From an uncultured Eubacteriales bacterium (GTDB taxonomy: Bacteria > Bacillota > Clostridia > Lachnospirales > Lachnospiraceae): a stretch of DNA of 64,000 nucleotides. The notes below the pieces were generated by a model. It did not search any database, was not told where the DNA came from, and saw nothing but the letters and a program-made list of their open reading frames with translations. Positions 1-64,000 of this stretch are shown here, in pieces (position 1 is the stretch's first letter; each line of letters begins with the position of its first letter). Made by a program: the position numbers and the translations under genes. The stretch is taken from NCBI GenBank assembly GCA_900314885.1, contig OMWY01000005.1:49481-113480 (forward strand), read 5' to 3'.

Positions 1-747
1 GCTAATGAGCCTCATAAGGCTTCAGAGGCAGACATGCTCTTCGATAAGAAGTACAACTGCCCTGTCTGCGGTAATGAGTTTAAGTCTAAGGCAGTCAGAG
101 CCGGAAGGGCCAAGCTTGATCACCAGGATACTGACCTAAGGAGCGTATTTACTCCGGGCGATATCAATAAATATAACGCTGTAGCCTGCCCTAAGTGCGG
201 TTACGCCGCTATGGATAAGTCCTTCATGACTCTTTCGGTAAGGCAGGAGCGTGCCATCAAGGATAATATCACGCCTAAGTTCAAGGGACTCCCTGAATAT
301 GGCGACATCTATACCTATGACCAGGCTATTGAACGCTTTCAGCTTGTTCTTTTAAATGATATAGTTAAGCAGGCGAAGACCAGTGAGAGGGCCTTTGTAT
401 GCCTTAAGCTCGCATGGCTTGTCCGCGGCAAGAGCGAGGAGCTTGATAAGTCGGCGCCTGACTACGCAGCCCAGAAGAAGGCCCTCTACGAGGAGGAGCT
501 TCAGTATCTTTCAAATGCCTACGATGGCTTTAAGACTGCCATAAGCAGCGAGAATTTCCCTATAGCGGGACTCGATGAGAACACTCTTGAGCTTATCTTA
601 GGCGATACGGCGAGGAAGCTAGGCAAGAAGGATGAGGCCTCGAGATGGCTTTCTGAGGTTATCACATCTAAGACCGCCAAGGAAATGATTAAGGAAAAGG
701 CCCGCGATATCCGTGATATGATAGTGGGGTCGGGAGAAAAACAGTAA
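1..747 (+). CDS. DUF2225 family protein (5' end probably outside the window)
   Basis: The protein has a zinc-ribbon-like pair at its N terminus (CPVCG, then CPKCGYA about 45 residues later) followed by a helical, TPR-like C-terminal half. This is the layout of DUF2225 proteins of Firmicutes, whose function is unknown. The reading frame is open back to base 1, so the gene may begin upstream. An internal ATG at 34 is preceded by a possible GAGG site and is the alternative start. It lies 17 bases before the metallopeptidase gene on the same strand and may be co-transcribed with it. The family call is confident; the start is not. Confidence 0.75.
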   Translation, partial: ANEPHKASEADMLFDKKYNCPVCGNEFKSKAVRAGRAKLDHQDTDLRSVFTPGDINKYNAVACPKCGYAAMDKSFMTLSVRQERAIKDNITPKFKGLPEYGDIYTYDQAIERFQLVLLNDIVKQAKTSERAFVCLKLAWLVRGKSEELDKSAPDYAAQKKALYEEELQYLSNAYDGFKTAISSENFPIAGLDENTLELILGDTARKLGKKDEASRWLSEVITSKTAKEMIKEKARDIRDMIVGSGEKQ

Positions 748-764
748 GGGGATATTTTTAATTT

Positions 765-3743
765 ATGTCTAAAAGCGTAAAAAACATTAACGAAGTAAGA
801 ATACCTGCGGCTTACGAGCTTATCGGGGTAAATGAGCTGCCTGAGAACAAGAGTCTTGGTATATATTTAAAGCATAAAAAGAGTGGAGCGAAGCTTGCGC
901 TCATTTCAAACGAGGATAAGAATAAGGTATTCTGCATAGGCTTCCGTACGCCACCTGAGGATTCTACAGGTGTGGCCCATATAGTTGAGCACACAACCCT
1001 CTGCGGTTCTAAGAAGTATCCTTCTAAGGACCCGTTTGTAGAGCTTGTTAAGGGATCTCTCAATACATTCCTTAACGCCATGACCTATCCGGATAAGACC
1101 GTATACCCTGTTGCGAGCGAGAATGACAAGGACTTCGCGAACCTCATGGGGGTATATCTTGACGCGGTATTTTATCCTAATTTTTACAGAAACAAGGCTA
1201 TCTTCGAACAGGAGGGCTGGCACTATGAGCTCGATCCTGAGACGGGAAAGCTTACGTATAACGGCGTTGTCTATAATGAGATGAAGGGCTCATTCTCAAG
1301 CCCTGACACAATCGAGTGGAATGATATATCTGCCGAGCTCTATCCTGATGTCACCTATCACTTTGTATCGGGTGGAGATCCGGAGGTTATACCTACGCTC
1401 ACCTATGAGAATTATCTTGCCTTCCACAAGAGATTTTATCATCCGTCAAATTCATACATATATCTCTATGGTGATTTTGATATTGAGGACAGGCTTGATT
1501 TCCTCGATAAGGAATACTTATCCGCCTTTGACGCTATAGATCCTAAGTCGGAGATTCCTCTTCAGAAGCCGGTTAAGGCTGATAAGACTTATACATACTC
1601 TCTTTCTGACGGCGAGGACAGCGACCACAGGACCTTCTTATCGTATTCTACAGTGACAGGCCTTTCTACAGATGTAATGCACGCGAACGCCATGAAGATT
1701 CTCGAGTACGTCATGGTTGACGCGCCGGGAGCGCCTATAAAGAAGGCCCTGGTTGACGCGGGAATCGGAAATGACATTTCTTCCTCATTTGTCACTGATT
1801 CAAGGCAGACGGCATTGATCATCGAGGCGGCCGGAGCGAATGCGGAGGATAAAGATAAATTCGTATCTGTAATAGAGGATACTGCGAAGAAGTATATAGA
1901 GCAGGGCATTTCAAAGAAGAGCCTTACCGCTTCACTTAATTTCTTCGAGTTTAAGTATCGTGAAGGCGACTTTGGCAGGTGGCCTAAGGGACTCCTTGTG
2001 GGCCTTCGCATGTATGACAGCTGGCTCTATGACGAGACTAAGCCATTTGACACGATTGAGCTTGGCGGTATATTCGCGGAGCTCCGTAAGAAGATCGATA
2101 CGGATTATTTTGAGAAGCTTCTTGATTCAGCACTTTTACATAACGACCATAAGGTTATTCTTACGGTTGCCCCTGAGAAGGGCAAGAATGCTGCTCTCGA
2201 GAAGGCGACAGAGGAGAAGCTCGCTAAGATTAAGGCTTCGATGACGGAGAAGGATATAGAGGACCTTAAGGCTGAAAGCGCTAAGCTTAAGGCCTTCCAG
2301 GAGACACCTTCGACGCCTGAGGAGCTCGCTGCCATTCCTATGCTTGACCGCGAGGATATAGCGAAGAAGCCAAAGACAGTTTCGAACATTGATAAGGAAA
2401 TAAATGGAATTAAGACCCTCTGGCATAAGGAGGATACGAACGGCATAGCCTATCTTCATCTTCTCTTTGACGCTAACGATATGGCGGAGGAAGACTTACA
2501 GTACATGAGGCTGCTCGCTGATACGTTAGGTCTTGTGGATACGAAGAAGCATACTTATGCAGACCTCTCTGATGAGGTTCTCATGTACAGTGGCGGCATC
2601 ATGCCTGATCTTAATTACTACAGCAATGTTGATGACGCGAATAAGGTAGGCGTTTACTTCGGCGCAGAGCTTAAGACTCTTGCGAGGGAGCTGCCTCATT
2701 CTCTGCCTCTTTTAAATGAGATTCTCTATGAGACCGAGTTTACTGATGCTACGGATAAGAGAGTAAAGGAAATCCTTAAGGAAAATATAGCGGGAGCCCA
2801 GAGCAGCCTCGAGGGGAACGGTAACGCGAACGCAGTGTCCGCAGGAGCCTATTACCTCACCGCCATGGGAAGAGTCGGTGAACTAGTGAACGGCATTTCC
2901 TACTACAGGTTCATAAAGGATCTTTCTGACAATTATGAGAGTAAGAAGGATGCCCTTCATAAGAAGCTAAATGGCCTCCTTAAGAAATATATCGTAAAGG
3001 AACGTGCCTTCATATCGGTAACGGCTGACGAGGCTTCGTTTACAGAGGTCGCGAATAAGGGTGACCTTCTTGTCGATATAATGCCTACGGGAAGTCCTGT
3101 AAGCTCAGATAAGCTAAGTGACAGACTTGTAAATGAGATCGCGGCTGAACGCAAGGGCTGGTCTAAGAAGGCTATCGCCTACACAGGTTCGGGTACGGTT
3201 CAGTATGTAGCGAGAGTCGGAAACTTCCGAGAGAAGGGGCTTCCTTATACCGGGCTTCTTGAGCTCATGAAGGTAATGCTCTCATACGATTACCTCTGGA
3301 TGAATGTCAGGGTCAAGGGCGGCGCTTACGGCTGCTATGGCGGATTTGACAGGGACGGCAGAGGATCATTTTCAAGCTACCGCGACCCTAACCTCTTCGA
3401 GACTGATAAGGTCTATGAGGGAGTCGCTGATTATCTCGAAAGCTTCAAGGCTGATGACAGGACACTGACTCAGTTTATCATAGGTACGATGAGTGCGGTT
3501 GACAGACCGCTTAATCCTTACGCTTCGGGCGAGAAGGCGCTAGTATGGAAAATGCGCGGTGTATCCTACGAGGATGCCGAGAAGGCGAGAGATGAGATTC
3601 TTTCTGTGACAGAAGAAGGAATCCACAGTCTCGCGCCATACGCCAAGGCTCTTATGGATGACAATGTCCTTGCGGTAGTCGGTTCGGAAGCGAAGATAAA
3701 TGAAAACAGGGATAAGTTTGACAAGGTGGAGAGTCTGCTATGA
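765..3743 (+). CDS. M16C family zinc metallopeptidase (presequence-protease/insulinase type)
   Basis: The protein has 992 residues, the usual size of single-chain M16C peptidases, which are two M16 halves enclosing a chamber that degrades peptides. The inverted zinc motif HIVEH is at residues 72-76. A downstream NEMKG segment near residue 172 supplies the likely third zinc ligand. The second half has the typical GGAYG segment near residue 860. No signal peptide is visible, so the enzyme is probably cytoplasmic and turns over peptides. The stop overlaps the start of era by four bases (ATGA), suggesting translational coupling. Confidence 0.93.
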   Translation: MSKSVKNINEVRIPAAYELIGVNELPENKSLGIYLKHKKSGAKLALISNEDKNKVFCIGFRTPPEDSTGVAHIVEHTTLCGSKKYPSKDPFVELVKGSLNTFLNAMTYPDKTVYPVASENDKDFANLMGVYLDAVFYPNFYRNKAIFEQEGWHYELDPETGKLTYNGVVYNEMKGSFSSPDTIEWNDISAELYPDVTYHFVSGGDPEVIPTLTYENYLAFHKRFYHPSNSYIYLYGDFDIEDRLDFLDKEYLSAFDAIDPKSEIPLQKPVKADKTYTYSLSDGEDSDHRTFLSYSTVTGLSTDVMHANAMKILEYVMVDAPGAPIKKALVDAGIGNDISSSFVTDSRQTALIIEAAGANAEDKDKFVSVIEDTAKKYIEQGISKKSLTASLNFFEFKYREGDFGRWPKGLLVGLRMYDSWLYDETKPFDTIELGGIFAELRKKIDTDYFEKLLDSALLHNDHKVILTVAPEKGKNAALEKATEEKLAKIKASMTEKDIEDLKAESAKLKAFQETPSTPEELAAIPMLDREDIAKKPKTVSNIDKEINGIKTLWHKEDTNGIAYLHLLFDANDMAEEDLQYMRLLADTLGLVDTKKHTYADLSDEVLMYSGGIMPDLNYYSNVDDANKVGVYFGAELKTLARELPHSLPLLNEILYETEFTDATDKRVKEILKENIAGAQSSLEGNGNANAVSAGAYYLTAMGRVGELVNGISYYRFIKDLSDNYESKKDALHKKLNGLLKKYIVKERAFISVTADEASFTEVANKGDLLVDIMPTGSPVSSDKLSDRLVNEIAAERKGWSKKAIAYTGSGTVQYVARVGNFREKGLPYTGLLELMKVMLSYDYLWMNVRVKGGAYGCYGGFDRDGRGSFSSYRDPNLFETDKVYEGVADYLESFKADDRTLTQFIIGTMSAVDRPLNPYASGEKALVWKMRGVSYEDAEKARDEILSVTEEGIHSLAPYAKALMDDNVLAVVGSEAKINENRDKFDKVESLL

Positions 3744-4660
3744 GTGGATTTAAATCCGGATTTGTGACGCTTATAGGGCGGCCGAACGTAGGCAAGTCTA
3801 CCCTTATGAATAATCTCATAGGCATGAAGATAGCCATCACGAGCGCGAAGCCGCAGACCACGAGAAACAGGATTCAGACTGTCTATACAGATGCGAACGG
3901 GCAGATCATTTTCCTCGATACACCGGGAATCCATAAGGCTGTAAATAAGCTTGGCGAGTACATGGACTCTGTAGCCGAGGGAACCCTTTCTGAGGTCGAT
4001 GAAATCCTATGGCTCGTGGAACCGACGACCTTTATAGGGAAGGGAGAGCAGCATATAGCTGAGCTTCTTAAGGGCGCGAAGGTTCCGGTAATCCTTGTAA
4101 TCAACAAGATGGATACGGTTAAGCCTGAGGAGCTGCTTCCTGTAATTGAGGCCTATAAGGACGTGGCGAATTTCTCTGAAATAATTCCGGTTTCTGCCGC
4201 GACTGGTGAGAACAGGGATGAGCTTATCAAGGCAATTCTTTCACATTTGCCTGAGGGGCCAATGTACTACGATGAGGACACCCTGACCGATGAGCCTGAG
4301 AGGCAGATAGCGGCTGAGATGATAAGGGAACAGGCCTTGCGTCTCCTTAAGGATGAGGTTCCACATGGTATAGCTGTGACTATCGAGAGCATGAAGGAAG
4401 AGAAGGACACGAGTGTCCGCCATTCTCATAAGAATATTTGTGTCATCGAGGCTACGATATACTGCGAGAAGGATTCTCACAAGGGCATCATTATCGGGAA
4501 GAACGGCCAAATGCTTAAGGAAATCGGGAGTCGCGCGAGGAAGGAAATCTCTGACATGCTCGGTATGAAGGTTGAGCTTCACACCTGGGTCAAGGTTAAG
4601 AAGGACTGGCGTGACTCCGATAAGGAAATGAAACGGTTCGGATACGTTCCGGGAGAGTAA
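3740..4660 (+). CDS. era: GTPase Era
   Basis: Era is an essential GTPase that binds the 3' end of 16S rRNA and assists 30S subunit maturation. The G1 motif GRPNVGKST lies near residue 13, G3 DTPGIH near 60 and G4 NKMD near 123. The C-terminal KH RNA-binding domain carries the GKNGQMLKEIG loop near residue 253. The length of 306 aa is typical. It overlaps the preceding peptidase gene and is followed three bases later by recO, the era-recO order common in Firmicutes. Confidence 0.98.
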   Translation: MSGFKSGFVTLIGRPNVGKSTLMNNLIGMKIAITSAKPQTTRNRIQTVYTDANGQIIFLDTPGIHKAVNKLGEYMDSVAEGTLSEVDEILWLVEPTTFIGKGEQHIAELLKGAKVPVILVINKMDTVKPEELLPVIEAYKDVANFSEIIPVSAATGENRDELIKAILSHLPEGPMYYDEDTLTDEPERQIAAEMIREQALRLLKDEVPHGIAVTIESMKEEKDTSVRHSHKNICVIEATIYCEKDSHKGIIIGKNGQMLKEIGSRARKEISDMLGMKVELHTWVKVKKDWRDSDKEMKRFGYVPGE

Positions 4661-4663
4661 GGA

Positions 4664-5323
4664 ATGACTGATGAGATCACCGCGACAGGCGTCGTAATTT
4701 CTACTATGCCGATTGGCGAGTTTGACAAGCGTGTCGTGATGCTCACAGGCGAGTACGGCAAGATTCACGCCTTCGCAAGAGGGGCGAGAAGGCCTACGAG
4801 CCCTATGCTTGCGGGAACTGAGCCTCTTACCTTCGCGAAGTTTAAACTCCGTTCCGGGAAAAACGCTTATTCCCTCCTTGGGGTTGAAATAGCTGATTAT
4901 TTTGAAGACGTGCGGGAAGATTTCGACAAGCTTATGTATGGGCTTTATTTTCTTGAGCTTGCCTCGTTCTTCGGAAGAGAGAACCTTGGAGCACCCGGAG
5001 AAGTAAAGCTGGTCTATGCTGCGCTTAAGAAGCTTGCTAAGGCCGATAATGAAGACTTTACACCCGATTTCATCCGTCTTGTGTACGAGCTTAAGCTTTT
5101 TAATATCGAGGGCTTCTTGCCCCAGGGTAAGGACGCGGGACTTTCGGTACCGGCGGCAGTATACGCAGTTGACTACGTGGAGCGAACCGACCCCCTCGCC
5201 GTATTTTCATTTACCCTTGCGGATGACGCTGTCCGTGAGCTCAGGGGACTTTGTAATTCATACCTTAAGAAATATACAGACAATAACTTCAAGTCGTTAG
5301 AGATGCTGAACGCGAAGGTTTAG
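4664..5323 (+). CDS. recO: DNA repair protein RecO
   Basis: RecO works with RecR to load RecA onto SSB-coated single-stranded DNA in the RecFOR pathway. The N terminus (ATGVVISTMPIGEFDKRVVMLT) is the RecO OB fold, followed by the helical C-terminal domain. The length of 219 aa is slightly short but within the family range. The zinc-binding cysteines found in some RecO proteins are not evident. The position directly after era supports the call. Confidence 0.93.
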   Translation: MTDEITATGVVISTMPIGEFDKRVVMLTGEYGKIHAFARGARRPTSPMLAGTEPLTFAKFKLRSGKNAYSLLGVEIADYFEDVREDFDKLMYGLYFLELASFFGRENLGAPGEVKLVYAALKKLAKADNEDFTPDFIRLVYELKLFNIEGFLPQGKDAGLSVPAAVYAVDYVERTDPLAVFSFTLADDAVRELRGLCNSYLKKYTDNNFKSLEMLNAKV

Positions 5324-5341
5324 TGTCGGAGAAGGGAGACT

Positions 5342-5953
5342 ATGAAGAAAAAAATAGCAATTTTACTTATATTGGGAATTACTGCCGCAATAGGTGGCTG
5401 CTCGGGAGCTTCGAAGGAGCTGACACTTGAAAATGTGGATGAGCAGGCTGCCTTCGTCAGGAAGGACGGCAGCATCCAGGTTGCCTACGTGGAGGATTTT
5501 AACAGTCCTGACTATGACCTCTCTGAGCTTGATACCTACATCCATGGGGCGATGGAGGATTTTAACGCTGTAAATGGGGTCGACGCGGTATCTCTTTCGG
5601 CTATCGGACTTGAAAACGGACGAGTAAAGACCGTCTTCACATTTAAGAATGACGACACCTACGAGAAGTTTGAGATCCGCGCGGATGGCTCAGACATTTA
5701 CACGATGGACGGTTCTGAGGCGCTGACGAAGTATTCGGATGTGAGCTTCTACTCGGCTAAGAGTGAATCGGCTGAGATGCAGAAGGGGTCGGAGATAATT
5801 AACGCTGACAAGTCATTTGTAATTGAGGCAAATGGTCCGATAACTCTCGAAACCTACGGTAAAATAAAATATTACACAGCGGGAAAGCTCCGTGACAGCA
5901 GGCACCTTGTCCTGTCAGAGGGCCAGAACGCGGTGATTATTATAAATAAGTAA
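5342..5953 (+). CDS. Putative lipoprotein of unknown function
   Basis: The N terminus is a lipoprotein signal peptide: [12 protein letters not shown] followed by the lipobox IGGC at about residues 17-20, so the mature protein would be lipid-anchored at Cys20 on the outer face of the membrane. The remaining 180 residues are acidic and show no domain I recognise. It sits between recO (18 bases upstream) and glyS (44 bases downstream), with no promoter or terminator seen, so it is probably expressed with the recO-glyS operon. Confidence 0.8.
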
Positions 5954-5997
5954 AGGTTGAAGTCCCGCTAAACGGGCTTCCGTATAGGAGTACAAAA

Positions 5998-7386
5998 ATG
6001 GAAAAGACTATGGACAAGATCGTAGCTCTCGCTAAGGCGCGCGGATTCGTATATCCGGGCTCTGAGATCTACGGCGGACTCGCCAATACCTGGGATTACG
6101 GAAATCTCGGTGTCGAGTTTAAGAACAATGTAAAAAAAGCCTGGTGGAAGAAGTTTATCACCGAGAATCCATACAACGTGGGAGTTGACTGCGCTATCCT
6201 CATGAATCCTCAGACCTGGGTAGCTTCAGGCCACCTCGGCAACTTCTCCGATCCTCTTATGGACTGTAAGGAGTGCCACGAGCGTTTCAGGGCTGATAAG
6301 CTCATAGAGGACTTCGCGGCTGAAAATAATATAGATCTCGGCGGCAGCGTCGATGGCTGGAGTCAGCAGCAGATGAAGGACTTCATAGAGGAGCACAATG
6401 TTCCTTGTCCTTCATGCGGCAAGCACAATTTTACCGATATCCGCCAGTTTAACCTTATGTTTAAGACATTCCAGGGTGTAACAGAGGGAGCGAAGGATGC
6501 TGTTTACCTTCGTCCTGAGACAGCACAGGGGATATTTGTAAATTTCAAGAACGTACAGAGAACCTCGAGGAAGAAGATTCCTTTCGGAATAGGCCAGATC
6601 GGTAAATCCTTCAGAAATGAGATTACACCGGGCAACTTCACCTTCCGTACACGTGAGTTCGAGCAGATGGAGCTTGAGTTCTTCTGTGAGCCTGATACCG
6701 ACCTTGAGTGGTTTGATTACTGGAGGAGCTTCTGCCGTGACTGGCTTCTTTCTCTCGGAATGAAGAAGGAAGAGATGCGTCTTCGTGACCATGAGAAGGC
6801 AGAGCTTTCATTCTACTCTAAGGCCACTACCGATATAGAGTTCTTATTCCCATTCGGCTGGGGCGAGCTCTGGGGCATAGCTGACAGAACCAATTACGAC
6901 CTGTCAAGACATCAGGAGGTTTCAGGCGAGCCTATGGAGTACTTTGATGATGTTAAGAATAAGAAGTACATTCCATACGTAATCGAGCCTTCACTCGGCG
7001 CTGACCGTGTGGCTCTCGCCTTCCTCTGCGGAGCATATGACGAGGAGGAGCTTGAGGGTGGCGACGTACGTACCGTCCTTCATCTCCATCCGGCTCTTGC
7101 TCCTGTCAAGGTCGCTGTGCTTCCGCTTTCTAAGAAGCTTGGTGAGCCTGCCGAGAAGCTTTATCAGAGCCTCATCAAGAAATATAACTGCGAGTATGAT
7201 GACCGCGGAGCTATAGGCAAGCGCTACAGAAGACAGGATGAAATCGGAACTCCTTATTGCATTACTTATGATTTCGATTCTGAAAATGACGGCGCTGTTA
7301 CCATCCGTGACAGGGATTCCATGCAGCAGGAAAGAGTAAGCATCGATAAGCTTGATGAATATTTCGAAGGCAAGTTTGAATTTTAA
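5998..7386 (+). CDS. glyS: Glycine--tRNA ligase (single-chain, eukaryote/archaea-like class II)
   Basis: This enzyme charges tRNA-Gly with glycine. It is the alpha2 homodimeric type (462 aa), not the GlyQ/GlyS heterotetramer. Class II signatures are visible: [13 protein letters not shown] (near residue 178), [11 protein letters not shown] with [13 protein letters not shown] (near 205-225), and motif 3 [12 protein letters not shown] (near 335). The C-terminal anticodon-binding domain follows ([14 protein letters not shown]). An AGGAG site lies 8 bases before the ATG. No T-box leader is seen, and the 44-base gap to the previous gene is too short for one. Confidence 0.97.
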
Positions 7387-7407
7387 TAAAAATGTTCACA
7401 AAAAGTC

Positions 7408-7437
7408 TTTATTTACACTGACGTTATGTGATATAAT
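7408..7437 (+). promoter_or_regulatory. Promoter of ppdK
   Basis: A TATAAT -10 box lies at 7432-7437 with a weak TTTATT -35 at 7408-7413, 18 bases apart. It sits in the gap between glyS and ppdK, about 55 bases before the PPDK start, and is followed by a strong AGGAGG site at 7480. Confidence 0.6.
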
Positions 7438-7494
7438 GGAAAAAGGCATGAACAAACCAGTTCATTGCAGCCAAAATCAGGAGGAAAAATAACA

Positions 7495-10128
7495 ATGGCA
7501 AAGAAATGGGTCTATGACTTTGCGGAAGGCAACAAGGACATGCGTGAGCTCCTTGGTGGTAAAGGTGCTAACCTTTGCGAGATGACAAACATCGGTCTTC
7601 CGGTACCTAAGGGCTTTACAATCACAACAGAGGCCTGCACTCAGTATTATGAGGATGGCAGGGAAATCAACGCTGAGATCAGAAAAGAGATCGAAGAGCA
7701 TGTTGATAAGCTTGAGAAGGATACCGGCAAGAAGTTCGGTGACAAGGAGAATCCTCTTCTTGTATCAGTTCGTTCAGGTGCGCGCGCATCTATGCCTGGT
7801 ATGATGGATACCATCCTTAACCTTGGTATCAACCGCGAGTTAGTTGACACACTCGCTAAGAAGTCCGGCAATGAGCGTTGGGCTTGGGACTGCTATAGAA
7901 GATTTATCCAGATGTTCTCAGACGTCGTTATGGGCGTAAGCAAGAGCGAGTTCGAGAAGCTCATCGACGCTAAGAAGAAGGAAAAGGGCGTTGAGGCCGA
8001 TGTAGATCTTAACGCTAAGGACCTTGAGGATCTTGCTGATCAGTTCAAGGCTATGTATAAGAAGACAATCGGAAGCGATTTCCCTGAAGATCCTAAGGTA
8101 CAGCTTGATGAAGCTATCAAGGCTGTATTCAGATCATGGGACAACCCACGTGCTAACGTATATCGTCGTGACAATGATATCCCTTATTCATGGGGTACCG
8201 CTGTTAACGTAGTAGAGATGGTATTCGGTAACATGGGTGATGATTCAGGTTCAGGTGTTGCTTTCTCACGTGACCCTGCTACAGGCGAGAACAAGTTTTA
8301 CGCTGAGGTTCTTATGAACGCTCAGGGCGAGGACGTTGTTTCAGGTGCCCGTACACCTATGAAGATCGAAGAGATTAAGAAGACTCTTCCTGCTATCTAT
8401 GACGAGCTCATTTCTATTTCAAACAAGCTCGAGGATCACTACAGAGACATGCAGGATATGGAGTTCACCATCGAGCATGGTAAGCTCTTCATGCTTCAGT
8501 GCCGTAACGGTAAGAGAACTGCTAAGGCCGCTCTTAAGATTGCGTGCGACCTCGTTAAGGAAGGTAAGATCGACGAGAAGACAGCTCTTCTTCAGGTAGA
8601 TCCTCGTAACCTTGATACACTTCTTCACGGCTCATTCAGCAAGTCAGTAGTTAAGAGCGCAAAGCAGATCGGTAAGGGTCTTCCTGCAGCTCCGGGCGCA
8701 GCTTGCGGTAAGATCGTCTTCACAGCTGAGAAGGCTAAGGCTGACGCGGCTAAGGGCGAGAAGGTCGTACTTGTTCGTCTTGAGACAAGCCCTGAAGATA
8801 TCGAGGGTATGAAGGCAGCTCAGGGTATACTTACAGCTCGTGGCGGTATGACAAGCCATGCAGCAGTTGTTGCCCGTGGTATGGGTGCTTGCTGTGTAGC
8901 AGGATGCAAGGATATCGTATTCGCTGAGGATGAGAAGAGCTTCACACTTGGTGGAAATACATACAAGGAAGGCGATGTAATTTCCTTCGACGGTTCTACA
9001 GGTAACATCTATGATGGCGCTCTTGAGGTTCAGGAAGGCGCAATCGAGGATGAAGACTTCGCTACGATGATGAAGTGGGCTGACAAGTATAAGACTATGG
9101 ATGTCCGCACAAACGCTGATACTCCTGCTGACGCTAAGAAGGCAAGAGAGCTCGGCGCTCAGGGTATCGGTCTCTGCCGTACAGAGCATATGTTCTTCCA
9201 GGGCAACAGAATTGACGCATTCCGTGAAATGATCGTTTCTGATACCAAGGAAGAGAGAGAGGCAGCTCTTGACAAGATTCTTCCTCTTCAGCAGGGAGAT
9301 TTCGAGCAGCTCTTCGAGGCTATGGAAGGTGACCCTGTTACTATCCGTTTCCTTGACCCACCTCTTCATGAATTCGTTCCTAAGACAGAGGAAGATATCG
9401 AGAAGCTCGCTAAGACCAAGGGCAAGAGCGTAGACGAGATTAAGGGTATCATCGCGGGACTTAAGGAAGCTAACCCTATGATGGGTCATCGTGGATGCCG
9501 TCTTCCTATCACATATCCTGAAATCGCTGTTATGCAGACAAAGGCAGTTATCCGCGCGGCTCTTAATGTTCAGAAGAAGCACGCTGACTGGAAGATCGTT
9601 CCTGAGCTTGAGGTTCCTCTTGTAGGTATCGACAAGGAAATGAAGTTCGTTAAGGACATCATCGTTAAGACTGCTGATGAAGAGCTTAAGGCAGCAGGAT
9701 CTAACATGGAGTACAAGGTTGGTACCATGATCGAGATCCCAAGAGCTGCTCTTACAGCTGACAATATCGCTAAGGAAGCCGCGTTCTTCTGCTTCGGTAC
9801 TAACGACCTTACACAGATGACATTCGGTTTCTCACGTGATGACGCAGGTAAGTTCCTTGATTCTTACTATGATGAGAAGATCCTTGAGAACGATCCATTC
9901 GCTAAGCTTGATACAGAGGGCGTTGGCAAGCTTATGAAGATGGCTGTTGAACTTGGACGCGGCACCAACAAGGATCTTAAGGTTGGTATCTGCGGCGAGC
10001 ACGGCGGCGATCCTTCAAGTGTTGAGTTCTGCAACAGCATCGGACTTGACTATGTAAGCTGCTCACCATTCCGTGTACCTATCGCAAGACTTGCGGCAGC
10101 ACAGGCAGCAATTAAGCAGTCTAAGTAA
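7495..10128 (+). CDS. ppdK: Pyruvate, phosphate dikinase
   Basis: PPDK interconverts pyruvate, ATP and phosphate with PEP, AMP and pyrophosphate. In anaerobic Firmicutes it commonly serves PPi-linked glycolysis or gluconeogenesis. I chose the ATG at 7495 (MAKKWVYDF) because AGGAGG lies just upstream and homologues start here; an in-frame ATG at 7465 lacks support. The nucleotide-binding domain is N-terminal. The phosphohistidine domain carries GGMTSHAAVVARGMG near residue 450. The C-terminal PEP/pyruvate barrel has GHRGCRLPITYPEI and the catalytic Cys in GICGEHGGDP near residue 830. At 877 aa it is full length and monocistronic, with its own promoter and terminator. Confidence 0.98.
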   Translation: MAKKWVYDFAEGNKDMRELLGGKGANLCEMTNIGLPVPKGFTITTEACTQYYEDGREINAEIRKEIEEHVDKLEKDTGKKFGDKENPLLVSVRSGARASMPGMMDTILNLGINRELVDTLAKKSGNERWAWDCYRRFIQMFSDVVMGVSKSEFEKLIDAKKKEKGVEADVDLNAKDLEDLADQFKAMYKKTIGSDFPEDPKVQLDEAIKAVFRSWDNPRANVYRRDNDIPYSWGTAVNVVEMVFGNMGDDSGSGVAFSRDPATGENKFYAEVLMNAQGEDVVSGARTPMKIEEIKKTLPAIYDELISISNKLEDHYRDMQDMEFTIEHGKLFMLQCRNGKRTAKAALKIACDLVKEGKIDEKTALLQVDPRNLDTLLHGSFSKSVVKSAKQIGKGLPAAPGAACGKIVFTAEKAKADAAKGEKVVLVRLETSPEDIEGMKAAQGILTARGGMTSHAAVVARGMGACCVAGCKDIVFAEDEKSFTLGGNTYKEGDVISFDGSTGNIYDGALEVQEGAIEDEDFATMMKWADKYKTMDVRTNADTPADAKKARELGAQGIGLCRTEHMFFQGNRIDAFREMIVSDTKEEREAALDKILPLQQGDFEQLFEAMEGDPVTIRFLDPPLHEFVPKTEEDIEKLAKTKGKSVDEIKGIIAGLKEANPMMGHRGCRLPITYPEIAVMQTKAVIRAALNVQKKHADWKIVPELEVPLVGIDKEMKFVKDIIVKTADEELKAAGSNMEYKVGTMIEIPRAALTADNIAKEAAFFCFGTNDLTQMTFGFSRDDAGKFLDSYYDEKILENDPFAKLDTEGVGKLMKMAVELGRGTNKDLKVGICGEHGGDPSSVEFCNSIGLDYVSCSPFRVPIARLAAAQAAIKQSK

Positions 10129-10159
10129 GCTCCGAAAGCGCTTACAGCATATAAAATAC

Positions 10160-10194
10160 AATAGGCGGACCTATAGCGGGTCCGCCTATTTTCT
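10160..10194 (+). terminator. Rho-independent terminator of ppdK
   Basis: A perfect 12-bp stem (10160-10171 with 10179-10190) encloses a 7-base loop and runs into a short T-rich tract, directly after ppdK. Confidence 0.9.
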
Positions 10195-10212
10195 TAGGAT
10201 AAAGGAGGCGCT

Positions 10213-11211
10213 ATGTACTCAGCAAATCCATCCCGTTATGAGACCATGAAGTATAACCGTGTCGGGGTCAGCGGCCTGCTTCTTCCTGAAGTATCGCTTG
10301 GTCTCTGGCATAATTTCGGCACACACGATGACTTTAACATCATGCGTGACCTCATTAAGACAGCCTTTGATAACGGAATAACTCATTTTGACCTTGCGAA
10401 CAATTACGGACCGATCCCGGGCTCCGCTGAGGTAAACTTCGGAAGGATTCTTGCCACGGAGCTTGCGTCATATAGAGACGAGCTCATCATTTCAACCAAG
10501 GCGGGCTATTATATGTGGCCGGGCCCTTACGGAGATCGCGGGAGCAAGAAATATCTCGTGGCGAGCCTCGATCAGAGTCTTAAGAGGATGGGACTTGATT
10601 ATGTGGATATATTCTACCATCATAGAATGGACCCGGATACCCCACTTGAGGAAACCTGCGAAGCCCTCGACGGTATAGTCAGAAGTGGAAAGGCGCTCTA
10701 TATAGGACTGTCAAATTATGACGGGGAGACGATGACCAGGGCGGTCAATATATTTAAAGAGCTCCATACTCCGTTTATTATCAACCAGAACCGCTATAAT
10801 ATTTTTGACAGGTTCATAGAGAAAAATGGCCTTGCAAATGCGGCGAAGCGCGAAGGTAAGGGCATCATAACATTTTCTCCTCTCGACCAGGGGCAGCTTA
10901 CCGACAGGTACCTTGATGGAATTCCCGATGATTCGAGGGCTAAGCGTGAGGGCAGCTTCTTAAAGGTTAAGGACGTCTCCGAAAAGAAGATAAAGCGTGT
11001 CCGCGAAATGAAGGTTATGGCCGAAGAAAGAGGGCAGACCATGGCTGAAATGGCGCTCACGTGGGTGCTTTCTCATGATTATGTGACGAGCGTTCTCATA
11101 GGAGCCAGTAAGCCGAGCCAGATCCTCGACAATATTAAGATTGTTAACCAGCCGCGTCTTACACCTGTAGAAATGGAAAAGATAGACGAAATAGTTGGAA
11201 GTATGAAATAA
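10213..11211 (+). CDS. Aldo/keto reductase (YghZ/Gpr-like)
   Basis: This is an NADPH-dependent oxidoreductase of the AKR superfamily. It resembles the YghZ branch, which reduces L-glyceraldehyde 3-phosphate and related aldehydes. Catalytic tetrad segments are visible: HFDLANNYGP (Asp and Tyr, near residues 61-69), STKAGYY (Lys, near 97) and IFYHHRMD (His, near 135). The NADP-binding end SVLIGASKPSQILDN lies near residue 295. It is preceded by an AAAGGAGG site and lies between the ppdK terminator and a strong new promoter, so it appears to be a single-gene unit. Its physiological substrate cannot be told from sequence. Confidence 0.92.
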   Translation: MYSANPSRYETMKYNRVGVSGLLLPEVSLGLWHNFGTHDDFNIMRDLIKTAFDNGITHFDLANNYGPIPGSAEVNFGRILATELASYRDELIISTKAGYYMWPGPYGDRGSKKYLVASLDQSLKRMGLDYVDIFYHHRMDPDTPLEETCEALDGIVRSGKALYIGLSNYDGETMTRAVNIFKELHTPFIINQNRYNIFDRFIEKNGLANAAKREGKGIITFSPLDQGQLTDRYLDGIPDDSRAKREGSFLKVKDVSEKKIKRVREMKVMAEERGQTMAEMALTWVLSHDYVTSVLIGASKPSQILDNIKIVNQPRLTPVEMEKIDEIVGSMK

Positions 11212-11226
11212 AATACAAAATTTTCT

Positions 11227-11255
11227 TTGACATTTGGGGAATTATGGGGTATAAT
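11227..11255 (+). promoter_or_regulatory. Strong sigma-A promoter upstream of the L25 leader
   Basis: A consensus TTGACA at 11227-11232 and TATAAT at 11250-11255 are separated by exactly 17 bases. Transcription should start near 11262, about 278 bases before the rplY start, leaving a long untranslated leader. Confidence 0.92.
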
Positions 11256-11261
11256 ACGTGT

Positions 11262-11525
11262 GTAACTTAACAACCGTACTTAACAAACCTTGAGATTGTC
11301 CAGGTGGGGCTTTCATCAGAAGGTTGCTAAGCACCTGTGGTCTGGCGGGTTCTGCATACTACAGAAGTAGTTATTTACACCTTGTAAAGCAGGCATTGTG
11401 AGGATAACGATACTGTACGAGCGTCAGATCCGGGGTGTGCAGGATTGCTTTGAAGTGCGCTGGGACGCAAGTCCACAGGTAACGGCACATTTCAAAGTGA
11501 TCCGAAGACACTCTGCGCAGATTTT
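11262..11525 (+). ncRNA. Long structured leader RNA or independent ncRNA before rplY
   Basis: The stretch has no ORF but rich base-pairing. One hairpin has a CAGGTG stem pairing with CACCTG (about 11300-11337). A long 3' stem runs from GGAT..CTTTGAAGTGC to GCACATTTCAAAG..ATCC (about 11440-11503). Inside it a GGAC/GTCC helix is closed by a GCAA (GNRA) tetraloop near 11463. It lies immediately after a consensus promoter and ends about 15 bases before rplY. I do not recognise the family. A ribosomal-protein leader or a stable ncRNA such as a raiA-motif RNA are candidates, unproven. Confidence 0.55.
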
Positions 11526-11539
11526 GGAGGAAAAGTCAA

Positions 11540-12169
11540 ATGAATACTTTAAAAGCTGAGAAGAGAGATTTAGCCATTAAAGCAAAGAAGCTGAGAAGGC
11601 AGGGTCTCGTAACCGGCTCAATTTTCGGTAAGGACATGGACGGCGCCGTAGCTATCCAGATGGATAAGAAGGACGTCGATCGCCTTCTCAGAACAGATAA
11701 TAAGGGTTCTCAGGTATCTATTGAGATAGGTTCTGAAAAGCATCTCTGCCTTATCAAGGAGATTCAGTTCGATACTCTTAAGGGTACAGTAACTGAGCTC
11801 GATTTCCAGGCACTGAACGCTAACGAGAAGGTTCGTTCACAGGCCGAGATTATTCTCGTTGATCCTGATGTAAGGAACGAAGGTATCGTTGAGCAGCATA
11901 TCGAAGCTGTTGAGTTCAGAGCATATCCTAAGGATCTTGTAGACCGTATTAAGATTGATATGAAGCCTTACAAGATCGGTGATGTTATCAAGGTTTCTGA
12001 TCTTGAGATCGCTAAGAATCCTGATATTCACCTTATTACACCTGCTGATGAGATCGTTGTATCTGTATCAGAGATTCACAACACTGTTGAGGAACCTGCG
12101 GCAGATGCTACAACAAGTGATGCAGCAGCCCCTGCGGCTGATGCGGCAGCTCCTGCAGCTAAGGCATAA
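11540..12169 (+). CDS. rplY: 50S ribosomal protein L25/general stress protein Ctc
   Basis: L25 binds 5S rRNA. The long Ctc form adds a C-terminal beta domain and is a stress protein in Bacillus. Residues 1-90 match the L25 fold (MNTLKAEKRDL...LRRQGLVTGSIFGKD) and residues 95-185 match the TL5/Ctc C-terminal domain. The last 30 residues are a low-complexity Ala/Pro/Asp tail, common in Ctc proteins. A GGAGG site lies just upstream. Expression is probably governed by the 270-nt leader. Confidence 0.96.
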   Translation: MNTLKAEKRDLAIKAKKLRRQGLVTGSIFGKDMDGAVAIQMDKKDVDRLLRTDNKGSQVSIEIGSEKHLCLIKEIQFDTLKGTVTELDFQALNANEKVRSQAEIILVDPDVRNEGIVEQHIEAVEFRAYPKDLVDRIKIDMKPYKIGDVIKVSDLEIAKNPDIHLITPADEIVVSVSEIHNTVEEPAADATTSDAAAPAADAAAPAAKA

Positions 12170-12190
12170 TAGGTTTAATAACGGAATTAT

Positions 12191-12223
12191 AAAAGGCGGC
12201 CCAATTTGTGGGGCGCCTTTTTG
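12191..12223 (+). terminator. Rho-independent terminator of rplY
   Basis: An AAAAGGCG..GCGCCTTTTT hairpin with one internal mismatch and a T run lies 22 bases after the rplY stop. Confidence 0.85.
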
Positions 12224-12233
12224 CTTGGATTAG

Positions 12234-12284
12234 TTAGTCGTAGCCCACTTTCCCAGCCTTCGGCTGGGCCCCTCTCTACGACAA
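12234..12284. repeat. Palindromic hairpin element
   Basis: Outer arms GTCGTAG (12237-12243) and CTACGAC (12276-12282) enclose a perfect inner hairpin, CCCAGCC-TTCG-GGCTGGG (12252-12269). The outer border TTAGTCGTA...TACGACAAT recurs around a different inner stem at about 28803-28833, so this looks like a dispersed palindromic repeat rather than a second terminator. Confidence 0.55.
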
Positions 12285-12286
12285 TA

Positions 12287-12348
12287 GACAATTGTCAAGA
12301 AAACGTCAACTTTTAATAGTTGACATTTTCTATAATGTCATTTATAAT
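12287..12348 (+). promoter_or_regulatory. Promoter with palindromic operators for the HTH regulator gene
   Basis: A consensus TTGACA (12320-12325) and TATAAT (12343-12348) are spaced 17 bases apart. The inverted repeat GTCAAC-N8-GTTGAC (12305-12324) overlaps the -35 box, and a second palindrome GACAATTGTC lies at 12287-12296. The arrangement suggests repression of the downstream gene, plausibly by its own HTH product. Confidence 0.75.
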
Positions 12349-12365
12349 CAAAGACAACAAAAGCA

Positions 12366-12395
12366 AAGGCGCTTGTGTAAATACACAGGCGCCTT
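12366..12395 (+). terminator. Leader hairpin (attenuator-like) before the HTH gene
   Basis: AAGGCGC (12366-12372) pairs with GCGCCTT (12389-12395), with a further TGTGT/ACACA inner stem. It sits in the 5' untranslated region between the promoter and the GGGAGG site and is followed by an AT-rich but not pure T run. It may be an attenuator or an mRNA-stabilising hairpin. Confidence 0.45.
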
Positions 12396-12422
12396 AATTT
12401 ATTTTAATAAGGGAGGTAACGC

Positions 12423-13874
12423 ATGGAAACAAGCCATTTGTCAACCATCATGAAGCTTCTGCAGCTCTCGAGCAAGGAACTCGCCGCAAGCCTCCATATA
12501 AACGTAACGCTCATAAGCAAGTATCGAAACCAGAAGCGCCGGTTGACAAAAGATCTGTCAACCGAGATTTCGAAGTATATAGTAAATGACTTCTGCGACG
12601 GATATACATGTTTACAAAGTACACTGAAAGATTTGCTCGAGCCCTACAGCGATAAGAGCATAGAAGCTTACACAAATGAAGAGCTTGTGCCACTCCTGTC
12701 GGATTATCTGCTGGATGACGGTCAGGCGGATAAGGATATATTACCGGAAGCAAAGGCGAGAGCCTGGGAGACAAGCATCAGATGCTTCGCGGGGCTGCCG
12801 GGCTGGATAGATGTTACAAACGCTTTTGCGGCAAGAGCCTTAAAGAGACAAGGAAGTGAAATATTAATCGGGGAATTCGTTTATTTCGACTATGAGAAAA
12901 AAGAAAATTATGAAATCTACACTCAGAGCAGCCGCATTTATATGGATCTTCTAAACTCCGGACATAAGCTCACGATAATCACAACCATGAAGGAAGAGTA
13001 CCAGTCATACGAGGTTCTGATAAAATGGCTGCAGCTCTACGCTATGGACAATATCGACGTCTACTATATAGACTTTAATGACGCCTGGGATTATCAGCAG
13101 AGCATTTTCGTAGAGGAAAATGCCCAGGTCATCGTAAATCTGGACGCACACAGGGACTACGAAAAGGATGTGTATGTTCTTTCGGATGACAATTATATAG
13201 TGGATTATTATTACGGGATGCTGCGTGAAATGTTGACATACGCCCACCCGTTAATCGAGAAAATAAAAATCCACCATCAGGCGAGAGTCCGAAGCCAGAT
13301 AGAAAAAAGGCTTATAGCGGGGCGGGCTGTTTATATGCTTGATTCGGTTCCTACATACAGGAACATGCCGGAGGAAATTCTCCTTGAGGTTCTTGATAAA
13401 AATAAAATCACCGGGAACCTCAGAGATGAGATTATGAAAAGCTATTACTGGTGGCAGAAATTTTATTCCGAAAATTCGATACGGTGCGTATTTGACATCG
13501 AAGAAACAAGAAAAAATCTGTCATCAAAGAAAATTATCGACTACGAACTATCGGCTATTACAGGAAAAAAGATCTACGTAACCGAGGAAGAAGAAAAAGT
13601 TCATTTTAAATATCTTCTCTATGAAAATACCTGGAAATCGTTCCAGATAGCTTATTATCCGTTCAGCGAGCTGGAGCTTGTCTATCGCTACATAACTAAA
13701 ATAGCGCAGGGGGATACGCTATTAATTATGTGGAGTTCTATGAATTCAAAGAATTGCTTGCAATATCAGGAAACGTCATATATTGGGGGATGCAGCAGAT
13801 ACCTGAAACGCCTGTGGACGGGGCTTCCGACAGGTAACAGGAATAAAGACTGCTTCTATGAACGAGTGCTTTGA
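12423..13874 (+). CDS. HTH-containing regulator of unknown family, apparently frameshifted near its C terminus
   Basis: Residues 6-52 form an XRE/LacI-like helix-turn-helix (SSKELAASLHINVTLISKYRNQKRRL). The remaining 430 residues contain no domain I recognise; they are rich in Tyr and acidic residues and may be a sensor or transmembrane-free ligand domain. The last 48 residues look unnatural. From 13712 the +2 frame reads GYAINYVEFYEFKELLAISG and continues naturally to a stop at 13837, so the original tail was probably lost by an indel in the GGGGG run at 13709-13713. The gene has its own operator-bearing promoter, consistent with autoregulation. Confidence 0.6.
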   Translation: METSHLSTIMKLLQLSSKELAASLHINVTLISKYRNQKRRLTKDLSTEISKYIVNDFCDGYTCLQSTLKDLLEPYSDKSIEAYTNEELVPLLSDYLLDDGQADKDILPEAKARAWETSIRCFAGLPGWIDVTNAFAARALKRQGSEILIGEFVYFDYEKKENYEIYTQSSRIYMDLLNSGHKLTIITTMKEEYQSYEVLIKWLQLYAMDNIDVYYIDFNDAWDYQQSIFVEENAQVIVNLDAHRDYEKDVYVLSDDNYIVDYYYGMLREMLTYAHPLIEKIKIHHQARVRSQIEKRLIAGRAVYMLDSVPTYRNMPEEILLEVLDKNKITGNLRDEIMKSYYWWQKFYSENSIRCVFDIEETRKNLSSKKIIDYELSAITGKKIYVTEEEEKVHFKYLLYENTWKSFQIAYYPFSELELVYRYITKIAQGDTLLIMWSSMNSKNCLQYQETSYIGGCSRYLKRLWTGLPTGNRNKDCFYERVL

Positions 13875-13929
13875 AAAATGGCTTTCAAGGCGCGTCTAAA
13901 ACTGTACCCATTAACTTCACGTAACCAAT

Positions 13930-13952
13930 ATTGATATAAAATATATATCAAT
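13930..13952. promoter_or_regulatory. Inverted repeat, possible operator
   Basis: ATTGATAT and ATATCAAT flank a 7-base AT spacer about 60 bases upstream of the chimeric ORF. It resembles a repressor-binding site, but no clear -35/-10 pair accompanies it. Confidence 0.4.
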
Positions 13953-14007
13953 ATATCGAAATCACTGGTTCAAAATAAATGAAAGGAAGAGAGATAAGGA
14001 CAAAAAA

Positions 14008-14880
14008 ATGCTTATTGACGGAACCTTTGTAGGCGCTTCTGATGGAGCCGTAATGGAAAATATTAATCCCTATAACGGCGAATTAATCGGCACAGTACCG
14101 AAGGCCACAAAGGAGGATGTAGACAGGGCCGTCGCAAGCGCAAAGGAAGGCGCGAAAATCTGGGGTGCCATGAGAAATGATGAACGTGAAGGAATAATAA
14201 ATAAATTCCTGACACTCTACGACGACCATAAGGAAGAAATCGCAGCTATTGACGTAGAGGAGGGCGAGGTTATTTCAATTATCGGCCCATCAGGTTCGGG
14301 AAAAAGCACTTTACTCCGCTGCGTAAACCAGCTTGAGACTCAGAGCGGAGGCAAGATATTTTATTGTGGGAAAAATATATTAAACAGCGAATTGAAATTG
14401 CAGGATATGAATATCCCTGTGAATACCCTAAGCGACCTTGAAGAGAGCTACCCTAATCATCCCTTTTTTTATATGATATTTCCACTTGGCTTTCAGACAA
14501 GCGATACCCAGGAGAAAATATATGAACTGCAGACGAAAAATATTAATGAATATGTCGACAGGGAAAGCTGCATCATAGTAGGCAGATGCTCGGATTTTAT
14601 TTTACGTGACCATCCTAATTCAATTAAAATATTTATTTACGCCCCATATGAGGAGAGACTAAAAAATTGCGTCGAGTCCTTGAATATGAAGGAAGATGAG
14701 GCTAAGAAAATGATAGACGAGGTCGATAAGGCAAGATCAAATTACCACAGGCATTTCGCGGGAACCGAGCCCGGTGACAGGAAATACATCGATGTCGCTA
14801 TCGACAGCAGCCTGCTAGGAGTAGATGAAACCGCCAACGCCCTGACCGACCTCGTCAAGCGTAAATTCTGCAAATCATAA
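14008..14880 (+). pseudogene. Chimeric ORF: aldehyde dehydrogenase + ABC ATPase + cytidylate-kinase-like fragments
   Basis: The 290-residue frame is continuous but mosaic. Residues 1-80 are the N terminus of an aldehyde dehydrogenase (INPYNGELIGTVPKATKEDVDRAV), lacking the catalytic domain. Residues 82-125 are the Walker A region of a polar amino acid ABC ATPase (GEVISIIGPSGSGKSTLLRC), lacking Walker B and the signature. Residues 130-286 are the C-terminal two thirds of a cytidylate-kinase-like protein (CIIVGRCSDFILRDHPNS), lacking its own P-loop. None of the three parts is complete. It has a weak AAGGA site and ends at a strong bidirectional terminator. I infer a recombination scar, but a functional fusion in which the ABC P-loop serves the kinase part cannot be excluded. 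Confidence 0.7.
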
Positions 14881-14887
14881 AGCAAAA

Positions 14888-14926
14888 TAAAAAAGTGGTG
14901 AAGCTTAAGCTTCACCACTTTTTTTA
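14888..14926. terminator. Bidirectional terminator
   Basis: The 24-base perfect palindrome at 14895-14918 (arms GTGGTGAAGCTT and AAGCTTCACCAC) is flanked by A5 and T7 runs. It serves the chimeric ORF on + and the FUSC-HAD gene on -, whose stop codon lies in the T run. Confidence 0.93.
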
Positions 14927-16207
14927 TGCTACCCTTCTTTTAAACCCAATCGGCTCAAACCACTTCCTTATAATATGCACCTCTTTATCAGGTTCCCCCG
15001 GCTTAATAGTATAATCATATTTCCCTGCTATACTACCAAAGGTCACCGTCCTTAGGCAGTTAAGCTCAGCCGTCAGATACTGCTCCATATTTTCCTTCTT
15101 GGCGTTCTTATTGTAAATCTTAATATAAGAATATCCCGGATAATCATCGCTTGTATATCTTAAAACCTTCAGATTATCAATAATTCCCGTCCGTTTCATT
15201 TCCTTGTAGAAATTATCTATCTTTTCGGTCTCATCAATCATCATTATATAAATGCAGTTAGCCCTCTCGGGAAGCTCCCCATAAATATAATTCCTGTGCG
15301 GACTCGAATACATTTTATTAAATATATCCTTCTCCGCGTAATTGGATAATTCCTTATGATAAATAATTAACGTGTCATCGACAATCGAATTAACGTAACA
15401 ATTAAATCCGTGGTTCTCGATAAACCTTGTTAATTTATCTGTAATCTCATGCGACATGACATATGATTTTAAATACTTCCTCGTATTAATATCATATAGT
15501 ACAGCCCCATCCATGGCAATTACCGGAAGATTTAAATGTATCTGCTTCATTGGCTCTATTAATGAAGCGGGCGTCCTTTTTGTAGCAATCGTAAACTTAA
15601 GGCCGTTATCAATCATCTGATTTAATTCAATTACACTGTAATTCGATAATTTTTCCCTGCTGTTAATTAGCGTATCATCGAGCCCCGAAATAAATAATAT
15701 ATCCCTTCTCTTCTTATGCGGCAGGTGGACAAAATTTACGCCCATGCCAATAAGAATGCCCAACATGGTATCAGAGAACCTTGTCCAGACAAACAAAAAT
15801 GGATTTCCATCTTCGATATGAAGTACCACAATACTGAGGAATACAACACATGAGAAAAATGACGCGTCTTTGCGATCCATTAAGACTGTAAGATATATTA
15901 TCGGTACTATCATGAGAGATATGATAGCGTATTGAAGCAGGTGATTCGTGCCTGTAAGTAAGTAATAGACCATCGGAATCACGCAGGCCGCGAAGGCGGT
16001 TCCTATAAATGTTCCGATAGTTCGCTGCAGCGCGTGCTTTAGACTACTGTCCACATATGGCTGTATACACCAGAGCGCCGCGAGCTGACTGTAAAAAACG
16101 ATCCCCTTTTCGCCTCTCAGGTAAAATACAAGGTAGCAGATAAATACCGCCACGCTTGACTTTATGATTCTCATTCCTATGGGAGGCAGATGCGGTTTAT
16201 TTTCCAT
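14924..16207 (-). CDS. FUSC-like membrane protein fused to a HAD-IIB-like domain
   Basis: Residues 1-165 hold four or five membrane segments of the FUSC/aromatic-acid-exporter type (TVLMDRKDASFFSCVVFLSIVV; RFSDTMLGILIGMGVNFV). A cytoplasmic HAD-IIB (Cof-type) phosphatase-like domain follows from about residue 168 (FISGLDDTLINSREKL...VIAMDGAVLYD). The usual nucleophile motif DxDGT reads GLDDT here, so the nucleophilic Asp is replaced by Gly and catalysis is doubtful. I chose the ATG at 16207 because AAAGGAG lies 6 bases before it; the ATG at 16213 abuts that site. It may export small aromatic or amphipathic compounds; the substrate is unknown. Confidence 0.82.
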   Translation of the reverse strand: MENKPHLPPIGMRIIKSSVAVFICYLVFYLRGEKGIVFYSQLAALWCIQPYVDSSLKHALQRTIGTFIGTAFAACVIPMVYYLLTGTNHLLQYAIISLMIVPIIYLTVLMDRKDASFFSCVVFLSIVVLHIEDGNPFLFVWTRFSDTMLGILIGMGVNFVHLPHKKRRDILFISGLDDTLINSREKLSNYSVIELNQMIDNGLKFTIATKRTPASLIEPMKQIHLNLPVIAMDGAVLYDINTRKYLKSYVMSHEITDKLTRFIENHGFNCYVNSIVDDTLIIYHKELSNYAEKDIFNKMYSSPHRNYIYGELPERANCIYIMMIDETEKIDNFYKEMKRTGIIDNLKVLRYTSDDYPGYSYIKIYNKNAKKENMEQYLTAELNCLRTVTFGSIAGKYDYTIKPGEPDKEVHIIRKWFEPIGFKRRVA

Positions 16208-16235
16208 AGGCATCTCCTTTCATGGTTATGAGACT

Positions 16236-16264
16236 ATTATACGCAGGTTTAGCTCCTATGTCAA
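16236..16264 (-). promoter_or_regulatory. Promoter of the FUSC-HAD gene
   Basis: On the minus strand TTGACA (16264-16259) and TATAAT (16241-16236) are 17 bases apart, about 30 bases upstream of the start codon. Confidence 0.9.
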
Positions 16265-16340
16265 CTTATAAATTGTGACTTTATCTTGACGTCACATAGG
16301 TTGACTATATACCGATTTATGAAGTTATATAAAAAAGCTG

Positions 16341-16369
16341 TTGACAATCATTCTGTCAGGGCGTATTAT
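16341..16369 (+). promoter_or_regulatory. Promoter of the type VII-like cassette
   Basis: TTGACA (16341-16346) and TATTAT (16364-16369) are 17 bases apart. The first gene starts at 16421 after a GGAGG site. This promoter is divergent from that of the FUSC-HAD gene. Confidence 0.85.
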
Positions 16370-16420
16370 GATTGATGGTTAATGATAATACACGAAAGTG
16401 CAAACCATTTGGAGGAAGAC

Positions 16421-16732
16421 ATGGAAGTAACATACCATGGGGGATTCGGCAATCCGATAACACCAAAGATAATCTCATACGATGAGAGTCAGTACAAGGC
16501 TAATATAGCAAATCTCACTAACGCAAAGGAGAATCTTGCCGCAGTGAGGCACAAGCGATATGAGACGACATGTGTCAGCGACTCGTTGACAGAGTATATT
16601 GAGACCTTCGAATCACTATGCAAATTAATTGATGACTATGCTAATGCCCTCACAGGGGATATCAGTAAGATAGATTCTGTCGGTGACAGCTTTCAGGCAG
16701 CGGACAGCAACATATCAAAGTCAATCAATTAG
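16421..16732 (+). CDS. Small helical protein, WXG100/LXG-partner-like
   Basis: I chose the ATG at 16421 because GGAGGAAGAC precedes it; an in-frame ATG at 16382 lacks a site. The 103-residue product is almost entirely helical (residues 30-100) with no signal peptide, the size and build of WXG100-like or Lap1-type partners that accompany LXG toxins for type VII secretion. The WXG motif itself is absent. It is followed by a DUF5082-like gene and an LXG-like fragment, the usual order of such cassettes. The call rests mainly on size, helicity and context. Confidence 0.5.
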   Translation: MEVTYHGGFGNPITPKIISYDESQYKANIANLTNAKENLAAVRHKRYETTCVSDSLTEYIETFESLCKLIDDYANALTGDISKIDSVGDSFQAADSNISKSIN

Positions 16733-16747
16733 GATGGAGAAAAATCA

Positions 16748-17164
16748 ATGTCAGAAGTAAGTATTGATTCGCTGTATGACGAGAAAAGTTCCACTGAGTC
16801 TAAAATCTCAGCCGAGGAAGCACATAAGGATGGAATAAACGACCGGATAACCAGATTGAAAACTGCAAATAACAAGCTCAGTGATGTAAAGAGTTCAATA
16901 AAGTCTCTTAAGCTCTCTTATGAAAACCATTATTTAGATATACCGGGTTGGACAGGGACTACTGATGATATATTTATAGAAAAATGTGTAACAGTGGGAT
17001 TAGATGCTGACGCATATTATAACAAGGTTGACGAGCTTATGGACACTGTCAACTTAAAGATAGCCGAACTGAAAAACGAACTTATAGGTTCTGATAATAT
17101 TATCAGCGAGCTTAGACGTCTATGTAATGAAATTGTTGCGCAGATTGAAAATGCGCTCAACTAA
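16748..17164 (+). CDS. DUF5082/YwqH-like type VII secretion accessory protein
   Basis: The 138-residue protein is helical with a central turn (DIPGWTGTTDDIF, residues 64-76), matching the YwqH/DUF5082 group that precedes LXG toxin genes in Firmicutes. Members are thought to act as targeting partners of the toxin's LXG domain. It starts 15 bases after the preceding gene with a GGAG site, so the two are co-transcribed. The region is AT-richer than the housekeeping genes, consistent with horizontal acquisition. Confidence 0.6.
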   Translation: MSEVSIDSLYDEKSSTESKISAEEAHKDGINDRITRLKTANNKLSDVKSSIKSLKLSYENHYLDIPGWTGTTDDIFIEKCVTVGLDADAYYNKVDELMDTVNLKIAELKNELIGSDNIISELRRLCNEIVAQIENALN

Positions 17165-17222
17165 TTATATCACACTTCGCAGTAAGATAAAGACTTAACA
17201 GACTAATTTTAAGAGGATAATA

Positions 17223-17650
17223 ATGAACACCAATTATGTAATAAAGCGAGCTGAAATATCAGATTTTCGAAGAAAAGTTAAAGACGTAATTACTAACTAT
17301 AATAACGCCTTGGATAGTCTTGAAAGCACTATAAAAGGAACAATTGATGATCTTGGAATGCAGGGAAAAAGCGCTGAGAATATCAAACGCTACCTGACGG
17401 ACATTCATATCAATGCATTTATCAAGAGTATAAGGAGCATAATGGATACTTACTATAATAATCTCATTATGTTCGAGTATGGATATATGTTGATAGATAT
17501 TACGTTCATAACGGAAAAATGGATGGCAAAGTTTCAAAGGGATACAACACACTGTATGATGCAATTATTGATATTCAAGGAGATGGCAAAGGGAAGCCTC
17601 TTGAAATTATTAAAGTTATTAATAATACTGAGGTAAATATTATTCAATAA
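17223..17650 (+). pseudogene. LXG-type toxin remnant, truncated and frameshifted
   Basis: The first ~85 residues (KRAEISDFRRKVKDVITNYN...) resemble the start of an LXG N-terminal domain. After the tyrosine-rich segment near 17480 the ORF switches to unnatural sequence and stops at 17636. From about 17494 another frame reads naturally (VDRYYVHNGKMDGKVSKGYN and on) to a stop at 17650. Full LXG toxins have about 400-600 residues, so most of the middle is missing as well. I read this as a decayed toxin with an internal deletion and a frameshift. Confidence 0.55.
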
Positions 17651-17685
17651 TATAATGAATCAAATTATCAAAGGAGGCTGATTCC

Positions 17686-18558
17686 TTGCGCATTTTTGTG
17701 AAAACGTTAAAAAATGTTTCTATTATTCTACTTGTGTGTATCCTTGGAATGACCGTTTATATGAAGGCAATATCGTATCATTCCTCTGACGAGTATATTG
17801 CTTATTACCTTAGCGACCTTGGACAAATAAATGAGTATCTGTATAAGCGTCAATCAGAGAAATATGATATTGTATTCGACGGTATATATAATTATTTTGG
17901 CTATAAACAAAAAGCTAATAAAATATATAAACTTGACAGCTATACTAAAACTGCTCCTGAAAATTCAACAACATTTAATGACAGGAAAATAGAATTCAAA
18001 CATCAGCACGACAATTGTGGATACTCATGGAATTATGAAGGGGATAGCAACAGATATCATATATCATGCCTTGATGGAAAGAAATATTATAATAGTGATA
18101 TCTACTCCAACAAATGTATACAATATGGAGATTCTTTATATTGCGTCTTGACTGCTTCGTGTTCCAAATATTATTTAACCAATATAAATACATGGGCAAC
18201 ATTAAGGCAGTGTGACGTGCGTAGGGATGTGCTAGTAGAAATCAATCCTGATGCTAAGACGGATACTTTAATTTACGATACAAAAAATAACTCAACCAGA
18301 ATAGTAGGTTTTAGGTATCCAAATATATATATGCTGAAGAATAACTTTATATATGAGGTGTCCTTAGATTGTGTGAAAGATAAGGAATATATTGATTTTA
18401 ATAAATGTAAAATAATTTCGAAACTATTTCACACAGATATGCAAGAACATTATTTTCACTATTATCTTTTCGATTGGGAGGGCGATGATTTATACATAAT
18501 ATATTCCCCGAAGGCGAATGATGACTTTATTGTTACACATGTGAAGACAGAGAATTGA
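17686..18558 (+). CDS. Membrane-anchored protein of unknown function, possible cognate of the LXG cassette
   Basis: The start is a TTG at 17686, chosen because AAGGAGG lies 8 bases upstream and no ATG fits. Residues 9-29 form one membrane segment (NVSIILLVCILGMTVYM); the remaining 260 residues would be extracytoplasmic, rich in Tyr, Asn and Lys, with six or more Cys. I recognise no domain. Its position directly after an LXG remnant fits an immunity or surface protein of the cassette, but this is inference only. Low GC content marks it as part of the same acquired block. Confidence 0.5.
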   Translation: MRIFVKTLKNVSIILLVCILGMTVYMKAISYHSSDEYIAYYLSDLGQINEYLYKRQSEKYDIVFDGIYNYFGYKQKANKIYKLDSYTKTAPENSTTFNDRKIEFKHQHDNCGYSWNYEGDSNRYHISCLDGKKYYNSDIYSNKCIQYGDSLYCVLTASCSKYYLTNINTWATLRQCDVRRDVLVEINPDAKTDTLIYDTKNNSTRIVGFRYPNIYMLKNNFIYEVSLDCVKDKEYIDFNKCKIISKLFHTDMQEHYFHYYLFDWEGDDLYIIYSPKANDDFIVTHVKTEN

Positions 18559-18580
18559 TCAAAAGAAAGTCACATTTTTC

Positions 18581-18609
18581 TTGACATTTGCAATTAGTGA
18601 TGTTAGTAT
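18581..18609 (+). promoter_or_regulatory. Promoter of prsW
   Basis: TTGACA (18581-18586) and TAGTAT (18604-18609) are 17 bases apart, about 78 bases upstream of the PrsW start. Confidence 0.75.
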
Positions 18610-18686
18610 TGTTCTAATGGTTTGGGTGTGAATGCTTTTGGTACCACTTATACCTGGCCGAAAGAAGCTTTGGAAGGGAGAGACGT

Positions 18687-19406
18687 ATGTTCTTTTTATC
18701 TATAGTAGATACAGTCTTCTGGATTCACATAGCGGCGGCAGTAGCGCCTGCTATAATACTGTTGAAATACGTTTATGACCAGGACAAGATCGAGAAGGAA
18801 CCTCCTTATCTTATATGGCGGCTTATCGGAATGGGAGTTCTTGCGGGACTAGCGGCGATAGTGCTCGAGACTATAGGCGAGACAGTTCTCGGTATATTCG
18901 TGCCTGAGAACAGACAGGAATACTACATTTTACTTGCCTTTCTTGTTGTAGCCTGCGCTGAGGAGGGCATGAAGTACGCTCTGATGCAGAAGGTTACCTG
19001 GAATGATCCGAATTTTAATTTCAGATACGATGGAATTGTATATGCTGCCAGCACATCCTTAGGCTTTGCCGCATTTGAAAATATTGGATATATTTTCAGG
19101 TATGGATTGGGAGTCGCGGGAACGAGAGCTTTATTCGCAATACCAGGCCATCTTGGCTTCTCGGTATTCATGGGATACTTTTACGGAAGAGCGAAGCTTT
19201 GTGACAATATAGGCGATAGTACACGCAGAAAGAGGAATCTTGTAGCCGCTTACGTTGTGCCTGTGTTTCTTCACGGGTTCTACGATTCGTGCGCTATGCT
19301 AAATACTGCTCTGTCGAATGTTCTCTTCTATGTGTTTGTGATTGCGATGTATATTATTGTATTTAACCTTGTACGACACGAAGCAGCTACGGATAGGGCT
19401 ATATAG
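18687..19406 (+). CDS. prsW: PrsW family intramembrane metalloprotease
   Basis: PrsW proteins cleave membrane substrates such as the anti-sigma factor RsiW. The three signature segments are present: EEGMKYALMQK (EExxK, near residue 92), YDGIVYAASTSLGFAAFENIGY (near 112-135) and the His segments GHLGFSVFMGYFYG and FLHGFYDS (near 153 and 192). About seven membrane segments are predicted by eye. At 239 aa it is of normal size. No anti-sigma gene lies next to it. A GGGAG site precedes the ATG. Confidence 0.92.
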   Translation: MFFLSIVDTVFWIHIAAAVAPAIILLKYVYDQDKIEKEPPYLIWRLIGMGVLAGLAAIVLETIGETVLGIFVPENRQEYYILLAFLVVACAEEGMKYALMQKVTWNDPNFNFRYDGIVYAASTSLGFAAFENIGYIFRYGLGVAGTRALFAIPGHLGFSVFMGYFYGRAKLCDNIGDSTRRKRNLVAAYVVPVFLHGFYDSCAMLNTALSNVLFYVFVIAMYIIVFNLVRHEAATDRAI

Positions 19407-19443
19407 TGTTCCGATTTTTACAATTTTTTATCCACTATTGTGG

Positions 19444-19516
19444 TATAATGTGAACTAACAAAGACAAGGACGCCTTTGGAATGAGATTAGATCTCGTTTC
19501 GGAGGCGCCCTTTTTG
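19444..19516 (+). promoter_or_regulatory. Promoter -10 and attenuator-like hairpin before the redox operon
   Basis: A TATAAT box (19444-19449) has no good -35. It is followed by a hairpin in which GGACGCCT pairs with AGGCGCC (19468-19510) around an inner GAGAT/ATCTC stem, then a CTTTTTG run. The hairpin lies within the transcript, 20 bases before the first gene, so it could act as a transcription attenuator. Confidence 0.55.
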
Positions 19517-19536
19517 TTGAACTAAAGGAGGCATGT

Positions 19537-19890
19537 ATGGATTCATTGAGATTTACTGAGCACCCAATATTAGGTGAGGTAAAGAAGGGAAGACTTGTTA
19601 CATTTACCTATGACGGCAAGGAATTACAGGGGTATGAAGGTGAGCCGATAGCAGCTGCCCTCAAGGCGGCGGGAGTTATGGTTCACAGATATACGGCAAA
19701 GAAGCACGAGCCTCGCGGCATTTTCTGCGCGATTGGAAGATGCACGGACTGCGTAATGATTGTAAATGGAGAACCAAACGTCAGAACCTGCATGACACCG
19801 CTGACTGAGGGAATGAGCGTACGAACGCAATATGGCACTAGCGATAAACCATTTACTGACACAGCGCAAAGCGCTGTGACTCGGGATTGA
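19537..19890 (+). CDS. (2Fe-2S)-binding protein, small subunit of an amino-acid/opine-type dehydrogenase
   Basis: The cluster motif CAIGRCTDC with a fourth Cys 13 residues later (VRTC) is at about residues 69-90. This is the SoxA/HcnA-like ferredoxin domain found beside FAD-dependent oxidoreductases of the proline, hydroxyproline or opine dehydrogenase type. An AAAGGAGG site precedes it and the large subunit begins 16 bases after its stop. It would pass electrons between the flavins of the complex. Confidence 0.85.
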   Translation: MDSLRFTEHPILGEVKKGRLVTFTYDGKELQGYEGEPIAAALKAAGVMVHRYTAKKHEPRGIFCAIGRCTDCVMIVNGEPNVRTCMTPLTEGMSVRTQYGTSDKPFTDTAQSAVTRD

Positions 19891-19906
19891 GGGAGGAGTA
19901 AAGAAA

Positions 19907-21496
19907 ATGAAACGAGTCGACCTTATAGTTATCGGCGCAGGACCTGCGGGACTTTCGGCCGCTATTGAAGCCTCAAAAAGAGGCGTTAAGACTATAGTCT
20001 TCGATGAAAACGCGAGGCCGGGCGGCCAGCTCTTTAAGCAGATCCACAAGTTCTTTGGTTCAAAAGAGCACCGGGCTAAAATTCGCGGATATATAATAGG
20101 AGAGCAGCTTCTTAAGGAAGCCGGTGACGCAGGCGTAGAAGTAAAACTAAACGCTACGGTCATGGGCATTTACCCTGACAAGGAAGTACTTGTCCGAATC
20201 GGTGATAAGGTAGAGCATATTAAGGCTGACGCGATTATAGTAGCGACAGGCGCATCCGAAAATATGGTGCCTTTTAAGGGCTGGACCCTTCCGGGAGTAA
20301 TTGGAGCGGGCGCTGCCCAGACCATGATGAACCTTCATGGCGTAAGACCCGGTAAGAGAATTCTCATGCTTGGTACCGGAAATGTTGGTCTTGTCGTAAG
20401 CTTCCAGCTCCGTCAGGCAGGATGCGAGGTCGTAGCCCTTGCGGATGCCGCCCCTAAGATAGGCGGGTACGGAGTTCACGCGGCAAAGCTCGCGAGGACA
20501 GGCATTCCATTTTACCTTCCATACACGATAAAGGAAGTAGAAGGCACAGACCACGTCGAGGGAGTAACAATTCAGAAACTCGATGATAAATTTCAGTTTA
20601 TAGAAGGAACGGAAATACATTTTGACGTGGATACAGTCTGTATCGCGGTAGGACTTTCACCAATGAGCCAGCTAATGAAGGTCGCGGGCTGTGAAATGAA
20701 GGAAGCGGGCGGAACGGTTCCTGTAATCGATGCCCACGGAGAGACCAGTATTCCGGGAATCTTTGCTGCAGGTGATGTTTCGGGAATTGAGGAAGCGAGC
20801 TCTGCTATGATTGAAGGCCGCCAGGCGGGCATTTACGCGGCGGAATACCTCGGATATATAGAGAAATCCGAGATGGACAGTGAGGAAGAGAAGCTTGACA
20901 GCGCCCTTGATAACCTTCGTGAGGGCATGTTCGCGCCAAAGAACCGCGGCAAGAAGATAGAGAAGACTGAAGAGGGCATCGACATTTCAACCAATCTTTT
21001 ACAGAAGGGCTATGTCGCTGATGATGAGATAGGTCGCTTCCCGGGCTATACCCACAAGGTCGGTATTCATCCTGTGGTCGAGTGTACGCAGAATATTCCA
21101 TGTAACCCATGTGAGGATACCTGTGTTAAGAAATGTATCCACATCGGCCCGCATATCACGAAGCTCCCCGTTGTAGATCCCGCGAGTGAGTGTATAGACT
21201 GTGGCATGTGCGTCGCAAGCTGCCCGGGCCAGGCTATTTTCCTTGTAAATGAGGACACGGGAGATGGCAGGGCGACCGTTACATTTCCATATGAATTCCT
21301 CCCTCTACCGGAGGTAGGAGACAAGGGTATGGCTCTTGACCGTTCCGGAAAGCCTGTATGTGAGGCGGAAATAGTGAAGGTACGCACAGGCAAGGCATTT
21401 GACAAGACAAATCTCGTGACTATGAGCGTGCCGAAGGAATTTGCCATGAAGGCGAGATTTATTGACACAAGAATAAGTGATGCATCCCGGGACTGA
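19907..21496 (+). CDS. FAD/NAD(P)-binding oxidoreductase with C-terminal Fe-S clusters
   Basis: The N-terminal dinucleotide fold has IGAGPAGLSAA (residues 9-19) and a second GTGNVGL (near 163), with the FAD motif GIFAAGDVSG near residue 285. The C terminus carries two cysteine sets, CNPCEDTCVKKC and CIDCGMCVASC (near residues 400-445), which would bind [4Fe-4S] clusters. This is the HcnB/SoxA-like subunit that pairs with the preceding (2Fe-2S) protein and normally with a DadA/SoxB-like substrate-binding subunit. Here that third gene is decayed, so the complex may lack its substrate dehydrogenase. Confidence 0.87.
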   Translation: MKRVDLIVIGAGPAGLSAAIEASKRGVKTIVFDENARPGGQLFKQIHKFFGSKEHRAKIRGYIIGEQLLKEAGDAGVEVKLNATVMGIYPDKEVLVRIGDKVEHIKADAIIVATGASENMVPFKGWTLPGVIGAGAAQTMMNLHGVRPGKRILMLGTGNVGLVVSFQLRQAGCEVVALADAAPKIGGYGVHAAKLARTGIPFYLPYTIKEVEGTDHVEGVTIQKLDDKFQFIEGTEIHFDVDTVCIAVGLSPMSQLMKVAGCEMKEAGGTVPVIDAHGETSIPGIFAAGDVSGIEEASSAMIEGRQAGIYAAEYLGYIEKSEMDSEEEKLDSALDNLREGMFAPKNRGKKIEKTEEGIDISTNLLQKGYVADDEIGRFPGYTHKVGIHPVVECTQNIPCNPCEDTCVKKCIHIGPHITKLPVVDPASECIDCGMCVASCPGQAIFLVNEDTGDGRATVTFPYEFLPLPEVGDKGMALDRSGKPVCEAEIVKVRTGKAFDKTNLVTMSVPKEFAMKARFIDTRISDASRD

Positions 21497-21509
21497 GGAG
21501 GAGTGAGTA

Positions 21510-21837
21510 ATGAGTGAAATATTAGACCGTTCTAAGGATATAGGTGAGTGTTACGGCACCATGCATTTGCAGGGGAATTATTAAATATATTCCACGCCTT
21601 AAAAACGCGAAGATTGTCCGCACATGGGCGGGCTATATGGATGAGATGGTTGACAAGGTTCCTGTAATTGATACGGTTCCGGAGGTTCCGGGCCTTGTAA
21701 TATCATGCGGATATACGGGACACGGTTTTGGAATCGGACCGGCAGCAGGATACGTAACAAGCCAGTTAGTCGCAGGAGAGACGCCATGTGCCGACATTTC
21801 CGGATTAAAATATAACAGATTTCACGCAAAACATTAG
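21510..21837 (+). pseudogene. DadA/SoxB-like FAD oxidoreductase remnant
   Basis: The last ~90 codons encode a recognisable C terminus of a DadA/SoxB-like flavoprotein (KIVRTWAGYMDE...ISCGYTGHGFGIGPAAG). An ATG at 21510 with a GGAGGAG site begins only a 24-codon frame unlike the normal FAD-binding start, and it is out of frame with the tail. About 250-300 residues including the whole FAD motif are missing. A deletion has therefore removed the substrate subunit of the upstream operon. Confidence 0.8.
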
Positions 21838-21850
21838 TTGAAGTGTTCAT

Positions 21851-21979
21851 CGAAGATGGATAAAGAAGGTCATGAAGATACCGCTCTTTAAGCCAATTCC
21901 CTTGCATGAAGTCATGGCCATGGAAAATGACATGTACCAGGTTACCCGCAGACACCAGAAATTGGGACTGAAGGTGTGA
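21851..21979 (+). pseudogene. Short C-terminal gene fragment
   Basis: A 42-codon open frame (MKIPLFKPIPLHEVMAMEND...) without start signal ends at 21979 inside the terminator hairpin. It reads like a natural C terminus, probably of the gene that once followed the DadA-like gene. I do not recognise the family. Confidence 0.35.
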
Positions 21980-22013
21980 ACGAGCGAAAGCTTGTTCACA
22001 TCTTTTTTTATTT
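21974..22013 (+). terminator. Rho-independent terminator of the redox operon
   Basis: GTGAACGAGC and GCTTGTTCAC pair around a GAAA loop and run into TTTTTTT. Confidence 0.9.
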
Positions 22014-22029
22014 TTCTTAAAAACAGGTC

Positions 22030-22058
22030 TTGACAAAACTGTTTATATGTTATAATAT
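22030..22058 (+). promoter_or_regulatory. Promoter of the GntR-ABC operon
   Basis: TTGACA lies at 22030-22035. Two overlapping -10 options follow, TATAAT at 22051 (15-base spacing) and TAATAT at 22053 (17-base spacing). Confidence 0.8.
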
Positions 22059-22109
22059 ATAGTAATGAACAGCAATAACAGCTAAAACAGACAGAACAGG
22101 AGGCAGGAA

Positions 22110-22481
22110 GTGAAACTGTTACAGACGAGTGGGGTTCCTATATATAAGCAGATCGCGGCTCAGTTCCGCGATGACATCATGGAGGAACGCATAGAAGAAG
22201 GACAATATCTGCCGTCTATCAGATCACTTGCGAATGACTTAAAGGTGAGCGTAATTACAACCATGAAAGCATATGAAGAGCTTGAACAGGAAGGCTTAGT
22301 CACAGCTGTACAGGGTAAGGGCTTTGTTGTGAATTCACGCACAAGTGAAATGGTGATGGAGCAGTACAGACGTGATATAGAAGACTCGGTTACGAAGGCA
22401 GTTAAGACTTCGAAGCTTGCGGGCCTTAGCAAATCCGAGCTAACAGACACAGTGGATTTACTTTGGTCTGAAAATGAATGA
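22110..22481 (+). CDS. GntR family regulator, YtrA type
   Basis: The product is 123 residues: an N-terminal winged helix (GVPIYKQIAAQFRDDIMEERI...YLPSIRSLANDLKVSVITTMKAYEELEQEG, residues 8-65) and a short helical dimerisation tail without a ligand domain. This is the YtrA subfamily, which controls adjacent ABC transporter operons. The start is a GTG with AGGAGG 6 bases upstream. It heads an operon with two ABC ATPases and membrane proteins and probably represses it. Confidence 0.93.
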   Translation: MKLLQTSGVPIYKQIAAQFRDDIMEERIEEGQYLPSIRSLANDLKVSVITTMKAYEELEQEGLVTAVQGKGFVVNSRTSEMVMEQYRRDIEDSVTKAVKTSKLAGLSKSELTDTVDLLWSENE

Positions 22482-22495
22482 TCCTTGGAGGAACA

Positions 22496-23395
22496 ATGAG
22501 AGACATTAATTATTGCGTTACAGCGCATAATTTAAAGAAGAAATATAAGAAATTTACTCTTGATATAGAAAATCTTGCCATACCTGAAGGCTTCGCCACA
22601 GCCCTTATCGGCGAGAACGGAGCGGGAAAGTCTACCCTTATGAATTTTTTATCGGGAATCAGACTCGACTTTGACGGTGAGATAGAATATTTTGGAAAAT
22701 ATTCTAATGAGGACGCAGAGAAGGAATCCTGCCCGTTAAGGGAACTCACTGGATACACAGGAACAGGAAATTATTATCTTCCCCAGTGGACCATTAAGCA
22801 GGTAGCGGACATATCGGAAATACTTTTCGATAATTTCCATAAGGATAAGTTCTATGATTATGTCAGAGAATTTCGCATAGATCCATTGGAAGGTAAGAAA
22901 AGTCCGAAGGTATCAACCTTGTCAGACGGTAATCTCATGAAGCTTGAGATAGCGGGAGTTCTTGCCAGAGATACGAATCTCTTGATACTTGATGAGCCGG
23001 CTTCTCCACTTGACCCGCTTTCAAGAGAAGAGCTTTGTGACAGGCTAAGAGAGTATATCGACAGGGAAAATGGAAGGAACTCAGTATTCTTTTCTACCCA
23101 CAATATCTCTGATATGGAATCTGTCACGGATTATGCAATTATTATGCATGACGGGAGAATAGTGGAAGAAGGTTTTACGGAAGATTTAAAGGAAAAATAT
23201 ATTTCCGTTAAGGGAGACCCTGATATATCGGAAGCTGTAAGACCCTATCTTTATACCGAAAACAGCAGTAAATATGGAATAGAGGGTATCGCCCTCGCGG
23301 ATAAGGCAGATTCGCTTGCGGGATTTAATCTGACACTCGAGAGACCGACCCTCTCTCAGATTGCGGTAGCTATACTTAAGCACGAAAGGAACTAA
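22496..23395 (+). CDS. ABC transporter ATP-binding protein
   Basis: Walker A is GENGAGKST (near residue 42) and Walker B is NLLILDEPASPLDPLS (near 162). The signature is degenerate, VSTLSDGNLMKLEIA instead of LSGGQ, which is common in YtrB-like ATPases. I chose the ATG at 22496 because TTGGAGGAA precedes it. The last ~80 residues form a C-terminal extension of the kind seen in bacitracin/lantibiotic-type exporters. The gene follows the regulator by 14 bases. Confidence 0.9.
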   Translation: MRDINYCVTAHNLKKKYKKFTLDIENLAIPEGFATALIGENGAGKSTLMNFLSGIRLDFDGEIEYFGKYSNEDAEKESCPLRELTGYTGTGNYYLPQWTIKQVADISEILFDNFHKDKFYDYVREFRIDPLEGKKSPKVSTLSDGNLMKLEIAGVLARDTNLLILDEPASPLDPLSREELCDRLREYIDRENGRNSVFFSTHNISDMESVTDYAIIMHDGRIVEEGFTEDLKEKYISVKGDPDISEAVRPYLYTENSSKYGIEGIALADKADSLAGFNLTLERPTLSQIAVAILKHERN

Positions 23396-23406
23396 GGAAG
23401 GAAAAT

Positions 23407-23685
23407 ATGGAGAAAAAGCAGAATGAGCTGGCACGTGCCTTTAAACTTTGGAGATGTTCAGTGCCACATAGAATTATATATGTATCGCTTATAACTTTAG
23501 CGATTATGGCTAACAGAAACTTCGGAAATGTGTTGGTTGAGCAACTTGGGATAGGATACAATTTGTCGGTTATTTTGCCGATTATATCATGCTTCATATC
23601 ATATATTATACTTCGTTTGCTTTCGTATGTTGCCAGAAAGCTTCCTGTGGAAGAAGAGATGATTAGACATTATACTATGAAATAA
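23407..23685 (+). CDS. Small membrane protein of the ABC operon
   Basis: The product is 92 residues with two membrane segments (about residues 22-38 and 50-72) and charged ends. A GGAAGG site precedes it and it lies between two ABC ATPase genes, 11 and 18 bases from each. It may be a minimal transporter subunit or a regulator of the pair. I recognise no named family. Confidence 0.65.
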   Translation: MEKKQNELARAFKLWRCSVPHRIIYVSLITLAIMANRNFGNVLVEQLGIGYNLSVILPIISCFISYIILRLLSYVARKLPVEEEMIRHYTMK

Positions 23686-23703
23686 TCTAAAGGAGAAATT
23701 ACC

Positions 23704-24420
23704 ATGATTCAGATAATTAATCTTACAAAAAAATACAAGAAATTAAAGGCTATTGACGACATTTCTTTTACTCTTGAGCCGGGAACGGTCACGGTTCTTC
23801 TTGGACCTAACGGGGCAGGAAAGAGTACCCTTATTAAGTCAATAATAGGCTTCCTTAAATTCGATGGAAATATTACAATCGGAGGTTTTCGTGCAGGTTC
23901 ATCAGACGCTAAGCGCCTTATAGGATACGCTCCGGAGATGCCATCCCTCTATCCGAATCTCACGGTGAGAGAGCACCTAGAATTCATGGCCCGTGTGTGG
24001 AAATTAAAGGACTATGAAAGCAGGGCAGACGAGCTCCTTCAGAGATTTGAGCTCACCGATAAAGAGAAGAAGTTCGGGGACGAGCTCTCGAAGGGTATGC
24101 AGCAGAAATTAGGTCTCTGCCTTGCCCTCTTACCTGACCCAAAGGTCCTTCTCCTCGATGAACCTATGATAGGTCTCGATCCTCACGCGATCAAGGAATT
24201 AAAAAATATTATCGAAGAGTACAGAAACGCCGGTAAAACCATTTTAATGTCGACTCACATAATAGATTCAGTTGACATGCTTTGGGACAGAACCATAATT
24301 ATGCAGGCGGGAAAAGTGCATGCGGATGTCACGAAGGAGTCCCTTGCGAAAACAGGTGAGAACCTTGAAGATCTCTTCTTTGAGGTTACGGAAGGAAAAG
24401 AGGAGGAGAAGGACGCATGA
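23704..24420 (+). CDS. ABC transporter ATP-binding protein
   Basis: Walker A is GPNGAGKST (near residue 37), the signature is LSKGMQQKLGL (near 133) and Walker B is KVLLLDEPMIGLDP (near 151), with the switch His in STHI near 183. At 238 aa it is a complete ATPase. Its stop overlaps the start of the membrane protein gene by four bases, so it most likely powers that permease. Confidence 0.95.
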   Translation: MIQIINLTKKYKKLKAIDDISFTLEPGTVTVLLGPNGAGKSTLIKSIIGFLKFDGNITIGGFRAGSSDAKRLIGYAPEMPSLYPNLTVREHLEFMARVWKLKDYESRADELLQRFELTDKEKKFGDELSKGMQQKLGLCLALLPDPKVLLLDEPMIGLDPHAIKELKNIIEEYRNAGKTILMSTHIIDSVDMLWDRTIIMQAGKVHADVTKESLAKTGENLEDLFFEVTEGKEEEKDA

Positions 24421-26129
24421 GAGTCTGGGGATATTACGCCGTCCACACATTTATAAACCAGATAAAGAAAATATTCAGAAAGGGAGTTTTAGCCTTTATA
24501 TTAATCTGCTTCTTAATCGGAATGCTTGGAGGCGGTCTTGCCGGAACCCTTGGAGAAAGCATGGGAGAGAAAAGTTCAACGAATCAGGCGAGCGAGGTTG
24601 GCGAGGAAGAAGCAGATGATGAAGAAACTGTAACTGCCGCCGAAGAAAATGCCGCTGACGACGCTCTTATAAGCAACTGGTTTAAGTCACAGGGAATTTC
24701 TCAGAATGAGATGGCGGCTCTTGCTATAGCGCTTATTATTCTTGTAAGCTTTGCCTATGAGATAATAGGCGCGGACAGCAGCAGTGGGAAAATGTTCCTC
24801 GCAGGAGACGTGAATATATTATTCGCTTCGCCCATGCCGCCGCAAAAGGTCCTCATGTTCCGCATTATGATGAAAATCGGTTTTTCGGCCGTAATGACGG
24901 TCTGGCTTTTATGCTATGTTCCGACCTTTGTATATAAATTTAACTGGAATGCCTTTACCTGTGGAACGGTTTTAATCATGTGGTTTTTAATGCTGATTGA
25001 TGGGCAGCTCTTACAGGCTATAACCTACGTGGAAGAAAATTCGGACACGAAGAAGGCTTCATATATAGAAAAGGGTCTCTATATATTTCTTGCCCTTTTA
25101 GCCGTATTGTGGTTTGTGGCATTTAAAGTGACCGACAATTCAGTTCTCGCTTCAGCGGGAAAATTATTCTCATCGGATAAGATAGCCTTTATCCCTGTAT
25201 TTGGCTGGCTGCTTGCCTTATTTACTCTTTCACTTGGGAAGAATCTTGTGATATATTTTATTTTACTTACCCTGTCAGTTGTGACACCTATTGTTCTTCT
25301 TTATATATTAAATCACTTGAAAGCGGATTATTATGAAAACGCGATTGAGGGCGTATCGGAAGCTAACGCTGTCGTTGAGAAAATGAAAGAGACGGGAAAG
25401 CTTACATTTTCAACCGGCAAGAAGAAGGAAAGGAAAATTAAGACAGAGGGAAGTATATTTACAAAGGGCTCAGGCGCTTCCATGTTCTTTTATAAGACTG
25501 TGAATAATCACAGGCGCTTCGCTAAATTCGGATTCCTTACGAAATCTGCCATATTTTATTTGGCGGAGGTCGCTATACTTTCTGTTGGAACCTACGCGTT
25601 TTTAAATAAGGTGAATCTTGTAATTATTGTATTTGCCTTACTTATAACCGTATTTTACAGGGCCTTGTCAAATTCCTTATCGGATGACGCAAAGAATAAT
25701 TTATTCTTCATGGCGCCTTCACCGGTACTTGGAAAGGTGACCTGTTCAGTCCTCGGCGATATGACCTGCACGATGCTTGATATGCTTCCGGCTGTAATTA
25801 TATTACTTATAGAGGCGGTAGTGACAGGTAATTTAACGGGAGACCTGATCTTAGGAATTATAATGATTCCGGTTATGTGGTTTTTCTCGGTGTCGGTCGG
25901 AACATTTATAGAAACCGTACTTCCTGAAAATACGGCTTATTTTGTAAAACAGCTTGCTCAGGTATTGTTTGTATATTTCGGATTAATGCCGGATGCCTTT
26001 ATAATAATACCGGCGTATGCGGCAGGAAATATATTTGTCGGAGAGATAATAGCGTTTATATTTAACCTGATAATAGGAGAGCTCTTTCTCTTCTTTACGT
26101 CAAGCCTCCTCGAGCCAAATTCACTCTAG
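24417..26129 (+). CDS. ABC exporter membrane protein
   Basis: The 570-residue protein starts with one membrane segment (FRKGVLAFILICFLIGMLGG), then an acidic external loop (residues 45-85), then about ten further membrane segments. This matches the putative ABC exporter family seen in Clostridia beside an ATPase. The ATGA overlap with the ATPase gene implies a two-component exporter under the GntR regulator. The substrate is unknown; related systems respond to cell-envelope stress. Confidence 0.82.
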   Translation: MRVWGYYAVHTFINQIKKIFRKGVLAFILICFLIGMLGGGLAGTLGESMGEKSSTNQASEVGEEEADDEETVTAAEENAADDALISNWFKSQGISQNEMAALAIALIILVSFAYEIIGADSSSGKMFLAGDVNILFASPMPPQKVLMFRIMMKIGFSAVMTVWLLCYVPTFVYKFNWNAFTCGTVLIMWFLMLIDGQLLQAITYVEENSDTKKASYIEKGLYIFLALLAVLWFVAFKVTDNSVLASAGKLFSSDKIAFIPVFGWLLALFTLSLGKNLVIYFILLTLSVVTPIVLLYILNHLKADYYENAIEGVSEANAVVEKMKETGKLTFSTGKKKERKIKTEGSIFTKGSGASMFFYKTVNNHRRFAKFGFLTKSAIFYLAEVAILSVGTYAFLNKVNLVIIVFALLITVFYRALSNSLSDDAKNNLFFMAPSPVLGKVTCSVLGDMTCTMLDMLPAVIILLIEAVVTGNLTGDLILGIIMIPVMWFFSVSVGTFIETVLPENTAYFVKQLAQVLFVYFGLMPDAFIIIPAYAAGNIFVGEIIAFIFNLIIGELFLFFTSSLLEPNSL

Positions 26130-26264
26130 GATAAATTGTTTTCCATAGGAGCTTTCCTTTATCTCCCTCCTATACTTATTCGGTGACAGGAGGGTGAATT
26201 CTCTGAACTCCCTTATAAATTGTGCCTGATCATAATAGCCGTGACTTAGCGCAAGCTCTGTCAT
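26121..26264 (-). pseudogene. AraC family regulator C-terminal remnant
   Basis: On the minus strand the 47-codon frame from 26264 reads ALSHGYYDQAQFIREFREFT followed by LLSPNKYRRE, the second helix-turn-helix of an AraC/XylS regulator. An in-frame stop lies just upstream of the ATG and nothing of the first HTH or ligand domain remains. It overlaps the end of the ABC exporter gene by nine bases. Confidence 0.75.
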
Positions 26265-26319
26265 GGCTAATCAGCTTAACCTATAAAAACCTATCGGAAA
26301 AGGTTATAAGCTGAAAGTA

Positions 26320-26349
26320 TTTACATTTGGGATATTGTGTGCTATAGTA
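26320..26349 (+). promoter_or_regulatory. Promoter of metY
   Basis: TTTACA (26320-26325) and TATAGT (26344-26349) are 18 bases apart. The start codon lies 37 bases downstream, so there is no room for a SAM riboswitch. An imperfect inverted repeat (TCAGCTTA...TAAGCTGA) lies just upstream at about 26271-26314. Confidence 0.65.
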
Positions 26350-26385
26350 GTCCTATCAAGCTGATAGGCAAGGAGGAATTACAAT

Positions 26386-27693
26386 ATGGGAAAGAAACAT
26401 TACGCAGACAGAAATCTTAAGTTCGAGACACTCGCTCTTCATGTAGGTCAGGAAAAGCCTGATGCTGTGACTGACGCAAGGGCGGTACCTATTTACCAGA
26501 CATCATCTTATGTATTTCATAATTCAGATCATGCCGAGGCAAGATTTGCCCTGAAGGATGCCGGAAATATTTATGGCCGTCTTACTAATCCGACAGAGGA
26601 TGTGTTTGAGCAGAGAATAGCGGCTCTTGAGGGTGGCGTTGCGGCGCTCGCTGTTGGCTCAGGTGCGGCGGCAGTTACTTACGCGTTCCAGGCTGCGGCT
26701 CACGCGGGAGACCACATTGTATCAGCTAAGAATATTTATGGAGGCACATATAATTATCTTGCGCACACGTTTCCTGATTATGGCGTTACGACAACCTTTG
26801 TAGATCCCTATGATTACGATGAAATTGAAAATGCCATAAAGCCGAATACGAAGGCTCTCTATGCGGAGACTCTCGGAAATCCGAACGGTGAGGTTCTCGA
26901 TGTGGAGAAATGGGCCGAGATTGCCCATAAGCATAAGCTTCCGCTTATAATAGATAATACCTTCGCCACACCGTATCTCTTAAGGCCGATTGAGCATGGC
27001 GCTGATATAGTGGTTCATTCTGCTACGAAATTTATCGGTGGTCACGGCACTACGATCGGTGGTGTTATCGTTGACGGTGGTAAGTTTGACTGGACGAGCT
27101 CTGATAAGTTCCCTTGGCTCGTTGAACCGAATCCAAGCTATCACGGAGTAAGCTTTGCGAAGGATGTCGGAGCTGCCGCATTTGTGACATACATAAGGGC
27201 TATACTTCTTCGTGATACCGGCGCTACGCTCTCACCGATACATGCGTGGATTTTCCTTCAGGGACTTGAGACGCTTCCGCTTCGTGTAGAGAGACATGTT
27301 CAGAATGCGCTTAAGGTTGTAGATTATTTAAGTAAACATCCACAGGTCGAATACGTAAGTCATCCGGCTGTGTCTAAGGACCCTGAGCAGCAGAGGCTTT
27401 ATAAGAAGTATTATCCTAACGGAGGCGGCTCGATATTTACCTTTGATATCAAGGGCGACGCAAGAAAGGCGAAGGATTTTATCGATAATCTCGAGCTCTT
27501 CTCACTGCTTGCGAATGTTGCCGACGTTAAGAGCCTCGCTATTCATCCGGCCTCCACGACACACTCCGAGTGCAATGAGAAGGAGCTTCTCGACCAGGGA
27601 ATTAAGCCGAATACCATAAGACTTTCTATCGGTGTGGAGAATATAGATGATATAATTGAGGATCTGGATGAAGCATTTAAATCTGTTGAGTAA
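26386..27693 (+). CDS. metY: O-acetylhomoserine aminocarboxypropyltransferase (sulfhydrylase)
   Basis: This PLP enzyme makes homocysteine from O-acetylhomoserine and sulfide. The cofactor lysine lies in [16 protein letters not shown] near residue 214. The N-terminal [13 protein letters not shown] and the internal [17 protein letters not shown] are typical of MetY. The length of 435 aa fits MetY rather than the shorter MetB/MetC. The next gene starts inside its last codons. Confidence 0.96.
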
Positions 27694-28627
27694 CTACTCC
27701 TTCAGTCACGGCCAAAGTCCGTTATCATGTATGCTATGTCCTCGGGCTTGTCGTGTGGACAGGTCCGAGGGGAATATTGGCTACTGCGGGGAGACTGATA
27801 TCGTGAGGCTTTCCCGCGCAGCCCTTTATTTTTACGAGGAGCCCTGCCTTACAGGGAAGAGAGGAGTCGGAAATATATTTTTTTCCGGCTGCTCTCTTCG
27901 TTGTGTCTATTGCCAGAACAGGGAAATAGCCCTCGGAAATCACGGTAAGGAAATTACATTTGAAAGATTGGTTGAAATATTCCGCGAGCTTCAGGAAAAA
28001 GGCGCAGAGAATATAGGACTTGTTACAGCGACACATTTTGTCCCAACGGTAGTAAAAGCGGTAGAAGAATACAGAGAAGAATGCGAAAAAGAGGGTATAA
28101 GACCGCTTAAATTTATATATAATTCATCCGGCTATGAAAGCATCGACACTCTAGAAATGTTAGCCGGCTTAATTGATATCTATTTACCGGATTTTAAGTA
28201 CATGAGCCCTGACCGGGCAAAAAAATATTCGAATGCTTATGATTATCCGGAGGTCGCGAAGGCGGCTCTTGCTGAGATGTACAGACAGGTCGGAGGTACA
28301 ATATTTACAGGCGATGGAATGCTAAGTAGGGGAATTGTAGTGAGGCACCTGGTGCTCCCACTTGGAACGCATGACAGCATGGACGTGATAAAATATCTGC
28401 ATGATACCTACGGTGATGATATTATGATAAGCATTATGAGCCAGTATACACCTCTTGAGGGTGTCGGCGAGAAATATCCTGAGCTGGGGCGCCGAATTAC
28501 AAGGCGCGAATATGACAGGGTTGTGGACTTCGCCCTTTCTATGGGCGTTACAAATGCCTATATACAGGAGAGAAAGGTAGCCGAAGCAAGCTTTATTCCT
28601 GATTTTGATTCCTTTGAGGGAGTATAA
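27668..28627 (+). CDS. Radical SAM protein, PflX/PflA-like
   Basis: The [4Fe-4S] motif CSLRCVYC is at residues 75-82 with the CxxxCxxC spacing. An additional cysteine set precedes it (CMLCPRACRVDR, residues 21-32). This layout matches the COG1313 group annotated as PflA-like activating enzymes of unknown target. I chose the ATG at 27668 because GAGG lies 6 bases upstream; it overlaps the end of metY by 26 bases. No glycyl radical enzyme lies nearby, so the substrate is unknown. Confidence 0.9.
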   Translation: MKHLNLLSNYSFSHGQSPLSCMLCPRACRVDRSEGNIGYCGETDIVRLSRAALYFYEEPCLTGKRGVGNIFFSGCSLRCVYCQNREIALGNHGKEITFERLVEIFRELQEKGAENIGLVTATHFVPTVVKAVEEYREECEKEGIRPLKFIYNSSGYESIDTLEMLAGLIDIYLPDFKYMSPDRAKKYSNAYDYPEVAKAALAEMYRQVGGTIFTGDGMLSRGIVVRHLVLPLGTHDSMDVIKYLHDTYGDDIMISIMSQYTPLEGVGEKYPELGRRITRREYDRVVDFALSMGVTNAYIQERKVAEASFIPDFDSFEGV

Positions 28628-28637
28628 CAATAAAACA

Positions 28638-28670
28638 AAAACCACCGATAACAATATCGGTGGTTTTTTA
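28638..28670 (+). terminator. Rho-independent terminator of the metY-radical SAM operon
   Basis: A perfect 13-bp stem (28638-28650 with 28655-28667) with a 4-base loop and a T run abuts the 3' end of the convergent tRNA gene. Confidence 0.9.
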
Positions 28671-28744
28671 TCGGGGTGACGTGACTCGAACACGCGACCT
28701 CTGCGTCCCGAACGCAGCGCTCTACCAAACTGAGCCACACCCCG
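28671..28744 (-). tRNA. tRNA-Pro (anticodon CGG)
   Basis: The reverse complement folds as a cloverleaf: the acceptor stem CGGGGTG pairs with CACCCCG, the D arm is GCTCAGTTTGGTAGAGC, the anticodon stem is CTGCG/CGCAG with loop TTCGGGA, and the T arm is GCGTG-TTCGAGT-CACGT. The anticodon CGG reads proline. CCA is not encoded. Confidence 0.96.
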
Positions 28745-28745
28745 A

Positions 28746-28833
28746 TTGAAGAGCATGAGCGAAGCGATTGCTCTTCACGCTTAGGCCCAACCTGCTTTGC
28801 AGGTTAGTCGTAATGCGAAAGCATTACGACAAT
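28746..28833. repeat. Cluster of three palindromic hairpins upstream of tRNA-Pro
   Basis: Three adjacent perfect hairpins are present: GAAGAGC/GCTCTTC (28748-28773), AACCTGC-TTT-GCAGGTT, and GTCGTAATGC-GAAA-GCATTACGAC. The last lies between TTAG and AATTGG borders resembling the element at 12234. The stretch to 28904 has no gene. It may hold processing sites or dispersed palindromic repeats. Confidence 0.6.
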
Positions 28834-28904
28834 TGGCCGTAGCTCTTTGAACATGAACAACGTTATTCATTTTACTCTCTTCATCCTAAAAAGTCAACCC
28901 CAAA

Positions 28905-29585
28905 TCAGAGTTTTATCATATCAGCAAGGTAGAGAATAATCACAACAATCCCCGAGGTAAGGATAATATTGAATATTAAGGAGATCGAGAGCATAATCCT
29001 CGTAAATGTCCCGTCCTTCCTCTGGTGGGCCTTAATCTTGTCGATCTCCTCGGTCATGGCCTGAGTCTGCTCGGAATTAATCGCATTTACACGGCGCACA
29101 ACATTTTCCTCAAGCTTAGGGAAATTAGTGAGGATATTATCCATCTTGGTGGTGCGGGCCTTCATTATGGCCTCTTCCTGCTTCTCGATATTATCAAGCT
29201 GCTCTTCAAGCCTGATAACAACATCAGTAATCTTATCCTTTGACTCCTGTAAGAAGTTATCCTGGGCAGCCTGGCTGTCAGCCAGAGTGACGAGCTTCGC
29301 GGATATGTCAGCGAGCGTCTCCTTATAGCCCGCTATATTGTCCCTGGTCGTCGAAAAATCATCCCTCGCGGATGAAATCTCCTCCTTCAGAGCCGCCAGA
29401 ATCTCGCTGTTAGTCGCGACCTCAACACGGGCCTTCTCGACCTGCTTCCTTGTTTCGTCGTGCTCAGACCTCATGCTGTCGACTATCTTCTCGACAGAGT
29501 CGTTCGCCGCCTCATGCGCAAGCGCCTTCATTTCCTTGCTACTGCCCGTTTCCTGCTTGAACGGATTTCTCGTGAACATGCTCAT
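28905..29585 (-). CDS. Coiled-coil protein with C-terminal membrane anchor
   Basis: The ATG at 29585 (MSMFTRNPFK) is chosen because AGGAGG lies 6 bases upstream. Residues 20-190 are a long charged coiled coil, and residues 200-223 form one membrane segment (IMLSISLIFNIILTSGIVVIILYL). The gene starts inside the end of the TetR regulator gene, 47 bases before its stop, so the two are translationally coupled. No catalytic motif is seen. The role is unknown, perhaps linked to the exporter controlled by the regulator. Confidence 0.75.
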   Translation of the reverse strand: MSMFTRNPFKQETGSSKEMKALAHEAANDSVEKIVDSMRSEHDETRKQVEKARVEVATNSEILAALKEEISSARDDFSTTRDNIAGYKETLADISAKLVTLADSQAAQDNFLQESKDKITDVVIRLEEQLDNIEKQEEAIMKARTTKMDNILTNFPKLEENVVRRVNAINSEQTQAMTEEIDKIKAHQRKDGTFTRIMLSISLIFNIILTSGIVVIILYLADMIKL

Positions 29586-30234
29586 AATCAACCTCCTCCG
29601 GTAAGTCAAGCTTATAATTATCCGACTGCTTGACCTGATTTTCGGAAATATACCGTACTACTGAAAAAATATAAGGCTTAATATCATCTATCGGCGCCGG
29701 CTCGGAATACAGAATAGAGCTGTAGCAGGTGCTGCTGACAAACTCCACTATAAGGTAGAGAGTGATTTCGAGGTCCTTCTCAGGCATGTCTGTCGATTTG
29801 TTAATGAATTCGAAGACCTCGTTGAAGTCGACGTCATTTTCAGACGCGGTACTGCCGGTTAAGGCTCCCTTGAAGATTCCCCAGGACAGGTTCTTTGAAA
29901 TGAAGTTAAGGAGGGACTTGTCAGCTACAAACTGGTCGAGCACATCATTTACAATGAAAATAAATGTGTCGGTCAGAGTCTTCCCTTCAACGCTATCCGC
30001 CTTAAGGTCCTCTATAGCCTTCGAAAATACTGTGCTTGCCTTCTTCGCTATGAGCTTGTTCCTTATATCGTACTTGTCAGTGAAGTACAGGTAAAATGTT
30101 CCTTTCGCGACGCCTGCTTTTTTCACAATATCTGATATGGATGCCTTGTTTATACCCTGAGTTGTGAAAATGTCAAAGGCAGCGGAGAGGAGGGCGTCTT
30201 CCTTCTGCTGCTTGTTAGTCTGGACTTTTGTCAC
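29539..30234 (-). CDS. TetR/AcrR family transcriptional regulator
   Basis: The N-terminal HTH (ISDIVKKAGVAKGTFYLYFTDKYDIRNKL, about residues 34-63) is classical TetR; the ligand-binding helical domain follows to residue 231. The gene is divergent from the MMPL operon, whose promoter carries two TGACC..GGTCA palindromes; these are the likely operators. By analogy with similar pairs it would repress the exporter until a lipid-like or hydrophobic ligand binds. Confidence 0.92.
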   Translation of the reverse strand: MTKVQTNKQQKEDALLSAAFDIFTTQGINKASISDIVKKAGVAKGTFYLYFTDKYDIRNKLIAKKASTVFSKAIEDLKADSVEGKTLTDTFIFIVNDVLDQFVADKSLLNFISKNLSWGIFKGALTGSTASENDVDFNEVFEFINKSTDMPEKDLEITLYLIVEFVSSTCYSSILYSEPAPIDDIKPYIFSVVRYISENQVKQSDNYKLDLPEEVDYEHVHEKSVQAGNGQ

Positions 30235-30360
30235 TTTATCACCGCTTTCTTTCTGTTGTCACAGCTCGAGTTCGAGCAAACCGGAAATACTCACGGACTG
30301 AATGCTATCAGTTCCCGCTTACGATTTAAGCGTTTACAAAATTTTTAGGATACTTACACT

Positions 30361-30389
30361 ATTATAATACTTTGTAATTAAAAAGTAAA
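30361..30389 (-). promoter_or_regulatory. Promoter of the TetR gene
   Basis: On the minus strand TTTACT (30389-30384) and TATAAT (30366-30361) are 17 bases apart. The untranslated leader of about 120 bases contains the palindrome GCTCGA-GT-TCGAGC at 30264-30277. Confidence 0.75.
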
Positions 30390-30452
30390 GCCCTAAAGCG
30401 GCATTATCACGTTAGCCGCGTGACATTTGTCTGAACGGCAAAGCAACATCGA

Positions 30453-30479
30453 TTAGCACTTGACACTATTGAGTGCTAA
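30453..30479. promoter_or_regulatory. CIRCE-like element (HrcA operator)
   Basis: The 27-base site has arms TTAGCACTT and GAGTGCTAA separated by exactly 9 bases, one mismatch from the CIRCE consensus bound by the heat-shock repressor HrcA. A TTGACA lies within it at 30460-30465. CIRCE normally precedes hrcA-dnaK or groESL, but here it lies between the TetR gene and the MMPL operon with no chaperone gene next to it. Confidence 0.75.
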
Positions 30480-30518
30480 AAAGTTGTATACACATCACCT
30501 GATGTGTCGCATTTGATA

Positions 30519-30578
30519 TTGACCGATGGTCATTTTTGTGATATAACTGTTGACGTAATTAAAAATGACCATTGGTCA
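30519..30578 (+). promoter_or_regulatory. Promoter and paired TetR operators of the MMPL operon
   Basis: TTGACC (30519-30524) and TATAAC (30542-30547) are 17 bases apart. The palindrome TGACCGATGGTCA (30520-30532) covers the -35 box. A second, TGACCATTGGTCA (30566-30578), lies just after the expected start site. Two matching sites around the promoter suggest cooperative repression by the divergent TetR protein. Confidence 0.85.
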
Positions 30579-30637
30579 GTCAGCTAATGGACATAAAACG
30601 GACTGAATGCTAATTTTTTATAGGAGGAAAAAGCAAA

Positions 30638-32746
30638 ATGATAAAGTTCGGGAAAGCCGTAGTTAAAGCCCGTATTCCGATCCTCATCATCTCCCTCTTA
30701 CTCCTCATCCCATCATTCTTCGGATATGTCGGGACGAGGGTAAATTATGATGTTCTCACCTATCTTCCAAAAGATATTGAGACCATGAAGGGACAGGATA
30801 TTCTCGAGGACGAGTTCGGAAGCGGAGCATTTTCAATGCTCGTAGTGGAAAATATGCCTGATAAGGACGTATCCGCTCTGAGGGAGAAGATCGAGAAGGT
30901 CGATCATGTGAAGTCAGCCATCTGGTATGACAGCCTTATGGACATTTCGATTCCTAAGGAGATGCTGCCGGATGAGTTCTACAGCAAGTTCAACTCAGGC
31001 GACGCTACCATGATGATGATCATTTTCGATGACACGACATCATCAGACGGAACTATGGCCGCCATAAAAGAGATAAGAAGCATAGCAGGCAAGCAGTGCT
31101 TCGTATCCGGCATGAGCTCGGTTGTTGTGGATACGAAGGACCTCACGGAGCAGGAGGAACCGATTTACGTAGCGATAGCGGTTATCCTCTCCATCATAGT
31201 TCTTTCGCTTACCATGGACTCATTCCTCGTTCCATTCCTTTTCCTTATAAATATAGGAATGGCGATATTCTATAACCTTGGTACAAATATTTTCTTCGGC
31301 GAGATAAGCTACATCACGAAAGCCCTCGCCGCGGTCCTTCAGCTGGGTGTAACCATGGACTACTCCATTTTCCTCTGGAATTCATTCAAGGAAAATCAGG
31401 AGAGATTTCCGGGAGACGATAAGAGGGCGATGGCTCACGCCATTTCAAATACTCTCCAGTCGGTTATCGGATCTTCGGTTACCACAATCGCAGGTTTCCT
31501 TGCCCTCTGCTTCATGAGCTTTACGCTCGGACTTGATATAGGTCTTGTCATGGCAAAGGGTGTCCTCTTCGGAGTTATTTCCTGCGTAACCATCCTTCCG
31601 GCTCTTGTACTTGCCTTTGAGAAGCCTCTTATGAGAACAAGGCATAAGGCCCTTCTCCCTGACATCAAGGGTATCGGAAATTTCCTTTCGAAGTACTATA
31701 TTACATTTATTGTGCTCCTTGTAGCGCTTTTCATTCCATTTGCCTACGCCCAGGCGCATACAAAGGTTTACTACAATCTTGGCGATACGCTGCCTAAGAA
31801 TCTCCCATCAATTGTAGCGAACCAGAAGCTTGAAGACGAGATGGGCATGAGCACGACGGAAATGATCCTCGTCGACAAGAATACGGATACCAAGACAATC
31901 CGTAAGATGTGCGATGAAATAGAAGATACAGACGGTGTTGAGTGGGTACTCGGCCTCGACAGCGTGGTTGGCCCTGCTATCCCTGACGAGATGATAGATG
32001 ATGACCTCAGGAGCGATCTTGAGAGCGACAACTGGAAGCTCATCCTCTTAGGCTCCAAGTATGCGGTAGCCACAGATGAGGTGAATAATCAGATTACCAC
32101 ATTAAATAAGATAATAAAGGGTTACGACAAGAAGGCCATGCTTATAGGTGAAGCGCCTTGTACGAAGGACCTCATAACGGTAACGAATCATGATTTTAAT
32201 GCGGTTAATATTGCGTCTGTAGGTCTGATATTTATTATTATAGCATTTGTATTTAAGTCGATTTCACTGCCATTCCTCTTGGTTATGGTTATCGAGTGCG
32301 CTATATTTATAAATATGGGTATTCCTTATTTCACGGGCACATCGCTTCCGTTCGTAGCGTCAATCGTAATCGGAACCATCCAGCTTGGTTCGACAGTCGA
32401 CTACGCGATACTTATGACGACGAGATATCAGAAGGAAAGGCATAAGGGAGCCGATAAGCACGAGGCGGTCTCGATCGCGTCCCAGACGAGCACAAAGTCA
32501 ATCATGATAAGTGGTCTTTCATTCTTCGCCGCGACATTCGGCGTAGGCTTATATTCAAAGATTGCCATCATCAACTCTATGTGTATCCTCATGGCCCGCG
32601 GCGCTATCATTTCCATGGCTATGGTTATATTTGTACTTCCATCGGTACTTATCCTCTTCGATCCTCTTATTATCAGGACCAGCAAGGGATTTAAGCCTGA
32701 AAATGGGGTAGCGGCTTCAGATACCAAGACAACAACAGCTAATTAA
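30638..32746 (+). CDS. MMPL/RND family transporter
   Basis: The 702-residue protein has the RND plan twice over: one N-terminal membrane helix, an external loop (residues 35-175), then five or six helices, repeated from about residue 350. MMPL motifs include VLQLGVTMDYSIFLWNSF (near 237) and IQLGSTVDYAILMTTRYQ (near 580), with the proton-relay Asp-Tyr pairs in each half. Such proteins export lipids or hydrophobic compounds. It is co-transcribed with the heptad-repeat protein 15 bases downstream. Confidence 0.92.
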   Translation: MIKFGKAVVKARIPILIISLLLLIPSFFGYVGTRVNYDVLTYLPKDIETMKGQDILEDEFGSGAFSMLVVENMPDKDVSALREKIEKVDHVKSAIWYDSLMDISIPKEMLPDEFYSKFNSGDATMMMIIFDDTTSSDGTMAAIKEIRSIAGKQCFVSGMSSVVVDTKDLTEQEEPIYVAIAVILSIIVLSLTMDSFLVPFLFLINIGMAIFYNLGTNIFFGEISYITKALAAVLQLGVTMDYSIFLWNSFKENQERFPGDDKRAMAHAISNTLQSVIGSSVTTIAGFLALCFMSFTLGLDIGLVMAKGVLFGVISCVTILPALVLAFEKPLMRTRHKALLPDIKGIGNFLSKYYITFIVLLVALFIPFAYAQAHTKVYYNLGDTLPKNLPSIVANQKLEDEMGMSTTEMILVDKNTDTKTIRKMCDEIEDTDGVEWVLGLDSVVGPAIPDEMIDDDLRSDLESDNWKLILLGSKYAVATDEVNNQITTLNKIIKGYDKKAMLIGEAPCTKDLITVTNHDFNAVNIASVGLIFIIIAFVFKSISLPFLLVMVIECAIFINMGIPYFTGTSLPFVASIVIGTIQLGSTVDYAILMTTRYQKERHKGADKHEAVSIASQTSTKSIMISGLSFFAATFGVGLYSKIAIINSMCILMARGAIISMAMVIFVLPSVLILFDPLIIRTSKGFKPENGVAASDTKTTTAN

Positions 32747-32761
32747 TGGAGAATAAAAACT

Positions 32762-35017
32762 ATGAAGAACGGAATATTCGCAAAAAGCGTAAGCACACTC
32801 GCTATGGCGTCACTCATTATAAGCGCTACAGCGGCTTATGTTCCTGCTTACGCAGGTGAAAATGAAACGACAGTGAAGGCGGATGACGTAAATGTCATTT
32901 CCGACACGGAGCTTGGCAGAAGACAGGATAAGCTTACGAAGACCCTTCTTGCTTCAGCTGACACAACGGATTCTGACAAGGTAGACAAGGATGAGACCGT
33001 TTACGTATTCTCAGACGCGGCAGGCACCCAGAACAAGATTATCGTAAGCGACTGGCTTAAGAATCCTGACGGAGCCGACACCCTTACGGATTCATCTAAC
33101 CTTTCTGATATTAAAAATGTAAAGGGTGACGAGACTTTTACTCAGGATGGCGACACTGTTACCTGGGCCGCCAAGGGCTCTGACATTTATTACCAGGGAA
33201 CCACGACAGAAGAGTCACCTATAGGTGTTAAGGTTTCCTACAAGCTTGACGGAAAGGACATAGAGCCTTCAGAGCTTGCAGGAAAGAGCGGCAAGGTTAC
33301 AATCCGCTTCGACTATACAAATAACGCTAAGCAGAAGGTTAAAATCGGAGACAAGGATAGCGAGGTAAGCGTACCATTTACAGTAATAACCGGCATGATT
33401 TTACCTGAAGATAAGTTCACGAACGTAGAGGTTACAAACGGCAAGGTCATCTCCGAAGGTAAAAACGCTACTGCTATCGGCGTTACCTTCCCGGGACTCA
33501 AGGACAGTCTTGAGCTTGACGATGACACTGATGTGCCTGATTATTTCGAGGTTACCGCAGACGCGACTGATTTCGAGCTTGAGATGACTCTCACATGCGC
33601 TCTTCCTGATGTCGTTTCAGACGCGGTTGACACCAAGAGCGGCAAATTTAACGACCTCAAGGACATGCTCCATGACCTTACAGATGGCAAGGATGAGCTT
33701 TCAGACGGTGTTAATGACCTGAAGGACGGCACGAGCGAGTTAAAGGACAAGTCAGCAGACCTTAAGGATGGCGTAGACAAGCTTGATGATGGTGCTTCAG
33801 ATCTCAAGGATGGCGCTAAGGACCTCAAGGACGGCGTCAAGAAGGTAAATGATGGCGCGAATGATTTAAATGACGGCGCTAAGAAGGTTAAGGATGGCAC
33901 GAAGAGCGTAAAGGATGGCGCTGACAGCCTTAAGACCGGCGCTGACAGCCTTAAGACCGGCGCTGACAGTCTTAACACAGGCTTAGGCAAGATCTCTACC
34001 GGGGCGGCAAGTCTTTCAGACGGTCTCTCACAGGCTTCAAGCGGAGCCGCGGTTCTCGCTAAGAGCACTTCTTCAATTGGAACAAGCGCTCAGAGTCTCG
34101 CTGACGGAGCGGCCCAGGTAGACAAGGGGGTTCAGACCCTCGCCGGAACTATCAATACAATTGGCACATCAATCGGAACCCAGGTTTCAAATCTTGACAG
34201 TCAGATAGCTGACTATCAGGGTAAAATGAGCCAGCTCCTTCAGGCCTATGGCAGCGCTGAGGTAATGGCGGCTAAGGATCCTTCCAATTTCGCTAAGTAT
34301 AACCAGATGGCAGGCGCCGTTGCAGCGCTCCAGCAGGTTGAGGAAGGCCTTAAGAGCCAGGCTGCTTCTCTCGCAAGTCCTGAGAGTGCCCAGAGCCTTC
34401 AGGCTCTCGTAAAGGGAGCGGATGACCTCTCAGCAGGCGCAAGCAAGTTCGCTACAGCAGTTCAGGCACTTCCTACAAGCACACAGAGCCTTGCTGACGC
34501 CCTTGACAAGCTCTATCAGGGAAGTCTCAGCCTTAAGAGTGGCGCTGACAGCGCAGCAGAAGGCGCAGGTAAGCTTTCAGCCGGCGCAGGCGAGCTTAGC
34601 ACAGGCGCAGGCAAACTCAGCACAGGAGCGAATACACTCTACACAGGTACCAAGGATCTCGCAAATGGAACCAAGACCCTCGCTGATGGCACAAAGAGCC
34701 TCTACGATGGCAGTGACAAGCTCTACAAGGGGACCAAGGACCTTAAGAGTGGCACAAATGACCTCTCTGACGGTACTGACAAGCTTATAGACGGAATCGG
34801 CAAGCTTGATGATGGCGCCGGAGACCTTAAGGATGGCGTAGATAAGCTTGTAGACAAGCTTTCAGACAAGGACAGCACTGATATACTTGACAGAATCGAC
34901 GCGGTAATGGACGCAGGTAAGGATTATGATATATTCACAGGACTCGCCTCAGGCCAGAGCGGAACTGTTAAGTTTATAATCAAGACAGACGCTATTAAAA
35001 TTGAGACAGCTGATTAA
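32762..35017 (+). CDS. Secreted heptad-repeat protein (YhgE/Pip-like X-X-X-L-X-X-G repeats)
   Basis: A signal peptide (MKNGIFAKSVSTLAMASLIISATAAY... cut near residue 30) precedes a beta-rich domain to about residue 290. Two long arrays of seven-residue units of the type L-x-D-G-x-x follow (residues 305-430 and 570-710), separated by a non-repeat segment. The repeat resembles that in YhgE/Pip and MMPL-associated proteins. There is no obvious C-terminal anchor. Pairing with an MMPL gene in Firmicutes is recurrent, suggesting a periplasm-like partner that holds or extends the transporter. It has 751 aa. Confidence 0.8.
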   Translation: MKNGIFAKSVSTLAMASLIISATAAYVPAYAGENETTVKADDVNVISDTELGRRQDKLTKTLLASADTTDSDKVDKDETVYVFSDAAGTQNKIIVSDWLKNPDGADTLTDSSNLSDIKNVKGDETFTQDGDTVTWAAKGSDIYYQGTTTEESPIGVKVSYKLDGKDIEPSELAGKSGKVTIRFDYTNNAKQKVKIGDKDSEVSVPFTVITGMILPEDKFTNVEVTNGKVISEGKNATAIGVTFPGLKDSLELDDDTDVPDYFEVTADATDFELEMTLTCALPDVVSDAVDTKSGKFNDLKDMLHDLTDGKDELSDGVNDLKDGTSELKDKSADLKDGVDKLDDGASDLKDGAKDLKDGVKKVNDGANDLNDGAKKVKDGTKSVKDGADSLKTGADSLKTGADSLNTGLGKISTGAASLSDGLSQASSGAAVLAKSTSSIGTSAQSLADGAAQVDKGVQTLAGTINTIGTSIGTQVSNLDSQIADYQGKMSQLLQAYGSAEVMAAKDPSNFAKYNQMAGAVAALQQVEEGLKSQAASLASPESAQSLQALVKGADDLSAGASKFATAVQALPTSTQSLADALDKLYQGSLSLKSGADSAAEGAGKLSAGAGELSTGAGKLSTGANTLYTGTKDLANGTKTLADGTKSLYDGSDKLYKGTKDLKSGTNDLSDGTDKLIDGIGKLDDGAGDLKDGVDKLVDKLSDKDSTDILDRIDAVMDAGKDYDIFTGLASGQSGTVKFIIKTDAIKIETAD

Positions 35018-35107
35018 GCTGTCTCGTAGCCCCCGCCTCGCACGAAGTGCGATTCTCATGGCGGGGGTTTCCCGTATTGAGACAGCTGATTAGGCTGCCT
35101 CAATTTT
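35000..35107 (+). terminator. Composite terminator interrupted by a hairpin element with 17-bp flanking direct repeats
   Basis: ATTGAGACAGCTGATTA occurs at 35000-35016 (overlapping the stop codon) and again at 35076-35092. The second copy forms the working terminator (TTGAG..CTCAA followed by T5). Between them lies a GC-rich hairpin, GCCCCCGCC/GGCGGGGG with an inner TCGCAC/GTGCGA stem. The layout looks like insertion of a small palindromic element that duplicated its 17-bp target. Confidence 0.65.
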
Positions 35108-35180
35108 TATCTTGATTTTTTCTATTTTCTGTGTTATTCTGTTTGAGTATATTTTTTGGTTATTTTTCAAGCCTTTTTAT

Positions 35181-36737
35181 ATGGCAACAGTAGTAAAAAG
35201 CTTTACGATTGATGGGATAGATGCTATTCCTGTAGATATCGAGGCTACGACCTTAGATATAGGAGGAAATGTTTCATCAGTTTCTATTATCGGCCTTGGC
35301 GACCAGGCTGTGCGCGAAGCGGGTGATAGGCTTACGGCAGCCCTTATTCACAGTGGATATTTTATGCCGAGCGATAAGGTTATTCTTAATCTTGGCCCCG
35401 GCGACCTTAAAAAGCGAGGTTCTCATTATGATCTGGGAATGGCGGTTTCACTTCTCTCTGAGACAGGCCAGATTTCCCCAAGCCTTAATTTACGTGATTT
35501 TATATTTATTGGCGAGCTCTCCCTAAACGGAGTATTACGTCATGTGAACGGGGTTATTTCCATGGCGGCGGCAGCGGGAGGAACGTATAAATATATAGTT
35601 GTTCCGGACGAAAACGCACGGGAAGCGGCGATTATAGATAATATAAGGGTGATTGGTGTACACAGACTCCGCGATTTGACAGATATTCTTGAGGGAATTG
35701 TACCAATTGAAGCAGCTATTTTTCATAAGGAAAATGATTCTGATATAAATGAAGAGGAAATCCGGGCAAATAAATATGATGATGATTTTTCTGATGTGGT
35801 AGGTCAGGAGAAGGCCGTTTTCGGGGCGCTTTACGCAGCCGCGGGAGGTCATAACATGCTTATGATAGGTGAGCCCGGCTGCGGCAAGAGCATGATTGCT
35901 AAGCGTATAGCGGGGATACTGCCTCCTATGACTGATGAAGAATCAATGGAGACCACCAGAATACACAGCATCGCCGGAACATATAACGCCATGAGGAACC
36001 TGATGAGAAGGCGGCCCTTCAGAGCCCCTCATAATAATATTTCCATGAACGCCCTTATCGGAGGCGGGCACGACGCTATGCCGGGAGAAATTACGCTTGC
36101 TCATAATGGTGTTTTATTTCTCGATGAATTATTTGAATTTTCAAAGCATACCCTGGAAGCGTTGAGACAGCCCCTCGAGGACAAAATCGTAACCGTTTCG
36201 AGAGTTAACCGCACGAATATTTTTCCCGCGAATTTTATGCTTGTGGCTGCGACAAATCCCTGTCCATGTGGTTATTATCCGGGGAGCAGGTGCCGTTGCA
36301 CGCCTAAGGAAGTATTTAATTACAGGAAGCAGATGTCGGGTCCTATTATGGAGCGAATCGATATAAATGTAAATATGCATCCGATAGGTTTGAATATCAC
36401 GCCCGGAAGAAAAGAAAATAAGTCGTCAAAGACAAGGTCTTCAGCTGAATTAAGAGAAAGAGTCGTTAATGCGAGAAGGATGCAGGCGGAAAGATTTAAG
36501 GGAATTCCCGGTGTCACCTGTAATGCCCAGATGACTGACGCCATGCTTGACGATTTCTGCCCTCTTGACTCTGAAGGCGCGAGAAGGCTTGAGCGGGCCG
36601 CCCTTATGAATAGCTACAGCCCGAGAATGGTTAAGAGAACGTTACGCCTTGCCAGAACCATAGCCGATGTCAGGGAGCATGAGAATATCATGGCGGAAGA
36701 TGTCAAAGAAGCGTGCTCACTGAAGGTAAATTTATAA
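35181..36737 (+). CDS. comM: YifB/ComM family Mg-chelatase-like AAA ATPase
   Basis: ComM is a hexameric helicase that promotes branch migration during natural transformation. I chose the ATG at 35181 (MATVVKSFTIDGIDAIPVDIE), the canonical start; upstream in-frame ATG codons give a hydrophobic extension unlike the family. The N-terminal domain carries the S5/Lon-like fold, Walker A is GEPGCGKSM (near residue 231), Walker B is VLFLDELFEF (near 313) and the zinc-like CPCGYYPGSRCRC segment follows near 360. No strong Shine-Dalgarno sequence is seen. Confidence 0.92.
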   Translation: MATVVKSFTIDGIDAIPVDIEATTLDIGGNVSSVSIIGLGDQAVREAGDRLTAALIHSGYFMPSDKVILNLGPGDLKKRGSHYDLGMAVSLLSETGQISPSLNLRDFIFIGELSLNGVLRHVNGVISMAAAAGGTYKYIVVPDENAREAAIIDNIRVIGVHRLRDLTDILEGIVPIEAAIFHKENDSDINEEEIRANKYDDDFSDVVGQEKAVFGALYAAAGGHNMLMIGEPGCGKSMIAKRIAGILPPMTDEESMETTRIHSIAGTYNAMRNLMRRRPFRAPHNNISMNALIGGGHDAMPGEITLAHNGVLFLDELFEFSKHTLEALRQPLEDKIVTVSRVNRTNIFPANFMLVAATNPCPCGYYPGSRCRCTPKEVFNYRKQMSGPIMERIDINVNMHPIGLNITPGRKENKSSKTRSSAELRERVVNARRMQAERFKGIPGVTCNAQMTDAMLDDFCPLDSEGARRLERAALMNSYSPRMVKRTLRLARTIADVREHENIMAEDVKEACSLKVNL

Positions 36738-36763
36738 TAAAATCGAAAGCTATATTTTGCTAA

Positions 36764-36846
36764 AACAAAGGCGGTTAACTTTCAACCACGAGTTGAAGGA
36801 TTATCTGCCTTTTTGTATTGACTTTTTATTGAGGAAAATGTAAAAT
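36764..36846 (+). promoter_or_regulatory. Terminator of comM followed by the promoter of the Hsp70-AAA gene
   Basis: An imperfect hairpin (AAAGGC...GCCTTTTT with an inner TTCAAC/GTTGAA stem) ends near 36815. TTGACT (36818-36823) and TAAAAT (36841-36846) follow with a 17-base spacing. GGAGGAG precedes the ATG at 36899. Confidence 0.7.
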
Positions 36847-36898
36847 ATTTCTAAACAATGTGTGCTATACACATTCACATCTTCATAGGAGGAGAACT

Positions 36899-39800
36899 AT
36901 GGTAGCAGGAATTGACTTGGGTACTACAAATTCGGCAATTGCCGTTATTCGTGATGGAAAAGCCGAGATTATTCCTAACGCAGACGGGGACAGGACTACT
37001 CCGTCTGTTGTCATGATAGATGGAGATGATGTAATAGTAGGAGAAGAAGCCAAGAACAATATAACGTCAGCCCCGCTTAATGTCTGCCAGTTTGTAAAGA
37101 GAAAGATAGGAGATATTGGATGGATGTTCCGTCCGAAGAACGGAAGGCAGATGACAAGCGAGGAAATCTCAGCAAGGATTCTCAAAAAGGTAACAGAAGA
37201 CGCAGAGGCAGCCTGCGATATGAAGATTGACGACGTCGTTATCACCGTGCCGGCGTATTTTGATGACGCCAGAAGACTTGCGACAAAGCAGGCAGGTGAA
37301 ATCGCGGGATTAAACGTGATTGGCCTTGTGAATGAACCTACTGCCGCCGCCATTGGCTATGCTTACGGTTCAAATATTATTGATGGAAATGTAATGGTAT
37401 ATGATCTAGGCGGTGGTACATTTGATGTTACTGTGTTAAAATTATCAGATAACATGAGAAAAGCTGAGATTCTATCTTCAGCCGGTGACAGAAATCTTGG
37501 TGGATTTGATTTCGACAATTTTATTATAGGGAAGTTTGATGATGAATTCCGGAATAAATTTGGCTTTTCTATAGAAGAGGATAAAGAGGCATCCGGAGAT
37601 CTAAAAGAAAAAGCGGAGGAAGCTAAGATCTCATTATCAACACGTGATAAGACAAGTTTTTCCGTGACATCATTTCTCAAGCAGAGAAATAATCTCAGAT
37701 TTGAAATAACAAGGGAAGAATTCGAAGATATGATAAAGCCATTTGTCGAGAAGACAGGAAGGCTTATGAAGCAGGCCATGTCAGACGCCAACCTTTCATG
37801 GGGTGATATAAAAGAAATATTCATTACCGGCGGGTCAACCAGAATTCCGTTAGTGCAGGCGTATATAAAGGAAATTTCGGGCATAGAACCCAGCCATGCT
37901 CTGAATCCGGACGAGGCTGTTGCAATAGGCGCGGCTTACTATGCGGATATAATTAAATCCAAGAATAATGATACTTTGCCTGAATCAGGGAAAAACGTAG
38001 TTGTAAGAGACATCTGCAACCATTCGCTTGGAATAATTGCATTAGATAATGGGAATGATGAGAAAGCATTTAAGCATATTTTAAAGGGAAGTCATTTGCC
38101 TGCTTCCGGCAAAGGGACTGTTTTTCCCCTTTATGATAATCAGAATGAATTTATTATAGATGTGTTTGAAGGTGAGTCTGAAGATCCCAAATATGTTGAA
38201 ATTATTGGCAAGGCTCATATAGATTTTGCCCCTCGAAAGAGAACTGACGGCGTAATCGTAACTTTTTATTATGATGTGGACGGAATTATTCATGTCTATT
38301 TAACTGACGATGTTACTAAGGAGAGCATGGGTGAGTTCGCGATTGACAGGAAAAGTAATTTATCCGCTGACCGGATAATAGAAATAAAGCGAGAAATAAA
38401 CCCCGGAAGACAGCAAAGAGATCATAGGGAAGATGATGAATCAGAAAGTGATAAAGAGATTAGTGAGTCTAACGGACGAGGAATACCAACTGAAGAAAAT
38501 ATAGACGACTCAGAACTTCCACCGGAAGAGCAGCTTGACAGAATGATAGGCCTTGAATCAGTAAAAGAGGAAGTGAAAGGAATAATTGCGGTACAGGAAT
38601 ATGATAAGGCAAGAAAAAAAGAACTGAATATAGATTATAGGTCTGAGGGTTCACTCCATTTGGTATTTGAGGGCAATCCCGGAACCGGCAAGACTACAGT
38701 AGCGAATATACTGTATAAAATATTGAAGGAGAGAGGCGTTCTTTCTGAAAATGGGCAATTTGTATCCGTAGGTAGATCTGAGATAGTTGGTCAGTATCTT
38801 GGCGAAACCGCTCGTAATGTAGAAAAACTTTTCAAGAAAGCGAACGGCGGCCTGCTTTTTATTGATGAAGCATACAGCCTTATCTCAAGTGATAACGACC
38901 CATTTGGAAAAGAAGCTGTAGATGCTCTGGTACAGTGGACTGAAGCAACAAAAGATAATGTGATGGTTGTTTTAGCTGGTTACACTGACGAGATGGAAAA
39001 TTTCCTTGACACAAACCCGGGGTTAGCATCGCGTTTTCCCAAAAGGCAGAGAATCATTTTCCCGGATTATTCTGATGAGGAACTGCTTGAGATTGCGAAA
39101 CTGAAGGCCGGTGATCAGTACTATTCATTTACGGGTGAAGGAGAAATAGCGTTTCTGAATCTTATAAGACACGCCAAGGCTGAAAGGCACTTTGGAAATG
39201 GAAGAGAAGTAAGGAACATTTTACAGGACGCGAAGATGAACAAAGCGCTGAACCTGCAAAAACATGGACTTTCAAAGTCATACCTGTCTCTGCTTACGCC
39301 AGAAGACTTTGGAGTGGACATAAGTATAAGCGTAGAAGATAGCGCTTCGGAAGTCTTAGCTGAACTCGACAGGATGATTGGTTTAAATGACGTGAAATAT
39401 GAAATAAGATCGATTCTTGCCATGATAAAATACCAGAAGGAGGATGAGGAACGCCACGGTCTTAATGCGAATCAGCTGTCTGTCATGAGAAATCTTTGCT
39501 TTGTGGGAAATCCCGGGACAGGGAAAACCACTGTGGCGAAGTTATATGCTAAACTCCTCACTTCAATAGGAGCTATAGGCAGTGAAAATGTTCAGATAGT
39601 TTCAAGAGCTGATCTCGTTGGAGCCTACCAGGGTCATACAGCTATGAAGACAAGAGCGGTATGTGAAAAGGCGTATAACGGAGTCCTCTTTGTGGATGAG
39701 TCATATTCATTGGTGGATGGCGACCATGATTCGTTTGGGAAGGAAGCCCTTGCTGAGCTTATCCAGCAAATGGAGAATAATAAGGACAGAATGACGGTAA

Positions 39801-40156
39801 TATTGGCCGGATACAAGCGAGAGATGGAAGAATTCATGAATGTTAATTCCGGCCTTAAAAGGAGAATTTCTGAGTTCGTGGAGTTCCCTGATTATAACGA
39901 GAACGAACTGTACGATATCTTTTGCTATTTTGCTAAGGACAGAAACAGGATATTAGCGGAGGACGCTAAGAGGAAAGTAAAGGAGACAATAAAGAAAATG
40001 TATGCGTCCCGAGACGCAAACTTCGGTAACGCCGGAGACATAAGAAATCTGTTCGAGAAAGCAGACAGGAATATGATAGTGCGTGTCACAGGAAAATCCG
40101 GAACCATGAATGATGATGAAAGGAGAAAGATAACGGCAGATGACATATCATTATGA
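36899..40156 (+). CDS. Hsp70 (DnaK-like) fused to two CbxX/CfqX-type AAA+ domains
   Basis: The 1085-residue protein begins with a DnaK-type ATPase domain: GIDLGTTNSAIAV at residue 4, VPAYFDDARRLATKQAGEIAGL near 118, YDLGGGTFDVTVL near 170, ITGGSTRIPLV near 310. A shortened substrate-binding region (385-500) and an acidic linker (505-545) follow. Two AAA+ modules of the CbxX/EccA class complete it, with Walker A GNPGTGKTT near 590 and 870 and Walker B GLLFIDEAYSL and GVLFVDESYSL. I chose the ATG at 36899 because GGAGGAG precedes it. CbxX-type AAA domains occur in type VII EccA and rubisco activase. The fusion suggests a protein-remodelling machine; its client is unknown. Confidence 0.9.
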   Translation: MVAGIDLGTTNSAIAVIRDGKAEIIPNADGDRTTPSVVMIDGDDVIVGEEAKNNITSAPLNVCQFVKRKIGDIGWMFRPKNGRQMTSEEISARILKKVTEDAEAACDMKIDDVVITVPAYFDDARRLATKQAGEIAGLNVIGLVNEPTAAAIGYAYGSNIIDGNVMVYDLGGGTFDVTVLKLSDNMRKAEILSSAGDRNLGGFDFDNFIIGKFDDEFRNKFGFSIEEDKEASGDLKEKAEEAKISLSTRDKTSFSVTSFLKQRNNLRFEITREEFEDMIKPFVEKTGRLMKQAMSDANLSWGDIKEIFITGGSTRIPLVQAYIKEISGIEPSHALNPDEAVAIGAAYYADIIKSKNNDTLPESGKNVVVRDICNHSLGIIALDNGNDEKAFKHILKGSHLPASGKGTVFPLYDNQNEFIIDVFEGESEDPKYVEIIGKAHIDFAPRKRTDGVIVTFYYDVDGIIHVYLTDDVTKESMGEFAIDRKSNLSADRIIEIKREINPGRQQRDHREDDESESDKEISESNGRGIPTEENIDDSELPPEEQLDRMIGLESVKEEVKGIIAVQEYDKARKKELNIDYRSEGSLHLVFEGNPGTGKTTVANILYKILKERGVLSENGQFVSVGRSEIVGQYLGETARNVEKLFKKANGGLLFIDEAYSLISSDNDPFGKEAVDALVQWTEATKDNVMVVLAGYTDEMENFLDTNPGLASRFPKRQRIIFPDYSDEELLEIAKLKAGDQYYSFTGEGEIAFLNLIRHAKAERHFGNGREVRNILQDAKMNKALNLQKHGLSKSYLSLLTPEDFGVDISISVEDSASEVLAELDRMIGLNDVKYEIRSILAMIKYQKEDEERHGLNANQLSVMRNLCFVGNPGTGKTTVAKLYAKLLTSIGAIGSENVQIVSRADLVGAYQGHTAMKTRAVCEKAYNGVLFVDESYSLVDGDHDSFGKEALAELIQQMENNKDRMTVILAGYKREMEEFMNVNSGLKRRISEFVEFPDYNENELYDIFCYFAKDRNRILAEDAKRKVKETIKKMYASRDANFGNAGDIRNLFEKADRNMIVRVTGKSGTMNDDERRKITADDISL

Positions 40157-40403
40157 CTTCAAGCTGGATTACGGCGCTGACAGGCAAGAATTATTGTCTC
40201 AGATAGGCGAAGCTGAGCAGAATGTCAACATGCTCGTTAACTCCTATGACTCGACGAAGAGATCCAGGGCCGAACTGCAATATACATCTCTGGCTGAACT
40301 TGAAAAACTGATCCCGGAAAGCAACGTTTATCTGAGAGATTTTTCTTTTGTAATTGATACTATATATACTCTTTTGGTATCGGGGGGCATATCGCGATTA
40401 TAA
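40140..40403 (+). pseudogene. N-terminal part of a gene split by a frameshift in a G run
   Basis: The 87-residue frame overlaps the end of the Hsp70-AAA gene. It reads naturally (LSQIGEAEQNVNMLVNSYD...[15 protein letters not shown]) up to the GGGGGG run at 40382-40387 and then stops. Adding one G would join it in frame to the downstream ORF ([15 protein letters not shown]). The two ORFs were therefore probably one gene. The shift may be a real mutation, phase variation or a sequencing error. Confidence 0.6.
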
Positions 40404-41289
40404 AGACAAATTGCTTTTGGCTGTGCAGGGAAACGCAAATGACATTAAGGATATAGCTGAATTAGTTGATGACGCAAAGCTAAATGAACAATGGTATGAT
40501 TTTCTTTATGAGCTTTACCCGGAAATGAAGCCGATTCCTGAACCGGAACCGGAACCTGAACCGGAGCTTGCGCCGGAACCGGAAACTGAACCTGAGCCTG
40601 TACCTGCTCCGCAGCCGGAACCTGAGCCTGAGCCTGTACCTGTTCCACAACCGGAAAAATCAGTTGAGCCGGTAAAGGAAGAAAGCTCTGCGCAAAAGAA
40701 GCGTTCTCATGGTAAATTAATTAAAAGGATAATAATTTTTGCTATAATAGATATTATTTATCTGCAAACTTTCAGAAATGGAAGGCTGATGGGACCGTAT
40801 GCCACGGCGTATAAACAGAAGCTGTTAAGTACAGAAGAAGTGAAGAAGGAAGAGAATCCGGAAAAGGAATTTGTGAAGACCGGCACATACGTTATAAGTA
40901 AAATACAATTCCTTGGTGAACAGTGTATATATACAGTGTGGTTGTCTGCGGGTGATTACGTTCCTGTTCTCGCCGGAAGATTAAATAAGGAATTTGTAAA
41001 TTACTGGATAAGCGACAGCACAGGGAGAGTTTATAAAACCGGCGGCATGAATGGTCCTCTTGACTATGATTGCTTCTACGCACCCAAAACGGGTGTTTAC
41101 AGGATAACAGTAACTGACAATGGTGAAACCGGTGAATTCGAATTTGCGGTAGGCGACCCTATGAACGTAATAGATACATTTATGTATTATGTCAATGTGC
41201 CAATATTTACTCTGACCCGTGGAGTAATGCACACAGCCGAGAGGACTGTCACCGGGTGGCGGATGATAATAGAAGATTTGACGAGGTAA
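40354..41289 (+). CDS. C-terminal part of the split gene: PE-repeat linker, membrane helix and beta domain
   Basis: Natural sequence begins near 40388 ([19 protein letters not shown]). A proline-glutamate repeat tract (PEPEPEPE, about 40535-40665) follows, then a basic segment and a membrane helix ([16 protein letters not shown], near 40716-40765). A beta-rich extracytoplasmic domain resembles bacterial pre-peptidase-like domains ([20 protein letters not shown]...[19 protein letters not shown]). With the upstream part the intact protein would have about 382 residues. Coupling to the Hsp70-AAA gene suggests a membrane partner of that chaperone. Confidence 0.55.
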
Positions 41290-41602
41290 GATGAAGAACT
41301 ACCGGAATGTCATGAGATTGCTGCTGATAGTGAGAGAAAAAAAGGATATAAAGTGATGAATACTCTTTTGGAGGAATTTAACGTGAACGAAGTAAAAAAA
41401 TATGTTTTGCCGGCGTACTGAGACTACTTTACCGCGACATAAATTTAAATCTTATTGTTGACAACAAATTTTGACAGTGTTAGAATTTCATATAATAAGT
41501 GCGTTAAGGCGGTTGAAGAAGCCTTGCTTGACACGGAAATAAATGTCGATATATCTTGATGAAGAGATAGGTCATTGAGGTGGGCTATCAGAGAGGAAGC
41601 AA
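41290..41602 (+). promoter_or_regulatory. Gap with promoter of the CRISPR-Cas operon and small gene remnants
   Basis: TTGACA (41458-41463) and TAGAAT (41481-41486) are 17 bases apart; a second TTGACA (41471) with TATAAT (41491) overlaps at 14-base spacing. Two short frames, at 41291 (21 codons) and 41356 (21 codons, with a GGAGG inside it), look like decayed gene ends. A GAGAGGAAG site precedes the cas6 ATG. Confidence 0.7.
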
Positions 41603-42553
41603 ATGGATACGTTTGATATCCGCTATCTGAGGTTAAAGGCAACGGTAAGAATGATAGAAGACTGTACCCTTCCAAAAGCGAAAGCATCAATGATACGAGG
41701 CGGTATAGGAGATATGTTGCTGAAGAAGTATTGTAACTTTGACGGCGATTGTGAAGACTGCAAGCTTTGTAAAGAATGCCCGGTACAGAACATTATGTAT
41801 TCAACGTTTGACAAGTTGCCTTCATTTATGGGGAAAAACGCTTCGCTTGGGTATATAGTCGAATGCGGCGACTATAGGGACAAATTTGATTCCGGTGATG
41901 AGTTTATCTTTTTCATAACTTTGTTTGGTAAAGCAATAAGTTATATAGACTCTATTGTTGTTGCCTTATACGATTTGGCTGGAGTGGGGCTAACAAAGCA
42001 GGCGAGTAAGTTCGATATAATGAGTATAGTAGGCAGACATGGCTATGACATACGAGGCGCAGATGGAAATCTTAACGCAATGGCATGTGAACCGGATGGT
42101 GTAGATAGGTATGTTAGGAGAAGGTATAAAGAACTGACGAGAAATGGTTGTATCACTGACCTAAAGATGGTATTCCAAAATGAAACTACCTTATCAGATA
42201 GAAAGCGCATGTTAACTGAATTTGAGGTGGAACCTTTCTTACGAGCTTTGATACTCAGAATTAACATTATGCGACAGTATGATTATGGATCTTCAGAAGG
42301 TATAGAGCTGTGGCATATGCCGGAACCATTACCTAAGATGGTATCACAGAAAGCTAGACCCATGGCTGTGCCCCGATATTCCGACAGAAAAAGTCAGAAA
42401 ATGTACTTAAAGGGAATAAAAGGGTCAATGACCCTTTCAAACGTATCAGAAGAATGGATAAAGCTTCTCCTTGCCGGTGAGGTACTGCATGTGGGCAAGA
42501 ATACAAGCTTTGGCTTTGGTAAGTATTTGGTAATAACAGAGGAGGATGAATAG
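41603..42553 (+). CDS. cas6: CRISPR-associated endoribonuclease Cas6
   Basis: Cas6 cuts the long CRISPR transcript at the 3' base of each repeat hairpin. The N-terminal ferredoxin-like domain has KASMIRGGIGDMLL followed by four cysteines (CEDCKLCKEC, residues 52-61). The C-terminal glycine-rich loop HVGKNTSFGFGKYLV lies at about residues 297-311. This matches the PF10040 Cas6 branch. The expected cleavage in this locus leaves an 8-nt AUUGAUAC handle. It is the first gene of the operon and abuts cmr1 with no gap. Confidence 0.88.
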   Translation: MDTFDIRYLRLKATVRMIEDCTLPKAKASMIRGGIGDMLLKKYCNFDGDCEDCKLCKECPVQNIMYSTFDKLPSFMGKNASLGYIVECGDYRDKFDSGDEFIFFITLFGKAISYIDSIVVALYDLAGVGLTKQASKFDIMSIVGRHGYDIRGADGNLNAMACEPDGVDRYVRRRYKELTRNGCITDLKMVFQNETTLSDRKRMLTEFEVEPFLRALILRINIMRQYDYGSSEGIELWHMPEPLPKMVSQKARPMAVPRYSDRKSQKMYLKGIKGSMTLSNVSEEWIKLLLAGEVLHVGKNTSFGFGKYLVITEEDE

Positions 42554-43918
42554 ATGAGTAAGTTCAAATGTGAGGTTACTCTGCAGCAGGTTACGCCGAT
42601 GATTCACTTCCAGGCGGAAGACTACGGCGCTTGCCTGCGGGCAACAGATGTTAAACCCAGACTGGATTCATTTCTGCTGGAGCATGCCGATATCAAAAAA
42701 TCATGGTTTATTGATAAGAGTAAGAATGATGCCCTTGATTATCGGATGACGATTTCCATTGGAAATGCTCCAAAGGCGTCAATCACGACCTATAGACAGT
42801 CCGAGCTTGAAAGGATGAAGCGCAAGAGTGACAACGAAACCACTCGATATATTGATACGGTTCTTTCCAAAATTGAGAATGAATATCCAGCATATATAGA
42901 TAAAAAGACGCAAAGCAATCCCAAATCGTTCTTTGGGAACATGGTTGGCGGTTATGGGACAGAGAAGGTTGATGCAATCTCATCAGAGTATCGTGAGGGC
43001 ATACAATTTACAACGCCGATATCAATAACTTTGTTTTCGGCGCATACGGATCTTTTGAATTGCTTGAAAGATAATATTGAGGGTTTCTTCCTAATTAATA
43101 ATTTCGGAACCAGGTCGGATAAGGGCCTGGGTAGTTTCTATGTGAAAGCAATTGATGGAGATCCTGTTGATGAATCACGGATTGAAGATAAGATTACGGA
43201 TGCGGCAAAATCTCCGGTATATGTGATCAACTCCGGCTCAAATGCACTGGAAGTTATCCGATTGATTTATGCTTTTATGAAGGGCGGGATCAACTACACA
43301 ACAAAACCGGATAGCCCGGACGATTACTTTAAAGGTTTTATCTACAGATATTTCTTTAAGAATGGAGGATATTATAAAAAGAAATCAGAATCCCGTATTC
43401 CTAGAAATGATAAGGCTTTTATGAAGCGGGAACTTTTTCGAGACGGAAAAGCTTTAGACGATAATGACGAATCTGAAGATAGAGATAAAGCCGGCTATGA
43501 CAATGCAACTTATCTCTATATACGGGCTATGCTTGGTGTTCCTGATTATATGGAATTCCGGGATTCCAAGAGAAAAGGAAAGGTGAATATTGCTGCGGTA
43601 GACAAATCCGTAGAGAGAGTTCCGTCACCCATACTTTTTAAGGTATTGCCTGACCGTATATATATCATTCCTGGACAGATTGACAAGAGAGTCAGAGGAG
43701 CCACTTTTGAATTTTCAAAAAATGGACCGGCAAAGAAGATCTCTACTCCGGCTGATTTTGACTTAATAGATTTTTTGGATTCCTTTATGGAAGATTTTAA
43801 CGATAAAAAATCTCCTAAATGTGGCTCCATAGGTATAAAAGATGCAAAGAGCAAAGATATTGCAAAGATAAAGAACTGCACGATAGAAAAGATCAAATAC
43901 AAGGGAGGAGAGGTTTGA
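42554..43918 (+). CDS. cmr1: Type III-B RAMP protein Cmr1
   Basis: Cmr1 caps the Cmr complex at the crRNA 3' end. The 454-residue protein has two RAMP-like halves, with VTLQQVTPMIHFQAEDYGACLRATDVK at the start and the glycine-rich loop FLINNFGTRSDKGLGSFYV near residue 178. Its position directly before cas10, with cmr3-6 following in order, supports the assignment more than sequence similarity, which is weak. It ends in a TGATG overlap with cas10. Confidence 0.8.
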   Translation: MSKFKCEVTLQQVTPMIHFQAEDYGACLRATDVKPRLDSFLLEHADIKKSWFIDKSKNDALDYRMTISIGNAPKASITTYRQSELERMKRKSDNETTRYIDTVLSKIENEYPAYIDKKTQSNPKSFFGNMVGGYGTEKVDAISSEYREGIQFTTPISITLFSAHTDLLNCLKDNIEGFFLINNFGTRSDKGLGSFYVKAIDGDPVDESRIEDKITDAAKSPVYVINSGSNALEVIRLIYAFMKGGINYTTKPDSPDDYFKGFIYRYFFKNGGYYKKKSESRIPRNDKAFMKRELFRDGKALDDNDESEDRDKAGYDNATYLYIRAMLGVPDYMEFRDSKRKGKVNIAAVDKSVERVPSPILFKVLPDRIYIIPGQIDKRVRGATFEFSKNGPAKKISTPADFDLIDFLDSFMEDFNDKKSPKCGSIGIKDAKSKDIAKIKNCTIEKIKYKGGEV

Positions 43919-45462
43919 TGAACTATTACGGAATGACAGTCGGCCCGATCGTGGAAACAATCTCCGCCACTTCAAAACCGGCGGGCCTTTGGATGGCTAG
44001 TTACTTCTTCTCGACTGTAACCCGGGACCTGTGTGCCCGTTTTTCCGAGGAGCCTGGCGTTACAATCGTGTCCCCGTACTTTTCAAAGGAAGATGGTGGC
44101 AAACGTGATGGCATCGGCCGGTACAATGACCGCATCATCCTTCAGGTTGAAGAAGATGGAGACTTTTCCTTTGAAGAAAAACTGCAGAGTATTATTGAAG
44201 CTGTAAAGGAAGAAAAGGGAAAAGCAATCGCAGCTTGTCATGACAAGGCTTCGCAGGATGAAATTGTTGAATACATAAAGAAATATGTCTACGTTCAGTA
44301 CATTTGCATCCCGGAAAGCGGTATTGAGAACAATAACGTATTGGCGTCGGTTTCTTCGAAACTGGACGCCCTGGAGCTGATGCAGCCTACGCCTGCCCAG
44401 TTTGATCATCAATATCTGCAGGAGATTCTGGTAGATAATGAAAAAATAAAGGATTATGGAGAGTTTTCTGGGGCTAAGAGATTCCTGACCGGACACAATG
44501 AAAAGGTGAAAGATGTACAGGGAATTGCAGAATATCAGGACCATGATAGTGCTCTGAAATTCAGAAATTATTTCGCCATCGTATATGCAGACGGCGACCA
44601 TATGGGTACTGTTGTTAAAAAGCTGGCAAGAGACGATCTGAAACAGTCAATCGCGGCACAGAAGACATTTTCTAAAAAGTGCCTTGATTATACAGCCGGA
44701 AGTGCAGAACTGATCGTTCAGTATGGTGGCGTCCCTGTGTATGCAGGAGGCGACGACCTGCTTTTCATGGCACCTCTGGTCGGAAAGGAAGGGAAATCCG
44801 TATTTCAGCTTTGCGACGAAATCTCAGCTGAATTTAATAAAATTTTCAGTGAGGAACGGGATGAACTTAAGGAAAATGGGCCATCACTCTCTTACGGGAT
44901 TAGTATTAACCATTACAAGTTCCCTCTATATGAAGCAGTTGATGATGCCAGAAGACTGCTATTTGCTGAAGCCAAATGTGGAGAAGAAAAGCGGATTTAT
45001 AACAGCCTGGCTGTCAGATTGCGCAAAGCAAGCGGTCAATCCGAGGAATTTGTTCTGAAACAGGGCGGCGCGCTGGAAGCTGAGCTGGCAAAGCTGCTGG
45101 AAAGCAGATTCCTGAACTCTAATAAACAGGCAGAGAATGAAAATAAGAAAGCGCACGGAACTATTTTCACAATCGAGCGTTTCTCACCTTTTATTGATCA
45201 GCTGTGGGATGTGTCTCAGACACAGATTACGGATGCCAATCGAGCGGACGTATTTGGAAATTTCTTCGATAACGTACATCAGACGGTTGTAAATGACTGG
45301 ATCATGGATGTCCTGGCTTTGGGTGATGCAGCAGATAAAGATCAGAAAGATGGAAATCTGCGGATCAAAGAGGAAAACAGCGGAGCATCCGTTTCCGGAA
45401 CCATGGCAGCGATGCTCCGGTTGTGCAAGTTTTTCGTCGAAAAGAAGGGAGAAGAAGACTGA
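43918..45462 (+). CDS. cmr2: Cas10 (Cmr2), HD-less, with intact GGDD palm
   Basis: Cas10 is the large subunit; on target RNA binding its palm domain makes a nucleotide second messenger. I chose the ATG at 43918, which overlaps the cmr1 stop and follows GGAGGAG. The product has only 514 residues, against 800-900 in HD-bearing Cmr2, and starts at the linker or palm region without an HD nuclease. The first palm shows YFAIVYADGDHMG (residues 218-230) and the second the catalytic VYAGGDDLLFMAP (GGDD at 277-280). Signalling should therefore be intact while single-strand DNase activity is absent. Confidence 0.93.
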   Translation: MNYYGMTVGPIVETISATSKPAGLWMASYFFSTVTRDLCARFSEEPGVTIVSPYFSKEDGGKRDGIGRYNDRIILQVEEDGDFSFEEKLQSIIEAVKEEKGKAIAACHDKASQDEIVEYIKKYVYVQYICIPESGIENNNVLASVSSKLDALELMQPTPAQFDHQYLQEILVDNEKIKDYGEFSGAKRFLTGHNEKVKDVQGIAEYQDHDSALKFRNYFAIVYADGDHMGTVVKKLARDDLKQSIAAQKTFSKKCLDYTAGSAELIVQYGGVPVYAGGDDLLFMAPLVGKEGKSVFQLCDEISAEFNKIFSEERDELKENGPSLSYGISINHYKFPLYEAVDDARRLLFAEAKCGEEKRIYNSLAVRLRKASGQSEEFVLKQGGALEAELAKLLESRFLNSNKQAENENKKAHGTIFTIERFSPFIDQLWDVSQTQITDANRADVFGNFFDNVHQTVVNDWIMDVLALGDAADKDQKDGNLRIKEENSGASVSGTMAAMLRLCKFFVEKKGEED

Positions 45463-46562
45463 TGAGTACCTTTCTTTTAAAGTTTCGGCCGTTAGAGCCC
45501 TATTTCTTTGGTGAAGAAAAGAATATGGGCTTTGACAACATGGCAAAAGGTCCCGGAAAAGTTCTGACAAATGCCTATTTTATCAAATCCGGCAACCTGC
45601 CTTCTCCGGCAACTTTGGTAGGCGCTGTCCGCTATCTGGTTCTGAAACAGACGGCAGGACTTTCTTCAGACGGTGTGCATCTTACAGAAGAACAGACAGC
45701 TGCTGTAGGCGAGAGCAGTTTTAACCTCCTTGCGGAGGGACGGCAGGAGTTTGGTAAGATAAAAAATCTGGGCCCGGTGCATCTTTGTCAAGGTGATACG
45801 GAATACTTTAAAGTTCCTTATTTTCTGCATGAAACAGACGCTCACGGTATTGCCTCCTATCGGATGGAGGAGGCCGGAGAACGGGAGCACCAGAAAATTT
45901 TTCTCCCGACCGATTATGACGGAAAAGAAGGCCTGATCAGCGCTTATGTTTCCGCAGATGATAAGGCAGAACTGGTTCAGAGTTCAGATCTTTTCAGCCC
46001 GGCAATCAAGACCAGGATCTTAAAAGATAAAAGGAAAGATAATCAGAAAGACGCCTTTTTCAAGAAGGAGTACCGGCTGTTAGCAGAAGGATATTGCTTC
46101 TGTTGTGAGGCGGAGATCGACGGATGGACGCCGAAGTCAGATGTCGTTTATATGGGACAGGATAAGTCTTCCTTTGCTTTTTCAGCAGTTGAGAAAAAAT
46201 CAACCGATACGGCAAATAAGAGTCTTAAAAAACTTTGCGAAGAAAAGGCCGATGTTCCGGAAGGATTAATAGCAGCTGTGGCTCTGTCGGACGTCTATTT
46301 CCGGAAGCCGTATGAAAAGGCAGCGGATTTTGCAATCGCATCTTTCCGAAATTTTCGTTTTATGACGTCTGATCATACCGGTACAGGACAGAGCTACTAC
46401 GCCCGGCTGAGGAAAAGCAGTCTTTACCATTTGGCAGAAGCCGGAAGCACCTTCTATCTGACGAAAGATCAGTTACAGGATTTTCAGTCACTTTTTAACC
46501 CGGCGCTTTCCAGTGTGGGACTGAATACATTTATTTATATTGAAGGGAGAAATCATTCATGA
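45462..46562 (+). CDS. cmr3: Type III-B RAMP protein Cmr3
   Basis: Cmr3 binds the 5' handle of the crRNA together with Cas10. The start (LLKFRPLEPYFFGEEKNMGF...SGNLPSPATLVGAVRYLVL) is diagnostic for Cmr3. The ATG at 45462 overlaps the cas10 stop by one base. The length of 366 aa is typical. The C terminus (STFYLTKDQLQDFQ...GLNTFIYIEGRNHS) is the conserved end. Confidence 0.93.
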   Translation: MSTFLLKFRPLEPYFFGEEKNMGFDNMAKGPGKVLTNAYFIKSGNLPSPATLVGAVRYLVLKQTAGLSSDGVHLTEEQTAAVGESSFNLLAEGRQEFGKIKNLGPVHLCQGDTEYFKVPYFLHETDAHGIASYRMEEAGEREHQKIFLPTDYDGKEGLISAYVSADDKAELVQSSDLFSPAIKTRILKDKRKDNQKDAFFKKEYRLLAEGYCFCCEAEIDGWTPKSDVVYMGQDKSSFAFSAVEKKSTDTANKSLKKLCEEKADVPEGLIAAVALSDVYFRKPYEKAADFAIASFRNFRFMTSDHTGTGQSYYARLRKSSLYHLAEAGSTFYLTKDQLQDFQSLFNPALSSVGLNTFIYIEGRNHS

Positions 46563-47272
46563 ATGCCATCGTATATGAGATGAAGTGCCTTACCAATCTT
46601 CACGCAGGCAGCGGTGAAGCCAATTACAGCATCATTGATAATGAGGTCCAGAGGGATCCGGTGACAGGCTATCCCACCATCTTTTCGTCGGGCATCAAGG
46701 GTGCCATTCGGGAGTATTTCAAGCGACATGGGCTTTCCGAATCCTGCGCGGAATATATCGATATGTTTGGCTCAGAGCAGGGGGACGTACAGAATGAAAA
46801 GAAGGCAGGAACCAAACCGGGTTATCTGAAGTTCACCCAGGCCCATCTCTATGCTTTTCCCAGACGGGCGGAAGCCGGAGAAGCCGCCTATCAGATGACA
46901 ACCACCAACACTGCAGAGAAAGAACTGACAGATTTTCTTTCTGTCATAGGTGTACAGGACGAAAAGAAACCGTGTGAGGCGAAGGTCGCAGGTGAAGAGG
47001 AATTCCGAAAACTAATGAACCATCTTCCGGTTACGGCGAGAAACCAGCTGCAGAAAGGCATCAGCCAGAACCTCTGGTATGAAGAGATTGTTCCCCATGA
47101 AACGGTGTTCTGGTTTGCTGTCCTGTATGATGGCGGGGCAAAGACTGATGTTCTTACTTCCTTTGACAGCAGCCTGCTGACAGATGGGAAGGCAGTAATC
47201 CAATTCGGCGCAGATGCTTCCATCGGTGACGGCATCTGCCTTGTAAAGAAATTCTGTGAAGTAAAAGACTGA
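46559..47272 (+). CDS. cmr4: Type III-B RAMP protein Cmr4 (target-RNA nuclease backbone)
   Basis: Cmr4 forms the repeated backbone and cuts target RNA every 6 nt. The signature LTNLHAGSGEANYSIIDNEV followed by QRDPVTGYP lies at residues 11-38, with the catalytic Asp27 (IIDNEVQRD) present. SSGIKGAIREYF follows. At 237 aa it is somewhat short for the family. It overlaps cmr3 by four bases. Confidence 0.93.
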   Translation: MNAIVYEMKCLTNLHAGSGEANYSIIDNEVQRDPVTGYPTIFSSGIKGAIREYFKRHGLSESCAEYIDMFGSEQGDVQNEKKAGTKPGYLKFTQAHLYAFPRRAEAGEAAYQMTTTNTAEKELTDFLSVIGVQDEKKPCEAKVAGEEEFRKLMNHLPVTARNQLQKGISQNLWYEEIVPHETVFWFAVLYDGGAKTDVLTSFDSSLLTDGKAVIQFGADASIGDGICLVKKFCEVKD

Positions 47273-47287
47273 TTTCAGGAGGTGCGT

Positions 47288-47734
47288 ATGAATTCAAAAG
47301 AACGGATAGAGGATCTAATTCTTCCGGCTTGCATTGCAATTCGAGAGGTCTTTAAGGACGAGCTTTCTGCAGGAAAGGCTATTGACTCTAATGCCCGTAG
47401 CAAGATGTCCGCTTTTGGCGCCTCAATAGTGATGGGCTCGATGAAAGCAACAATAATGAATTATTGTAATGGCAATGCAGAAGATGGTGACATTAATAAG
47501 AAACTAATGGGTTGTCTTTGGCAGCTATTGAAAGAAGAGAAATGTTTTTCGCCTGAATTTAGGAGCCCGAAGATCTGTAGTGAAAATGGAATAGAGACTC
47601 TAAAAAAAATCGTGATGGAGGAAGATAATTCTGCGGACAAATATGAAGAGGACATTTTGACGGCGGCAACTGCTATTAAGATGGCGTTGAACCTCTTCCC
47701 GTTAAAGAAACAGAAAGAGGGGGCCTCAGAATGA
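47288..47734 (+). CDS. cmr5: Type III-B small subunit Cmr5
   Basis: Cmr5 is the helical filament subunit that lines target RNA. The 148-residue helical protein occupies the canonical place between cmr4 and cmr6. I chose the ATG at 47288 because AGGAGG ends 5 bases before it; a GTG at 47282 lies within that site. Its ATGA overlap with cmr6 shows coupling. Identification rests on position, size and helicity. Confidence 0.82.
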   Translation: MNSKERIEDLILPACIAIREVFKDELSAGKAIDSNARSKMSAFGASIVMGSMKATIMNYCNGNAEDGDINKKLMGCLWQLLKEEKCFSPEFRSPKICSENGIETLKKIVMEEDNSADKYEEDILTAATAIKMALNLFPLKKQKEGASE

Positions 47735-48780
47735 ATGCAAATTATATCTATAATGTCCAATATTCCGAAGAGGCGGCGGCCATTGCGTATGCCGAGGGAA
47801 ATAATGCAGCTGACGCAAAGGGAATGTCAGAAAAGAACCAGACATATCTTACCAATATCAATGCTGCAATATCCGGTGCCATCATTCAGCAGGGAGGGCA
47901 GGAAGACGACGCCCTTCCGCTTACGCATATCCGAATGAAGACCTCATATCCTGGGGTTTTGATTGGCACGGGTAGTGCACATGAAACCGGAGCAAAGAAT
48001 GAGATGCTCCTCGGTTTTACACTGGACTACGTGACAGGAATTCCTTATCTTCCAGGAAGCTCTCTTAAGGGACTTCTGAGGAGCGCATTTCATTTTGGTG
48101 ATAGTGAAAAAAATGAAACGGAATATGTCCGGGAAACACTTTCCACGATAGTTGGAAATGAAGTCAGTAAAGAGAATGTAACTGACCTTGAAACTGCACT
48201 TTTTGCAGATCCGGATAATGGGATTGTTTTCCTGGATTCATTCATTCAGGGGATGACTACCGATGCTGGTGAAAATGCTGCCTATATGGGACTTGATTAT
48301 ATTACTCCTCACAAGGGCGACATGCTGAAGAATCCTATCCCGCTTCCAATCCTCCGGATTAACCCCAACGTGGTCTTTGACTTCCGCTTTTATCTGCAGG
48401 ATGTAAAAACTGAAGATGGCAAAGTATTCCAGGTAGACACGATTAAAAATCTTTTTATAGAGATTCTGAAGGACTTTGGCATTGGCGCAAAGACGCATGT
48501 CGGATATGGTGTACTTGAAGAGTATAAACCACAGGAAATCAATGTTGACTCCATTGTTTCGGGTAAGGTGGAAAGCTTTGGGGCCGGAAATTCCGGATTA
48601 AATATTGACTTGGGTAACGGCAAGAAAGGATATGTCAACAAAAAGGATGCACTTGAGAATAAAAATGATGATTTGACACTTAAATTCAGTATCGGAGAAA
48701 GAATCAAAGCAAAGGTAAAGGAAATTAAAGAGTCTGGAAAGATCATTCTTACAATGAAGGATATGGGTGGCGATAAATAA
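47731..48780 (+). CDS. cmr6: Type III-B RAMP protein Cmr6 with C-terminal S1-like domain
   Basis: Cmr6 closes the backbone next to Cmr1. Residues 60-265 form the RAMP core, with GIPYLPGSSLKGLLRSAF (103-120) and the glycine loop GIGAKTHVGYGVLEEY (250-265). Residues 272-343 add an S1/OB-like domain (VDSIVSGKVESFGAGNSGL...GYVNKKD...GERIKAKVKEIKESGKIILT). S1 domains bind single-stranded RNA and are not part of textbook Cmr6. The tail could contact crRNA or target RNA at the 3' end of the complex. Confidence 0.88.
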   Translation: MNANYIYNVQYSEEAAAIAYAEGNNAADAKGMSEKNQTYLTNINAAISGAIIQQGGQEDDALPLTHIRMKTSYPGVLIGTGSAHETGAKNEMLLGFTLDYVTGIPYLPGSSLKGLLRSAFHFGDSEKNETEYVRETLSTIVGNEVSKENVTDLETALFADPDNGIVFLDSFIQGMTTDAGENAAYMGLDYITPHKGDMLKNPIPLPILRINPNVVFDFRFYLQDVKTEDGKVFQVDTIKNLFIEILKDFGIGAKTHVGYGVLEEYKPQEINVDSIVSGKVESFGAGNSGLNIDLGNGKKGYVNKKDALENKNDDLTLKFSIGERIKAKVKEIKESGKIILTMKDMGGDK

Positions 48781-48781
48781 T

Positions 48782-51004
48782 ATGCTGAAAGAATTTGATC
48801 TCTGGCTCGATGAGAGCGGAAAGTTTGCTAATGAAAGAGAAACAGTCAATATAGGTTATAAGCCATCCCTTATAGGTGGATGGCTTATGCCTCATGACAG
48901 GTACAAAGAAAGTGACTTTGCTGATATGGTGGTGGAATCAGGTTCGGCGGAAGGATATCATTCCGCCGGGTTAACACGAGAGCAAAAAAATAAAGAGGTA
49001 ATACCGACCCTTGTCCGCATGCATAATGAGTTTGGTGGCAGAATGTTCTTTGTTGAGAATAAAGAAGTAAGACAGTATGGAGGCAATAAAGAGCTATACC
49101 TCACTATGATGGCTTATGGCCTGCTTCATCTGCTTCAAACCCTTAATGCTGTCTGTGAAAGCGTTCACCTTTACGTGACTATAGCCAGGCGCGTAGACGT
49201 CAAAGGAGACGCAATGATTGAGATAACTGATGAAGAATACGAGAAACGTCTGAACGCTGTTATCCGGGCAGAAAAAGCCGCAGGTCACATAATACTTGAT
49301 AACGATACACAGATGGAATTTCATATCGATTCCGCCCGTACAAATACCAAACTCAAAATGGCGGATTACGCATGTAACGCTGAATTAACGATAAATTCCG
49401 GCATGTTTACTGATGCTTCACGCCTAAAATTTTTTGAAATAAGGAATGATGCTATCATATGCTCATTCGTGGAAAATTATGAGGAAAATCGTATCCGTCA
49501 ATACCTTACAACTGATAATGTAGCTGATGCTTTATTTGACGCTACGGCAAGTCACCAGAAGTCATTACTTGAAAATATGCTCCCTGATATAATAAGCCGC
49601 CTTACTAATTTCGGTTACAGAAGCGCAAAAGTCCAACTCGATCAGTGTGTGAGAGAATTTACCACAGACGCGTATATGGAAGATGATTTTGAAGATGGCG
49701 AAAGGATTATGAGAAATCTCATAGACGTTGTCATTCCCGCTATGTATAAAGAAAAACTTCCATGTGAAAAGCTCCATTTCGCTGCTGAACTAAACCTTAC
49801 CGATATGTACCTGAGGGAAGGAAATCTTAGTGAAGCAGTTAAAGAGATAATGAAATGCGAAGAAGCTCAGAAAAAGCTACCAGCAAGTCTTGAAAATATA
49901 CTCGCTTATTATCAGCTTATCGAAAAACAGGGATTATGTGAGATAGATTTTTTTGAGTTTCAAAAAGGATACGAGACTATGGGGAAGGCCTCGAAGGTAT
50001 TTGAAGAGGCAATTGACGCACTTGAATTATCAAAGGTAATTCATGAAAGATATCCAAGCCTTATATCCGAATACTATGGCGACGCCCTCTGCATGAAAAT
50101 ATACGCCGGAATGCTAGCACAGAGGCAGAATCCAAAACTTTATGATGAACTGGTTCATGATTCGGATATAGCGCTGCTTCAGTATGGACCTCATGAGGGA
50201 GAACTTGAGCGACACAGACAGTACAGGGCATTTATAGAGGCTCAGGCCGGTCATATCTATGAAGCATGTGTGTGGCTATTTATGACACAGCTTCCGGAAG
50301 TTGATAATAGATGGCTTAATGAAAAACATGACATTAATAAAGCTCTTTGTGGCAAGTTCATTAATGAAATTAATACAGGCGAGATTCAGGCGTCCAGACT
50401 TTATTATTTAATGTATTATACCAGAATAATGGCTGAAGCTTTCGAACATGGAAACGAACTTGCGAATGTCATGCTAAGCGCACTCTCTACTTCTGAGACG
50501 GAAATAGAACCCGATGAGATGGAAGATCAGATACATGTTAACGCCAGAGGTAAAAAAATCAAGACAACGGTTGTGGACGCCATCAACAATGTAATTGATA
50601 AGGATACGGGATTCGAGTATCACCCAAGTGAATCAATTTACTGGCGAACTGCTTACAGTCTCTATATGGCGAATAAAAAAGTTGAAGCACATGAAATGTA
50701 TGAGCAGGCTATCTTCGTATGTTTTAATAATAAAGAATACCTTCAGCTTATGGTCACAGGCTTGGCAATACAGGCAGAACGACTTGCACTATTATATAAT
50801 GAAAACAGTAAAAGTTCAAAGGAGAAGGCTGAAGTTATTCGCAAAAAATTGGTAAGAGAGATTGAAATAGTGAATAAAGCCTTAGACAAAGTGAGTATAA
50901 ATTTTATAGCGGCTTATACTAAGGAATTATCAGACGAAATTAAAGATGTAAATAATTGTGATTGGAGAAAACTGTGGAAGACCTCAAGAAAGATTTCGTT
51001 TTGA
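48782..51004 (+). CDS. DUF3800-like domain plus helical repeat (TPR-like) protein, CRISPR-associated, unknown function
   Basis: The first ~245 residues resemble DUF3800: FDLWLDESGKF at residues 5-15 (the Asp-Glu-Ser-Gly motif), a central YLTMMAYGLLHLLQ helix and STARTN-like ARTNTKLKMADYACNAELT near 190, in place of the usual ADL segment. DUF3800 has an RNase H-like fold and is a suspected nuclease. Residues 250-740 are a helical array that looks like TPR repeats. The gene sits inside the operon, 2 bases after cmr6, and overlaps the DEDDh gene by 31 bases. A GTG at 48767 is an alternative start. It is not a standard Cas protein. Confidence 0.6.
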   Translation: MLKEFDLWLDESGKFANERETVNIGYKPSLIGGWLMPHDRYKESDFADMVVESGSAEGYHSAGLTREQKNKEVIPTLVRMHNEFGGRMFFVENKEVRQYGGNKELYLTMMAYGLLHLLQTLNAVCESVHLYVTIARRVDVKGDAMIEITDEEYEKRLNAVIRAEKAAGHIILDNDTQMEFHIDSARTNTKLKMADYACNAELTINSGMFTDASRLKFFEIRNDAIICSFVENYEENRIRQYLTTDNVADALFDATASHQKSLLENMLPDIISRLTNFGYRSAKVQLDQCVREFTTDAYMEDDFEDGERIMRNLIDVVIPAMYKEKLPCEKLHFAAELNLTDMYLREGNLSEAVKEIMKCEEAQKKLPASLENILAYYQLIEKQGLCEIDFFEFQKGYETMGKASKVFEEAIDALELSKVIHERYPSLISEYYGDALCMKIYAGMLAQRQNPKLYDELVHDSDIALLQYGPHEGELERHRQYRAFIEAQAGHIYEACVWLFMTQLPEVDNRWLNEKHDINKALCGKFINEINTGEIQASRLYYLMYYTRIMAEAFEHGNELANVMLSALSTSETEIEPDEMEDQIHVNARGKKIKTTVVDAINNVIDKDTGFEYHPSESIYWRTAYSLYMANKKVEAHEMYEQAIFVCFNNKEYLQLMVTGLAIQAERLALLYNENSKSSKEKAEVIRKKLVREIEIVNKALDKVSINFIAAYTKELSDEIKDVNNCDWRKLWKTSRKISF

Positions 51005-51525
51005 AAGACAAGGGCTTTTTTGTCATCGACTGCGAAACGAACGGCCTTTATGGACCATTTCTTACAGCAGCTGTCGTTGTTACGGACCACGAGCTGAATA
51101 TTACCGGAAGATATTACTACGGAGCATCAGAGACCATCACAAAAGCTGAAAATCCCTGGGTGCTTGAGCATGTAATACCTATCCTGGGGAATTATGAAGA
51201 CTGTCGGACGGAATCAGGACTCTATGAAAAGGTCTGGAATCTCTGGTCGGATTACCGGGCAGATCACTATGCCATCGCTGATGTGAATTTCCCTGTTGAA
51301 AATCGCTTTTTCACGAACTGTGTTGAAATAAATCGTCCGGCCCGGGAGCAGATGGCTCCTTTCCCTCTCCTGGATCTTTCCAGTTTCCTGTTCCAGAGGG
51401 GGATAGACCCGCTGGCCCCACGCCTGGAACTTTCCGGCCTGCAGGCTGACAATCAGCACAATGCTCTGTTCGATGTTGAGATGACCGTTGCCGTAATGAA
51501 AAAACTATGGGAGAACAAGCTATGA
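50974..51525 (+). CDS. DEDDh-type 3'-5' exonuclease (DnaQ/oligoribonuclease-like)
   Basis: ExoI is FFVIDCETNG (Asp and Glu), ExoII is HYAIADVNFPVE (Asp) and ExoIII is NQHNALFDVEMT (His and Asp with HxxxxD spacing), so all DEDDh residues are present. I chose the GTG at 50974 because GGAG lies 6 bases upstream; a TTG at 50962 is the alternative. The 183-residue protein is a stand-alone domain. It precedes the CorA-like gene with an ATGA overlap. Candidate roles are degrading the Cas10-made messenger or trimming prespacers for Cas1-Cas2; sequence alone does not decide. Confidence 0.87.
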   Translation: MEDLKKDFVLKDKGFFVIDCETNGLYGPFLTAAVVVTDHELNITGRYYYGASETITKAENPWVLEHVIPILGNYEDCRTESGLYEKVWNLWSDYRADHYAIADVNFPVENRFFTNCVEINRPAREQMAPFPLLDLSSFLFQRGIDPLAPRLELSGLQADNQHNALFDVEMTVAVMKKLWENKL

Positions 51526-53018
51526 GAATGAAGTCAGAGGATTATAAGGCAAAGAGCATTCATATTTTTGCGTTACCATTTAAATTCAAATCAGCCCAGG
51601 AAAAAGCTTCTTTTCAGTACCAGACGATGGTTGAAAGGCTGATTGTTTTGGGTTGGCAGAATGCTTCATTATCCCTTTCTGATGTGGATGATTATGCAGT
51701 TGACCAGTATATGTCCGGCCAGGCAAAACAGATATTCTGGGAGAAAAGCAAAGGAGATCAATATCTTCCGTGCAGCGTTCTTCAGTATGGAGAGAGTGAA
51801 AAACAACCGCTATTTTTCCATATGGAGAAAGATGATTTTAAAGCATCTTTACTGATTTCAGGGCTTGAAATCCATATTTATCAAGATGGTTATGGGATAT
51901 TGTTTATCAAGACGCTCAATTTTCTTGATGACATAGATCGAATTAGGCCGATTAACCATTATGGCAGACGGTTCCTGTTGCCGTTTATCCCCGCTACTCC
52001 CGCTGGCTATTCTTTGGCGGCAGACAAAATAGGGATAGAGGATTTGCGTGGCAAGTTAAAAGGAACCATTACGAATTATAAGCTTGATATTGAGAAATAT
52101 TTAAGATCAGATAATGAAGAGAGGATATTGATTGGGAAAAATTTCTCTTCAATTCCTTACTTTTTATTTTATCTGTTGAACCACGGAACGGTTCAAGAGC
52201 AATGGGTGATCAATCAAACGGATATTGAAGACATTTCTGATGAAAGAATGTTTCTGTTTTGCCTTGTGCGGAATGACGCTATGTCTGGAAAGGTAAAGTA
52301 TAATTGTGACAGTTCGTTTCGCAATGAACTTTATAAGTTGATTTTCGCTGATACTGACGATGCAACCTGTCAAGATGACGATATGCGAGACCGACTTCTA
52401 AAGGAGGCCATTTACCCCAGATGGAGAAAGTGGGGGACGATTCAGGCGGTTACGAATACCGGGATGTTTTGCATTACGTCAACCTACGCAGGAATAAATG
52501 ACAGCGTAATCAAGCCGTTTGTGACGGAATATCTTTACATGTATTCTCTAGTCCTGGCACAGCACATGGGAATTATGCTGTTCTCCGAACGAGCAGGAGA
52601 TATTGGAAAACATATTATTGGGAAAATCAAAACTAGAGAACATAGGGAACTGGTTAGCTTACAAAAGGAATATGTGGTCTTCAAAAATCAAATGCTGATT
52701 TTGGATTTTACCTATCAAGAGCAGGGTTCTGAATTATATGAACTGATTCAGAAGCAGATGCGTATTGATGAAGAAGAAGCAATTTTGGATGAGCAGTTGG
52801 AAAGTCTCTATGAAATTACTAACGTAAGCAATGATATTAGCTTACAGACTATTGCGGCTGTATTAGCAATTTTCGCAATAGCAGTTGACGTGATACTCAA
52901 TGTATTTATTTCCGGAAAAGAATTTACCTGGTGTGAAATAGCACAGATTTCTTTGGTTACATTAATTGTTACAGCTGTTGCTATTGTAACGGCAATTAAA
53001 CATCTTGGGGAAAAATAG
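51522..53018 (+). CDS. CorA-like CRISPR ancillary membrane protein
   Basis: The 498-residue protein has a large cytoplasmic part ending in a long helix (KEYVVFKNQMLILDFTYQEQG...DEEEAILDEQLESLYEI) and two C-terminal membrane helices (IAAVLAIFAIAVDVILNVFI and ISLVTLIVTAVAIVTAI, about residues 448-493). This is the CorA plan, but the GMN pore motif after the first helix is missing (it reads FISGKE). CorA-like proteins of this kind accompany type III-B Cmr operons, and in Bacteroides fragilis one responds to SAM-AMP. I chose the ATG at 51522, which overlaps the nuclease stop and has GGGAG 8 bases upstream. Confidence 0.78.
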   Translation: MRMKSEDYKAKSIHIFALPFKFKSAQEKASFQYQTMVERLIVLGWQNASLSLSDVDDYAVDQYMSGQAKQIFWEKSKGDQYLPCSVLQYGESEKQPLFFHMEKDDFKASLLISGLEIHIYQDGYGILFIKTLNFLDDIDRIRPINHYGRRFLLPFIPATPAGYSLAADKIGIEDLRGKLKGTITNYKLDIEKYLRSDNEERILIGKNFSSIPYFLFYLLNHGTVQEQWVINQTDIEDISDERMFLFCLVRNDAMSGKVKYNCDSSFRNELYKLIFADTDDATCQDDDMRDRLLKEAIYPRWRKWGTIQAVTNTGMFCITSTYAGINDSVIKPFVTEYLYMYSLVLAQHMGIMLFSERAGDIGKHIIGKIKTREHRELVSLQKEYVVFKNQMLILDFTYQEQGSELYELIQKQMRIDEEEAILDEQLESLYEITNVSNDISLQTIAAVLAIFAIAVDVILNVFISGKEFTWCEIAQISLVTLIVTAVAIVTAIKHLGEK

Positions 53019-53019
53019 T

Positions 53020-54003
53020 ATGTCTGTCATTTATATTCGTGAGCAGGGTAGTACGGTAAAGCGGTCGGGAGACCGCCTGATTGTGAGCAAGCAACGTCAA
53101 AATGTACTCGAAATTCCGATATTTCAGGTGGACAGTCTTGCCGTGATGGGAAACGTGACAGTGACGACTCAGGCTATGTCACTTCTTATGGAGCGAGGCA
53201 TTGACATAAACTATTTTTCGTACTCGGGTAAGTTTATCGGAACAATGAGTTCAGATTCCGGGAAAAATATTTTCCTGCGCCTTGCCCAATACGAACTGTA
53301 TCAGAATATAGACAGGCGTCTGGCTCTGGCTCGTATCATTGTAGCCAATAAGGCAGACAACCAATTGCGGATGATTTGCGACAGGGACTGGCGAACCGCC
53401 GGTAATCCCAACTATGACTGGAAGAAGGATGCGGATGCGATTCGGAGGCTTAAGGAGAAGATACCGACCGCTAAGAATAATAATGAACTGATGGGCATAG
53501 AAGGCTCCTGCAGCAAGGCATATTTCTCAGCCTTTGGAGCGATGCTTACAGGAGACTTCAAATTTAACGGAAGAAACCGACGACCACCAAGAGATCCGGT
53601 GAACATACTGCTAAGTCTTGGATATACGTTCCTTGTTAAGGAAGTCAGCTCGGCGCTTCAGGTTCATTCCTTTGAGATGTATCTGGGCTTTCTTCACGGG
53701 ATACGTTATGGCCGCCAGTCGCTTCCGCTGGATATGATGGAGGAATTTCGCCAGCCGATTGTGGACCGCTATGTGTTGAATGTATGCGGTAAAAGAATAA
53801 TAAACAGTTTTGACTTTGACATGTCCGGCGAGCTGCCGGCTCTGACGGATGAGGGCTTTAAGAAGTTCTGCGTCACTTACGAAGACTGGTTGAAGTCAGG
53901 AGAAAACGGGGGCAACAGGGCACTGATCAAGAAACAGGCAGCAGCGTTGAAGCAAACAGTACTGAAGGGCATAGAATACTGCCCGTATTCAATGGGGGTT
54001 TGA
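53020..54003 (+). CDS. cas1: CRISPR integrase Cas1
   Basis: Cas1 integrates prespacers into the array with Cas2. The metal-binding residues are visible: Glu in LMGIEGSCSKAYFSAFG (near residue 165), His in GFLHGIRYGRQSLPLDM (near 230) and Glu in MEEFRQPIVDR (near 245). The ATG at 53020 is chosen after a GGGG site; an in-frame start at 53005 gives five extra residues. It is a stand-alone Cas1 of 327 aa, not fused to the reverse transcriptase, and is followed one base later by cas2. Confidence 0.97.
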   Translation: MSVIYIREQGSTVKRSGDRLIVSKQRQNVLEIPIFQVDSLAVMGNVTVTTQAMSLLMERGIDINYFSYSGKFIGTMSSDSGKNIFLRLAQYELYQNIDRRLALARIIVANKADNQLRMICDRDWRTAGNPNYDWKKDADAIRRLKEKIPTAKNNNELMGIEGSCSKAYFSAFGAMLTGDFKFNGRNRRPPRDPVNILLSLGYTFLVKEVSSALQVHSFEMYLGFLHGIRYGRQSLPLDMMEEFRQPIVDRYVLNVCGKRIINSFDFDMSGELPALTDEGFKKFCVTYEDWLKSGENGGNRALIKKQAAALKQTVLKGIEYCPYSMGV

Positions 54004-54004
54004 A

Positions 54005-54289
54005 ATGTACTTTGTGAGCTATGACATTTCATCAAACAAGTTGCGAAAGAAGGTCGCGGACCTGTTGGAGGACTATGGCATTCGCATTCAATACAGCGTA
54101 TTTGAATGCGATCTGGATACCAGAAAATACCGCGAACTCTATGCAAAGATGACGAAATTGACAGCGGATATGCAGGACGGAAGCGTGATATTCTGCCCGA
54201 TTTGTGACAAATGCTATTCGAAAAAGAGGGTTATAGGGGATGCTGTTCCTACAGCACGTCATGACAGTGATGAGGTGATTGTCATATGA
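54005..54289 (+). CDS. cas2: CRISPR adaptation protein Cas2
   Basis: The 94-residue protein has the ferredoxin-like Cas2 fold start MYFVSYDISSNKLRKKVADLLEDYG and IQYSVFECDLD. It bridges two Cas1 dimers. The C terminus carries a CPICDKCYSKK cysteine set that could bind zinc. It overlaps the RT-primase gene by four bases. Confidence 0.96.
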   Translation: MYFVSYDISSNKLRKKVADLLEDYGIRIQYSVFECDLDTRKYRELYAKMTKLTADMQDGSVIFCPICDKCYSKKRVIGDAVPTARHDSDEVIVI

Positions 54290-57120
54290 GCATGTACAAC
54301 AGAATTATCGATATACAGAAATTGAATGCCGCCTGGGACAAAGTACGGAAGAATAAGCCGGCAAAGGGGGTGGACGGCGTCACATGGGATGAGTTTGATA
54401 AGAACCGTAAGGCAAATATCACTGAGATATTCGGAGAACTTCAGAACCATACGTTTTCGGTCACTCCGGTCAAGAAGGTAACGCTCTATAAGGGCGAGAA
54501 AGCCAGAGACATCATGCTCTATTCCATGCGGGATAAAGTCGTGCAGGAATCCATAGCGGAAGTTCTGACGAAGATGTATGACAATTCGTTCTCGAATGCC
54601 TGTTATGCTTACCGTCCGGACAAATCTGCCCTGAATGCAGTCGCATCCATAGCGGAGGTTGCAGCAGATTCGAAATACAGCTGTTTTGTCAAGGCAGATA
54701 TTGAGCATTTCTTTGACCATATCAAAGCCGAGAAGTTGGAAGGTATACTTCGAAACCGGATTCAGGAAGATGATGTGATTGACCTTATCATGTCGCAGGC
54801 CGCAGCTCCCATGCTGGTGGAGGATGGAAGCATCCGCCCTTGTACAGACGGCGTACGGCAAGGTTCGGCGATTGCTCCGGTGCTTTCAAATATATATATG
54901 ATGAACCTGGACAATGACATGACCAGGGCTGAAGGCTTATATGCCCGCTATAGTGATGATGTTTTGATACTGGCTTCGGATATGGATTCTGCCCATCAGC
55001 AGCTGAATCGCTTCATTACTCATATAGAAGCATTGGGCCTGTCTATAAACACGAAGAAGACGGCCATTGGAAATATTGCGGATGGCTTCGAATTTCTCGG
55101 ATATCATTTCGACAAATCCGGAAAAGAAATACCTTCGAAGGCGGAAAACTCCCTTACAGAGCGCTTGGAAGGCATGTGGCTGACATCGAAGAACATGAAG
55201 ATTACGGAAAAACTGGAAAAGGCCTCAGAAATTGTTAATGGCTGGGAGCAGTATTTCCGTGGTGACAGAAAACCATCATCCATGTATGAATACGCAACGG
55301 TCCTGTATATGACCTATCACCGCGGATATGACGGGGAAAATGACTTTGTTGCCCTACGCCGTGATTATCATAATGAAAATATGGAACTGCTGAAATGGAT
55401 GGTCTCGGTATGGGAACAGGAAAAGCGCCCGGACATGAAACTGTTGGAATATGAAGATTTCTTTGAAATCAGCCGAGATGATACAGTTGCAGCTCCTTCT
55501 GTTGATTTCTTAACAGATGCTTGCGAAATCTTTAAAAGGCTCATAATTGCTGAAACAACGGATGACTGGGAAAATCTGATGCAGTTCTATTCGGATGAAG
55601 GCTTCTATTCCGGTGCATCGTCCATATCGGAGCGGATTGCACGTCTGGAGCAGCGGGCTGAGGAGGAAAGAACACCTGAGGTCTCCTATCATTCGGAGGA
55701 AGTAAAAAACGGAGCCCCTATTATTCTGAACGGGAAGAACCTGGAAGACTATATGCGGCTTTTCGTCGGTCGGGACGAACTGTATGCGGAAGAAGTCTTT
55801 CAACCCGGCAAAGGACGGAAGAGTGATCAGGTGCTGGAACCTTTGACTGCAGAGGTGGTGAAGGACCATCTGAAAGGAACACGGACGATTGACACGGTCA
55901 TCGTGCGGAACAATTCTACGGTCCATTATCTGGTCATCGACTTTGATATATCGAAGAAGCATTTGCTGGAGGATAAGCCGGGGGCTGCTGATGCGAATCT
56001 GGAGAGTTATCTTCAGAAAGCGATGGACCTCACGCAAAAGTACAGAAGAATAATATCAGACCTGGGGTTGACGGCTTATCCGGAAGACAGCGGGTATCGG
56101 GGCTTTCATCTGTGGGTATTCTTTGACGAATGGATCCCAATCCGATATATCAATATGCTCACAGATATCATAGAAAACAAGGCCCACGACTTGCGCAGTG
56201 AAGACATTACAGTGGAATATTTCCCAAACAAGACCAGGATTAAACCGGGAAAGTTCGGACAGATGATTAAGCTGCCCTATGGAGTTCATTGCAAGAGCGG
56301 CCGCCGCAGTGTCATGCTGGATAAGAATTTTCAACCAATCAATGATCCAGCAGAGTTTATGAAAGGCGTCGCTAAATTTTCTGTTAGCAACGTGAAAAAG
56401 ATTTTGGGCTCTTCTGACTTTTCTATCGAAAGAGTAAGGGAGATTGATGAAGACATTTCTCCTTTGGGAAAGGTTCCGGAGAGCATATCTTTGGTATTGA
56501 AGAATTGCGCTTTGATGCGCTATCTTTGTATGAAAGCTGTTAAAACAGGATATCTTGCTCATCTTGAAAGGTTATCGATATTGTATGTATTTGGCCACAT
56601 GGGAGATGATGGTAAGGACTTCGTTCATCAGGTGATGAAGTTTACTATGAATTATTCATATCAGACGACTCAGTATTTTATCTCCCGGCAAAAAGGAAAG
56701 CCAATAAGCTGCAGTAAGTTGCGTGACCAATACCAGCGCCTGACGGCGGAAATAGGTTGCAGTTGCAGCTTTCAGAGGACTAAGGATTGCTATCCGTCTC
56801 CTGTGATTCACGCATTACAGAAGCTATCGGGAGATGACGCTCAGGGGATAACAATGCCTACCAGCAGGACCTTAACGAAGGAATCTTCTGAGGCGCTATT
56901 TGACAGATTGAATAATAATCAGAAGGTAACTGAAATTGCTAAGAAGATTTTGAGCCTGAAGAAACAGAAGCGCGGGATTGATAGAAATATAGTTAAACTT
57001 GAGGATGAGCTGGCTCGGCTATACGATGAGGCACATGTTGAGGCTATGGAATGCGACCTTGGTGTCCTCGTGAGAAGGAAAAAATCTGACGGAAATTATG
57101 AATGGGTTATTGAAATATGA
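54286..57120 (+). CDS. Reverse transcriptase - Prim-Pol (archaeo-eukaryotic primase) fusion with Cys-rich PriL-like tail
   Basis: The 944-residue protein has three parts. Residues 10-325 are a group II intron-type reverse transcriptase: GVDGVTWDEF (28-37), FVKADIEHFFDHI with Asp138, RQGSAIAPVLSNIYM (191-205) and the catalytic ARYSDDVLILA, where YSDD (222-225) replaces YADD. Residues 480-700 are an archaeo-eukaryotic primase: LVIDFDIS (Asp552, Asp554), YRGFHLWVFF (His608) and VMLDKNF (Asp679, possible third metal ligand). Residues 730-845 carry spaced cysteines (741, 748, 809, 825, 827, 835) reminiscent of the PriL Fe-S domain. The ATGA overlap with cas2 places it in the adaptation module. I infer it copies captured RNA or fills in single-stranded prespacers for Cas1-Cas2. 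Confidence 0.9.
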   Translation: MSMYNRIIDIQKLNAAWDKVRKNKPAKGVDGVTWDEFDKNRKANITEIFGELQNHTFSVTPVKKVTLYKGEKARDIMLYSMRDKVVQESIAEVLTKMYDNSFSNACYAYRPDKSALNAVASIAEVAADSKYSCFVKADIEHFFDHIKAEKLEGILRNRIQEDDVIDLIMSQAAAPMLVEDGSIRPCTDGVRQGSAIAPVLSNIYMMNLDNDMTRAEGLYARYSDDVLILASDMDSAHQQLNRFITHIEALGLSINTKKTAIGNIADGFEFLGYHFDKSGKEIPSKAENSLTERLEGMWLTSKNMKITEKLEKASEIVNGWEQYFRGDRKPSSMYEYATVLYMTYHRGYDGENDFVALRRDYHNENMELLKWMVSVWEQEKRPDMKLLEYEDFFEISRDDTVAAPSVDFLTDACEIFKRLIIAETTDDWENLMQFYSDEGFYSGASSISERIARLEQRAEEERTPEVSYHSEEVKNGAPIILNGKNLEDYMRLFVGRDELYAEEVFQPGKGRKSDQVLEPLTAEVVKDHLKGTRTIDTVIVRNNSTVHYLVIDFDISKKHLLEDKPGAADANLESYLQKAMDLTQKYRRIISDLGLTAYPEDSGYRGFHLWVFFDEWIPIRYINMLTDIIENKAHDLRSEDITVEYFPNKTRIKPGKFGQMIKLPYGVHCKSGRRSVMLDKNFQPINDPAEFMKGVAKFSVSNVKKILGSSDFSIERVREIDEDISPLGKVPESISLVLKNCALMRYLCMKAVKTGYLAHLERLSILYVFGHMGDDGKDFVHQVMKFTMNYSYQTTQYFISRQKGKPISCSKLRDQYQRLTAEIGCSCSFQRTKDCYPSPVIHALQKLSGDDAQGITMPTSRTLTKESSEALFDRLNNNQKVTEIAKKILSLKKQKRGIDRNIVKLEDELARLYDEAHVEAMECDLGVLVRRKKSDGNYEWVIEI

Positions 57121-57305
57121 ATTCTGATATGTTATAATTTACTTGTATTTGTCCTTTGAAAACTTAATAAGGGGACGGAATACGTGGACGCAATTAAGAA
57201 AAACCAAATTGTGTCTGAATTGTATGAATTTTTGCCCAAAACAAAAAATTATCCCAGAAATATACCTCTGAAATTCGCTGATAATGGGCATTGCTGGAGG
57301 GTGCT
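57110..57305 (+). promoter_or_regulatory. CRISPR leader with promoter
   Basis: TTGAAA (57110-57115) and TATAAT (57133-57138) are 17 bases apart and would transcribe the array from about 57145. The leader ends at the first repeat at 57306. A repeat-like word, CTGATAATGGGCATTGCTGG (57278-57297), resembles the 3' half of the repeat and may guide integration. Confidence 0.7.
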
Positions 57306-57309
57306 ATGA
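57184..57309 (+). other. 41-codon ORF in the leader ending in repeat 1
   Basis: A GTG with an AAGGGG site upstream opens a 41-residue frame (KKNQIVSELYEFLPKT...NYPRNIPLKFADN) that stops at the TGA formed by the first bases of repeat 1. It reads like the start of a longer protein, similar in feel to the N terminus of some abortive-infection proteins, though I am not sure of this. It may be a gene remnant into which the array was built. Confidence 0.35.
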
Positions 57310-59363
57310 AAATGAATATTGCCCCTGATGGGCATTGATACTTACTAGTAGGATCATAAAACTCATCAGAACCATCAATGAAAATGAATATTGCCCCTGA
57401 TGGGCATTGATACTAGAGAATTACTTCTCCTTGAAGATGTCATGCGCAACTATGAAAATGAATATTGCCCCTGATGGGCATTGATACTCCGCCAAGTGAC
57501 ACGTCCTTCTTTTCTATTCCCAACGCTTTCGCGAGGTTTGAGAAATGAAAATGAATATTGCCCCTGATGGGCATTGATACTCGTCTGTGGTATCAAGCGA
57601 TAGAACTTATAGTTGTTGGCGATGAAAATGAATATTGCCCCTGATGGGCATTGATACCAGCGACCTTCATACTACAAGCCTTCGCGTACAATGAAAATGA
57701 ATATTGCCCCTGATGGGCATTGATACACCTGGCTCGCGTCCATGCCGGTTTTGTTCTCGCTATGAAAATGAATATTGCCCCTGATGGGCATTGATACTCA
57801 AAGCTGTAAGCACATCGTGCTTTGAAGGCTATGAAAATGAATATTGCCCCTGATGGGCATTGATACACAGTGTTAATGACATCTTTTTCGTTTCTGAAGA
57901 ACATGAAAATGAATATTGCCCCTGATGGGCATTGATACTTAGCTACCGGAAATGTATATTTATTGGGCATGAAAATGAATATTGCCCCTGATGGGCATTG
58001 ATACCCATATTTCCCTTACCGGCATCTGTGAAACGGTCAGATGAAAATGAATATTGCCCCTGATGGGCATTGATACCCGTTCTTTCGAAATGACATAGGG
58101 CCACTATAGATGAAAATGAATATTGCCCCTGATGGGCATTGATACTGAATGAAAAATCGTGCCAATACTTGGTTAAAGCTATGAAAATGAATATTGCCCC
58201 TGATGGGCATTGATACTTCTGATTTTGCTCTTCCATTGAATAGGCAAATTATGAAAATGAATATTGCCCCTGATGGGCATTGATACTCCTTCTTCAATGG
58301 AGGCCCTATTGTTCAAATAGATAATGAAAATGAATATTGCCCCTGATGGGCATTGATACCACAACTGTAAACAGGATACTTTGCGAACGATTCGATGAAA
58401 ATGAATATTGCCCCTGATGGGCATTGATACATTTAACATAACTTTTCTCCTTTGTTTTAAATAAAATGAAAATGAATATTGCCCCTGATGGGCATTGATA
58501 CACATTCGTAACAATAGTTACTGCACTGCAAAGTACCATGAAAATGATTATTGCCCCTGATGGGCATTGATACTCCTCTTTTTGAAGTTCTTCGAGCTCA
58601 TCGACCCACATGAAAATGAATATTGCCCCTGATGGGCATTGATACCTCGAAGTTCGGTAGTCTCAAAATCTTTCAGGACAAATGAAAATGAATATTGCCC
58701 CTGATGGGCATTGATACCTCGAACCAGGCCAGTGGCCGCCCTCTTCCATATGAAAATGAATATTGCCCCTGATGGGCATTGATACTCTGTGCTTTCTGTT
58801 AAGCTCAACATAATACTTCAATGAAAATGAATATTGCCCCTGATGGGCATTGATACTAATCTCTTATGCCACGATTTATTATATTGCCTGACGGATGAAA
58901 ATGAATATTGCCCCTGATGGGCATTGATACAGCATTCCTGTATTTGTAATGTCCAAAGTCGCTGCTCAATGAAAATGAATATTGCCCCTGATGGGCATTG
59001 ATACCTACGGTCGCGCCGAAGCCAAAGTAGACCTTCTTCCATGAAAATGAATATTGCCCCTGATGGGCATTGATACCCATTGTTTTCTCCTTTCTTATCG
59101 TTCTTCAGCCTATGAAAATGAATATTGCCCCTGATGGGCATTGATACACTTTGAAAAGTATGACTTGGTAGGCTGGGACTTATGAAAATGAATATTGCCC
59201 CTGATGGGCATTGATACCAGACAATACCAGCGCCACAATATCCGTCGAAGTCAATGAAAATGAATATTGCCCCTGATGGGCATTGATACATTTCTCTCAG
59301 GTCATTGAACTCAGGATTTCAGGCTAATTGAAATGGTCATAGAGCCCGATAGGGCATTGACAC
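57306..59363 (+). CRISPR. Type III-B CRISPR array, 29 repeats and 28 spacers
   Basis: Twenty-eight 36-base repeats begin ATGAAAATG, contain the hairpin TGCCC-CTGAT-GGGCA, and end ATTGATAC. They start at 57306, 57378, 57452, 57545, 57622 and so on to 59254. A degenerate 29th repeat at 59328-59363 keeps the GGGCATTGA end, which marks the leader-distal end on the right. Spacers are 30-41 bases except the third, which is 57. Repeat 18 (58538) has one A-to-T change at its 11th base. The ATTGATAC end, matching the usual ATTGAAAC handle, shows crRNA is read from the + strand, in line with the cas genes. Confidence 0.98.
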
Positions 59364-59386
59364 CGAATTTCTGAAAAACTGCAATA

Positions 59387-59415
59387 TTGACAATATTTAC
59401 TCATGATGGTAAAAT
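59387..59415 (+). promoter_or_regulatory. Promoter of the restriction-modification operon
   Basis: TTGACA (59387-59392) and TAAAAT (59410-59415) are 17 bases apart, 34 bases before the methylase start. It lies only 24 bases after the last degenerate repeat. Confidence 0.8.
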
Positions 59416-59448
59416 TTTATATACGTAATAAACGAAACAGAGGTAAAT

Positions 59449-60678
59449 ATGAGAGTATTGTCATTATTTTCCGGCTGCGGTGGCATGGATATCGGCTTTG
59501 AAGGTGGATTTATCTGTAACAGGAAGTCGATTAACGAAAACCTGCACGGTGACTGGATTGATACATATATTGATGCTGAGTGGGTGAAAACCGCTCATAC
59601 GAGATTCCATACTGTCTTTGCGAATGATATAAGACCTGACGCAAAAGCGGCGTGGACTAATTATTTTAAAGATAAGCTTCCGGATGTTCAGGATATCTAT
59701 CATCTGGAGAGCATTGTTGATCTTGTTAAAGAAGCAAGAGCCGGGAAGTCCATATTTCCTGATAACATTGATGTGGTTACGGGAGGATTTCCGTGCCAGG
59801 ATTTCTCCGTGGCGGGTAAAAGGCTTGGTCTGAATTCCCAGAAGAGTCATCTTGGGACAAAGTTAAAGCCGGATGAGCCATCCATAGAAAGCAGAGGCCA
59901 ACTTTATATCTGGATGCGTGAAGTAATTACTATTACGGAACCTAAAATGTTTATTGCTGAGAACGTAAAGGGACTTACTAATCTGGCTGATGTAAAGCAG
60001 ATTATTGAACATGATTTCGCTGAGGCCGGTAACGGAGGATATATAGTAGTGCCGGCTAAGGTGCTGTACGCTCCTTATTATGGTGTTCCGCAGTCTAGAG
60101 AGCGCGTTATTTTCTTTGGATTCAGGAAAAACGCGCTGACGCCTAAAGCTAAGGAAGCTCTCACAAGTGAAGGTATTCCGATGGAATATGATCCTTATCC
60201 ACCATTTACACATGGAGACGGGTTGGCAAAAATTGTTACATGCGGAGATGTGTTGCTTGACCTTCCTGAACCGGAAGATGCCGAGGATCCGGCTCAACAG
60301 GTATTTTCAAGGGCAAAGTATCTTGGTCCGCATCTTCAAGGACAAACTGAGATAAAACTTGATTCTGTTGGCCCGACTATAAGGTCCGAACATCATGGGA
60401 ATATAGAGTTTCGTCGTTTATGTAAAGAACACGGTGGCGAGCATTACGAAGAATTAGAAGCGGGACTTGCGGAAAGAAGACTTACTGTCAGAGAATGCGC
60501 AAGACTTCAGACATTTCCGGACGATTACGATTTTATTATCAGAAAGAACGGTGATAATAAAGGCGTTTCATCAAGTGACGCTTATAAAATAATTGGAAAC
60601 GCTGTACCATGCGTATTAGGATATAATATCGCTAAAAATATAGAAGGTAAATGGAAGGCTTATTTCGGAGAGGAGTAA
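59449..60678 (+). CDS. DNA (cytosine-5) methyltransferase
   Basis: C5 methylase motifs occur in order: SLFSGCGGMDIGFEGG (I, residues 5-20), GGFPCQDFSVAGKR (IV, catalytic Cys116), ENVKGL (VI, near 166), QSRERVIFFGFR (VIII, near 213) and NAVPCVLGYNIAKNI (X, near 386). At 409 aa it is complete. The gene starts a three-gene type II cassette and would protect host DNA from the adjacent nuclease. The recognition sequence cannot be read from the protein. Confidence 0.96.
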   Translation: MRVLSLFSGCGGMDIGFEGGFICNRKSINENLHGDWIDTYIDAEWVKTAHTRFHTVFANDIRPDAKAAWTNYFKDKLPDVQDIYHLESIVDLVKEARAGKSIFPDNIDVVTGGFPCQDFSVAGKRLGLNSQKSHLGTKLKPDEPSIESRGQLYIWMREVITITEPKMFIAENVKGLTNLADVKQIIEHDFAEAGNGGYIVVPAKVLYAPYYGVPQSRERVIFFGFRKNALTPKAKEALTSEGIPMEYDPYPPFTHGDGLAKIVTCGDVLLDLPEPEDAEDPAQQVFSRAKYLGPHLQGQTEIKLDSVGPTIRSEHHGNIEFRRLCKEHGGEHYEELEAGLAERRLTVRECARLQTFPDDYDFIIRKNGDNKGVSSSDAYKIIGNAVPCVLGYNIAKNIEGKWKAYFGEE

Positions 60679-60679
60679 C

Positions 60680-61750
60680 ATGGTAGTATCAACAAATTCA
60701 TCGGCGAATATAAACGAATTCGCTGAATTTATGAAACGTACAGACGAGGAACTGAATTTGGAGGTTAAGTCACAGGGAGAAGCGTACTTTGCGTCTCATA
60801 GTGGCAATAAGCTTGAGACGGATGTCTGTAGCGCTATGAAGAAGATCGCAGAGGGTACTTCGTTTGAAGGTACAATAGAACTTGTGTCCGGAGCGAGATT
60901 TCCTGATATTGTGGCGGCAAGGTATTATGGCGTCGAAGTGAAGAGTACAGTTAGGAACCAGTGGACATCTATAGGCAGCAGTATTCTCGAATCGACAAGA
61001 ATTGAGGATGTTGAGAGAATATTTTTGACATTTGGAAAATTAGGTTCTCCTGTGGAATTCCTGTCAAGACCGTATGAAGAGTGTATGTCGGAAATTGCTG
61101 TCACTCATTATCCGAGATACAGGATTGATATGAAACTTGGATCTGGTCAGACAATTTTTGACAAATTACAAATTCCGTATGATGATTTCAGAAAACTGCC
61201 TAATCCTGTTGAACCTGTCGCAAAATATTATAGGGGAAAATTGAAGGAAGGTGAAAATTTATGGTGGGCTGGAGATTCGACTGATGAAAATGGAGTTTAT
61301 CTGCCACCGAGTGTTAAATTTTGGTCAAGCCTGGAAACGGAAGGCAAGAATGACCTTACGGCGCATGGTTTTGCTTATTTTCCTGAGGTTATCTCCGGGA
61401 ATTATAACAGATATTCTCTTTGGCTGGTTACGGAAAAGGGAGTTGTATGTCCGAATGTAAGAGATCAGTTTTCATCCGGAGGCACAAAGGATATTATGGT
61501 AAGCGATGGAACCAATATTAATGTGTCTGCCGTTATCAATAACGTAGAAGAGTTGAAGGCATCTATTAAGGATGCGATAATTAATACCGAGAAAGATTTA
61601 CTTGCTAATTATTGGGAACAACCAATAAAAGAAGAACGTATTAAGCAATGGTGCGAGATTGCCGCTGAGAAGGCAGGGAAAAAAGTAAAAGGCCGGTATG
61701 GTGAAAAAGCGGTAGATTTGAGAGACATACTTGAGGGCATTATGCTATAA
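60680..61750 (+). CDS. Putative type II restriction endonuclease (PD-(D/E)XK)
   Basis: The PD-(D/E)XK core is clear at residues 71-90: GARFPDIVAARYYGVEVKST, with Asp76, Glu86 and Lys88. The rest of the 356-residue protein is unlike enzymes I recognise. A GAGAGGAG site overlaps the methylase stop, and the Vsr gene follows one base after its own stop. Position between a C5 methylase and Vsr makes the restriction role likely. Confidence 0.85.
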   Translation: MVVSTNSSANINEFAEFMKRTDEELNLEVKSQGEAYFASHSGNKLETDVCSAMKKIAEGTSFEGTIELVSGARFPDIVAARYYGVEVKSTVRNQWTSIGSSILESTRIEDVERIFLTFGKLGSPVEFLSRPYEECMSEIAVTHYPRYRIDMKLGSGQTIFDKLQIPYDDFRKLPNPVEPVAKYYRGKLKEGENLWWAGDSTDENGVYLPPSVKFWSSLETEGKNDLTAHGFAYFPEVISGNYNRYSLWLVTEKGVVCPNVRDQFSSGGTKDIMVSDGTNINVSAVINNVEELKASIKDAIINTEKDLLANYWEQPIKEERIKQWCEIAAEKAGKKVKGRYGEKAVDLRDILEGIML

Positions 61751-61751
61751 G

Positions 61752-62204
61752 ATGAGTGATAAAAGAAAGCCGGAAGTCACAAGTAAAATAATGTCTTCTA
61801 TCCGTTCTAAGAACACGAAGCCTGAAATAATGCTGAGGAAGGCTCTTTGGAGAAAAAATTACCGATACAGGGTGAATTATAAGGAACTTCCCGGTAAACC
61901 TGATATTGTATTTACAAGACAAAAGGTTGTGGTTTTCTGTGATGGTGATTTCTGGCATGGTCACAATTGGGCAGTGCGCGGTATGGACTCTCTTGAAGAA
62001 GAACTTGCCGGATATTCGCCATATTGGCAGAATAAGATCAGGAAAAATGTAGAACGTGATATCAGAGAGGATAAGGAATTGTGGAATCTTGGATGGCGTG
62101 TGGTGAGAATATGGACGAGCGATATTGAGAAGTATCTGGATGAGTGCGTGAGAACCGTGGAGGAAACATTGTTTGATGCCGAGATTGATAATGAATATCA
62201 CTGA
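61752..62204 (+). CDS. vsr: Very short patch repair endonuclease Vsr
   Basis: Vsr nicks T:G mismatches that arise when 5-methylcytosine deaminates. The family start MSDKRKPEVTSKIMSSIRSK and KNTKPEIMLRKALW is followed by GKPDIVF (catalytic Asp near residue 51) and VVVFCDGDFWHGHNW. I chose the ATG at 61752; the frame extends upstream to 61731 but would overlap the nuclease gene. It offsets the mutagenic cost of the adjacent methylase. Confidence 0.95.
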   Translation: MSDKRKPEVTSKIMSSIRSKNTKPEIMLRKALWRKNYRYRVNYKELPGKPDIVFTRQKVVVFCDGDFWHGHNWAVRGMDSLEEELAGYSPYWQNKIRKNVERDIREDKELWNLGWRVVRIWTSDIEKYLDECVRTVEETLFDAEIDNEYH

Positions 62205-62333
62205 TAGCAGGTATAATGCGCACGTTGAGTAAATGAATTTTTCAACCACCGGTTCAATGCATTTTCCTTCCTTCTGCTGTATAATTGTTATCGTAAGGTA
62301 ACAGTTGAAAAAAGCTTTTATAGGGAGGGTAAA
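62205..62333 (+). promoter_or_regulatory. Gap with probable promoter of the AAA+ gene
   Basis: A TATAAT box lies at 62280-62285 without a good -35 at the usual distance. AGGGAGG precedes the ATG at 62334. The GGTTGAAAAATTC region before it shows nothing else. Confidence 0.45.
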
Positions 62334-62474
62334 ATGAACGGAAGAGAGAATATCTTAAGCAAAATGGAACAGAAGGAGCGCGATATTAAGCGTGACCTTG
62401 TTATGATGTTTACCTACGGAACGTGGCTTAAGTCGGAGAGCGCGAAGTACCCTTTTCAGTCATCCGGAATTTGA
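62334..62474 (+). pseudogene. 5' part of the AAA+ ATPase gene, cut by a frameshift
   Basis: The ATG at 62334 has the best ribosome site (AGGGAGG) but its frame (NGRENILSKMEQKERDIK...) stops at 62472. The same protein continues in the +1 frame from about 62460 (SHPEFEEIAKDEASIVSEMI), running into the large ORF without a stop. A single-base indel near CCCTTTTC (62450-62457) explains the break. Confidence 0.65.
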
Positions 62475-62511
62475 GGAGATCGCGAAGGATGAAGCGTCTA
62501 TTGTCAGTGAA

Positions 62512-63786
62512 ATGATAAAATACCGTCTGCACGGCAAGGAATACAATGCGGAAATCAAGCACATGTTCGCCGAAGACCAGATGAAGAGTGACAGGGTAAT
62601 TAATCTTGCGGATTATGTGCTGCCTGAGTGCGAGAAATTTGAGAAATATCATAAGGTTGACTTCAAGCGGGAAGTTGAGGCTTCTAAGAAGCAGGCTGTG
62701 GATTATTCAACAAAGGCTGATGAAGAAAATAAAGGAGGTTGCGGCAAAGAACCTAAAAAGCCCGAGTGGCCTGACGTAATAATTCATCCTGCCTTTAACC
62801 GCAAACTTGAGAGAAATGATGAGGAATACATCTGGACCAACAGTCCGAAGTATAAAATTAAGTCATCCGGACCTGACGCCGGCGTTCCATTCAGGAAAAC
62901 CCCTAAGGAAATAAAGGAGTACCTCGATAATTATGTTTTCTCACAGGACGACGCTAAAAAAGAGGCTGCCATGATGGCCTTTGAACAGGCGCACGGGAGA
63001 AAACGCAACGTAATATTCTCGGGACCCAGCGGATGCGGCAAGACGGAGATTTTCAGGACATTAAAGAAAATAGACCCGCTGATATACATTTTCGACGCAA
63101 GTAATATTACAAATGACGGGTGGTCGGGAAATAAAAAATTCTATTCTCCACTCGTGGACATGATACACCTGGGGTATGACAGATGGCAGGTTGAGCACAG
63201 CATTATAGTCTTTGATGAGTTTGATAAGCTTATCGAACCGGCGCACTCAGCTCAGGGAGATAATGTGCATGAGCAGGCGCAAGGCGAACTTCTGTCCCTG
63301 GTTGAGGGAGGCGAGCTGACATTTACAGTAAATAAGGAGCAGAGATATGATTTTGACACAAGCCATATATCGTTCGCGTTTCTTGGCGCCTTTGAAAATC
63401 TAAGAAAGAGGCAAAAGGAAAATATCAAGGCGGTCGGGTTCGGCAGTGTGATAGAGGTCCTTGAGGAGCCAGCTATAACAATGCAGGACATAGTGGCCTA
63501 CGGTCTTAGAAACGAGCTTGCGGGAAGAGTTAACAGCCTTGTTCAGCTACAGCCCTTTGATGAGGAAGGGTTTTACAGAATCGCGAAAGACGAGAAGGCC
63601 GGGATACCGAAGAAAATCGCGGATGAATACGGACTTACAAACTTCACTGTTTCCGATGATGTAGCTAGGAAGATAGCTCATGACGCTGTAGAAAACGGAA
63701 CCGGCATAAGGGGCATGCTGAACGCCGCCAAGCGCTATATGGACGTAGAACTCTACGAAAGCGGTACAATACCTGCCATAATATAA
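62512..63786 (+). CDS. AAA+ ATPase (ClpX/HslU-like module)
   Basis: Walker A is FSGPSGCGKTEIFRTL (near residue 167) and Walker B is SIIVFDEFDKLIEP (near 227), followed by the sensor region FAFLGAFENLRKRQ and a ClpX-like C-terminal lid (GTGIRGMLNAAKRYM). It lacks the ClpX zinc finger and belongs to a stand-alone AAA group. This ORF starts at an internal ATG without a ribosome site; the true start was probably 62334, so the encoded protein lacks about 55 residues unless the frameshift is an error. The substrate is unknown. Confidence 0.75.
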   Translation: MIKYRLHGKEYNAEIKHMFAEDQMKSDRVINLADYVLPECEKFEKYHKVDFKREVEASKKQAVDYSTKADEENKGGCGKEPKKPEWPDVIIHPAFNRKLERNDEEYIWTNSPKYKIKSSGPDAGVPFRKTPKEIKEYLDNYVFSQDDAKKEAAMMAFEQAHGRKRNVIFSGPSGCGKTEIFRTLKKIDPLIYIFDASNITNDGWSGNKKFYSPLVDMIHLGYDRWQVEHSIIVFDEFDKLIEPAHSAQGDNVHEQAQGELLSLVEGGELTFTVNKEQRYDFDTSHISFAFLGAFENLRKRQKENIKAVGFGSVIEVLEEPAITMQDIVAYGLRNELAGRVNSLVQLQPFDEEGFYRIAKDEKAGIPKKIADEYGLTNFTVSDDVARKIAHDAVENGTGIRGMLNAAKRYMDVELYESGTIPAII

Positions 63787-64000
63787 GCCGAAAAAAGACA
63801 CAATTACAGGGTAAAATATTTTTCATATCTGTCGATATATTTTTTAGCTCTAAAAATCGGGCGCGGGAAACCCGGTTGTTATGTAACTGTTGATTTGTAT
63901 CGAAAGCTTCCTGTATAATATAAATGGGCCCGATGAGTTGACATAAAAGGATACCTCAAGTACACTAGATTTATACTGACCACACACGTTGGTATAAATT
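63787..64000 (+). promoter_or_regulatory. Non-coding end of window with promoter
   Basis: TTGATT (63890-63895) and TATAAT (63914-63919) are 18 bases apart and point to a transcript beginning near 63926. A short inverted repeat, TTTATAC...GTATAAA, lies at the extreme end (about 63970-63998). No gene is seen before the window ends. Confidence 0.6.

Follow-up and report, generated by a model that had tools for sequence, protein, structure and literature searches.

A CART-CAPP-type reverse transcriptase and Prim-Pol fusion with conserved active sites in a type III-B CRISPR locus

What is a primase-polymerase (Prim-Pol) doing on the same chain as a reverse transcriptase (RT) in a CRISPR adaptation module? 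Zabrady 2021 (PMC8211822) reported fusions of this kind as an RT type within CAPP_A, and CART-CAPP proteins, composed of an RT, a Prim-Pol and a C-terminal domain (CTD), were characterised by Zabrady 2023 (PMC10415136). In the available text of the latter paper, the fusions from Caloramator and Geobacillus have RT domains that prime and extend in vitro, with de novo priming on RNA and DNA, and the Caloramator RT domain also accepts DNA templates; in both proteins tested, the Prim-Pol was described as inactive. The authors considered the reason for Prim-Pol retention unclear, suggested redundancy and loss-of-function mutation, and hypothesised that inactivity is common. The same question is raised by a 944-aa fusion, RT-CAPP, encoded in a 64,000-nucleotide stretch of DNA (the window; contig OMWY01000005.1, assembly GCA_900314885.1) from an uncultured Eubacteriales bacterium.

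Architecture of the fusion and its locus

The gene order in the window is cas6, cmr1-6, a gene for a 745-aa protein, a DEDD-like gene, corA, cas1, cas2, RT-CAPP and the array (Table 1). The system is of type III-B, with Cas10/Cmr2, Cmr1 and Cmr3-6 all present.

Table 1. Features of the CRISPR locus and of the RT-CAPP protein, in window coordinates
Feature	Position	Strand	Basis or detail
cas6	41603..42553	+	PF10040, PADLOC Cas6
cmr1	42554..43918	+	PADLOC Cmr1, 222 bits
cas10/cmr2	43819..45462	+	TIGR02577, Cas10-Cmr2_palm2
cmr3	45423..46562	+	PADLOC Cmr3
cmr4	46559..47272	+	TIGR02580
cmr5	47282..47734	+	PADLOC Cmr5
cmr6 with C-terminal S1 RNA-binding domain	47731..48780	+	TIGR01898 68-262; PF00575 271-343
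745-aa protein, between cmr6 and DEDD-like gene	48767..51004	+	family by PADLOC/Pfam: none
DEDD-like exonuclease	50962..51525	+	weak: RNase_T E 0.0054 (below cut-off), PADLOC DEDDh E 0.0029
CorA-like effector	51507..53018	+	PADLOC CorA, 182 bits; without Pfam match
cas1	53005..54003	+	PF01867, TIGR00287
cas2	54005..54289	+	PF09827, TIGR01573
RT-CAPP (CART-CAPP) fusion	54286..57120	+	944 aa; start is ATGA overlap with cas2
RT domain	54286..55275	+	residues 1-330; Asp138 at 54697-54699, YSDD at 54949-54960
TPR-like helical linker	55276..55722	+	residues 331-479; helices in model, family profile
Prim-Pol (AEP) domain	55723..56415	+	residues 480-710; DFD at 55939-55947, His608 at 56107-56109, Glu644 at 56215-56217
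PriL-CTD-like domain	56458..56865	+	residues 725-860; Cys741, 809, 825, 827
Gam/Gp157-like tail	56878..57117	+	residues 865-944; PF22709
Leader region	57121..57305	+	by position only: RT-CAPP stop codon to first repeat
CRISPR array	57306..59289	+	28 repeats of 36 nt, 27 spacers of 30-57 nt

Pfam matched RVT_1, AEP-TOTE and a Gam/Gp157-TOTE tail in RT-CAPP, and the protein scored 238.4 bits against NF040561 of NCBIfam (CRISPR-associated primase-polymerase type A1; cut-off 200). On comparison with the PDB, residues 2-331 of the full-length AlphaFold model (61 sequences, mean pLDDT 82) resembled a group II intron RT and residues 481-713 the Prim-Pol of Marinitoga CAPP; the RT is of the group II type. 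Prim-Pol motifs I to III (hhhDhD/E, sxH and hD/E in the available text of PMC10345425) were intact as LVIDFD, GFH and VE (Glu644), aligned with those of Marinitoga CAPP and were conserved in relatives. The linker was mostly helical in the model, designed TPR proteins were matched in the profile of the diverse family, and TPR-protein models were matched at this stretch in the relatives P0125, P0126 and P0304. Thus, the chain reads as an RT placed ahead of a complete TPR-CAPP.

The PDB matches listed for the full-length model were to RT and Prim-Pol entries, and the CTD was therefore predicted alone. This model (pLDDT 93.5) matched photolyase/cryptochrome and PriL iron-sulfur domains, with no Foldseek match at E 0.001 or better, and the fold predicted for the CTD appears similar to that of the PriL iron-sulfur domain. 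Cys741, 809, 825 and 827 were kept in 198, 198, 198 and 197, respectively, of the 198 fusions in which the RT comes first. As in the PriSL primase, a Prim-Pol is accompanied by a PriL-CTD-like domain with four conserved cysteines, but RT-CAPP is one chain. The first two cysteine spacings (68 and 16) approach those of yeast PriL-CTD (81 and 17; Cys336-417-434), whereas the third and fourth cysteines lie 2 residues apart rather than 40. A cysteine-containing PriCT-like CTD has also been noted in Marinitoga CAPP. An Fe-S cluster is probably present in the PriL-like CTD, whose likely role is to bind the initiating nucleotide.

By its NF040561 score above cut-off, its N-terminal RT followed by Prim-Pol and CTD, and its adjacent same-strand cas1 and cas2, RT-CAPP belongs to the RT type of CAPP_A. 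The CART-CAPPs of Caloramator australicus (CCJ33120; RT structure, PDB 8bgj) and Geobacillus lituanicus likewise join an N-terminal group II-like RT to a Prim-Pol and a C-terminal domain and adjoin cas1-cas2. The Caloramator protein is shorter (713 aa), and its RT match starts only at RT-CAPP residue 62. Both active sites of RT-CAPP are complete by sequence, whereas the Prim-Pols of the Caloramator and Geobacillus proteins were reported as inactive in assays. Unlike RT-CAPP, Marinitoga CAPP (TPR-AEP-CTD; 7nqd, 7nqe, 7nqf, 7p9j) is without an RT. RT-Cas1 and Cas6-RT-Cas1 (7kft) similarly place a group II-like CRISPR-associated RT in adaptation, but the partner of the RT in those proteins is Cas1, whereas in RT-CAPP it is the Prim-Pol and Cas1 is separate. 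The word "primase" was absent from the accessible text of the RT surveys searched for it, and the main text of the 2025 CRISPR classification paper contained neither "primase" nor "CAPP".

A preliminary description of this DNA had proposed a single chain of RT, AEP Prim-Pol and PriL-like cysteine domain, joined to cas2 by an ATGA overlap in an adaptation module beside a Cmr operon and CorA. Pfam, NCBIfam, the models and the residues all agree with that chain, every residue it named is present in the protein, gene annotation agrees with the setting, and the comparison with RT, PriS and PriL that it had proposed gave the three resemblances above. Its view that such a chain is unusual is not supported: with RT-type CAPP_A (2021, PMC8211822) and CART-CAPP (2023, PMC10415136) in print, as their available text documents, and 198 RT-first fusions found here, the architecture is already known, and a reading of it as novel is ruled out. 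CorA beside Cmr, which formed part of the combination it called unusual, is likewise in print. CorA next to an NrN or DEDD gene is a published type III-B arrangement for SAM-AMP (CorA-1) signalling (Chi 2023, PMC10600005, available text). As here, those systems comprise a Cmr operon, corA by a DEDD-like gene and adaptation genes; the published figure legend gives the latter as cas1 or RT-Cas1 with cas2, as against cas1, cas2 and RT-CAPP in the window. Of the SAM-AMP hallmarks, CorA was clear (PADLOC) and the DEDD match was weak (E 0.003-0.005).

For the 745-aa protein there was no PADLOC family at E 0.01, and Pfam gave only TPR_2 at E 0.34. By eye, its start (LDESG, GGWL) resembles that of DUF3800-type proteins, and it may be a new ancillary protein of III-B loci with CorA. 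Upstream of the cas genes (window 36860-40156) lies a gene for an Hsp70 joined to two AAA domains, with AAA lids, and a cytosine methylase, a type II restriction enzyme and a Vsr-like nickase lie directly 3' of the array (window 59449-62204).

Conservation of both active sites in relatives

Three protein searches and five locus translations yielded 321 proteins, RT-CAPP included, of which 199 matched both RT and Prim-Pol profiles. In 198 of these the RT precedes the Prim-Pol, and in one (P0316) the AEP precedes the RT. These fusions derived from the first search (120, RT-CAPP included; the search comprised the best 120 of 330 matches), the second (7), the third (67) and the loci (5). The set is free of identical sequences and includes some close pairs; P0003, a shorter call of the RT-CAPP ORF, was left out, and the published Caloramator and Geobacillus fusions were not identified among the 199.

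Loss of catalytic aspartates in homologues, which the preliminary description had named as evidence against its reading, was looked for and proved rare. Asp552, Asp554 and His608 of the Prim-Pol were all present in 197/199 fusions, a count to be read knowing that similarity searches under-sample degenerate Prim-Pols. In P0128, the Asp-Asp-His set is replaced by Arg, Thr and Val and the RT triad is retained; the sequence of P0313 stops ahead of the Prim-Pol His. The RT residues Asp138, Asp224 and Asp225 were Asp in every covering sequence, save Asn at 225 in P0125, P0126 and P0304, and one or more of these positions were absent in six truncated or interrupted sequences. When the Prim-Pol was clustered at 45% identity with short sequences excluded, the triad was kept in 59/60 representatives.

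Ten of the 230 Prim-Pol columns were conserved at 98% or more, and Asp552, Asp554, His608 and Glu644 were among those ten. Mean pairwise identity in the 61-sequence close clade was lowest in the linker (0.30), followed by the Prim-Pol (0.44) and the RT (0.51), and highest in the CTD (0.66). Overall, then, the Prim-Pol varies more than the RT, and the CTD varies least, so the conservation of the catalytic residues is particular to those sites. Across the 199 fusions examined, the Prim-Pol and RT active sites are retained with roughly equal strictness at the level of sequence, which speaks against an inactive, redundant Prim-Pol as the rule for the family. Because both catalytic residue sets are kept almost without exception in these relatives, the Prim-Pol half is predicted to work. 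In the literature searched, as far as titles, abstracts and accessible passages show, no report of Prim-Pol site conservation across CART-CAPP or of an RT-CAPP with CorA was found.

These observations bear on the 2023 puzzle of why CART-CAPP proteins retain an inactive Prim-Pol, and the naming of natural proteins in which the Prim-Pol or the RT site appears lost makes the question testable. In addition to P0128, the RT-TPR-Prim-Pol proteins P0125, P0126 and P0304 have YxDN instead of YxDD with an intact Prim-Pol triad, and their RT may be impaired. The RT-CAPP of genome G1100 (L041; L061:1908-4755) consists of two overlapping ORFs with the break just after Prim-Pol motif I; a pseudogene, a sequencing error and a frameshift are candidate causes. 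Other variants were an FHA domain ahead of the RT in P0127 (precomputed Pfam), hydrophobic N-terminal stretches in P0124 and L034 (by eye), and the 1688-aa Melioribacteraceae protein P0316, in which the AEP is followed by the RT and the CTD profile is weakly matched (15 bits).

A possible route from RNA to prespacers

We consider it somewhat probable that this CART-CAPP-type fusion in a III-B locus takes captured RNA, and also single-stranded DNA, and makes from it the double-stranded DNA prespacers used by Cas1-Cas2. The RT would prime itself on RNA and make first-strand cDNA, an activity seen in vitro for the RTs of two published relatives; the Prim-Pol, helped by the PriL-like CTD, would then prime the second strand on the cDNA, and the duplex would be handed to Cas1-Cas2 for insertion. 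Binding of partners or nucleic acid is the probable role of the TPR-like linker and of the Gam-like tail. The second strand was assigned to the Prim-Pol because Marinitoga CAPP primes on DNA and not efficiently on RNA, and the sequential scheme is preferred because it is the simplest that gives both conserved sites work; from these we infer the division of labour between RT and Prim-Pol. Such a scheme could account for the conversion of RNA into the duplex that Cas1-Cas2 require as substrate. The preliminary description had suggested conversion of RNA to duplex prespacers with self-priming; the de novo priming of published CART RTs makes this plausible, but that self-priming was an activity of the RT, and a part for the Prim-Pol stays conjectural, the tested Prim-Pols having been reported inactive (PMC10415136, available text). 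A stronger form, a single-chain RNA-to-duplex-DNA writer in which the RT makes the first strand and a still functional Prim-Pol, under the control of a PriL-type Fe-S initiation domain, provides the primer for the second, is a tentative proposal that falls a little short of probable. If true, replicative-primase logic would be built into a reverse transcriptase, and the view of the CART-CAPP Prim-Pol as a dead remnant would be overturned.

The sequential scheme must be weighed against one in which the RT performs priming and both strand syntheses and the Prim-Pol is a catalytically silent nucleic-acid-binding or docking module. The Caloramator and Geobacillus biochemistry and the authors' hypothesis of commonly inactive Prim-Pols (PMC10415136, available text) support that reading, as does P0128, which lacks the entire Prim-Pol triad and retains that of the RT. 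However, a silent domain should lose its catalytic residues more than once, and the triad, whose positions all fall within the top ten of the domain for conservation, persists in 197/199 fusions, albeit in a sample poor in degenerate Prim-Pols; we regard a silent Prim-Pol as rather unlikely. Parallel use of the two enzymes, the RT for RNA-derived and the Prim-Pol for DNA-derived prespacers (gap filling, end repair), with the fusion merely tying both to Cas1-Cas2, is less likely still. It fits the domain order, an RT ahead of a TPR-CAPP, and the behaviour of CAPPs without an RT, which prime and extend on DNA templates with strand displacement, but the Caloramator RT domain copies DNA too, which leaves no obvious need for another DNA polymerase.

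It is very improbable that RT-CAPP is a UG10-kind defence RT that drifted beside the cas genes with no role in adaptation. PADLOC RT_UG10 models do match its Prim-Pol-CTD region, and P0316 has an AEP ahead of its RT, the order taken here, from this protein, to be that of UG10-like defence RTs. In RT-CAPP, however, that order is reversed, the ORF overlaps cas2, and the cas1-cas2-RT-CAPP order occurs again in three other loci (L001, L038 and L039).

Spacer content and distribution of the module

The end of the array repeat was taken as the crRNA tag, by analogy, which sets the target strand. With this assignment, the target strand was the more coding-like in 20/27 spacers (p 0.019), using a classifier that called the sense strand in 291/363 control fragments. 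The same bias was observed in 8/9 spacers of the L039 array (p 0.04; duplicates removed, model trained on the source genome). The source genome contains a second type III locus, L062 (Cas10 palm match; III-A by eye), which has cas1-like and cas2-like ORFs of its own and an array of 13 repeats; in this III-A array, whose cas genes are without an RT by eye, the figure was 8/12 spacers (p 0.39). Purine content of the spacers was of little help, with p 0.06 by sign test (17/24), although p 0.002 by t-test on the same values. Open frames in the spacers carried no strand signal (48 forward, 51 reverse), and Shine-Dalgarno sequences with start codons were uninformative (2 forward, s14 and s15; 3 reverse, s3, s16 and s25).

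Because a type III crRNA has to be antisense to the transcript, most stored spacers are expected to be antisense to genes; the coding bias of the array agrees, which suggests such an orientation. Selection alone can explain the bias, since acquisition by Marinomonas RT-Cas1 itself shows only a slight antisense bias and type III spacers have to be antisense in order to function (PMC5576922, available text). No protospacers were found in plasmids or elsewhere in the source genome (best E 1.28), the single match in phages was insignificant (E 0.6), and four of the 27 spacers, searched as exact patterns of 22-25 nt, matched no viral contig. The repeat, at up to 3 mismatches, was found nowhere else in the source genome assembly.

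The RT-CAPP family is uncommon, scoring above the model cut-off in 4/397 genomes of the same taxonomic family, 3/398 of the phylum and 1/391 of the class, with the source genome counted in each; the split G1100 protein falls below the cut-off. Among plasmids, at least 5000 records matched and none covered 80% of RT-CAPP, and in the 30 listed the match was confined to the N-terminal region, no further than residue 394. A search of phages with the Prim-Pol and CTD (residues 449-944) gave no match. Relatives from named genomes comprised one locus, L001. The gene ahead of cas1 in L038 and L039 encodes a CARF-HEPN (Csx1-like) protein, and its L001 counterpart is 50% identical to both. Effector genes were read in three other genomes (G267, G272 and G1100; G092, G446 and G509 were left out) and look type III-D, with Cas7 in G267 (L038) and Cas10, Cas5 and Cas7 in G272 and G1100. 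Because the module appears to serve type III-D in those three relatives and serves III-B with CorA here, it has presumably been exchanged between effector types.
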